Source: Hyphomicrobiales bacterium
GTDB lineage: Bacteria; Pseudomonadota; Alphaproteobacteria; Rhizobiales; JAJFHB01
Reading direction: 5' to 3'
Length of the DNA stretch: 35,337 bases
NCBI GenBank assembly: GCA_021775615.1
Contig: JAJFHL010000072.1
Location: 1-35,337 of the forward strand
Shown: positions 1 through 35,337 of the stretch, in pieces
How positions within the stretch are numbered: the first letter of the stretch is position 1
Layout: the number at the start of each line of letters is the position of its first letter
Notes under the pieces: generated by a model
Told to the model about the DNA's origin: nothing
Databases searched by the model: none
Seen by the model: only the letters and a program-made list of their open reading frames with translations
Position numbers and translations under genes: made by a program

Positions 1-719
1 GACGCGGTCGGCACCTGCACCAGCCAGAAGAGCTGCCATCGCGTGGCCCCGGACATGAGGCCCGATTCATTGACTTCCGCCGGCACCTGCCGCAGGCCCA
101 GGATCGTGTTTCGCACCATTGGCGGAAACGCGAAGAGCACACTGGCGATCAAGCCGACAACCGTTCCGAAACCGAACAGCAGGAGGATCGGCAGGAGATA
201 GGCGAAGGCCGGCACGGTCTGCAGGAGGTCGAGACACGGCATGATGATCCGTTCGGCCCGTGTCGAGAAGTATCCAACGACCCCGAAGACGAAGCCGACG
301 GAAACGGCGAAGGGCACCGATATGGCGACCAGGGAAAGCGAGTTCATACTTTCCGACCAGTAGCCGACCACCACCATGTAGAAGAGCGCAAGGATCGTGA
401 AAGCGGCAAGGCGCCAGCCCGATGCGGCATGGGCGACGACCGCAAAAACGGCGATCACCACTGGCCAGGGCAGCCAATGCAGGACGGTCTGCACGCCCTT
501 GATGGGGTACTCGAGAAAGGCCGAAATGTCGCGGAAAGTCTCGCCGAAGGCGTCGACGAACCAGTTCATGGCGGCGTTCAGTTGCGGGGTGAGGGGAACC
601 ATCCATTCCGCGGGATAGGTGATCAGCCAGTCGGCGGATCCGCGCATGGCGAGGCAGACCAGCAGAAATGTCAGAAGTGCAAACCAGGTGAGGGCGTTGC
701 GGTCAAGCTGGCCGCTCAT
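1..719 (-). CDS. proW: ProW-type glycine betaine/choline ABC transporter permease (3' end cut by window)
   Basis: This is the membrane permease of an osmolyte uptake ABC transporter. Reading the minus strand from the ATG at 719 gives an uninterrupted frame of about 239 codons that runs off the window start. The N-terminal half has several hydrophobic stretches. The second half has the family's conserved region: a segment like LLQTVPAFAYLLP, then FPPMVRNTILGLRQVP and the EAA-like coupling loop beginning VNESGLMSGAT. Its ATG overlaps the stop of the upstream ATPase gene in an ATGA (716-719), so the two are translationally coupled. The C-terminal part lies outside the window. Substrate could be glycine betaine, proline betaine or choline; the adjacent betI-betA genes favour choline or betaine. 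Confidence 0.93.
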   Translation of the reverse strand, partial: MSGQLDRNALTWFALLTFLLVCLAMRGSADWLITYPAEWMVPLTPQLNAAMNWFVDAFGETFRDISAFLEYPIKGVQTVLHWLPWPVVIAVFAVVAHAASGWRLAAFTILALFYMVVVGYWSESMNSLSLVAISVPFAVSVGFVFGVVGYFSTRAERIIMPCLDLLQTVPAFAYLLPILLLFGFGTVVGLIASVLFAFPPMVRNTILGLRQVPAEVNESGLMSGATRWQLFWLVQVPTA

Positions 720-1816
720 GACGCCTGCTCCGCGGCATCGTCCCGCTTGCTGCTTTCGAGCGCCAGGGCGGCGACGACGTCCTGTGCCGTGGCGACACCG
801 ACGATCTTGCCGCTGTCGTCCTCAACGGCGATGCCGGACTTGTGGCTCGCCAGTTGCGGCAGCAGGGATTCCACCGAGACGTCGCCTTTGACCCGCGGCA
901 TGCGCTGGGTGACCTTGCCCGCCTTGTTGGCGACTTCGGAGGCGCGCAGCACCCTGGCCAGCGGCACATCGGAGGTGAATTCGCGAACGTAGTCGTCGGC
1001 CGGATTGACGATCAGTTCGGCCGGGGTGCCGATCTGTACCACAGCGCCGTCGCGCATGATGGCCATGCGGTCGGCGATGCGCAGCGCCTCAAGAAAGTCA
1101 TGGGTGATGAACACGATCGACTTGTGCAACACCTGCTGGATGCGCAGGAACTCGTCCTGCATCTGTCGTCTGATCAGGGGATCGAGGGCGGAGAACGGTT
1201 CGTCCAGGAACCACAGTTCCGGCTCGACGGCCAGCGAACGGGCGATGCCGACACGCTGTTGCTGGCCGCCCGACAACTGGCGCGGATAACTGACTTCGCG
1301 GCCCTGAAGGCCGACCAGCTCAATGACCCTTTCGGCCCGTTTGCGGCGCTCGGAAAGATCGATGCCCTGGAGTTTGAGCGGGAAGGCGATGTTGTCGATG
1401 ACGTTGAGATGAGGCAGCAACCCGAAGCTCTGGAACACCATGCCCATCTTGTGGCGGCGGATCTCGATCAGTTCCTTGGGCGAGGCCTTGAGCAGATCGT
1501 TTCCGTCGAGCAGAATTTCGCCGGCGGTGGCCTCGACCAGACGCGACAGGCAGCGCACGACCGTCGACTTGCCGGAGCCCGACAGACCCATGATGACGAA
1601 GATCTCGCCGAGATGGACATCGAAGCTGACATCGGCGGCGGCGACGATATGGCCGCTGTCGCGGATGTGCTGGGCGTGGGCATGGGGATCAGCGACCTTG
1701 CCGGCGCCGGCCGGGAAGAACTGGGCTGGATTTTCGCCATAGACCTTCCAGATGTTGCGGCAGGTGAGCTTGACGTCTTGCTTGTCGCGCGCCGGCGCCT
1801 TGGTGCTTGCAGCCAT
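716..1816 (-). CDS. proV: ProV-type glycine betaine/choline ABC transporter ATP-binding protein
   Basis: Cytoplasmic ATPase that powers the ProW permease; 366 residues, close to the family norm. Visible motifs are Walker A GLSGSGKST (residues 77-85), a Q-loop at FQSFG (about 128-132), the ABC signature LSGGQ (181-185) and Walker B LWFLDE (201-206). The N-terminal extension with KVYGENP is typical of ProV/OpuAA. The tail (about 280-355) looks like one CBS module, the regulatory domain that senses ionic strength in this family. The start at 1816 has GAGG about nine bases upstream. The gene lies downstream of the binding-protein gene, separated by about 160 bases that hold a strong stem-loop, and overlaps the permease start by four bases. 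Confidence 0.95.
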   Translation of the reverse strand: MAASTKAPARDKQDVKLTCRNIWKVYGENPAQFFPAGAGKVADPHAHAQHIRDSGHIVAAADVSFDVHLGEIFVIMGLSGSGKSTVVRCLSRLVEATAGEILLDGNDLLKASPKELIEIRRHKMGMVFQSFGLLPHLNVIDNIAFPLKLQGIDLSERRKRAERVIELVGLQGREVSYPRQLSGGQQQRVGIARSLAVEPELWFLDEPFSALDPLIRRQMQDEFLRIQQVLHKSIVFITHDFLEALRIADRMAIMRDGAVVQIGTPAELIVNPADDYVREFTSDVPLARVLRASEVANKAGKVTQRMPRVKGDVSVESLLPQLASHKSGIAVEDDSGKIVGVATAQDVVAALALESSKRDDAAEQAS

Positions 1817-1910
1817 AATCGGATTGCCTCGGTTCGGATCCCCACGGATGACAGTTTAAACAGCTTCTTCGCTGAGTCACCTTCGCATCTGCTCGGGTGC
1901 CGGAAAAGCA

Positions 1911-1940
1911 AAGGGCCGGCCAGTGTGCCGGCCGGCCCTT
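1911..1940 (-). terminator. Intra-operon stem-loop between proX and proV
   Basis: A perfect 11-bp inverted repeat, AAGGGCCGGCC (1911-1921) and GGCCGGCCCTT (1930-1940), has an 8-base loop. Read in the transcription direction of the operon, it is followed by a T-rich stretch (ttgctttt). It lies between the binding-protein gene and the ATPase gene. It probably acts as a leaky terminator or 3' stabiliser, giving more binding-protein mRNA than transporter mRNA, a common arrangement for periplasmic binding-protein genes. Termination efficiency cannot be judged from sequence. Confidence 0.7.
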
Positions 1941-1978
1941 CATGTGATCTCTAAGCGTTTTGGCTCAGGACATTGCGA

Positions 1979-2950
1979 TTACATCGCGGCGTCGACCCAG
2001 GGCTTCCAGGTGCCTTCATTGGCGGCGATCCATTCGGCGACAACCTCTTCGAGCTTGCGGCCCTTGTTGTCGATTTCGAGCATCATGAGGTTCTGGGTCT
2101 CGTTGTCGATGCTCAGCATCTCGACGAGCTTGTAGGCGCCGGGCCATTTGTCCTTGAAGCCTTTCCAGACGATCTTGCCGATATTGGCCTGGGCAAAGCC
2201 GCAGTCGCCGGTTTTGGCGGGATCGAAACCGTGCTTGGGATCGGAATCGCAATCAGCATGGGCGGCAGGCAGGTCAACCCAGTTGACCTTGATTTCGGCA
2301 TGGATCCAGTGCGGTGCCCAGAACATCATGAGCATCGGCTGCTTGGCGGCATATGCGCTCTTCATTTCAGCGATCATGGCGCCTTCGGAGCCGCCCGCGA
2401 TGGCCTGCAACGGCAGACCGGCATTTGAGACGAGGTCTTTGGAGCGGGTCCCCCAGTCGGCCGGATAGGTGATCAGACGGCCCTTGGGAAAGGTTTCGGC
2501 GGTGCCGAAGGCCTGGGCACACTTGATCAGCGCGTCGGCGGCCGGCAGGCCGGGGCATTTTTCTTCCATGTAAGGCGGGTAGATCCAGCCCTCGCGCGGG
2601 CTCAGACCAAGCGATCCGACCTGGACGATGTCACCGGCCTCGACGGCCTTGGGAAAGATGTCGCCGACATTGTTGTCCCAGACTTCGGGCTGAAGATGCA
2701 GGTTACCCTGGGCGATGGCGGCAAATTGCGGCACGGCGCCGGCGGTTACGTATTCGACGTTGTAGCCAGCCTTCTTGAGCAGCTCTCCGGCAACATGGGC
2801 CGAGATATGCTGCCCGGTCCATTCGTTGATGGCGATCTTGATCGGGTCATCGGACTCGGCGGCAACGGCGCCGCCGGTTCCAGCAGTGAACGCGAACATT
2901 GCGCAGGCGGCAAGCGCCGAGCGCATCCCCAGTAATGGCGTGAATTTCAT
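1979..2950 (-). CDS. proX: ProX/ChoX-type periplasmic osmolyte-binding protein
   Basis: Periplasmic substrate-binding protein of the same ABC system (OpuAC-type domain), 323 residues. A signal peptide of about 31 residues is visible: charged start, hydrophobic core, cleavage near AVAA/ES. Trp and Tyr residues suited to an aromatic cage for a quaternary ammonium group are present (INEW, PEVWDNN, EGWIYPPY, FWAPHW). The start is supported by a very good ribosome site, GGGAGGAA, just upstream. It is the first gene of the minus-strand operon and faces betI across a 201-base divergent regulatory region. Glycine betaine and choline binders cannot be separated from sequence alone. Confidence 0.93.
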   Translation of the reverse strand: MKFTPLLGMRSALAACAMFAFTAGTGGAVAAESDDPIKIAINEWTGQHISAHVAGELLKKAGYNVEYVTAGAVPQFAAIAQGNLHLQPEVWDNNVGDIFPKAVEAGDIVQVGSLGLSPREGWIYPPYMEEKCPGLPAADALIKCAQAFGTAETFPKGRLITYPADWGTRSKDLVSNAGLPLQAIAGGSEGAMIAEMKSAYAAKQPMLMMFWAPHWIHAEIKVNWVDLPAAHADCDSDPKHGFDPAKTGDCGFAQANIGKIVWKGFKDKWPGAYKLVEMLSIDNETQNLMMLEIDNKGRKLEEVVAEWIAANEGTWKPWVDAAM

Positions 2951-2987
2951 TGTATTCCTCCCTGGTAGTGATGTTCTTCGGTTTGAT

Positions 2988-3048
2988 CTTATGGTTCTGG
3001 AATGCCAAAGCCGAATTCTACGTCCGACTGTGTCATTCCGTCCATAAG
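2988..3048 (-). promoter_or_regulatory. Long imperfect dyad in the proX upstream region
   Basis: Left arm CTTATGG-ttct-GGAATG (2988-3004) pairs with right arm CATTCC-gt-CCATAAG (3034-3048): 13 complementary pairs with a small internal loop, separated by 29 bases. It lies 38 bases upstream of the proX start codon. It could be a 5'-UTR hairpin of the proX transcript or a two-half-site operator. I recognise no known riboswitch here. Confidence 0.5.
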
Positions 3049-3088
3049 GTTGTTGGTGCTTCAGCGATTGACGTAGCCAAGGTTATAG

Positions 3089-3119
3089 TTGATTGATCAA
3101 TCAATCAAGAAAATATAGT
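3089..3119 (+). promoter_or_regulatory. betI promoter with a BetI-type palindromic operator
   Basis: TTGATTGATCAATCAA (3089-3104) is a perfect 16-bp palindrome located 48 bases before betI. It is followed by a further TCAATC-like repeat and by TATAGT (3114-3119), a plausible -10 element. The palindrome overlaps the place where the -35 element would fall, so a bound repressor would block transcription. BetI is a TetR-family repressor known to autoregulate from the bet intergenic region and to release DNA on choline. That this palindrome is its site is inferred from position and symmetry. Confidence 0.65.
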
Positions 3120-3151
3120 GTGACCGTGAAACGTGAACACAGAGAAGTGAT

Positions 3152-3742
3152 ATGCCGAAAAAGGGCATGCAGCCGATCCGGAGGCGCCAACTCATCGACG
3201 CCACTATGGAAACCATCCACGATGTGGGCTTCTGTGATGTGACGATTGCAGAAATCGCCCGTCGCGCTGGTGTGTCCTACGGGCTTGCGCATCACTACTT
3301 CGGCAGCAAGGACCAGTTGATGACGGCGACCATGCGGCATCTTCTGAAATCGCTGGGAGAGGAACATATCCAACTGCTTGCCGGCGCCGACACCGCGCAA
3401 TTGCGCATTCGCGCGGTGTGCCAGGCGAGCTTCTCGCGGGTTCAGTTCCAGCCTGTGGTGATTTCCGCCTGGCTGGCGTTTTACATGCAGGCCCAGACCG
3501 GACCCAGTTCGCGCCACCTGCTGAGGATCTACGCCCGCCGGCTGGTGAGCAACCTGAGCTTTGCCCTGTCGCAAATCGTGCCGCGCCGCGAGGTGCCGGA
3601 ACTGGCCGAGGGCGCCGCGGCGCTGATCGACGGGCTGTGGGTCAGGTGGGCGCTGAGCGACAATCGGCCACCGGCGGCGGACGTGGCGGCGCATGCGGAA
3701 AGAAGCATCGCGCGCCTGATTGGGGAGAAGTTGAATGGTTGA
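3152..3742 (+). CDS. betI: BetI, choline-responsive TetR-family repressor
   Basis: Transcription repressor of choline oxidation genes, 196 residues, the normal BetI length. The N-terminal helix-turn-helix covers about residues 26-57 ([14 protein letters not shown], then [12 protein letters not shown]), which is characteristic of BetI. The C-terminal all-helical ligand domain includes the BetI-like segment around ISAWLAFY. It is divergent from the osmolyte transporter and is directly followed by betA, whose ATG overlaps the end of betI by eight bases, so betI and betA form one operon. A palindrome 48 bases upstream is a likely autoregulatory site. Confidence 0.93.
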
Positions 3743-5405
3743 AGACGTAGACACGCAGGCGGATTTCATTGTCGTTGGGTCGGGTTCCGCGGGCTCCGTG
3801 ATGGCCGCCCGGCTGTCCGAGGACGGTGCGCACAAGGTTCTGGTGCTGGAATATGGCGGCACCGATATCGGGCCACTGATCCAGATGCCCTCGGCACTGT
3901 CCTATCCAATGAACATGTCGCTGTATGACTGGGGCTATGAGACCGAGCCCGAGCCGCATCTTGGTGGCCGTACGCTGGCCTGCCCGAGGGGAAAGGTTGT
4001 GGGCGGCTCATCGTCGATCAACGGCATGGTCTACGTGCGGGGCCATGCGCTTGATTTCGACACCTGGGAGGAAATGGGGGCGGCCGGCTGGGGCTATCGC
4101 CATGTGTTGCCATACTTCAAACGCATGGAGACGAGCCATGGCGGCCAGGAGGGCTGGCGCGGCGAGAACGGGCCGTTGCATGTGACCCGCGGGCGCCGCC
4201 TTAACCCGCTCTACAAGGCGTTTATCGAAGCTGGACGGCAGGCCGGCTACCCGGTCACCCGGGACTATAACGGCGAACAGCAGGAAGGCTTCGGCGACTT
4301 TGAAATGACGGTGTGGCGCGGCCGGCGCTGGTCGGCGGCGAACGCCTATCTCAAGCCGGCGCTGTCGCGCCCCAATCTGTCCAAACTGTCACGGGTTCTG
4401 GTGCGCCGGGTTCTGTTCGAAGGCCGCAAGGCGGTCGGCGTCGAGTATGAGCGCGGCGGGCAGATTCACAAGGTCATGGCCAACCGTGAGGTGGTGCTGG
4501 CGGCAGGCTCCATAAATTCGCCGAAAATCCTGCAGCTCTCGGGCATCGGCAATGCGGAGTTCCTCAAGGGCCTGGGAATTGAAACCGTCGCCAACCGCCC
4601 CGGTGTGGGCGAAAACCTGCAGGACCACCCCGAGCTTTTGATGCAGATGACCTGCACCCAGCCGATTACGCTCTACAAGCATCTCGGCCTCGTCTCGAAA
4701 GGCCTGATCGGCCTGCAGTGGCTTTTGTTCAAGTCGGGGCTCGGGGCGACAAACCACTTTGAGTCCTGCGCCTTCATCCGCTCAAAGGCGGGCGTTCGAT
4801 ATCCCGATATCCAGTATCATTTTCTGCCGGCAGCGATCCGCTACGACGGCAAGTCTCCGGTGGCGGACCACGGGTTTCAGGCGCATATGGGTCCGATGCG
4901 CTCGAAGAGCAAAGGCTGGGTGAGGCTGCGCTCGGGCGACCCGCGGGAAGCCCCGCGGATATTTTTCAACTATCTGTCCGATCCCGCGGACCTGCAGGAC
5001 TTCCGCACCTGCATCCGCTTGACCCGGGAGATCTTTTCCCAGGAAGCCTTCGATCCCTTCCGAGGCCATGAGATCTCGCCCGGTGCGGAGGCCCAATCGG
5101 ATGACGCGCTGGATGATTTCGTTCGCCAGCATATGGAAAGCGCCTATCACCCGAGCGGCACCTGCCGCATGGGAGACGCCGATGATCCGATGGCTGTGGT
5201 CGATCCGGAAAACAGAGTCATCGGTGTCGACAACCTGCGCCTTGCGGACAGCTCGATCATGCCGCAGATCACCAATGGCAATCTCAACGGACCGACCCTG
5301 ATGATCGGCGAGAAGGCGGCCGACCATATTCTGGGCCGCGATCCCCTGCCACCGTCGAACCAGCGCCCCTGGATCCATCCCGACTGGGAGAATGTGCAGC
5401 GTTAA
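3735..5405 (+). CDS. betA: Choline dehydrogenase (GMC oxidoreductase)
   Basis: FAD enzyme that oxidises choline to betaine aldehyde, and can act on the aldehyde, for osmoprotectant glycine betaine synthesis; 556 residues. The FAD-binding GSGSAG motif is at residues 15-20. A GMC signature lies around [18 protein letters not shown]. The C-terminal catalytic region has [11 protein letters not shown] with the active-site His at about 472, and TNGNLNGP with the paired Asn at about 518. The family is membrane-associated. The gene overlaps betI. No betB (betaine aldehyde dehydrogenase) follows, which is unusual, since betICBA or betIBA clusters are the rule; betB may lie elsewhere. Confidence 0.93.
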
Positions 5406-5506
5406 TGTCTTTTTGGCGGCTGGATTGTGCCGCCCGCCCGCATGGGTTAACGTTGCGGTGCAGTACAAAAACATAAAAGTCAGTATCAGGGTAAGGGGTC
5501 AAACTT

Positions 5507-5932
5507 ATGAAGTATGTCTTCGCGCTATGCGCGGCGCTTGCGGTCTTCTTCGCCGCGCCGGTCGCGCCACAGGCTGGTGTCGTCGCCAAGGTCGATCTGT
5601 CTCAGCAGCGCATGAACGTCTATGTGAACGGGGCCAGAAAGTACAGCTGGCGGGTTTCGACCGGCCGGGGGCGCTATCGCACGCCGGTGGGATCATTCCG
5701 CCCGACGGTTCTGAGGAAGATGCATTACTCGAGCATCTACAACAATGCGCCGATGCCGTATTCGGTCTTCTTCTATGGGGGTTACGCGGTGCACGGCACC
5801 AATCAGACCCGATATCTCGGGCGTCCGGCCTCGCACGGATGTGTGCGGTTGCACCCCTCCAATGCGGCGCGCCTCTATTCGCTGGTCAAGCGCTATGGGC
5901 GGGGCAAGTCGCGGATCGTGATCAAGCCGTAA
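5507..5932 (+). CDS. Small secreted L,D-transpeptidase (YkuD domain)
   Basis: Likely periplasmic L,D-transpeptidase acting on peptidoglycan cross-links or on attachment of envelope proteins; 141 residues, almost only the catalytic domain. A signal peptide covers about the first 23 residues. The YkuD catalytic motif is clear: HGTN, then SHGCVRL with the nucleophilic Cys at residue 112. The segment TGRGRYRTPVGSF is also typical. The start is backed by AAGGGG about ten bases upstream. It has its own upstream gap after betA and converges with the next gene, the two stop codons being four bases apart. Confidence 0.92.
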   Translation: MKYVFALCAALAVFFAAPVAPQAGVVAKVDLSQQRMNVYVNGARKYSWRVSTGRGRYRTPVGSFRPTVLRKMHYSSIYNNAPMPYSVFFYGGYAVHGTNQTRYLGRPASHGCVRLHPSNAARLYSLVKRYGRGKSRIVIKP

Positions 5933-5936
5933 AGTT

Positions 5937-6413
5937 CTAGACAACATCGACGACCGTTGACCCGGTGGCGGACCTGAGCGCTTCCGGGTCGACTGAAAAC
6001 AGACATTTCGGCGTGCCCGCGGCGGCCCATATCCGGGCGTGACCGAGCAGGGCCGTGTCCATGAATGTCGCAAGATCGCTGGTGTGGCCGAAGGGTGGTA
6101 CGCCTCCGATCGCAAATCCGGTGACCTCGCGCACATAGTCCGCGTTCGGCCGGGCGAGGGGCTCGCCAAGGACATCCGCCATCTTCGCTTCGTTCACCCG
6201 GTTGGTGCCCGAGACCAGCAACAGATAGGGCTTTTCAGTTTGGGCGCCCTGAAAGATCAGGGACTTGACGATCTGGCCGAGTTCACAACCACAGGCGTCC
6301 GCCGCTTCCTGTGCGGTGCGGGTGCTGTCGGGCATCTCCAACACGGCGATGTCGAGGCCAAGTTGGGCGGCGCAGTCTTGAACGCGCCGGGCGCTGCGAG
6401 GTAATTCCGTCAT
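5937..6413 (-). CDS. YbaK/EbsC-family aminoacyl-tRNA editing protein
   Basis: Free-standing editing domain that deacylates mischarged tRNA, most often Cys- or Ala-tRNAPro; 158 residues from the ATG at 6413. Motifs include the conserved Lys in QIVKSLIF, LLLVSGTNRVNE, and GFAIGGVPPFGH. The C-terminal LFSVDPEALR is also typical. I chose 6413 because MTELPRSA matches where family members begin. An ATG at 6452 would add 13 residues with no family support, and neither start has a strong ribosome site. YbaK and other subtypes of the family cannot be separated here. Confidence 0.88.
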   Translation of the reverse strand: MTELPRSARRVQDCAAQLGLDIAVLEMPDSTRTAQEAADACGCELGQIVKSLIFQGAQTEKPYLLLVSGTNRVNEAKMADVLGEPLARPNADYVREVTGFAIGGVPPFGHTSDLATFMDTALLGHARIWAAAGTPKCLFSVDPEALRSATGSTVVDVV

Positions 6414-6581
6414 GGTTCGGACCCATAACACCCAAAAGCGCTCCGCGTCCATATGGCGGAACTGAAGAGTGATGTGCGCAGGATGATGTCAGATTGGGCT
6501 GCACTTGACGGATAAACTGAACTAGAATTGTGCTGGATGCGGCGGCGTTCGATACATTTAAGAGGCTTGAGGGGACCCGCC

Positions 6582-7133
6582 TTGTCTGATTCGTTATCCG
6601 ATGTGAAAAACACGCCGCAAGGCAGCCGACTGCGCGATGCGCTGGCATCTGCGCGCGACCAGCAGGCCGCACGGTTCGATGCAGTTGAAGAGGTACACGC
6701 CCTTGCGGCGGCCCGATTATACGCGCTTGCCGATGAATTGGCACCGGTGTTCGCCGACGTCCCGGAGGGCAACACCCTGTTCGTCTGCGAGGTGGTGCCC
6801 GGCGATCCGCCGAGGCTGTGGATCGACATGCTGGCCTATGTAGTGATCGATACCGATGGCCGTACATTCAGGTTTGTCATGAATGCGCGCAACGGCCGTC
6901 AGACACTGGCGGAATCCGCAGAAACCTCGGAAATTTCGGGCCATGTCGTCAGCTATATCGCGCACCGGCTGGTCGATCTCGAGCGCGCTGGCGCAACCGC
7001 GCCGGCAAAGCTCTCCGGGCCCGCGGGAGGGCGCTACACCGGCGGCACGTTGGCGCTGGCATGGGTATGCGGCTTTGCGGTGGGGGCACTGGGTATTTTC
7101 GCCATCGCCGTGATGGCGAACGCGGGATCCTGA
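6582..7133 (+). CDS. Unrecognised protein with one C-terminal membrane helix
   Basis: I do not recognise this family. With a TTG start at 6582 the product has 183 residues. That start has GAGGGGA six bases upstream, whereas the upstream ATG at 6528 has no such signal and would add an Arg-rich N-terminus. The protein begins with a helical, Ala/Arg/Glu-rich region, then an alpha/beta-looking middle (LFVCEVVPGDPPRLWIDML, then VVIDTDGRTFRFVMN). It ends with a single strong transmembrane segment (about residues 155-180), suggesting a tail-anchored inner-membrane protein with a cytoplasmic domain. It is divergent from the YbaK-type gene. No function is proposed. Confidence 0.75.
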   Translation: MSDSLSDVKNTPQGSRLRDALASARDQQAARFDAVEEVHALAAARLYALADELAPVFADVPEGNTLFVCEVVPGDPPRLWIDMLAYVVIDTDGRTFRFVMNARNGRQTLAESAETSEISGHVVSYIAHRLVDLERAGATAPAKLSGPAGGRYTGGTLALAWVCGFAVGALGIFAIAVMANAGS

Positions 7134-7474
7134 TTAACGGCGGAACGCGCCGGTGTCGCCTTTGCGGCGAAAGTTATTAATAGCGTTACATTTTGAAACA
7201 CCAATTGATTTGGTCATACCGGGGGCCATTGGTACTAATTTTAACGAAATTTTCTTTGTGCGTGGTGTTCGGGAAGCAAGGGGTTGAGTGAAGCGCTGGG
7301 GGGCCTTTATCCAGCACGACCGTCGATCCAGACAAACCCAGATTGCTTCGGCAGCCGGATGTCACACGCAGGTGGCAAGCGTCCCCGTTCGCGGGAGTCA
7401 AACAAAGAGCGCGCCATTCGAGAGGATTTCAACATGGGATCGCGTCCACATTAAGAACGGACCGCGGCATCGAT
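7134..7474. other. Intergenic region before the sphingolipid operon
   Basis: These 341 bases hold no gene that I can support. The stretch at about 7180-7260 is clearly AT-richer than its surroundings, as expected for a promoter region of the downstream acyl ligase operon. No -35/-10 pair with good spacing stands out. A longer in-frame extension of the ligase from 7343 exists but shows no conserved sequence and no ribosome site. Confidence 0.5.
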
Positions 7475-9325
7475 ATGAAACACTGTGAGAAAACAAACGG
7501 TTCGTTGCACCTGCTTATGACTGTTGAAAATAATGACCTCACACCGGCAACGCGCTGCAACAGCGCTCTGCCGCATTCGCGCGGAGAATTCGAGACGCTT
7601 GTCGAGGGGCTCGACTATGCGGCTCAGGGCGAGACCGGATTTACGTTCTATTCGCCGCGCGGCCAGCTGCAGCATACGGTAAGCTACCGCGACCTGCGCG
7701 ACCGGGCGATTTCGACCGGGCGCAGGCTCATGAAAACCGGTCTGAAACGCGGCGACAGGGTTGCCGTGGTGGCGGAGACCGGCCCCGAATTCATGTATGT
7801 CTTTTTCGGCTGCCAGTATGCCGGACTGGTGCCGTGCCCGATGCCCTACTCGATGTTCATCGGCGGGCGCGATGCCTACGTGGAACGCATCGCCGGCATG
7901 ATGATGAGTGCCAGGGCGAGCGCCGTCGTAGCGTCCGAAGACCTGATGGCGCAGGTTGGGCTGGCGGCTAAATCGGTTGGGGTCAGCATCGTGCTGAGCC
8001 ATGACGAACTCGCGGCCCTGCCGGAAACCGGTGTCGATCTGGCGCCGTTCGGGCCGGACGACATGGCCTATATTCAATACTCTTCCGGCTCGACCAGCAG
8101 CCCCAAGGGCGTGCTGGTGACGCAAAAGTCGATCACGACGAACAGCCGCGGCATTCTGCAGAACGGACTGAAGACGACATCCGACGACCGCGCGGCCTCG
8201 TGGTTGCCGCTCTATCATGACATGGGTCTTGTGGGCTTCTGCCTGGCGCCGATGCTCGGCCAGCATTCGGTCGACTATCTGGCGACCACGGCGTTCGCCC
8301 GGCGGCCAGTTTTGTGGCTCAAGATCATTTCCGACAACGGCTGCACGATCACCTTCAGCCCGTCCTTCGGCTACGACCTGGCGGCGCGCCGCGTCAATGG
8401 CTCGGCGGGCGACTATGATCTTTCGACCCTGCGGATCGCGGGCATCGGTGGCGATATGGTGCGGCCCGATGTGTTGCAGGCGTTTGCCGACAAAATGGAG
8501 CCGGCGCAGTTTGATGCGCGTGCCTTCATTCCGAGCTACGGCATGGCCGAGTCGACCCTGGCGGTGACCTTTGCCGAGATCGACGATCTCTACCAGACCG
8601 ACAGTATCGACCAGCGCTATGCCAAGCTGCAGCGCAAAGCGGTTCCGGCATCGGCCGACATCAGCGGCAAGACCGATCGCGTGCGCACCTTCGTGGTGTG
8701 CGGCAAGCCGTTGCCCGGTCATTCTCTCGAAGTGCGCGATGATGAAGGCAGGGTGCTTGGTGACCGCGAGATCGGTCACATCATGATCAAGGGCCCGAGC
8801 CTGATGGCGGGATATTTTGAAAATCCCGAAGCCAATGAAGCGGTCATGCTCGATGACAATTGGCTCGCCACCGGGGATATGGGCTATCTTCTGGACGGCC
8901 GGGTGGTGATCACCGGGCGCAGCAAGGACCTTATTCTCCACAACGGACGTAACATCTGGCCACAGGACATCGAATGGGCGGTCGAACGTGTCGAGCCTCT
9001 CCGGTCGGGTGACGCGGCGGCGGTGGCCGTCGAACGCGGCGATGACGATTATGTGGTTGTGCTGGTTCAGTGCCGCCTCACGGACGAGCAGGAGCGCGAA
9101 GAGCTGCGCCGCCAGATTGCGGCTGTGGTGCACCAGACGGCCGGTGTGGAATGCGATGTCGTGCTGATCGCGCCGAAGAGCCTGCCGTTCACGTCCTCGG
9201 GCAAGCTGTCACGTGCCGGTGCCAAGGCGAAGTTCCTGGCGGGCGAGATCAGGGAAATCTCATCTCGTTACATTCATGCCGTAACGGGCGGGGATCTGCC
9301 CAGCGTGGCACACGGGGCCAAATAG
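7475..9325 (+). CDS. Fatty-acyl-AMP ligase / acyl-ACP synthetase of the sphingolipid operon
   Basis: Adenylate-forming enzyme (ANL superfamily) that activates a fatty acid as acyl-AMP and probably hands it to the acyl carrier protein encoded downstream; 616 residues from the ATG at 7475. The ATP-binding P-loop motif is YSSGSTSSPKGVLVTQ. FAAL-like segments are SWLPLYHDMGLVG and SYGMAES, and the hinge region is WLATGDMGYLLDGRVVITGR followed by KDLILHNGRNIWPQDIE. The C-terminal catalytic Lys is expected near LPFTSSGKLSR. It is the first gene of the operon with the SDR, ACP and Spt genes. By content and order it corresponds to the acyl-CoA-synthetase-like gene of the Caulobacter ceramide cluster. 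An alternative ATG is at 7517. Confidence 0.88.
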   Translation: MKHCEKTNGSLHLLMTVENNDLTPATRCNSALPHSRGEFETLVEGLDYAAQGETGFTFYSPRGQLQHTVSYRDLRDRAISTGRRLMKTGLKRGDRVAVVAETGPEFMYVFFGCQYAGLVPCPMPYSMFIGGRDAYVERIAGMMMSARASAVVASEDLMAQVGLAAKSVGVSIVLSHDELAALPETGVDLAPFGPDDMAYIQYSSGSTSSPKGVLVTQKSITTNSRGILQNGLKTTSDDRAASWLPLYHDMGLVGFCLAPMLGQHSVDYLATTAFARRPVLWLKIISDNGCTITFSPSFGYDLAARRVNGSAGDYDLSTLRIAGIGGDMVRPDVLQAFADKMEPAQFDARAFIPSYGMAESTLAVTFAEIDDLYQTDSIDQRYAKLQRKAVPASADISGKTDRVRTFVVCGKPLPGHSLEVRDDEGRVLGDREIGHIMIKGPSLMAGYFENPEANEAVMLDDNWLATGDMGYLLDGRVVITGRSKDLILHNGRNIWPQDIEWAVERVEPLRSGDAAAVAVERGDDDYVVVLVQCRLTDEQEREELRRQIAAVVHQTAGVECDVVLIAPKSLPFTSSGKLSRAGAKAKFLAGEIREISSRYIHAVTGGDLPSVAHGAK

Positions 9326-9432
9326 CGGGCCAGGCAAAGGGGCCAAACTGGCCCCGCCGACATCCGACCTCTGATAAGCTTGGTTTCTCCAGACGCTTGC
9401 GCATGCCGCCTGTCTGCGGCTGTGGGTGAACT

Positions 9433-10371
9433 ATGACGCATGGTCTCATTGCAATAACGGGTGCAACCGGATTTGTCGGAACCCATCTGGTCGAGTGCCT
9501 GCGCCAGGCGGGGCGAAACATACGTGTGATCGCCCGCCGCCCGGAGAGTGTGGTGCGCGGCGACATCGACGTGGTCGAAGGCGATCTCGCCTCGCCCGAC
9601 GCGCTTGCCAGGCTCTGCCAGGGAGCCGAAGTCGTGGTGCACTGCGCCGGCAAGACGGCTGCGTGCTCGCGGGCGGAGTACGATGAGGTCAATGTATCCG
9701 GCACGGAGGCCGTACTGCGGGCGGCCGGTGCCGCGGGCGTCTCAAGATTTGTGCATGTTTCCTCGCTCGCGGCCCGCGAGCCGGAGGTATCCGACTATGC
9801 AGCCAGCAAACGTGCCGGCGAAGAGCTTGTGGTTCATTTCGACGGCGCATTCCCCTGGATCGTGCTCAGACCGCCGGCGGTCTACGGACCGGGTGACAAA
9901 GCCACCTTGCCCCTGATCAAGCAGCTGACGCGGCGTGTTGCATTTGTGCCGGGAACGGCGAGGGGCCGGGCTTCCCTGATCCATGTGCGCGATCTTGCCG
10001 CCGCAATCACCCATGTTGCCGTCGACACCGGGCTTGCAGGCTCGGTTTATGAGCTTGATGACGGCAGTCAGGGAGGCTATTCGTGGCGGGAATTGTCCGC
10101 TGCTGCCGGCGAAGCCGAAGGTCACGGGGTCACCTGTGTCTTTCTGCCGAAGTTGGTGGTGAGGTTGGCCAGTGTCGTGGAAGTGGCGCTGGCGCGGCGC
10201 GCCAACCGCGCGCCGGAAGTAACCTCGGGCAAGGTGAGCGAGCTCTATCACCCGGACTGGGTGTGCCGTCACAACCTGCTGCACCAATGCAGCAACTGGC
10301 ATCCGTCGGTGCCATTGGTGGACGGTCTGAGAGAAACCGCATCCTGGTACCGCGAGCAGGGATGGATGTGA
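9433..10371 (+). CDS. cerR: Extended SDR, probable ceramide reductase CerR
   Basis: NAD(P)-dependent epimerase/dehydratase-type SDR of 312 residues. The nucleotide-binding TGATGFVG is at residues 9-16, the catalytic YxxxK at Tyr122 and Lys126 (YAASK), and the extended-SDR LRPPAVYGPGD motif follows. In Caulobacter the SDR in this operon position reduces the 3-keto group of the long-chain base or ceramide, and that role is inferred here from position. I see no signal peptide: the Rossmann motif begins at residue 9. The Caulobacter enzyme has been reported to be periplasmic, so location deserves checking. It lies 107 bases after the ligase and 64 bases before the ACP gene. Confidence 0.85.
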   Translation: MTHGLIAITGATGFVGTHLVECLRQAGRNIRVIARRPESVVRGDIDVVEGDLASPDALARLCQGAEVVVHCAGKTAACSRAEYDEVNVSGTEAVLRAAGAAGVSRFVHVSSLAAREPEVSDYAASKRAGEELVVHFDGAFPWIVLRPPAVYGPGDKATLPLIKQLTRRVAFVPGTARGRASLIHVRDLAAAITHVAVDTGLAGSVYELDDGSQGGYSWRELSAAAGEAEGHGVTCVFLPKLVVRLASVVEVALARRANRAPEVTSGKVSELYHPDWVCRHNLLHQCSNWHPSVPLVDGLRETASWYREQGWM

Positions 10372-10435
10372 CCGACGTGAAAGGGGACAGTGGCCGGCAG
10401 CTCATAAGCTGGCCGCATCACACGGAGACGAAACG

Positions 10436-10687
10436 ATGGCCGTAGACGACAAAGAGATATTTGAGGAACTGTGCCGCCTGTTGACGCCGTTCAACACGGA
10501 CAGCATTGAACTGAAACCGGAGACCGACATCTCCGCCGACCTCAATATCGATTCCGTCTCCGTCATGGACTTCGTTATGGAAGTCGAAGACAAGTACGAC
10601 ATCGACATCCCCCTCAATGTGCTTTCCGAAACCCGCACCATGAACGACCTGATCGAAGTCGTCCGCGGCCGTATCTCAGGAGCGTAA
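10436..10687 (+). CDS. Dedicated acyl carrier protein of sphingolipid synthesis
   Basis: Acyl carrier protein of 83 residues, acidic, with the phosphopantetheine attachment site in DLNIDSVSVMD (Ser40). It would carry the fatty acyl chain condensed with serine by the next gene product. Such an ACP next to spt is a hallmark of alphaproteobacterial ceramide clusters, where Spt uses acyl-ACP instead of, or as well as, acyl-CoA. The start has GGAG nearby upstream. Only four bases separate its stop from the spt start, and the spt ribosome site (AGGAG) lies inside this gene's 3' end, indicating tight co-expression. Confidence 0.93.
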   Translation: MAVDDKEIFEELCRLLTPFNTDSIELKPETDISADLNIDSVSVMDFVMEVEDKYDIDIPLNVLSETRTMNDLIEVVRGRISGA

Positions 10688-10691
10688 CTCT

Positions 10692-11897
10692 ATGGACCTG
10701 CTCGCAAAATACGCCCATTTCGTCGAACGTCACAAGCGCATGATCGAGCTTGGCGTGCATGACGTCGGCGTGAGTGTCGATGAAATCCTCTCGCCTACCC
10801 GGGCCATGATCAAGGGCCGCGAGACCATCCTCGCCGGCACCAACAACTACATGGGCATCACGTTCGAGAAAGAATGCATCGAGGCGGGCAAGCGGGCGCT
10901 CGACACGGCCGGCACCGGCACCACCGGGTCGCGCATGGCCAATGGCAACTACGCCATGCATCAGGAACTTGAAGCCGAACTTGCGGCATTTCTCGGCCGC
11001 GAGCACGTGATGGTGTTTACCACCGGCTATCAGGCCAATCTCGGCATGATCTCGGGCCTCGCGGGGGCCAAGGACACGGTCTATCTCGACGCAGATTCGC
11101 ACGCCAGCATCTATGATGCCTGCTCGGTGTCCGGTGCCCAACTGGTGCGCTTCCGGCACAATGATCCCGACAATCTCGCCAAGCGGTTGGCCCGGGCCAA
11201 CGATGAAGGCGAGGGCGGCCGTCTTGTGGTGCTTGAAGGCATCTATTCCATGTTCGGCGACCGGGCGCCGTTGAAAGAGTTCATCGACGTCAAGCGCGAG
11301 TATGGCTACACCCTGCTGCTTGACGAGGCGCATTCGTTCGGCGTGCTTGGCGACAATGGCCGGGGTCTTGCCGATGAAGTGGGTCTGGAGGACGAGGTCG
11401 ACTTCGTGGTCGGCACCTTCTCCAAGAGTATCGGATCGATCGGCGGCTTCGGCGCCGGTAATCACCCGATGTTCGATCTTCTGCGTTTCGCGGCGCGCGC
11501 CTACATGTTCACCGCCTCTTCCTCGCCGGCGACGATCGCCACCTCGTCCGAAGCGCTGCGCCAGCTGGCGGCGCGCCCGGAGCTGCGCGACAGGCTTCGC
11601 CACAATTCGGCGCGGCTGCACCAGGGGTTCAAGGATCTGGGACTGAGACTGTGCTGCGACGTGGTCAGCCCGGTCGTCGCCGTGTTCGTGGACGATGAAC
11701 CTTCCGCGGTGACCATGTGGAACGCGCTTCTCAACGAGGGCGTCTATGTCAACCTGGCGCTGCCTCCCGGCACACCCAACTCCACCTGCCTGCTGCGCTG
11801 CAGCGTGTCGGCGGCGCATACCGACGACGACATCGACAAGATCATTGCGATGTTTGCAAATGTGGTTGCCACCAGCGGAGAGCGCGCGGCGGAGTAA
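10692..11897 (+). CDS. spt: Serine palmitoyltransferase
   Basis: PLP enzyme of the alpha-oxoamine synthase family, 401 residues. It condenses L-serine with a long-chain acyl thioester to 3-ketosphinganine, the committed step to sphingolipids. Visible features are GTGTTGSRMANGNYAMHQELE (written here in its conserved core: TGTTGSR, residues 75-81), His137 in ADSHASIYD expected to stack on PLP, DEAH at 211-214, and the Schiff-base Lys245 in GTFSKSIGS. Related KBL, AONS and ALA synthases share this fold. The adjacent dedicated ACP, acyl ligase, SDR and lipid kinase genes select serine palmitoyltransferase. It converges with the head-group operon, the stop codons being about five bases apart. Confidence 0.93.
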   Translation: MDLLAKYAHFVERHKRMIELGVHDVGVSVDEILSPTRAMIKGRETILAGTNNYMGITFEKECIEAGKRALDTAGTGTTGSRMANGNYAMHQELEAELAAFLGREHVMVFTTGYQANLGMISGLAGAKDTVYLDADSHASIYDACSVSGAQLVRFRHNDPDNLAKRLARANDEGEGGRLVVLEGIYSMFGDRAPLKEFIDVKREYGYTLLLDEAHSFGVLGDNGRGLADEVGLEDEVDFVVGTFSKSIGSIGGFGAGNHPMFDLLRFAARAYMFTASSSPATIATSSEALRQLAARPELRDRLRHNSARLHQGFKDLGLRLCCDVVSPVVAVFVDDEPSAVTMWNALLNEGVYVNLALPPGTPNSTCLLRCSVSAAHTDDDIDKIIAMFANVVATSGERAAE

Positions 11898-11902
11898 GGC
11901 GG

Positions 11903-12814
11903 TCAGCGGAAGCCGCCCTTGCGGTAGAATTTCGGCGCCATGGCGATCGCCGCCAGGATCGGATGGCGGCGCTGCCATGGCGTGACCTCGATCTCGACGC
12001 CGGAATGGCGCGATATCTTCCAGGCGATGTAGTCGGCTCCACCGCGAAACGTGAACCCGGCCTTGACCAGACGGGCGACCGAGAGGGCTTTTCCGGCCAC
12101 ACGCCGCCATGGCCAGCTTGCGCTGACCGGCGCCACCGGCGCTCCGGCTGTGTTTTCAAGAATGCCTGACACGCGCTCAAAGTGGTCCTGGCCGGCCTCG
12201 ACGATGGAGGCCGCCCGCGATGCGCTTTCAGGACGCAGTTCGGTGCGGTAGGTCGCTTCGAACAGCGATGTCCAGATGCGTCGCCAGTCCGCCGCGTCGC
12301 CTGTGATCCCGAGGCCGTTGGCATAGGCGGTGCGGGTTGCCGCGGCGAGCGCCGCATGGACACGCGCGCGGATGGCTTCGTCGCGGGCAAAGACAAGGGC
12401 GCAGGGCTGGGCGAACCTGACCCAGAAATAGGGATTGGACGTCGTTTCGGAGACCTTGGCCTCGAACTGGTCGAGAGAGACCACGGCATATTTCGATCTG
12501 AGCGTCTGCCCGCCGCCGTCGCATTCGAGATAGTAGACATTGGGTGGAACGATGCGGTTGGCGAGTGCCACGAGTGAGCCCTTATGGGCGTCGCGATAGC
12601 GCGTCACGAGCGCGTAGAGATCCACCAGCGATTCATCGAACCCGACGCCGCGAAGGCACGAACCATACGCCAGAACCGCCAGCAGGGCGTCGCCGTAGAT
12701 TTCGTGAAACTCGTCGGCGAGAAGTGTGACCTCCCGCGCGACCGGGGCGTCGGCCCGCGCGGCAACGACCTGGATCAGCTCACTGTCGGCGTCGCTAGAG
12801 CGTTTCACGTTCAT
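11903..12814 (-). CDS. Nucleotidyltransferase-fold protein of the head-group operon (CpgC-like position)
   Basis: The 303-residue product has an N-terminal pol-beta-type nucleotidyltransferase signature: YGSCLRG, then, about ten residues on, LVDLYALV. The usual second metal-binding Asp is Tyr (DLY), so catalysis is uncertain. The middle has PPNVYYLEC and YAVVSLDQFE. Its position between the lipid kinase and spt matches the cpgC slot of the Caulobacter ceramide phosphoglycerate genes, as I recall that cluster. The ATG at 12814 lies inside the left terminal repeat of the inserted element, in a frame that enters the gene as MNVKRSSDAD. An open frame from 12997 also exists but is entirely element sequence. 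Before insertion the gene probably began with GTG overlapping the kinase stop. It ends next to the convergent spt gene. Confidence 0.8.
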   Translation of the reverse strand: MNVKRSSDADSELIQVVAARADAPVAREVTLLADEFHEIYGDALLAVLAYGSCLRGVGFDESLVDLYALVTRYRDAHKGSLVALANRIVPPNVYYLECDGGGQTLRSKYAVVSLDQFEAKVSETTSNPYFWVRFAQPCALVFARDEAIRARVHAALAAATRTAYANGLGITGDAADWRRIWTSLFEATYRTELRPESASRAASIVEAGQDHFERVSGILENTAGAPVAPVSASWPWRRVAGKALSVARLVKAGFTFRGGADYIAWKISRHSGVEIEVTPWQRRHPILAAIAMAPKFYRKGGFR

Positions 12815-13063
12815 ATAGAATCGCCTTGACCGAGATTTCGCGTCTGCTGGCGAGGCACGGTTGCCGCCTTGGACTTCGCGTCCACAAGGGAGCCGTAACG
12901 CAGTCCAGAAGGCGCGAAATCTCGGCCTTCGGTGGGCCAAATCGGCCCTCCGGCCACGTTGCGGCGCTTGCCCGATGCACCACATCGCGCGGCGCACCGC
13001 GCCTTACCGGACGAACCGATTTGGCGCCATCAAACGTTTCCATATGAACGTGAAGCGCGCTAG
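12795..13063. repeat. Structured palindromic element, copy A (MITE-like)
   Basis: A 269-base non-coding element bounded by CTAG at both ends. The terminal inverted repeats, 12794-12823 and 13035-13064, match at 26 of 30 positions. Inside is a second perfect 13-bp stem, CCGAGATTTCGCG (12830-12842) with its complement at 12913-12925, and a small hairpin TGGAC-ttcgc-GTCCA (12870-12884). Copy B at 30470-30840 shares the interior. It lies between the lipid kinase and nucleotidyltransferase genes; its right CTAG contains the kinase stop codon and its left arm holds the ATG of the next gene. No transposase is encoded. CTAG may be a target-site duplication or part of the element. Confidence 0.88.
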
Positions 13064-14034
13064 CCACAGAGATACTCGAAGGCGGGCCCGGTACTGATCT
13101 TGATCACACCCTCACTGGGGGGCTCGAACAGCTCGCCATCGATCACCACGCTGGTGTCTGTGGCGAGGTCGATTTCCTCGCCTGAAAAACTCTGAAAATC
13201 GGGCTCCGGCAATCCCCTGTTCGCGGATCCGTACATGACAGGGAGAAGATATCGAATGATGCTTGGATGAGGATAGGCGACGGTGGTTGCTTTCAAGGTG
13301 GCGCTGGCGGCTTCGTTCCAGAATGGCCTGGTGCCGAGGATGAGCCTGTGGAGGGTGGTGACCAGGAACATCAACTGGTCGAATGCGGTCCTGATCTGCC
13401 CGTCGACGGAAATCGTCATGGGATAGGGACGGTCGATCAGATCGGGGTCCTCGTCCGGACCTGATCGCGAGAAAAGCGACTTCATAAGAGCCAGTGCGAG
13501 CGTAACACCGGTTGCCATATCGCCCTTGAGGCCCATGCCGTGAATGTCCTGCTGGCACAGGACAACGGCACGGTAGATGGCGCCGGTGCCGAAGAACATG
13601 CCGTGCTGGGGCGGCGTATCGTGCAGGTTCGAGACCTTTACGGTGTTGCGTGTCCTGATCGCCGTTGCCCGGCGCAGATAGCCGGGGCGGGAGAGCATGT
13701 CGGCAATGCGGTCGGGATTGCTGGTTCGCAGACCGACATCGGACGCCGTCATGTTGGTGGTGCCGTGCGGCAGAATCGCAAGCCGCGGCAGTGTTTTGAA
13801 CGGCTTTTTCTCGGCGAGTACGGTCTGCACCGCCTGCACGGTGCCATCGCCTCCGCTGACGGCGATCAGAGAGACCTTCTGCCTGGCGAAGGATTTGACG
13901 ATCTCCGGCAGCAGTGTGAAATCGTCGATCGATTCGGTGACGACACCGGGGGCGCCATTCAGGGCCTGCGCCAGGGCCTTGCCCTTGCGTCCCTGTTTAG
14001 CCGATTTGGGGTTGATAAGGACGCCAACATTCAT
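13060..14034 (-). CDS. cpgB: Lipid kinase of the DAG kinase catalytic family, probable ceramide kinase CpgB
   Basis: Cytoplasmic lipid kinase of 324 residues. The ATP-binding GGDGT motif is at residues 61-65 (SGGDGTVQAV), with LPHGTTNMTA at about 88-97 in place of the usual LPxGTxN, and an N-terminal LINPKSAKQGRKG typical of the family. In Caulobacter the lipid kinase beside spt (CpgB) phosphorylates ceramide, the first step of anionic head-group synthesis; transfer of that role rests on gene order. The start overlaps the CDP-alcohol transferase stop in an ATGA (14031-14034). The stop codon TAG coincides with the CTAG edge of the inserted element. Diacylglycerol or another lipid substrate cannot be excluded. 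Confidence 0.87.
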   Translation of the reverse strand: MNVGVLINPKSAKQGRKGKALAQALNGAPGVVTESIDDFTLLPEIVKSFARQKVSLIAVSGGDGTVQAVQTVLAEKKPFKTLPRLAILPHGTTNMTASDVGLRTSNPDRIADMLSRPGYLRRATAIRTRNTVKVSNLHDTPPQHGMFFGTGAIYRAVVLCQQDIHGMGLKGDMATGVTLALALMKSLFSRSGPDEDPDLIDRPYPMTISVDGQIRTAFDQLMFLVTTLHRLILGTRPFWNEAASATLKATTVAYPHPSIIRYLLPVMYGSANRGLPEPDFQSFSGEEIDLATDTSVVIDGELFEPPSEGVIKISTGPAFEYLCG

Positions 14035-15251
14035 TGGCGGTCCACCGGCCGGTTGAGCCAGGATTCAAGCGGGCCGTGACGGTAACTGACGATTGCCGCC
14101 TGGATCAGTTGAAGACCGTGCAGCCCGAGGCAGATCAAGGTCCACCATGCCACCGCGATGATACCGAGGTCGGGCCGGCCGACAATGGCACTTGCGGTCA
14201 GGATGACCATATTCGGATTGCGCCGCGCGGTGATCTGCCGAAAGAACGTGTCGATGGGACGCCAGATATGTATCTCGAGGCCGAACGACTTGATGGCGAT
14301 GCCTTCCATCAGGCGCTGTGCCACATAACCGGCGAAGATTGCTATCATCACCCACATGAAGGTCTGCTGGTCGAGCGCAAGAGGGGTGGTCGCAAGTCCG
14401 AATGCCCAGGCCGCATACCAGAACGGCGGATGGATCAGGTCTATGCCGTGATCGAAGATGTTGCCCCACTTGCTCGAGGTGCGGGTTACGCGGGCGAGCT
14501 TGCCGTCAACCGTGTCGAGAAAGGTCATGAACCAGGCGGCGATGAGCCCGATGATCCACTGGCCTTCGAGAAACAGCATCAGAGCGACGATCACGAACAC
14601 CGCGCTGATCGCGGTGACGATGTTCGGGGTGATGGATGTCGGCGCCAGCGCCCGGGTGACGAAGAATGCGGGCAGCGGCCAGACATGTTTGGTGACCAGA
14701 TCAGTCGCGCCCTTGTAGGTGCCCATGAAGGTGCGCCATTCGACCTCGCGCTTGTTGAGTTTGGAGACGATCAGGGCGTAGGGCACTTCGCGTTTGCGCA
14801 GGCCCTTCCAGTAGGCGGCATCAAGCTGGTCCGGCCGTTTTGCCTTGTGTTTCAGATAAACCGGTATGCGGTCAGGCGGGTCGCTGAGAATGTGCGCCGC
14901 GTCGCCGGCGTGCTCGGGCGCAACATGCAGAGCGATCGGCTTTTCATGGCCCATTTCGTCGCCGATCAGCAGTAGTCCCTCGTTTTCGGCAAGCATCGGC
15001 ACGAGCGGAGCGTCTATGACAGCGTCCGCGCGCACGACGATGACGGCCCGCGAAATGCCTGACAGGTCGGCCTCGTCGATGATGTCGACGACGCCAAGCT
15101 TGACGAACATGCGCATCAGCCGCTCGGCCGGCGTCATGCCCCAAAGCTGGATGCCGCAAGTGCCGACGAAACAGATGCACGGGGCTTGATCAAGCGTGCT
15201 CTGTGCGGTGCGGACCGGGGCGGAACGGGTATCGATGTGGGCCTTCACCAA
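14031..15251 (-). CDS. CDP-alcohol phosphotransferase with N-terminal nucleotidyltransferase-like domain (CpgA-like position)
   Basis: Two-part protein of about 406 residues. The C-terminal membrane domain (about 190-400) has the full CDP-alcohol phosphotransferase motif DGxxARx8Gx3Dx3D: D249, G250, A253, R254, G263, D267 and D271. It should transfer an alcohol phosphate from a CDP-linked donor to a lipid or head group. The N-terminal region (about 25-130; CFVGTCGIQLWGMTPAERL) resembles a degenerate GT-A nucleotidyltransferase domain, as in fused inositol-phosphate enzymes. The start is TTG at 15251 or GTG at 15248; an in-frame stop lies just upstream. It follows the LptG-like gene by 112 bases and overlaps the kinase by four bases. 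The operon suggests it acts on ceramide phosphate. Confidence 0.85.
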   Translation of the reverse strand: MVKAHIDTRSAPVRTAQSTLDQAPCICFVGTCGIQLWGMTPAERLMRMFVKLGVVDIIDEADLSGISRAVIVVRADAVIDAPLVPMLAENEGLLLIGDEMGHEKPIALHVAPEHAGDAAHILSDPPDRIPVYLKHKAKRPDQLDAAYWKGLRKREVPYALIVSKLNKREVEWRTFMGTYKGATDLVTKHVWPLPAFFVTRALAPTSITPNIVTAISAVFVIVALMLFLEGQWIIGLIAAWFMTFLDTVDGKLARVTRTSSKWGNIFDHGIDLIHPPFWYAAWAFGLATTPLALDQQTFMWVMIAIFAGYVAQRLMEGIAIKSFGLEIHIWRPIDTFFRQITARRNPNMVILTASAIVGRPDLGIIAVAWWTLICLGLHGLQLIQAAIVSYRHGPLESWLNRPVDRQ

Positions 15252-15363
15252 GATCCATTAGGGACGGTGTCGGGCAAATCCGCGGCAAATGCCGAGTTGC
15301 CCGTTACGCGCAATCCTACCTCATGAGTGTCGTGATCGCGCTCTATCTGGAGCGCGCCATTTC

Positions 15364-16437
15364 CTAAAGCGTTTCGTAGCGGAATGCAATTGTTCCCGAT
15401 GTCAGCGCAAAGATCAGCATTGGCAGCCATGCCGCCATCCAGGACGGCAGGAGACCCAGTTCTCCCATCGTCATGGAAATGCCGTCGAACACGAAAAAAG
15501 TGAACCCCAGTCCAATCCCGACGGCGAACAGAATACCCAGTCCTCCGCCGCGCCGGTGGCGACCGGCGAGGGGAATGGCAATAAGAAGCATCAAAACGCC
15601 CGTTAGAGCCAGTGTGGTGCGTTTGTGCAGCCATGTCGTGTAGACGTGGACGGGCCTGATGCCGAAGCCGGCATTGTCGATGAAGTAGTTCAAATCGGCG
15701 TAGGACATTTCTTCTGGATCGCCGGATCGCGTGCCGGCCGCGGCCGGACGCATCCGTCCACTGTAGACCATGCGTTTGACCCGGCTCGGGGGCACGTTGT
15801 TGCGATAATAGATGACCACGCCGGTCATGTGCCAGCGGCCGGAAACCAGCTCCGCTTCTTCCGCCATGATCTGCTCTATCAGGAGCCCGTCGCTGTCGCG
15901 CCTGAAGATCGTGACGCCTGTCAGGGACGTGGCCTGCTGGTTGCTTCCGGTGGCGCGAAGCACATCATTGCCCGAGCGCATCCAGATCGGATCCTTCTCG
16001 CCGACCTTGAGCTGCTTTTCACTGTAATCGCCAATGCCCCATTCATGCAGGATTGGCGACACCGTCGGCACCGCCTTGTCGCTCAGGAAAAAGTTGGCCA
16101 CCCCGAACACCGCGGCGACCGGCAGCAGCATGGCGATCATGCGGAACTGGGAAACGCCGGCGTTCCAGATTGCGACCAGTTCGCTGTGGTGGCTGATCTC
16201 GGTCAGCATCATCAAAGCGGCCAGAAGAAAGCTCAACCCCATGAACGCGGATATGATGCCGGGCAACCGCAGCAGGGCGTAATGGCCGATCGACCAAAGA
16301 TTGTCGTTGTGAAGCGCCAGCACGTCTTCCGAGTAGGTCACCAGATCAAGTGTGACGACAAATGCAGAGATGCCGAACAGGATCATGATGAACCTGACCA
16401 TCAGCATTTTCGAAAGCATGAGGCTGAGTGTCCACAT
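15364..16437 (-). CDS. LptG-like permease, sphingolipid-locus paralogue
   Basis: Inner-membrane permease subunit of the YjgP/YjgQ family, 357 residues. Three N-terminal membrane helices are followed by a periplasmic beta-rich domain (about residues 120-265) and three C-terminal helices, the LptF/LptG architecture. The segment around SELVAIWNAGVSQFRM matches the LptG coupling region. In LPS export, LptF and LptG with LptB2 extract lipid from the inner membrane and pass it to LptC, LptA and LptD. Here the neighbours are sphingolipid genes, with no lptD, pepA or lptC, so a specialised lipid substrate is more likely than LPS. It follows the LptF-like gene by 12 bases. Confidence 0.85.
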   Translation of the reverse strand: MWTLSLMLSKMLMVRFIMILFGISAFVVTLDLVTYSEDVLALHNDNLWSIGHYALLRLPGIISAFMGLSFLLAALMMLTEISHHSELVAIWNAGVSQFRMIAMLLPVAAVFGVANFFLSDKAVPTVSPILHEWGIGDYSEKQLKVGEKDPIWMRSGNDVLRATGSNQQATSLTGVTIFRRDSDGLLIEQIMAEEAELVSGRWHMTGVVIYYRNNVPPSRVKRMVYSGRMRPAAAGTRSGDPEEMSYADLNYFIDNAGFGIRPVHVYTTWLHKRTTLALTGVLMLLIAIPLAGRHRRGGGLGILFAVGIGLGFTFFVFDGISMTMGELGLLPSWMAAWLPMLIFALTSGTIAFRYETL

Positions 16438-16449
16438 CCCACGTGTTTC

Positions 16450-17676
16450 CTAGGGTTGCCGTGTCAGACCGGCCGCCTGGTGCCGGCACCAACGTACGAA
16501 CTCACCCAAACGGTCAAAGATCGGCTCGAGACCGTCGGATCTCAGCGTGAAACATGCCCGGTAGTAGCGCCAGCCCGAAAAAGTGGCGAGCGCCGCGAAA
16601 GGCAGCCAAAGGGCGATGTAGGGTGAAGCGCCCTGCACCCGCACTGCAAGCGCGCCCTGATTGATGATCTCGTTGTAGGCGATCAGCAGAACCAGAGCGA
16701 CCGCAAATCGGTAGGCGCGCTGCCCGCGGCGCCGGCCAAGCGCGAACGGAATGGCCAGTATGGGCAGCAGGAGAATGGTCAAAATACTGACGACGCGGCG
16801 GTGAAGCTCCGCCTGCATGTCCTGTTCTGTCGCGCCCTTGGGCGGGCTGTCCTGATGCTCAATCAGTTCGCCCAGCGTCATCTCGCGTTCATCGTTGCCG
16901 CGGAGGCGGAAGAACACGGCCCTCACCTTGCCGAGAGGGGTGTCAACGCTTTTGAACTCGGCCACCCTGCTCTGGGGCAGCGGTTGTGCGTTGTCCGGTG
17001 CCGGCCAGCCCTGGATCTGCAGCCGATGGACCTTTTGCAGGCGCAGAACCGGCCGCTGCTCGCCTTCAACCTCGATCAGGGCTCCAGTGGTCGCCGATAC
17101 GGTTTCGCTGCCTTTGTCGCCCTTGTCTTCGAAGAGAAATATCCGCTCGAACCTGTTGTCGCGGCGTGACAGCTTGTCGAGGATGAAGGTGCGGGTGCCC
17201 GCCTGCATGAAGACGCCTTCCTCAGCGAGGTAGAAGATTTCGACATTCTTGACGGTATGGACCAGCGCCCGATAGGCGTAGCGCGCATGGGGCTGGACGT
17301 AGCCGAAGATCAGGACACCGGCGAAGGTAAACAGAACCGCAAGGCCGAGCACCGGACGCGACAGCTGGTGCAGGCCGACCCCCGACGCCATGAAGGCGTC
17401 CACCTCGCTTGCCTTGCTCAGTTTGTTGAAGCCGAACAGGAGCCCGATGAAGAGCGATGCCGGCAGCGCGAGGCCAAGATAGTGCGGGACCAGATAGCTC
17501 AGCATCTCGAACACCAGGGTGAAGGAGTTCTTCTTGCCCAGGGTGATGTCGAGAAGGCGCACGAGACGCTCGGAGAGGAGAACCAGGAGGCCGATCGCGA
17601 GCGCCGCCAGCAGCGGGCGGACAATCTGCCGGACCACATAGGCTGAAGAGGTCGACAGCAGGCGGTCCAGAATCAT
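16450..17676 (-). CDS. LptF-like permease, sphingolipid-locus paralogue
   Basis: Partner permease subunit of the YjgP/YjgQ family, 408 residues. The start of the protein (ILDRLLSTSSAYVVRQIV, then LLSERLVRLLDI) and the coupling segment FNKLSKASEVDAFMASG match LptF. A long periplasmic jellyroll domain lies between helices 3 and 4, and the C-terminal helices include LPILAIPFALGRRRGQR. I place the start at 17676, which overlaps the HIT-protein stop in an ATGA and has GGCGG upstream; a GC-rich extension to 17706 is open but not conserved-looking. Together with the LptG-like gene it would form one heterodimer needing an LptB-type ATPase, which is not encoded in this window. Confidence 0.86.
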   Translation of the reverse strand: MILDRLLSTSSAYVVRQIVRPLLAALAIGLLVLLSERLVRLLDITLGKKNSFTLVFEMLSYLVPHYLGLALPASLFIGLLFGFNKLSKASEVDAFMASGVGLHQLSRPVLGLAVLFTFAGVLIFGYVQPHARYAYRALVHTVKNVEIFYLAEEGVFMQAGTRTFILDKLSRRDNRFERIFLFEDKGDKGSETVSATTGALIEVEGEQRPVLRLQKVHRLQIQGWPAPDNAQPLPQSRVAEFKSVDTPLGKVRAVFFRLRGNDEREMTLGELIEHQDSPPKGATEQDMQAELHRRVVSILTILLLPILAIPFALGRRRGQRAYRFAVALVLLIAYNEIINQGALAVRVQGASPYIALWLPFAALATFSGWRYYRACFTLRSDGLEPIFDRLGEFVRWCRHQAAGLTRQP

Positions 17677-18128
17677 TCGGCACCGCCAGTGCTCGAACCG
17701 GGCCATATGTCAGCAAGGGCTTTCACCAGGGCGTCTCTCGCCGGCTCATCGAGGCTGACCGCAAAGCCAAGATCAGGCACCGCGGGCCATCCGGGGTCAG
17801 GAAACTGCGTGCCCCCGAACTCCTGAGGCTCGTCATATCTGGGAAGCACATGGAAGTGCACGTCGCGGTCCACCATCATGAGCATCAGGTAGTTGATCTT
17901 GCCATAAGGGCGGAAGGAAGACAGCGTGGTCTCGATATCACGGGTCGCTTCGGCCAGTTCGGCGAATGCGCCGGCTGAGATGTCGGAAAACGCCTCGGCT
18001 TCGTCCTTGCAAACCAGGACCAGCGCGGCCAGCGTGGCCTGCGCCGGACGCAGCAGAACGCACCAATGTCGGTAGTCCCGGATCAGGGTCGCGGGATACC
18101 CGAATTTCGTCATCGTCGGATTTGGCAT
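17673..18128 (-). CDS. HIT-family nucleotide hydrolase/transferase-like protein
   Basis: Small cytoplasmic HIT-fold protein of 151 residues. The triad segment reads DVHFHVLPRY: the first His of the usual HxHxH is Asp, while the catalytic middle His and the last His remain, a variant I associate with this proteobacterial HIT subgroup. Other family features are the N-terminal hydrophobic RHWCVLLRPAQ and INYLMLMMVD. HIT proteins act on nucleoside monophosphate esters or transfer nucleotidyl groups, so a role around CDP-activated head-group donors is possible but not shown. It lies 58 bases after the metallophosphoesterase gene and overlaps the LptF-like start by four bases. Confidence 0.82.
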   Translation of the reverse strand: MPNPTMTKFGYPATLIRDYRHWCVLLRPAQATLAALVLVCKDEAEAFSDISAGAFAELAEATRDIETTLSSFRPYGKINYLMLMMVDRDVHFHVLPRYDEPQEFGGTQFPDPGWPAVPDLGFAVSLDEPARDALVKALADIWPGSSTGGAE

Positions 18129-18186
18129 ATGAATACTCTTAGGCCGGATTCAGGAGCGGCACAACATCCGGCGTGATCGCGGAAAT

Positions 18187-19107
18187 TCAAAACTTGGCCG
18201 GGGCCGTAAAGGTCGTTTCGCCGGCAGGAGTGAAGGAGCGGCCATCCGCCGCCAGTCCGCGCACGGTTACCCGGCATCGCCATTCGCCGCCATCGCGTTC
18301 GATGTCGTAGAGATTGTACTGCGCCGCGGGCCGATGGCCTCCCTGGCAGCCCGACGCCGACGGCACGCCGTAAATGTGTGTCACGCCCCGCCGCGTGGTC
18401 AGCGTTTCGTGCATGTCACGGTGATTGTGCCCATGCAGAACAAGTTCGGCGCCGTTGCGCTCCAATATTCCGGCGAGTTCGGTGGCATCCCTCAGGCCTT
18501 TTCTGCGGGACGCCTGGTGGGCCAGCGGCGGATGGTGGATCAGCACGACCCTGAAGTATCCTTCCGCGCCCAGGGTCGCCAGAGCCTTGTCGAGGGCGGT
18601 CCGCTGCTCCTCTCCGAGCCTTCCGCTGGCCAGCAGCGGCGGCATGGGAACGCCCGTGGACAGGCCAATAATTGCGATGCCTCCGGCGATGCGGATATAG
18701 GGAAAGCGCTCCCCCGGAGCCACGTGCGCCGCGCCCAGGGTGTCCGAGCGCATGTAGTCAGACCACACCCCAAGCGTCTCGTCCCACGGCATTGCGACAT
18801 AGGCATCGTGATTGCCCGGCACCACGGAGACGTGTTCACCCGAGCCGATGGTCCTGAGCCACTCAAGCGCGTTTTCGAACTCCGGCCGCAAGGAGATGTT
18901 CACCAGATCTCCGGTGACCGCAACGTGGTCGGGTTGCTGGTCCTTGAGATCCTTTACCAGCAGGTCCGCGACGGTGCGCAGATGGAAGGATTTGCGCCGC
19001 CGATGCCAGTTGAAAAAGCCCAGAAGCCGCTTGTTCATCAGCTGAACGGCGCGCACCGGCGGCATCGGACCAAGATGCGGATCAGAAAGATGGGCAAGCC
19101 TTATCAT
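18187..19107 (-). CDS. Calcineurin-like metallophosphoesterase
   Basis: Binuclear metal phosphoesterase of 306 residues. All metal-binding motifs are visible: DPHLG near residue 9, GDLVN, GNHD, HHPP and HGHNH. Substrate is unknown. Members of this family include nucleotide-sugar or CDP-diacylglycerol-type pyrophosphatases and cyclic-nucleotide esterases. As the first gene of the operon that runs through HIT, LptF/G-like, CDP-alcohol transferase and lipid kinase genes, it is a candidate for cleaving or trimming an activated head-group intermediate. It is divergent from the cytidylyltransferase-like gene, with about 100 bases between start codons that must hold both promoters. Confidence 0.86.
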   Translation of the reverse strand: MIRLAHLSDPHLGPMPPVRAVQLMNKRLLGFFNWHRRRKSFHLRTVADLLVKDLKDQQPDHVAVTGDLVNISLRPEFENALEWLRTIGSGEHVSVVPGNHDAYVAMPWDETLGVWSDYMRSDTLGAAHVAPGERFPYIRIAGGIAIIGLSTGVPMPPLLASGRLGEEQRTALDKALATLGAEGYFRVVLIHHPPLAHQASRRKGLRDATELAGILERNGAELVLHGHNHRDMHETLTTRRGVTHIYGVPSASGCQGGHRPAAQYNLYDIERDGGEWRCRVTVRGLAADGRSFTPAGETTFTAPAKF

Positions 19108-19206
19108 GCAATGTGACGCTGCGACCGGCGGGAGTTGACTTGGGAATCCCCAAGTGTCATTGAGAGGCCGTTTCTATCAAGGTTTGTTGGAAAAGGTCAT
19201 CATAAA

Positions 19207-19938
19207 GTGAAAGTGCTGATCCTCGGCGCGGGCCAGGGCAAACGGCTGTTGCCGTTGACCGAAGAGGTGCCCAAGGCACTCCTGGACATCCACGGGCGTA
19301 CCCTTGTCGAGCGGCAGATTGATGCGTTTGCGGCGTGCGGCATCAAGGAATTCGTGGTCATCACCGGCTACAACAGCACGATGATGGAAAACCATCTCAA
19401 GGAAATCGAAAGCCGCAATCCGGGCATTGAAATTCGTACTGTGTACAATCCGTTTTACCCCGTTGCCGACAATCTGGCGAGTTGCTGGATGGCGCGCGAT
19501 GAGATGGACGGAGAGTTCATCCAGGTCAACGGTGACAATCTGTTCCGCTCGGCCATGATCGAGGATCTGCTGAAGGCGCCGGAAGCGCCGGTCATCGTCG
19601 CGATCAACCAGAAAGACCAGTATGACAACGACGACATGAAGGTCATGCTGGACGGGGAGCGTCTGACGGAGGTCGGCAAAACGCTGCCCCTTGAAGCGGT
19701 CACCGCCGAGGCCATCGGTATCTACCATTTTCGTGGCGAGGGCTCGCGGCTCTATCGTGAGGTCCTTGAAAAGGCCATGCTCGAGCCGTCGGGGCTGAAA
19801 CAGTGGTTCCCCTCGGCCGTCGGCACCCTTGCCAAGCTGACTGATGTCAAGGTCTGCGCCGTCACCGGCCATGAATGGTGCGAGGTCGATTTTCCGGTCG
19901 ACCTGCAACACGCACGGCATCTGGTTGCCGGCTGGTAA
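19207..19938 (+). CDS. Sugar-phosphate/phospho-alcohol nucleotidyltransferase (CpgD-like)
   Basis: RmlA-type nucleotidyltransferase of 243 residues from a GTG at 19207, just before the motif LILGAGQGKRLLPLT (conserved Gly-rich loop, then Lys23 in VPKALLDI). A GDN metal-binding motif lies in QVNGDNLF, and a C-terminal VDFPVDL follows. A longer TTG-initiated frame from 19135 is open but the extra residues look non-conserved. Such enzymes make CDP-alcohols such as CDP-choline from phosphocholine. The Caulobacter sphingolipid pathway uses a phosphoglycerate cytidylyltransferase (CpgD), and this gene is a good positional candidate. It would supply the CDP-activated donor for the CDP-alcohol transferase. 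It is transcribed opposite to the flanking operons. Confidence 0.8.
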   Translation: MKVLILGAGQGKRLLPLTEEVPKALLDIHGRTLVERQIDAFAACGIKEFVVITGYNSTMMENHLKEIESRNPGIEIRTVYNPFYPVADNLASCWMARDEMDGEFIQVNGDNLFRSAMIEDLLKAPEAPVIVAINQKDQYDNDDMKVMLDGERLTEVGKTLPLEAVTAEAIGIYHFRGEGSRLYREVLEKAMLEPSGLKQWFPSAVGTLAKLTDVKVCAVTGHEWCEVDFPVDLQHARHLVAGW

Positions 19939-19953
19939 GGCGCGATTGTCTCT

Positions 19954-20763
19954 TCAGGCCTGATCACCGCCGTCACGATCCGCGAAAATGCGCTCGACGA
20001 GTTCCAGGTCGGCCGGCTTGTCGACGTCGATGGCGGCCTCTGCGAGCGGCATGACGATGGGGCAGGCGGTGACGCCGAGACGTTTTGACCCCACCTCAAA
20101 CGCCTTTACCAGGCTGGCCCGCCCGGTCAGATAGAGCAGCAGCGCAACCACGCCGAATGCGCCGATGAGGCGCCAGGGCTGCTTGCGGTCCCGTTCGACA
20201 CGCTGCCAGAAGTCAACCGCGTTCAAGGCCGCGGCGGTGTTGAAGGTGAAGAGATTGCAACCTGAATACCGCCCATCGGCAAATTTCAGAAACGTCCGCG
20301 TCGCACCGGGATAGGCGCTCAGAATGGTTTCAGCTTCTGCAAGTCCGGCCGTCAGATCGGCGCCTGTCCGGCGTGACCGTGTACAGAAATCATTGACCAT
20401 GTCGGGCGTCAGCAGAGCATGGTCGGCGGTCGTGACCAGAACCGGGAATTCCAGGCTGCCGGAGCGCAGGGCCTGGCCGACGCTTGAACTTGCCCGCTCG
20501 GCGCTTGCCATGGTCTCGATGGGGGCACGCTTGCGCAGTTCCGCAAGACCCGCCGCTCCAGCGATAATGGCGGGATCTTCAATGGAGATGAATATGCGGC
20601 CGATCGACTTGGCGGCCGCAAGGGCGCCGAGCACCCGCATCAGCATGGGCACGCCGGCCACAGGCAACAGACATTTGTGGCTCGCACCCGAAGCCTTCGC
20701 CATCGGATCGTCCGCGCCGCGTCCCGCCGCCAGAACCAGGGCATCGAACGTCCGGGCGCTCAT
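19954..20763 (-). CDS. MobA-like NTP transferase
   Basis: GT-A-fold nucleotidyltransferase of 269 residues. The N-terminal loop LVLAAGRGADDPM is followed by the conserved Lys in SHKCLLPVAG; the metal site appears as VTTADHALL, and AAIDVDKPADLELVE closes the domain. Residues about 195-215 form an unusually hydrophobic helix (IGAFGVVALLLYL), perhaps membrane-interacting. The ATG overlaps the stop of the ceramide-synthase candidate in an ATGA (20760-20763). It is the last gene of the hydroxylase-ABC-acyltransferase operon and converges with the other nucleotidyltransferase gene. Its substrate is unknown; a second activated head-group component is the natural guess from context. Confidence 0.83.
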   Translation of the reverse strand: MSARTFDALVLAAGRGADDPMAKASGASHKCLLPVAGVPMLMRVLGALAAAKSIGRIFISIEDPAIIAGAAGLAELRKRAPIETMASAERASSSVGQALRSGSLEFPVLVTTADHALLTPDMVNDFCTRSRRTGADLTAGLAEAETILSAYPGATRTFLKFADGRYSGCNLFTFNTAAALNAVDFWQRVERDRKQPWRLIGAFGVVALLLYLTGRASLVKAFEVGSKRLGVTACPIVMPLAEAAIDVDKPADLELVERIFADRDGGDQA

Positions 20764-21929
20764 CCTGGCTGCGGCCCGGAGATCTCTCTCTCGTATATGC
20801 GGTAGGTCTTGTAGTGGGTTGCGCCGGTAAATTTGGCAAGGTTGAGCATTGCCTCATTGTCATCGAGCACCCAGGAGAGCTCGCCCCAGGTCGAACCCCG
20901 GTCGCGGTGGAAGCTGCGGATGGGATCTATGACGGCGGCGGCAAGCGCGGCGCCGATGACCCCCGACTGATACTTCTTGCGCACCCCCATCAGCGGCAGG
21001 CGAACCGAGTTCGGCTGCCGCAACTTGATGCGCCACAGTATCTTCGCCCAGCCGAACGGCAGCAGCTTGCCGCCGAGATCGGCGATCGCCTCATTGACAT
21101 TGGGCAGGGTGACGGCGACCGCCACCGGTTCTCCGTTATAGGTGGCGATGGCGCCATACTCGTCGCGGATCAGCAGCTTGAGGTTGGCGCCCAGGGCCTT
21201 CACCTCGCGATCGGTCATCGGTACGAAGCCCCAGTTGTCGGCCCAGGCTTCGTTGAAGATGTCGATCAGGATGTCGAGATCCTCGTTCAGTTTTGATATT
21301 CGGAACGGGCGGACTTCCAGTTCGCCCGACTTCTTGGCGCGCTCGACCATAGTGGCAAGTGAACGGGGCAGCTCAAGCTCGCGGCCGTACTCGAAGGCCA
21401 GCAGGTCCTTGATACCGGAAAACCCGGCCTGCTCCAGACGTTCGGCGTAATAGGGCGGTGCGTAGTTCATCATCAGCGCGGGCGGTGAATCGTATCCCTC
21501 GACCAGCAGCCCGCACTCGTCGTTGATGGAGAAGCTGAACGGGCCGATCATCCGCTTCATGCCATGGCCGGCCAGCCAGTCCGCCGCGCATCCGAGAAGC
21601 CTTGAGAAAACCTCTTCGTCATCGATCGATTCGAGGAAGCCGAAATGGCCGGTTTGGTCGCCATAGCGGTCAAGGTAGAGCTCGCATATCTGGGCGGAAA
21701 TCCGGCCGACCGGCCGGCCGTTCCTGGTTGCCGTCCACAGGGCGACCTTGGCGTGGTCAAAATAGGGGTTCTTTTTCGGGTCGAAATGTTCGCGCCGATC
21801 CATGTATAGCGGCGCAATCCAGTTCGGATCTTCCTTGTAGAGTTCGAAGGGCACGTTGATGAACGCTTCGCGCCCGGCCTTCGCGTCGGCCTCCTGGAGC
21901 TGGATCTCGATCTGGGCGGCTGGCGCCAT
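20760..21929 (-). CDS. bcerS: GNAT-like N-acyltransferase, bacterial ceramide synthase candidate
   Basis: Protein of 389 residues in the large GNAT-related family that begins with a motif like FINVPFELYKEDPNWIAPL followed by RREHFDPKKNPYF. A second GNAT-like half (about 200-370) includes DIFNEAWADNWGFVPMT and the hydrophobic acceptor region. In Caulobacter, the acyltransferase of this kind in the sphingolipid cluster is the bacterial ceramide synthase, which N-acylates the long-chain base. I assign this role by family resemblance recalled from memory and by location. It follows the ABC exporter by 21 bases and overlaps the next gene. Members of the family also occur in bacteria without sphingolipids, so this is not certain. 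Confidence 0.78.
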   Translation of the reverse strand: MAPAAQIEIQLQEADAKAGREAFINVPFELYKEDPNWIAPLYMDRREHFDPKKNPYFDHAKVALWTATRNGRPVGRISAQICELYLDRYGDQTGHFGFLESIDDEEVFSRLLGCAADWLAGHGMKRMIGPFSFSINDECGLLVEGYDSPPALMMNYAPPYYAERLEQAGFSGIKDLLAFEYGRELELPRSLATMVERAKKSGELEVRPFRISKLNEDLDILIDIFNEAWADNWGFVPMTDREVKALGANLKLLIRDEYGAIATYNGEPVAVAVTLPNVNEAIADLGGKLLPFGWAKILWRIKLRQPNSVRLPLMGVRKKYQSGVIGAALAAAVIDPIRSFHRDRGSTWGELSWVLDDNEAMLNLAKFTGATHYKTYRIYEREISGPQPG

Positions 21930-21950
21930 GGGGCTGTCTATCCGGTTCGG

Positions 21951-23666
21951 TCAAACGGCTTCGGGCATGGAGTGCGATTTGTCGGTCTTGGACAGACTGC
22001 CGTAATCGAGCCTGTAGAGCTGCGTGGCAACGTCGGTCCAGGCCGGCCGATGGGTGATCGCGATGATGGTGTAATCGCCAGCCAGGTTCTGGACGTTGCG
22101 GCAGATTTCCGCTTCCGTGTTGGGATCGAGCGCGCTTGTCACTTCATCGAGAATCAGCAGCTTGGGTTTGGTAACAAGGGCGCGGGCGAGGGCGACCCGC
22201 TGGCGCTGGCCGCCGGAGAATTTCATGCCGCGCTCGCCGACGACGGTCATCAGGCCTTCCGGCAATGATGAGACGAAATCCCAGGCGTCGGCTTTCATCA
22301 GTGCGTCGCGGGCATCGTCTTCCGTCAGGCCTTCATCGCCCAGGGTCACATTGAGCAGAACCGTATCATGCAGCAGGGCAAGTTCCTGTGGAACGTAACC
22401 GATCATCCGTCGCCACTGCCCGAGGTCGATTTCGCGCAGCGGCACACCGTCGATCAGAACCCGGCCGGTATCGGGTGAATACAAACCCGTCAGCAGGTCG
22501 ATCAGCGTTGTCTTGCCCGAACCGGAAGGCCCCTGAAGCACCGTTATTTCACCGATCGGAACATCGAGCGTTACATCGCGAATGACGGGCACGTCGCTAT
22601 AGGCAAAGCTCACACCCTCGAAGCGGCATCCCTGGTTCAGGGTCGGGGTCTTGCTGCCGGGATTTTCTTCGCGCTGATCGGCAACGGTGTCGATCAGGTC
22701 GTTCAGGCGGATATAGGCGCTTTCAAGTTCGGCCGAGCGCTGGAGAAACTGCTGCGCCTTACCGACGATGCCGACCACATTGTAGAACAGGGCGCTCATG
22801 ACAATGAGTTCGGGGATAGGGATCTTATAGACCAGGGCAACATAGACACCGACGCCGGCGGCGTTGAACAGGATCAACTCCTTGCCGTAGGTCATCGCCT
22901 GCGCCGCAATCACCTGGCGCCGGATGGACTTGTTGAGAAAGTGGATCTTCTTGGTGAACAGCGCCGCGAAGGCGGTCTGCCTGCCCATGGTTTTGAGCGG
23001 CTTGATGTTGTTGAGGGCGTCGGCGACATAGGTGACAAGGTCGGAGGTGCGGTCGGTCTGCTTGTAGCCTGACTTGCGCGAAACCTTGGTCAGCGAGCTG
23101 AGAATCATCACCATCAGGGCGCCGGCGCCAAGTCCGGCCAGCGCCAGCATGGGCGATATCGCCGTGGCGACGAGAACATAGATTACCGCCAGTATGCACA
23201 CGGACAGGAATTTGGCCGCGGTCTGATAGGCCGACGCGGCGCGTGTTGCGTCATTGGATATGGTGTTGGTGATGCGCCCGACCCGCTGCTCGGTGAAGTA
23301 GCTCCAGCGCACGGCGAGGAGGTTCTCGATCAGGCGTGCGCGCAGGTGGGTGGCGACATGCGCCATCGAATAGCCAACATAAGACAGGGCGAAGAATGAC
23401 AGGATCGCCTTGGCGCTCAGCCCGCCAATCAGCAGGACGATCAGCGTGGTCATCGTCGGCGGCAGACCGATCGACTCGATCCCATCAAGGAACATCTGAT
23501 TGTAGGGCGAAGAGTTCTCGCTTGCGCCTCCGGTCAGGTGGGTGATCGTCGGCAGAAGCGAACTCAGGCCGATGCCTTCGGCGATGCCGGCGAGCACCAG
23601 GCATGCCAGAACCAGCCACGGTCTCGTCTGTTCGGCGCGAAAAAATATTCTGAGAACGTTGAGCAT
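21951..23666 (-). CDS. MsbA-like ABC exporter (fused membrane and ATPase domains)
   Basis: Half-transporter of 571 residues that works as a homodimer. Six membrane helices occupy about residues 15-310, including the helix around LVLACLVLAGIAEGIGLSSLL. The ATPase domain has Walker A GPSGSGKTT (about 379-387), signature FSGGQRQRVALARAL, and Walker B LLILDEVTSALD. Lipid flippases and peptide or drug exporters share this form. Inside a ceramide-modification operon it is a candidate flippase for a sphingolipid or its precursor. I use the ATG at 23666; a TTG at 23672 is also in frame. The hydroxylase gene ends nine bases upstream and the acyltransferase follows by 21 bases. Confidence 0.9.
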   Translation of the reverse strand: MLNVLRIFFRAEQTRPWLVLACLVLAGIAEGIGLSSLLPTITHLTGGASENSSPYNQMFLDGIESIGLPPTMTTLIVLLIGGLSAKAILSFFALSYVGYSMAHVATHLRARLIENLLAVRWSYFTEQRVGRITNTISNDATRAASAYQTAAKFLSVCILAVIYVLVATAISPMLALAGLGAGALMVMILSSLTKVSRKSGYKQTDRTSDLVTYVADALNNIKPLKTMGRQTAFAALFTKKIHFLNKSIRRQVIAAQAMTYGKELILFNAAGVGVYVALVYKIPIPELIVMSALFYNVVGIVGKAQQFLQRSAELESAYIRLNDLIDTVADQREENPGSKTPTLNQGCRFEGVSFAYSDVPVIRDVTLDVPIGEITVLQGPSGSGKTTLIDLLTGLYSPDTGRVLIDGVPLREIDLGQWRRMIGYVPQELALLHDTVLLNVTLGDEGLTEDDARDALMKADAWDFVSSLPEGLMTVVGERGMKFSGGQRQRVALARALVTKPKLLILDEVTSALDPNTEAEICRNVQNLAGDYTIIAITHRPAWTDVATQLYRLDYGSLSKTDKSHSMPEAV

Positions 23667-23675
23667 TCCCAATCG

Positions 23676-24500
23676 CTAAGACGGTTCGCTCATGTTTTCA
23701 AGGTTTTCTCCCGCACGGCGCACTGCGGCCTCAAAGCGATCCTGAGCGTTCAGCGTTCGTTTTGCCGAATCCTGATAGTAGGAGGTCCACTTCAATACTC
23801 CCAGAAACGTCTTGCCGAACAGCTGGCCCCAGAAGCGCATGGGCCGGTCGACATGAAACAGAAGCACCACCCGTTCCTCGTCCGTGTTGTTGTGTACTTC
23901 GTGCTCATAAGTGTCGTCGAACACGAACAGCTTGCCCTCGCGCCAGATACAGGTTTCGTCTCCGACCCGCAAAGTGCAGTTGTTGAATTCCTTCGGGACG
24001 ATAAGACCGAGGTGGCAGGTCACAAAGCTCTTTGACGGGCCGCGATGCGGCGGGATGTGATAGCCGGGCGCGAGAATGGAGAACCAGGCGGACTGAAGAT
24101 TGGGCACCTGCGACAGGAGGCGTGCGGTTTCTGGCGCCTGTGTGACGTTTTTCACTGCCGGTTGCCCGAATCCGTAAAGGATGAAGGTGCGCCAGTTGGA
24201 GCCTGTCGAAATGCGCTTCTGGTCGCGTGAGATTTCGTGAAAGAGCGGCACCGATTCGCGGTGTTTGAGAATTTCCTCGGCTTCGGCGCGAATGGCCTCC
24301 CAGTTGTCTTCAAAAACCTGCAAATGCGGAAAGTGGCCGCGGTCGATCACCGGCGTGTCGCCGATCAGCGACTGGCGGCCGACGAAATCTGAAAACGAGC
24401 GCATGACCCACTTGCCGAGCCGTTTGACACGCTTGCGGCGATGCTTCTTGAAGCGCTGGTAGAAGGTGGGACCTGCTGGCTCGTGCGACGCCGACGACAT
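23676..24500 (-). CDS. Aspartyl/asparaginyl beta-hydroxylase-family (LpxO-like) dioxygenase, copy 1
   Basis: Non-haem iron, 2-oxoglutarate-type dioxygenase of 274 residues. The iron-binding region shows GYHIPPHRGPSK and, later, DDTYEHEVHN, the two-His arrangement of this family. LpxO members hydroxylate the 2-position of fatty acyl chains on lipid A, while AspH members act on proteins. The basic N-terminus (RFKKHRRKRVKR) and the hydrophobic C-terminal segment suggest membrane association. It is the first gene of the minus-strand operon with the ABC exporter and ceramide-synthase candidate, so 2-hydroxylation of a ceramide acyl chain is a reasonable guess. A close paralogue lies at 29611-30456 on the other strand. 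Confidence 0.87.
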   Translation of the reverse strand: MSSASHEPAGPTFYQRFKKHRRKRVKRLGKWVMRSFSDFVGRQSLIGDTPVIDRGHFPHLQVFEDNWEAIRAEAEEILKHRESVPLFHEISRDQKRISTGSNWRTFILYGFGQPAVKNVTQAPETARLLSQVPNLQSAWFSILAPGYHIPPHRGPSKSFVTCHLGLIVPKEFNNCTLRVGDETCIWREGKLFVFDDTYEHEVHNNTDEERVVLLFHVDRPMRFWGQLFGKTFLGVLKWTSYYQDSAKRTLNAQDRFEAAVRRAGENLENMSEPS

Positions 24501-24876
24501 TACACAAACATTCCTTTTTCAAATCGTGGCCCGGGACCAGGGCCGGCCGCGTGCGATGCAATGTTCCGAACCGGGTTCGTGCCGGTGATAATGAAAACCG
24601 TTGCCCGAAGACAACCGCATTTTACGCCGCGCGACTTTATGTCCTTTGTGCAATACACAAGCAATTCACGTTCAATTCAGCGGTGCCGCGAGGCCGACGC
24701 GCGGAACAGTTCGTCTGGGCCGTCTTGTAACAATGCTGTTACGGATATGCCACCCCCGGCAGGGCCGGTTTTGCCCGCCGGCGGCGACCGTCCCGGACAG
24801 ATGTGTCACCGCGGACCCGCGTGACAACCTGCCAATTCGCGTTCTTCCTGTAATTTCAGTGTGCTATAGCGTGGCC
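24501..24876. promoter_or_regulatory. Divergent region between hydroxylase and Nudix genes
   Basis: These 376 bases hold no gene that I can support and must contain the promoters of the two divergent operons. One clear symmetrical site is GTAACA-atgc-TGTTAC (24727-24742), a perfect 6-bp inverted repeat with a 4-base centre, which could be a regulator operator. No convincing -35/-10 pair with standard spacing was found. An in-frame extension of the Nudix gene from 24601 exists but is Arg/Pro-rich and not conserved-looking. Confidence 0.45.
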
Positions 24877-25344
24877 ATGGTGCCGCGAAGCCTGTTTCGA
24901 ATTCTCTCCCGCGGGCTGCTTCAGCCCTACTTCCGTTTGGCCCGGGGGCAGACGCTTGGCGTGCGTGGCGTGGTGCGGGACGAGAATGGCTGTTTTCTGC
25001 TGGTTCGGCATTCCTATGCGCCTGGATGGATGTTCCCCGGAGGCGGCGTTGATCACGGCGAGAGCCTCGAACACGCCGTTACGCGCGAACTGCGCGAGGA
25101 AACCGGCGTGCATGCGCGCGGGCGCCCGCGCTTGATTTCGGTGCACACCAACTTTAAGCACTTCAGGGGCGATCACGTTGCCCTGTTTGTGATCGATCGC
25201 TGGGATCGGGAAGATACATCGTCGCTCGAAATCGCCGAGCTCGGCTTCTACCCGCTCGATGATCTGCCAGAGGGGACAACCGGTGGAACGAAACGCAGAA
25301 TTGCGGAGATCATCAATGGCGGTCCGTCGGCTCCCGACTGGTAG
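24877..25344 (+). CDS. Nudix hydrolase
   Basis: Small hydrolase of nucleoside diphosphate-linked compounds, 155 residues. The Nudix box is perfect: G, five residues, E, seven residues, then RELREETGV (within GGGVDHGESLEH onward). The N-terminus is basic with an amphipathic stretch (SLFRILSRGLLQPYFRL). Substrate cannot be told from the box. The start at 24877 is the first ATG close before the conserved domain; the ribosome site is weak and a GTG lies six bases earlier. The exchanger gene follows 12 bases later, so the two are likely co-transcribed. Confidence 0.88.
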   Translation: MVPRSLFRILSRGLLQPYFRLARGQTLGVRGVVRDENGCFLLVRHSYAPGWMFPGGGVDHGESLEHAVTRELREETGVHARGRPRLISVHTNFKHFRGDHVALFVIDRWDREDTSSLEIAELGFYPLDDLPEGTTGGTKRRIAEIINGGPSAPDW

Positions 25345-25356
25345 GCGGCCCACACA

Positions 25357-26361
25357 ATGATGGACGCGCTCTATCTTGTCATCGGTCTGGCGCTTTTGCT
25401 CACCGGTGGGGAAGCGCTGGTGCGCGGGGCCGTCGCCATTGCAGAACGGCTTCACATTCCGCCGCTGATCGTCGGGCTGACAATCGTTGCACTGGGCACT
25501 TCGGCGCCGGAACTGACCGTCGCGATAGAAGCGGCGCTGAGCAATGTGCCCGATATCGTGACCGGCAGCGTCGTGGGCAGCAATATTGCCAACATCCTGC
25601 TGGTGCTTGGCGCGACCGCCTTGATTCAACCGATCAGGGCGTCGCGCCGGGTGGTGCACCGTGATGGCATGCTGCTGCTGATCGCGACCAGCGTTCTTGT
25701 CGGACTGTCCCTGCTGGGGACCATCCAGCCGATGCTGGGGGCCGTGATGATCCTCGCCTTTGCCGCCTATACCGCCTATTCCTACTGGACCGAACGGGTC
25801 GAGGCGCGGCGGCTGGCGCGAGACACCGCGGCGGAACTCGCCGCCGGCGAGATCGAGGACTACAAGGGCGTGTCGACCAGGCTCCTGGTCAGCGTGCCGA
25901 TCTTCATCGCCGGCTGCGCGGCGGTTGTTCTTGGAGCGCAGTTTCTCGTAGAGGCGGCCGTCAACATCGCACGCCTGATCGGCGTGTCGGAGGCGGTCAT
26001 CGGTCTCACGATGATTGCGATTGGGACCTCGCTGCCCGAACTCACCATATCGATCATTGCCGCCTCGCGCGGTCACAGCGATGTCGCGCTCGGCAACGTC
26101 ATCGGCAGCAATCTGTCCAACATTCTGGTGATTCTCGGGATCACCTCGCTGTTCGGGCCAATCCCGATCAGCGGCCAGATTCCATGGTTCGACGTCTGGG
26201 TCATGCTGGCGGCGACAGTGGTGCTGATACCGGTTCTAGTCTCTGGATGGTCGATCAGCCGGCGCGAGGCAATCGGCTTCCTGACGCTCTACGTGACCTA
26301 TGTTGTGGCGGTCTATCTCGGACTGCCGGAACTCGTCATGCGGACGTTTGGAGGCGCCTGA
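25357..26361 (+). CDS. Na+/Ca2+ exchanger-family (CaCA, YrbG-like) membrane carrier
   Basis: Inner-membrane cation antiporter of 334 residues with about ten helices. It has the two inverted alpha-repeats that define the family. The first reads GTSAPELTVAIEAA with GSVVGSNIANILLVLG; the second reads GTSLPELTISIIAA with GNVIGSNLSNILVILG. The conserved Glu in each PEL motif coordinates the cation. A charged cytoplasmic loop (about residues 148-175) separates the halves. The gene starts 12 bases after the Nudix gene. Two ATG codons stand in tandem at the start (25357 and 25360). Ion specificity, Ca2+ or K+ against Na+ or H+, cannot be read from sequence. Confidence 0.93.
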   Translation: MMDALYLVIGLALLLTGGEALVRGAVAIAERLHIPPLIVGLTIVALGTSAPELTVAIEAALSNVPDIVTGSVVGSNIANILLVLGATALIQPIRASRRVVHRDGMLLLIATSVLVGLSLLGTIQPMLGAVMILAFAAYTAYSYWTERVEARRLARDTAAELAAGEIEDYKGVSTRLLVSVPIFIAGCAAVVLGAQFLVEAAVNIARLIGVSEAVIGLTMIAIGTSLPELTISIIAASRGHSDVALGNVIGSNLSNILVILGITSLFGPIPISGQIPWFDVWVMLAATVVLIPVLVSGWSISRREAIGFLTLYVTYVVAVYLGLPELVMRTFGGA

Positions 26362-26417
26362 TGATATGGTATGGGGAAGGGGCATGTGGCAGGCTGCACG
26401 CGATGGGAGTTGACTGA

Positions 26418-28043
<1,626 letters not shown>

Positions 28044-28065
28044 GGCCCTTCACCCGCCCGGCGCA

Positions 28066-29013
28066 TCAGTGGTGGCGGGACAGATCGGCTCCGCACTGGG
28101 GACAGTGTCGTAACCGGGCCGAGGGCCCGTGCGCCGCCATGTTGGCCAGCACCTCGTCTGCGAGCAGCTTGCTCAGCCCAAGCGTCTTGCGCAGCTCCTC
28201 AAGCTCTTTTTCTTCCTCGGCATCGATCACCCCGTCTTCGAGCGCCTGTCGGTACTGTTCCGTCAATTGCTCGCGCTTGCGGCGAAGCTGGTCGGCGAGC
28301 CCGCTCGCCAGGATACCGGCGGGCAGGGCGGCCATGCCGATGCCGATGACGGTCACGCATGCCCCGAAGAACTTGCCGAGTGGCGTTATCGGCGTCACAT
28401 CGCCGTAACCAACCGTGGTGAGGGTCGCCGTCGCCCACCACATGGCGTCGGGAATCGAACCGAATTTCTCCGGCTGGGCGCCTTGTTCGACCAGATAGGC
28501 GCCGCTGGCGGTCAGGATCAGCAGGACCATGAGAATGAAGAAGCCGGCAAAGAATGCGCTCGCCTCCTGGCGGAAGACATCGAGCAGCATCGTCATCGCC
28601 GATGAATAACGGGTCAGCTTGAAAATGCGCAACAGCCGCAGGACCCGGAGAAATCGCAGATCGAACGCCAGAAAAAATGAAAGGTAAAATGGTGCGATGG
28701 CAAGAAGGTCGATAATGGCCAGGGGAGAGCAGGCGTATCTGATCCTCTCCCCGAGTGCCGACCCGCCGGGCGCATTTTCGGCGCTGCACCACAGGCGCGC
28801 CAGGTATTCAACCGTGAAAACAGCCACCGATATGATTTCGATTGCCTGGAAGTGAACCGCGAACCGGGCGTAGATGCTGTCGACGGTTTCGAGGATCACG
28901 CAGATCACATTCAGGCTGATCAGAACAACCAGCGAGAACTCGATGCAGCGGCCTACCGGGTCACCCCGGTTGGACCGCTCCAGAATGGTGTGAAGTTGTT
29001 GCCGTATGCTCAT
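28066..29013 (-). CDS. Voltage-gated potassium channel (Kv-like)
   Basis: Six-helix channel of 315 residues. The selectivity filter TVGYGD is followed by the S6 helix, and the S4 segment (RFLRVLRLLRIFKLTRY) carries regularly spaced Arg/Lys residues as a voltage sensor. The cytoplasmic tail has a charged helical stretch (about 235-290) and ends with a short CPQCG zinc-ribbon-like motif. I use the ATG at 29013; ATGs further upstream (29034 and beyond) add Cys-rich, non-conserved sequence. It converges with the monooxygenase gene, with 22 bases between the stop codons. It probably controls membrane potential or K+ efflux. Confidence 0.9.
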   Translation of the reverse strand: MSIRQQLHTILERSNRGDPVGRCIEFSLVVLISLNVICVILETVDSIYARFAVHFQAIEIISVAVFTVEYLARLWCSAENAPGGSALGERIRYACSPLAIIDLLAIAPFYLSFFLAFDLRFLRVLRLLRIFKLTRYSSAMTMLLDVFRQEASAFFAGFFILMVLLILTASGAYLVEQGAQPEKFGSIPDAMWWATATLTTVGYGDVTPITPLGKFFGACVTVIGIGMAALPAGILASGLADQLRRKREQLTEQYRQALEDGVIDAEEEKELEELRKTLGLSKLLADEVLANMAAHGPSARLRHCPQCGADLSRHH

Positions 29014-29610
29014 GTCTGCTCGTCCGCCGGCCATCATGTAGATGCGCGATTGTAGTTCCAAAGAACAGCCATCATACTCATGTGCGGCCGGAAAGAAGCG
29101 CCGGAAAATTCCGCATCCTGCACAGGCGTGTGTTATCGGGTCGCCGAACGAACGAGTTTTTGCGGCGGTCGGCCTGCTGACCATGGCAGGAGTTCAGCCC
29201 GAACACAGCAACAATGCGGCGATCCGGCGGTGATCGCCTGACCGCCGGAGATTGTCTTGTCCGACACCAGTTCAGCCGCCGCTCATGATTGACCGCCGCC
29301 AGAACGGCTGGCGTGAGATCGATCAGACTCACGTGGATACGTAATCTTGACTACATTCTCATTTGCGTTCACATGGTATATAGTGCCGTTCGGCCGGGGC
29401 TGTTTTTGGACCTCCCGCGGCGGATCTGGATCGATCGTCCGACGGACGGATTCAGGTGAAGGGCGGCGTATGCTGTTTCAAACAACAAAAATAATTGCAG
29501 CAAGCAGACTGTTACGGCAAACGCTTTGGAGAGCCTGTCCGATTCGCCGGCTGGGGTGCCGGGTGCAGTTCGTTGGGTTGAAGTGGGTGAGGTAGAGGGA
29601 ACAGAGGTTG
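29014..29610. promoter_or_regulatory. Intergenic region between K+ channel and second hydroxylase
   Basis: This is the longest non-coding stretch, 597 bases, and no gene in it is supported. It contains an inverted repeat CGTGAG (29312-29317) and CTCACG (29328-29333), a TTGACT at 29347-29352 and TATATAGT ending at 29384; the spacing between the last two is too long for a standard promoter. An open frame at about 29347-29595 reads toward the hydroxylase but has no conserved features. Confidence 0.4.
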
Positions 29611-30456
29611 ATGTCTCCGCCGCCTAATGCAGTGCAGCAGGATGCGACAGGGCGCGACCAGCTCTCCGTATGGGAGCGCCTGCGCAAGCGCCGCCGCAAG
29701 AAGGTCAAGCGCTATGGCAAGCTTTTCATCCGGCGGATGGCGAGCTACATGGGCGGGCAATCCCTGATCGACGATACTCCGATCATCGACAAGACGTTGT
29801 TTCCTCCGATCAAAACGCTGGAGGACAATTGGGGCGCGGTGCGGGCGGAACTCGACGGTATCCTCAAACACCGCGAAGCGGTACCGCTCTTTCAGGAGGT
29901 CTCACCGGACCAGAAGAAGATTTCCATCGGCGACAACTGGCGGACGTTCATTCTCTTCGGGTTCGGCGGCAAGTCGGAAAAGAACTGCCGGCAGGCGCCG
30001 GAAACCGCGCGTATGCTGGAAACCGTCCCGAACCTGCAATCCGCATGGTTCTCAATCATTTCTCCGGGCTACCACATTCCGCCGCATCGGGGCGTCACCA
30101 AGGGCATCATCCGGTGCCATCTGGGGCTCATCGTGCCGAAAGACGCGGAAAACTGCTACATGCGGGTGGACGACCAGATCAAGGTCTGGAAGGAGGGCGA
30201 GGCGTTTGTGTTCGACGACACGTATGAGCACGAAGTCCGCAACGACACGGAAGAGGACCGGGTGGTCCTCATCCTCGATTTTGACCGGCCGATGCGGTTG
30301 GGCGGGCGGCTTTTCAACAGGACCTTCATATCGCTGTTGAAACTGACCGCCTACTATCAGGAACCGAAGAAGGCCATGCGGTCATACGAGGATCAGTTCG
30401 AGGCTGCGGTGCGCCGGGCCAACGACAATATCGAGAAGCTTTCCGACGAGGATTAG
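29611..30456 (+). CDS. Aspartyl/asparaginyl beta-hydroxylase-family (LpxO-like) dioxygenase, copy 2
   Basis: Paralogue of the hydroxylase at 23676-24500, 281 residues. Shared blocks include EDNW, HRESVPLF/HREAVPLF, NWRTFIL, QAPETARxL, PNLQSAWFSI, YHIPPHRG, CHLGLIVPK and FDDTYEHEV, so the same two iron-binding His residues are kept. The basic N-terminus (KRRRKKVKR) is kept too. The two copies lie on opposite strands on either side of a 5-kb segment. I chose the ATG at 29611, with GAGGGA ten bases before; a TTG three bases earlier is also open. A lipid acyl-chain hydroxylase role is inferred. The structured repeat begins 13 bases after its stop. Confidence 0.87.
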   Translation: MSPPPNAVQQDATGRDQLSVWERLRKRRRKKVKRYGKLFIRRMASYMGGQSLIDDTPIIDKTLFPPIKTLEDNWGAVRAELDGILKHREAVPLFQEVSPDQKKISIGDNWRTFILFGFGGKSEKNCRQAPETARMLETVPNLQSAWFSIISPGYHIPPHRGVTKGIIRCHLGLIVPKDAENCYMRVDDQIKVWKEGEAFVFDDTYEHEVRNDTEEDRVVLILDFDRPMRLGGRLFNRTFISLLKLTAYYQEPKKAMRSYEDQFEAAVRRANDNIEKLSDED

Positions 30457-30469
30457 GCCGAACCCGACG

Positions 30470-30840
30470 CTAGACCCTTTCCTCTTTTTACGGAATCGCT
30501 TGACCGGTTTTTCACGTCTTCTGCCAAGGCACGGTCCGCGCCGTGGTCTCACCGACCACAAGCGGGCCGTAACGCAGTTCAGAGGGCGTGAAAAGCCGGC
30601 CTTCGGTGGGCCATATCGGCCCGTCGGCGGCGTTGTGGCGCTTGCCCGATGCACCGCATCGAACTGCGCACCGCGCATAGATCAAACTGCGCTTAACCGA
30701 TCCCGGTTAAGCGCAGAGTATTTGATCTATTTCACTAAGCACGAGCAGCTTATCTGCGTCCAACCGGACGCAGGCTGCTCTTGCCGAGCGAACCGATTTG
30801 GCGCCATCAAGCGTTTCCGTAAAAAGAGGAAAGGGTCTAG
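30470..30840. repeat. Structured palindromic element, copy B (MITE-like)
   Basis: A 371-base non-coding element bounded by CTAG. The terminal arms, 30470-30503 and 30807-30840, match at 33 of 34 positions. A second stem, CCGGTTTTTCACG (30504-30516) with 30587-30599, pairs fully if one G-T wobble is allowed. A hairpin GTGGTC-tcacc-GACCAC lies at 30543-30559. The interior (for example ACGCAGT...CAGA, CCTTCGGTGGGCC, CGCTTGCCCGATGCACC) is homologous to copy A. Copy B carries about 110 extra bases with two further hairpins. It sits between two convergent genes, 13 bases after the hydroxylase stop and seven before the end of the binding-protein gene, where it may also act as a terminator. Confidence 0.88.
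30677..30780. repeat. Two nested hairpins found only in copy B
   Basis: Hairpin 1 has outer arms ATAGATCAAA (30677-30686) and TTTGATCTAT (30721-30730), a 4-base bulge, inner arms CTGCGCTTAACCG (30687-30699) and CGGTTAAGCGCAG (30704-30716), and a 4-base loop. Hairpin 2 has outer arms GAGCAGC (30743-30749) and GCTGCTC (30774-30780), a 4-base bulge, inner arms CTGCGTCC (30754-30761) and GGACGCAG (30766-30773), and a 4-base loop. Copy A lacks this stretch. Confidence 0.85.
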
Positions 30841-30847
30841 GCGCGGC

Positions 30848-31612
30848 TCAGTTCAGGTCGCGCCACCGGCGTTGAATTTCGTCGTAGCGGCCATCGCGGT
30901 GGACGTCCGCGAACGACCTCATGAATCTCCGGACGACAGTGTCGGACGTGTTCTTGCTGAACACCGCGTAGAGCGGTCCCGAGATTTCCTGGTTAAAATG
31001 AACTTTATCGACAAGGCGGGGCTCGAGCCGGAGTTTCTTCATCCGAAAAACCAGGTTGGCCTCATAGTCCTCTATGAGATCGACACGGCCGCCGATCAGT
31101 TTCTTGATGTTGAGGTCTGAATTCGCCACCTTCTGAAGACGCTCGAACCCGTGCTGTTCAAGAAACTTCTGCCCGGCCCAACCGCGCACGACGCCGATCG
31201 AGTAGTCCGTCAGACCCGCCAGTGTCGCGGCGTCAATGTCATTGCGGCTGTGAAGCCTGAACAGATAAGACTTTACCTCACAAACGATCCCCACCCAGTG
31301 AAACATTGCCTCCCTTTCAGGCGTGCGCACGACCGAGAACAGCAAGGTGTTGGGGTTTCCACTTGCCATCTTGAATGCACGCGCCCACGGGTAGACTTCG
31401 ATCTCCGCCGCGATGCCGAGATCCGCCAGAACCTCCCTGACCACGTCCGTCGACAAGCCTTCGACGGTGCCGCCATCGCCGGTGAAGTCGTAAGGGGGAA
31501 ATTCTTCAGTAATGATCCGGACGGTGCCGGCACGCGCCGACGGCAGCACTGCAAGCATAGCGAACGCGACTGCAATCAGGACAAGGGCGCGGGCATGGGA
31601 CCGGCGTGTCAT
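30848..31612 (-). CDS. Periplasmic solute-binding protein (SBP_bac_3 type) without transporter
   Basis: Secreted protein of 254 residues with a clear signal peptide, cleaved near PSARA/GTV. The mature part starts with VRIITEEFPPYDF, typical of the family-3 amino-acid-type binding fold, with STDVVREVLADLGIAAEIEVYPWARA following. No ABC permease or ATPase is adjacent. I place the start at 31612, where the ATG overlaps the adenylate cyclase stop in an ATGA, so the two are translationally coupled. It may be a ligand sensor for the cyclase's periplasmic domain; this is inference. Ligand unknown. Confidence 0.83.
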   Translation of the reverse strand: MTRRSHARALVLIAVAFAMLAVLPSARAGTVRIITEEFPPYDFTGDGGTVEGLSTDVVREVLADLGIAAEIEVYPWARAFKMASGNPNTLLFSVVRTPEREAMFHWVGIVCEVKSYLFRLHSRNDIDAATLAGLTDYSIGVVRGWAGQKFLEQHGFERLQKVANSDLNIKKLIGGRVDLIEDYEANLVFRMKKLRLEPRLVDKVHFNQEISGPLYAVFSKNTSDTVVRRFMRSFADVHRDGRYDEIQRRWRDLN

Positions 31613-33246
31613 CGTGGGTTCTGTTGCTCCACCGGGGGACATGAGGGGGCGGACGTTTTTGTGCTTTCCGACAATAGGCTCAGCGCCCGATTGAGCGCCT
31701 TGATCGCTGTTGTGCGGTCGTTGTTGTCCATGGAATCGAGATCAAGATCGATGCTGATGCTTGGATGTTCTTCCCGGAAGTGCCGGCTCTGCCGCCCCAG
31801 ACTTTCGTAGGTGTCTACCACCTGGTATGTGGCGACCGGATAAGCGATGCCCTTGACTTCGATTTGACCATGCTCCGTGCAAAGGACCTGATCCTTGATG
31901 TGGGCAAAGGTTTCATAAGAAATCAGGATCTCGCCCGGTGTTGCCAGCGATTCCAGACGCGAGGCCGTGTTGGCGCCGCCGCCGATGATTGTGTAATCCA
32001 TCCGATCCTCGCTGCCGATATTGCCGACCGTGCAGTATCCGGTATGGATGCCCATGCGCACGCGAAGCGGCTTCTCTATTCCCGATTCCCGCCAGAAGTC
32101 TGCGAGATCCAGCATCCGCTCGCGCATATCGATGGCCATCTTTACGCATGCAAGCGCATCGTCTTTCACTCCCTTCGTCTGCGGATCTCCGAAAAAGATC
32201 ATGATGCCGTCACCCATGTACTTGTCGATCGTCGCTCCGTGGCGCAGGGCGATCCGGGACATCTCTGTCAGATAGTGATTGATAAGCTCCGTGAGCGCTT
32301 CGGATTCAAGCCTGTCGGCGGTCTCCGTGAAGCCTGCGATGTCTGAAAAGAATACCGTCAACCTTTTGCGGCTGCTCGCCAGCTTCACTTCCTGCTGGCC
32401 GCTGAAGATTGAATCATAGACCTGAGGCGGAAGATATTTTGCCAACTGATTGGACAACTGCTCCAGGGCATTGGTCTTGCGGGCAAGTTCCCTGGTGCGC
32501 TCCTCGACCCGTACCTCCAGAGTGTCTCGGGCCTCGCGCAACTCCATCTCGGATGCATTTTGCATCAACTGCATCTCGTTGAAGGCGGCCACGACCGAAC
32601 CGATTTCATCGCGGCTGTTCCAGTCAACGGGGACGCGCTCACCGCTGCGGCGCGACCGGTTAATCGAATCCTGCAACCGTTCAAGGGGAATTCCGATCGT
32701 CTGACGGTTGGCCACCACGGCAATGCCCACAACGGATATCAGCAACATTCCCGCCAGACCGACGGCAACAAGAAGACGGCGATCGGATTCAGCCATGACA
32801 CGGGTATCGGTCAAAGCGACTGCGAGACGACCCACCACGCGGGGGCCCTTGTCCGATTCGTAAGTGATCTCGCTTTCGGAGAAGAACGGTTCCTGCTCGA
32901 TCGCTTCAACCGAACCGGTTGAACTGATCACAGTGCCGATTTCGTCATAGACGACTGCGCCTTTGACGTCGCGGTCAATTGCCAGCGCGGCGAGCATCAG
33001 ATTTATCTGTTCATCGGCAACGTTCCAGATAGATTCTGCCAGCACGGCGCTTTGAATTGCCGTGAGTTCGTTCAGTTTGGCGCGCAGGCTTTGGTTTGCA
33101 TCGCGACGCGCTGTGAGTTCGGAAATCGCAAACACAAAGACGGTCGTGAGCAGAAACAGGGGCACGATGAAAGCAAGGAATTTCGCGCGCAGGGTGCGAA
33201 ATGCAAACAGCCGTTTGATATGGAACATCATGCTAAAGCGGGGCAT
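31609..33246 (-). CDS. Membrane class III adenylate cyclase with periplasmic sensor and HAMP region
   Basis: Receptor-type cyclase of 545 residues. A transmembrane helix (about 20-42) and a second (about 165-187) bracket a periplasmic domain of about 120 residues. Then come a HAMP-like region, a coiled coil (about 235-275) and a class III catalytic domain. Metal ligands are Asp in FSDIAGFT and Asp in YMGDGIM. The adenine-selecting Lys (IDKYMGD) and Asp (DYTIIGGG) are present, with the transition-state Asn and Arg in NTASRLE, so the product should be cAMP. The start at 33246 has GAGGC upstream; an open extension to 33288 is not conserved. It is flanked on both sides by binding-protein genes in the same direction. 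Confidence 0.92.
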   Translation of the reverse strand: MPRFSMMFHIKRLFAFRTLRAKFLAFIVPLFLLTTVFVFAISELTARRDANQSLRAKLNELTAIQSAVLAESIWNVADEQINLMLAALAIDRDVKGAVVYDEIGTVISSTGSVEAIEQEPFFSESEITYESDKGPRVVGRLAVALTDTRVMAESDRRLLVAVGLAGMLLISVVGIAVVANRQTIGIPLERLQDSINRSRRSGERVPVDWNSRDEIGSVVAAFNEMQLMQNASEMELREARDTLEVRVEERTRELARKTNALEQLSNQLAKYLPPQVYDSIFSGQQEVKLASSRKRLTVFFSDIAGFTETADRLESEALTELINHYLTEMSRIALRHGATIDKYMGDGIMIFFGDPQTKGVKDDALACVKMAIDMRERMLDLADFWRESGIEKPLRVRMGIHTGYCTVGNIGSEDRMDYTIIGGGANTASRLESLATPGEILISYETFAHIKDQVLCTEHGQIEVKGIAYPVATYQVVDTYESLGRQSRHFREEHPSISIDLDLDSMDNNDRTTAIKALNRALSLLSESTKTSAPSCPPVEQQNPR

Positions 33247-33309
33247 GGCTGTTGCCTCGCCGTGCGCGACCTGGGGCGGGGGTCGCAACCGGGGCTGGTT
33301 GTCCGCAAC

Positions 33310-34092
33310 TCACTTCGAGAACGCCTTGGCGAAGTAGTCCGCGGCAATGCGTTTTACGTCGATTTCCTGCAGTCCGCGATTGAACTCCTCCTTGAGCCGA
33401 TTTCCGTCATCGGTGTTGCGAAAACACAGATAGAATGTCTTGTTTTCAAGCATTTTGCTGTTGAAGCGCAGCTTGTCGCCGCCGTCCCTGAGGGATTGAT
33501 CGGTGGCCTTCAGGTAGTCCAGAACGAACCGGTCGATAACCGCGGCATCGAGCCTTTTGCGAAGCAGCTTCTGCAAGCTTGTTGTGTCGTCGCGCGACGG
33601 AATCGCGTGAATCCACCCGGTTCCGACCTTGTTGTCGAATTCGTCGGTGTTGGCGTATCCGTTGACAGTCCCGATCTTGAGCTTTTTTTCACCGATGTCG
33701 TCCAACGACTCCCATACGAGCGGTGCATCGATGTGTTCAGCGAAGCCCAGCGGGCCATGGCCTATCGGGTTGGAAGCTGTAAAACCCGAACGGTGACGGC
33801 AGTGATATCCGGGATAGTAGGCGGCGACATCGTGCGTCCCCTTTCTGGCCAGCTCAATTGCCTTGGGCCAGGTGTCGTAGAACACTTCGATGCGGCGACC
33901 GGTTCGTCCGAATGCGGCCCGTACGACCACGCTCATCGCTCCGCCGCGGGGGAGTTTCTCGGTCGTGTAGGGCGGCCAGTCCGTTGCCGACACATGAACC
34001 ACCTGGTCTTGCGCCAATGACGTGCCGCTGCAGGTCCCTGCCATGAGCAGGATCGCGATCAAGCCTGAGTTCCATCGCATGGCTGTCGACAT
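33310..34092 (-). CDS. Periplasmic solute-binding protein (SBP_bac_3-like), second orphan
   Basis: Secreted protein of 260 residues with a signal peptide cleaved near SLAQ/DQV. The mature protein begins VVHVSATDWPPYT and has RIEVFYDTWPKAIELA, features of family-3-like binding proteins. I choose the start at 34092, preceded by a strong GGAGG seven bases upstream. A longer open frame to 34203 lacks such support. It is the first gene of a three-gene operon with the adenylate cyclase (63 bases downstream) and a second binding protein. Sequence similarity to the other binding protein is limited to the general fold pattern. Ligand unknown. Confidence 0.83.
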   Translation of the reverse strand: MSTAMRWNSGLIAILLMAGTCSGTSLAQDQVVHVSATDWPPYTTEKLPRGGAMSVVVRAAFGRTGRRIEVFYDTWPKAIELARKGTHDVAAYYPGYHCRHRSGFTASNPIGHGPLGFAEHIDAPLVWESLDDIGEKKLKIGTVNGYANTDEFDNKVGTGWIHAIPSRDDTTSLQKLLRKRLDAAVIDRFVLDYLKATDQSLRDGGDKLRFNSKMLENKTFYLCFRNTDDGNRLKEEFNRGLQEIDVKRIAADYFAKAFSK

Positions 34093-34333
34093 GTGACCGC
34101 CTCCATTCCAGGAGCGCCGGATCGCGTCTTCGTTCCGCGACCCTGAGGTGCGCGCCCGCAGTGTTCCAAACGGCTTCAGTTCGGCGGGTCCATGTGAGCA
34201 CATGGCTGCGCTTGCGGGCTTTGATCTCGCTCAATTGAAGGCGCTGAGGATAATATCCCGATGGTCCCGCTCTTTCGGGGCCGACCGCAGGGCGGCGACA
34301 TTCGCTGGACGGTTTGAACCTCTCATGCTAAGA

Positions 34334-34510
34334 GCCCGGCTTCTGGAGAGCTAAGCACCATGCCGGTTTTGGCACACACGCGACGACGACGACCCGGGCC
34401 CGAGCGCCCGCGCGGCGCATTTGCGCCTTCGCTCCGTCGTGCTTGCTGACCAGACCGGCTTTCTCAAGAAAATTCGAAGTCCGGGCCAGGTACGACCGGA
34501 GTGCCAACAC
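34334..34510 (+). promoter_or_regulatory. Structured leader with alternative stems before the GNAT gene
   Basis: GCCCGGCTTC (34334-34343) pairs with GAAG-t-CCGGGC (34476-34486) over ten pairs with one bulge. TTGGCAC (34369-34375) pairs with GTGCCAA (34501-34507). The two pairings cross, so they are either a pseudoknot or mutually exclusive, as in attenuators. Between them are a small hairpin TGCCggttttGGCA, GAGCG/CGCTC arms and GGCGCA-tt-TGCGCC (34414-34427). An arginine-rich mini-ORF lies inside. The speF leader of alphaproteobacteria is one candidate; I cannot confirm this by eye. Confidence 0.55.
34360..34449 (+). CDS. Candidate arginine-rich leader peptide (29 residues)
   Basis: An ATG at 34360 with GGAG ten bases upstream opens a 29-codon frame ending in TGA at 34447-34449. 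The peptide has a run of four Arg codons after His-Thr (AHTRRRRPGPE) and more Arg toward the end. It lies within a leader capable of alternative base pairing, 89 bases before the acetyltransferase gene, so ribosome stalling at the Arg run could switch the fold. Too short for codon statistics; it could also be chance. Confidence 0.45.
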   Translation: MPVLAHTRRRRPGPERPRGAFAPSLRRAC

Positions 34511-34538
34511 TTCCGCCGTCCCTTGAGAGTTTTCCTCC

Positions 34539-35042
34539 ATGTCCGCCCAAAGCTACTGCGTCCAGCCTGAAAACGGCATCGAAACCCAACAGATTGAAGA
34601 CCTGCTCGACGAAGCCTTCGGCATCGAGCGCCGCGTGCTGACATCCTATCGGTTGCGCGAAGGCGTTGCGCCGCTCAAGGAGCTTTCATACGCGGCGTGG
34701 ATCGGCACGACGCTCGTCGGATCGCTGCGCTTCTGGCCGGTGCGTATCGAAGAGACCTGGGACGCGCTGCTGCTCGGGCCCCTGGCGGTTGCGACACGTA
34801 TCCGCGGCCAGGGCTGCGGCATCGCGCTCATGGAAACGGCTCTTTCAAAAGCCCGGGACCTCGGACATGAGCGGGTGATCCTGGTCGGAGATGAGCCCTA
34901 TTATGCAAGGGTGGGTTTTGCCCGCGTGCCGGACGGCAAGCTGATCATGCCAGGTTACGTCGATCCGGACCGGCTGCTGTGCCGCGAACTGGCGGCGGGT
35001 TCGATGGATGAGGTAAAGGGGCTGGTCGGCCGCGTCGGCTGA
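34539..35042 (+). CDS. GNAT-family N-acetyltransferase (YhbS-like)
   Basis: Acetyl-CoA-dependent acyltransferase of 167 residues. The cofactor-binding motif A is visible as LGPLAVATRIRGQGCGIALM, with the Q/RxxGxG/A core RGQGCG, followed by the late GNAT segment GDEPYYARVGFARVP typical of the YhbS group. Substrate unknown. In several rhizobia a related acetyltransferase follows the ornithine/lysine decarboxylase gene speF, which would fit polyamine chemistry and the structured leader upstream; that link is from memory and tentative. No decarboxylase gene is present here. The next gene converges, five bases after its stop. Confidence 0.87.
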   Translation: MSAQSYCVQPENGIETQQIEDLLDEAFGIERRVLTSYRLREGVAPLKELSYAAWIGTTLVGSLRFWPVRIEETWDALLLGPLAVATRIRGQGCGIALMETALSKARDLGHERVILVGDEPYYARVGFARVPDGKLIMPGYVDPDRLLCRELAAGSMDEVKGLVGRVG

Positions 35043-35047
35043 GCGGC

Positions 35048-35337
35048 CTATCTGCCCTCGCGGAACCATGTGAAGCCGAGCAGGAACAGAACCGCCGCCA
35101 GCCCCAGAAGGGTGGAGAACAGCGGAACCGAGCGCAGCGACTTCACCACATAGGCATCGTTCGATTTGAGGCCGAGCCAGCTCGATCCGGCCATGCGTCG
35201 CCCTGTCGCCGTCATGCGGACGCGGGGCAGATCGATGACGCCGGTGTCGTTGGCGACCCAGAAGATGCCGCCGCCGGTGGTGTCGGCGATCGGAGTGAGG
35301 ACGGCCTCGGTGGTGCGCACATCCTGCAGTTCGCGGG
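35048..35337 (-). CDS. C-terminal end of a membrane-anchored protein (5' part beyond window)
   Basis: The minus-strand frame is open from the window edge through 96 codons to the stop at 35048. It contains a beta-rich stretch (GGGIFWVANDTGVIDLPRVRM) and ends with a single hydrophobic helix (LLGLAAVLFLLGFTWF) followed by a short REGR tail. This looks like the end of a large protein anchored by a C-terminal helix, perhaps of the kind found with DUF58, MoxR and DUF4159 genes in alphaproteobacteria. The family is a guess from the tail only. The GTG at 35318-35320 is internal, not the true start. Confidence 0.65.
   Translation of the reverse strand, partial: RELQDVRTTEAVLTPIADTTGGGIFWVANDTGVIDLPRVRMTATGRRMAGSSWLGLKSNDAYVVKSLRSVPLFSTLLGLAAVLFLLGFTWFREGR

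Follow-up and report, generated by a model that had tools for sequence, protein, structure and literature searches.

Which lipid does an LptF/LptG-type permease pair handle when its genes lie among those for ceramide synthesis? This question is raised by a contig of a Hyphomicrobiales bacterium (JAJFHL010000072.1, assembly GCA_021775615.1), whose 35,337 nucleotides are hereafter called the window. It bears on an open issue, namely the route by which bacterial sphingolipids reach the outer membrane; according to the available excerpt of a 2024 paper, its authors regarded a flippase or lipid transporter for sphingolipids as not yet identified (PMC11087976). A preliminary description of the window had proposed the pair as a candidate second, dedicated set of lipid-export permeases that might borrow the ATPase of lipopolysaccharide (LPS) export.

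The Permease Pair and Its Gene Neighborhood

The two permease genes are adjacent on the minus strand (table 1), and the PF03739 family covers nearly the full length of both ORFs with scores well above its gathering cut-off of 27.9 bits, which bears out their initial assignment as an LptF/LptG pair. According to NCBIfam profiles, the shorter ORF is G-like (213.3 bits with TIGR04408, 60 with TIGR04407) and the longer is F-like (201.3 bits with TIGR04407, 91 with TIGR04408), both missing the respective equivalog cut-offs of 240 and 230 bits. The longest ORF for LptF begins at 17706, and a candidate ATG at 17676–17674 overlaps the TGA stop of the HIT gene at 17675–17673 (ATGA); judged from the sequence, position 17676 is the likely start. 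In AlphaFold2 models, both proteins show six long helices of membrane type together with a series of strands; the mean pLDDT is 79.3 and 78.4, some stretches fall below 50, and the pTM is 0.65 and 0.69. A Foldseek comparison of these models with the PDB gave solved chains of LptF and LptG as the best matches, with TM-scores of 0.52 and 0.65 relative to query length. The pair is predicted to fit the LptF/LptG layout, in which a periplasmic β domain is inserted among six membrane helices, in keeping with the six-helix and jellyroll arrangement first attributed to it.

Table 1. Features of the Permease Pair and Neighboring Genes (Positions in the Window)
Feature	Position	Strand	Basis
Candidate acyl-AMP ligase (aasR-type)	7343..9325	+	PF00501 207 bits; named by family and gene order
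Candidate cerR reductase	9433..10371	+	PF01370 112 bits; named by family and gene order
Candidate serine palmitoyltransferase (spt)	10692..11897	+	PF00155 156 bits; named by family and gene order
Unknown-family protein, conserved in cluster	11903..12997	-	Relatives in 36/69 named loci
DAGK-type lipid kinase, candidate ceramide kinase	13060..14034	-	PF00781 56 bits
CDP-alcohol phosphotransferase	14031..15251	-	PF01066 54 bits
LptG-type permease, 357 aa, sphingolipid-linked clade	15364..16437	-	PF03739 198 bits, TIGR04408 213 bits, trees, model, Foldseek
LptF-type permease, 418 aa (longest ORF)	16450..17706	-	PF03739 201 bits, TIGR04407 201 bits, trees, model, Foldseek
HIT-like protein, upstream of LptF	17673..18128	-	55% identity to plasmid proteins annotated HIT family
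Metallophosphoesterase	18187..19107	-	PF00149 57 bits
Nucleotidyltransferase	19135..19938	+	PF00483 49 bits
MobA-like NTP transferase	19954..20763	-	PF12804 47.5 bits
Candidate ceramide synthase (cerS-type)	20760..21929	-	Position and relative annotated N-acetyltransferase
MsbA-like ABC exporter, candidate sphingolipid flippase	21951..23672	-	PF00664 and PF00005

The pair is linked to ceramide synthesis genes in a gene order similar to that of relatives, and its flanking by the HIT-like and CDP-alcohol transferase genes, co-directional with the lipid kinase, agrees with these ORFs, all five of which lie on the minus strand. No Pfam family matched the cerS-type protein, which is 37% identical to a Sphingomonas protein annotated as N-acetyltransferase, nor did Pfam searches yield a match for the unknown-family protein or, at 1e-3, for the HIT-like protein, relatives of which occur on two plasmids. 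A relative of the metallophosphoesterase is present in 68 of the 69 named loci. The MsbA-like exporter scores 235 bits with TIGR02203, under the cut-off of 602. A Pfam scan of 30 ORFs of the window found no LptC; its two ABC ATPase hits are this exporter and an OpuA-type protein (716–1816), so that the scan agrees with the original view that the window holds neither LptB nor LptC.

A Sole Pair in a Genome without Detected LpxC and LpxB

No other PF03739 pair was found in the source genome (392 contigs, 96.65% complete), whether beside lptD and pepA or elsewhere, and the reading of the window pair as an additional copy is thus rejected. Profile searches for LpxC and LpxB, the two lipid A enzymes tested, gave no match in this genome, and LptC, LptA, LptB and LptD are all present on other contigs, with one LptB over the cut-off and one LptC match. 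Because neither LPS gene test gave a match, the pair does not appear as the only one of a genome with LPS, a situation held at the outset to speak against a dedicated role. It does lie, as first described, away from the pepA/lptD/surA/ksgA region: pepA, lptD, surA, pdxA and rsmA are clustered on a separate contig. No LpxC match came up in the four searched genomes of the same family, nor in 100%-complete genomes of other families (G004, G022, G055 and G068), and this rules out an assembly gap as the only cause of its absence. The bacterium seems to have lost LPS.

The lptD locus of relatives shows the corresponding loss pattern. In 14 chosen loci of LpxC-bearing genomes the interval between pepA and lptD measures 2578–3502 bp and is filled by lptFG, whereas in nine loci of LpxC-less genomes it measures 335–892 bp and is devoid of lptFG, with lptD retained. 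By a hand tally, lptFG lies within 5 kb of lptD in 28/32 LpxC-bearing relatives versus 0/8 LpxC-less relatives having lptD (Fisher p 6e-6, uncorrected for relatedness).

Phylogenetic trees place the window pair inside clades of sphingolipid-linked LptF and LptG, apart from the canonical lptD-linked proteins. These clades are separate in tree 1 (support 99/87 for LptF and 97/91 for LptG), which was built from 8 of the 69 named loci plus chosen sequences after removal of eight ORF matches that were too short once trimmed, and again in tree 2 (100/98 and 88/96), in which 22 rows that were long, near-duplicate or out of group were removed, including a canonical-type LptG of genome G014, and five were added. 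The clade tests leave out the ungrouped rows, 11 in tree 1 and five in tree 2, and a diverged G014 copy (L073 5253–6482) fell under the profile score and is absent from tree 1. The check proposed at the outset, namely whether spt-linked copies form a clade of their own, thus turned out in favor of the original idea, and both trees rule out membership of the pair in the canonical clades.

These results can be weighed against the view that the pair serves ordinary LPS export, the lipid A genes having either escaped the assembly or diverged beyond the reach of the LpxC and LpxB profiles. The assembly is indeed incomplete and two lipid A enzymes were tested; moreover, LpxC-less G014 retains, at a distance from lptD, an LptG (C197:7438–8487, 189 bits) which tree 1 groups with the canonical LptG, and this counts against a clean swap of one pair for the other. 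However, the negative LpxC searches in the four genomes of the family and in the 100%-complete genomes mentioned above, the lptD locus without canonical lptFG and the position of the pair outside the canonical clades render this view very improbable.

Distribution in the Order

LpxC is missing in 18 of 101 genomes of the order, and all 14 of these that have PF03739 genes carry LptF in the sphingolipid cluster; since the LpxC-less lineages are related, such genome counts are not independent. On a proxy species tree at least three changes are needed, two of them forced by well supported branches. Further PF03739 copies occur in seven of the 14 genomes, outside the cluster in G014, G036, G037, G038 and G079 and as a third match of unlisted place in G068 and G078. 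Neither LptFG nor LptD was found in LpxC-less G051, G088 and G066, while searches of G089 (84% complete) found LptD and a distant CerS (33%) but no LptFG. CerS matches at E 0.001 occur in 15/18 LpxC-less versus 14/83 LpxC-bearing genomes, and at 48% identity or more, a line chosen after the results were seen, in 14 versus 3. Both a canonical and a sphingolipid-linked pair are present in the LpxC-bearing genomes G006, G094 and G034; the LPS status of G006 is unsure, because its LpxB search gave no match.

As for the bridge proteins, LptC and an LptB over the cut-off occur in 14/14 LpxC-less genomes searched, and LptD was found in 15/19. LPS-less genomes that have LptB, LptC and LptD together with LptFG in the sphingolipid cluster amount to a natural deletion experiment, the pattern of which points to the whole Lpt bridge, beyond the permease alone. 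The same counts bear on the alternative that sphingolipid transport by the pair does not involve the LptD end of the bridge, the pair acting for instance as an inner-membrane flippase, LptD being kept for another reason. Plasmid modules bringing LptFG without detected bridge genes would fit this alternative: the conjugative plasmid pDCB2 carries a sphingolipid module including LptFG, and LptB, LptC, LptA and LptD were not detected on it. Yet we regard it as distinctly improbable, given the retention of the bridge, LptA having been checked in the genome of the window, and given that the window pair, too, is predicted to have the strand-rich domain by which LptF/LptG feed the bridge.

Another cluster gene lies near LptF in 69/69 named loci, cerS or spt in 55 of them, and this linkage, found also on plasmids, indicates that the pair moves with the pathway. 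It argues against the possibility that the pair has as its substrate a different lipid or lipoglycan of the outer membrane and owes its place in the sphingolipid cluster to shared regulation only, the more so as the plasmids belong to distant hosts. Further diverged LptFG pairs of the order adjoin other lipid genes, such as those for a polyketide synthase and inositol-phosphate synthase, and lend this possibility some weight; we nevertheless consider it unlikely.

Conserved Residues

Window LptF E101 and LptG E86 align with E. coli LptF E84 and LptG E88, which contact LptB (excerpt of PMC5548808). In a residue comparison that leaves out orphan and diverged copies, the LptB-contact glutamate is conserved in 27/27 linked LptF and 27/27 linked LptG. 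At the positions of LptG K40 and K41, canonical rhizobial LptG mostly has Arg (14/15 and 11/15) and linked LptG mostly has an acidic residue (15/27 and 24/27); K40E/K41E substitutions left the growth of E. coli unaffected, as reported in the same excerpt. The K34E substitution is lethal to E. coli (PMC6744409), and the corresponding position is Asp in most canonical and most linked copies. As read from these alignments, the residue evidence is mixed and the LPS-cavity differences give no clear substrate signal.

A Possible Route for Sphingolipids

That the only pair found lies in a sphingolipid cluster suggests that sphingolipids are now brought to the cell surface by the machinery of LPS export, and we consider the pair to be probably a sphingolipid-specific LptFG acting on a shared LptB/C/A/D bridge. 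The module of pDCB2, with LptFG but no bridge gene detected, also speaks for this reading. The neighboring enzymes would make ceramide and attach its head group, after which the MsbA-like exporter would perhaps flip the ceramide lipid; LptFG, driven by the single LptB of the genome, would then pull the sphingolipid out of the inner membrane, and the LptC-LptA-LptD chain would pass it on to the outer membrane. LPS synthesis and the LPS-type LptFG would have been lost in the lineage, with LptB, LptC, LptA and LptD retained, presumably as components on which the sphingolipid pair depends. Cluster linkage and separate clades thus favor the dedicated permease of the preliminary description, of which we infer the substrate and the direction of export, as well as the use of LptB/C/A/D and with it the borrowing of the LPS ATPase.

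A wider reading, which may equally prove right or wrong, is that a single LptB/C/A/D bridge is shared by interchangeable LptFG pairs, each acting as a substrate adaptor. Several Hyphomicrobiales lineages would have lost LPS and its adaptor and live on the sphingolipid adaptor, the sphingolipid module would travel with its adaptor on conjugative plasmids, and other lipids, for example polyketide-derived ones, would be served by additional diverged adaptors.

Comparison with Known Systems

Among the matches listed in open-access literature, PMC11324152 alone links Lpt proteins with sphingolipids; Lpt terms are absent from PMC9386255, and the matches listed on Hyphomicrobiales LPS loss, Aestuariivirga polar lipids and Taklimakanibacter held nothing useful. 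With the LptB2FGC extractor of LPS in E. coli and other bacteria, the window pair shares the fold, the pairing and the LptB-contact glutamates, and its genome likewise has LptB, LptC, LptA and LptD. It differs in its separate clades, its scores under the NCBIfam cut-offs, its other chromosomal place and a genome in which LpxC and LpxB were not found.

In Sphingomonas parapaucimobilis YK209, lptF-lptG are flanked by an spt-type and a cerS-type gene, and tree 2 groups them with the sphingolipid-linked sequences, although they are 29% and 28% identical to the window pair over the matched part and their neighboring genes differ. Some Sphingomonas, S. koreensis being named, are without LPS (excerpt of PMC11324152). 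The YK209 genes are annotated as LPS export permeases. Our results suggest that sphingolipid-linked lptFG may carry wrong LPS-exporter labels, as perhaps in this record.

The closest parallel is LptF2/LptG2 of Caulobacter crescentus (CC_1156/CC_1155), which like the window pair are of LptF/G type and lie within a sphingolipid synthesis region. Their carriage of phosphosphingolipids to the outer membrane was proposed in 2024, and the CC_1156 (LptF2) mutant shows cofitness (0.60) with CC_1159, which belongs to the sphingolipid pathway (excerpt of PMC11324152). In that excerpt, the Caulobacter proteins are second versions beside an LPS pair, and their region has an LptC2 (CC_1168), whereas the window pair is the only one found, in a genome with a single LptC match and neither LpxC nor LpxB detected. 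The core idea is therefore already in print for Caulobacter as a proposal, and what is new here is the swap in LPS-less bacteria.

Permease Pair and Its Genomic Neighborhood

The preliminary description placed an LptF/LptG pair inside the sphingolipid cluster, and this is borne out by two open reading frames of LptG and LptF type, whose predicted models match the solved structures of the two proteins. The likely start of LptF overlaps the stop codon of the HIT gene as ATGA, which suggests translational coupling of the two genes. The surroundings comprise genes for a metallophosphoesterase, two nucleotidyltransferases, an MsbA-like exporter, a CDP-alcohol transferase and a DAGK-type kinase together with a cerS-type gene, while aasR-, cerR- and spt-type genes lie farther left on the + strand; these names were assigned from protein family and from gene order as presented in PMC11324152. 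The window also carries two aspartyl/asparaginyl beta-hydroxylase genes, mutually 60% identical over the matched part and one adjoining the cluster exporter, the products of which possibly modify lipid.

Coordinates of the permease pair and of other features in the window, in sampled genomes (G, with contig C and fetched locus L) and on a plasmid
Feature	Sequence	Position	Strand
LptG-type permease	window	15364-16437	-
LptF-type permease	window	16450-17706; likely start 17676	-
Beta-hydroxylase gene	window	23676-24500	
Beta-hydroxylase gene	window	29608-30456	
Canonical-type LptG	L073 (G014:C197)	7390-8511	
Deeply diverged LptF/LptG pair	L066 (G038:C38)	8065-10454	
Diverged LptF/G pair with second LptB	L084 (G019:C1)	~3600-17200	
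Sphingolipid module	pDCB2 (L221, NZ_CP065408.1)	~41-69 kb	

Lipid A Markers and the Lpt Bridge

In the genome of the window (6.26 Mb, 392 contigs, 96.65% complete) the search for PF03739 returned this pair only. A search of the lipid A pathway that covered LpxC and LpxB found neither. The remaining bridge is present: LptC, LptA, LptB and rpoN are adjacent on contig C170, and LptD lies on contig C22 in the order rsmA-pdxA-surA-lptD with divergent pepA beyond it and no lptFG in between. A single LptB, at 374 bits, exceeds the NCBIfam cut-off; the second-best ABC protein among the matches listed for this genome scores 180 bits. The earlier idea of a dedicated sphingolipid exporter accompanying an LPS copy holds in its direction but not in copy number, this being the sole PF03739 pair found in the genome. 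The pair probably serves as the sphingolipid adaptor of an Lpt bridge, in a bacterium that seems to lack LPS.

Among relatives, LpxC was missing in 9 of 41 genomes, which also lack LpxB and include all four of the window's family, two of them only partial (G101, 61% and G079, 71% complete); G006, G009 and G016 have LpxC without an LpxB match. By hand tally, lptFG lies <5 kb from lptD in 28 of 32 LpxC-bearing relatives, the exceptions having it on other contigs (G005, G009) or giving no match (G024, G026), and in none of the eight LpxC-less relatives having lptD. The interval between pepA and lptD spans 2578-3502 bp with two LptF/G ORFs in each of 14 chosen LpxC-bearing loci, and 335-892 bp with none in nine chosen LpxC-less loci; in G055 and G092 pepA lies 7.5-7.6 kb from lptD, again without lptFG in between. 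No LptF/G ORF was found in the 15 fetched LpxC-less lptD loci, three of which have <1 kb upstream, the stretch of G004 being without pepA.

Across the order, LpxC was missing in 18 of 101 genomes. PF03739 matches occur in 14 of these, always with a sphingolipid-cluster LptF (the contig of G078 ends within this gene); seven (G000, G004, G022, G047, G055, G062, G092) have the two cluster copies alone and the other seven carry more, for the most part diverged. Three further LptF-type genes in G036 (151-212 bits) and an LptG in G014 (189 bits) grouping with canonical LptG, that is, with the LPS-type copies linked to lptD, indicate that loss of the canonical type is incomplete in some LpxC-less genomes. 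This G014 gene lies away from lptD, with a diverged LptF/G-type gene alongside on the opposite strand. LptF-type genes without an LptG partner in the fetched stretch occur in G036 (three: L074, L075, L077) and G006 (L082), with an MsbA-like ABC gene close to three of the four, and cerS- and spt-like genes close to one. The four LpxC-less genomes without a PF03739 match include G051, G088 and G066 (95-99% complete), in which LpxC, LptF/G and LptD gave no match and total loss of the Lpt system is possible, and G089 (84% complete), which has LptD. LptD is present in 15 of 19 LpxC-less genomes, being missing in these three and in G101 (61% complete), and LptC with an over-cut-off LptB in all 14 searched for both.

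Other pairs are more diverged. The pair of L066, from an LpxC-less genome (84 and 62 bits), is a third one. The genes on either side of it encode a myo-inositol-1-phosphate synthase and a CTP_transf_1 protein, and also a polyketide synthase of a single module, accompanied by an oxoamine-synthase-like gene. That of L084, from an LpxC-bearing genome, has its own second LptB above the cut-off (326 bits), and the locus also holds spt-like and cerS-like genes, PgpA, an inositol-phosphate-synthase-like gene (52%) and a glycosyltransferase.

Linkage to Sphingolipid Genes and Mobility

A cerS-type protein was found at E 0.001 in 15 of 18 LpxC-less versus 14 of 83 LpxC-bearing genomes, a distribution for which the Fisher test takes no account of relatedness; at ≥48% identity, a line chosen after the list was seen, the numbers are 14 versus 3. 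When the LptF alignment was used to scan contigs of named genomes, 69 loci emerged, of which 14 apparently coincide with loci already sampled. Another cluster gene lies near LptF in all 69, and cerS or spt in 55; the fourteen others include 11 stretches of <16 kb. In the remaining three, of 21 kb (L175, L178, L180), cerS and spt must be farther away or elsewhere, and in G022, the genome of L175, cerS lies ~12 kb from LptF. All but one of the loci (68/69) belong to Hyphomicrobiales or to broadly named alphaproteobacteria, proteobacteria or bacteria, the other being Bombella (28% identity).

LptF and LptG accompany spt, cerS, kinase and head-group genes on a plasmid of Roseomonas mucosa and on pDCB2, a conjugative IncP plasmid from Diaphorobacter sp. 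JS3051. In this betaproteobacterial host the module, near-complete for sphingolipid synthesis and export, has a Tn3-family transposase and genes for mercury resistance in its vicinity. Searches by tblastn (E. coli and G000 queries, E 0.001), which could miss distant LptC or LptA, gave no LptC, LptA or LptD match on the whole of pDCB2 or the 21 kb covered of the Roseomonas plasmid, the gene tables of both being incomplete; LptB gave weak matches alone, to other ABC genes (74-92 bits). Given these undetected bridge genes, we infer that the travelling pair would have to rely on the ATPase and bridge of its host.

Phylogeny and Residues

Copies in sphingolipid clusters, hereafter linked, separate from the others in phylogenetic trees. 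In the first (92 rows), linked LptF and linked LptG (26 rows each, window copies included) are each set apart by a single branch, with support of 99/87 and 97/91; in the second (75 rows), which also takes in copies from Sphingomonas, Roseomonas and Acetobacter, support is 100/98 and 88/96, with a bootstrap not fully settled. The E. coli rows are long branches, and in their presence the canonical groups do not form single clades. Both kinds coexist in G006 and G094, LPS production by G006 being unsure because of its missing LpxB match. Since these LpxC-bearing genomes nest among LpxC-less lineages, the tree of PepA, PdxA and RsmA (28 rows) requires a minimum of three changes of LpxC state, and branches with good support force two of these. 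Our interpretation is that LpxC was lost more than once, although it may alternatively have been regained by transfer.

The LptB-contact glutamates are invariant in linked and canonical groups. At the positions corresponding to K40/K41 of E. coli LptG, most canonical LptG have basic and most linked LptG acidic residues; the position of LptF K30 is Arg in 27/27 linked and Gln in 10/12 canonical sequences; that of LptF R33 is Arg in 23/27 and 12/12, respectively. These differences mark the clade and do not prove substrate, because K40E/K41E is reported to have no effect on E. coli growth (PMC5548808) and most members of either rhizobial group have Asp at the LptG K34 position, despite the reported lethality of K34E in E. 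coli (PMC6744409).

Comparison with Known Systems

According to PMC11087976, no sphingolipid flippase or transporter had yet been identified. Among the open-access literature matches listed, none described a loss of LPS in these Hyphomicrobiales or an lptFG-free lptD locus. The idea of sphingolipid export by such a pair is partly in print already for Caulobacter, the LptC2, LptF2 and LptG2 of which have been proposed, as a proposal only, to carry phosphosphingolipids; a CC_1156 mutant shows cofitness with the sphingolipid pathway (0.60 with CC_1159), and orthologs are reported in Sphingomonas wittichii, Zymomonas and others (PMC11324152). The novelty here lies in the pattern of loss, by which the remaining Lpt bridge is tied to the sphingolipid pair and the question of sphingolipid export becomes testable.
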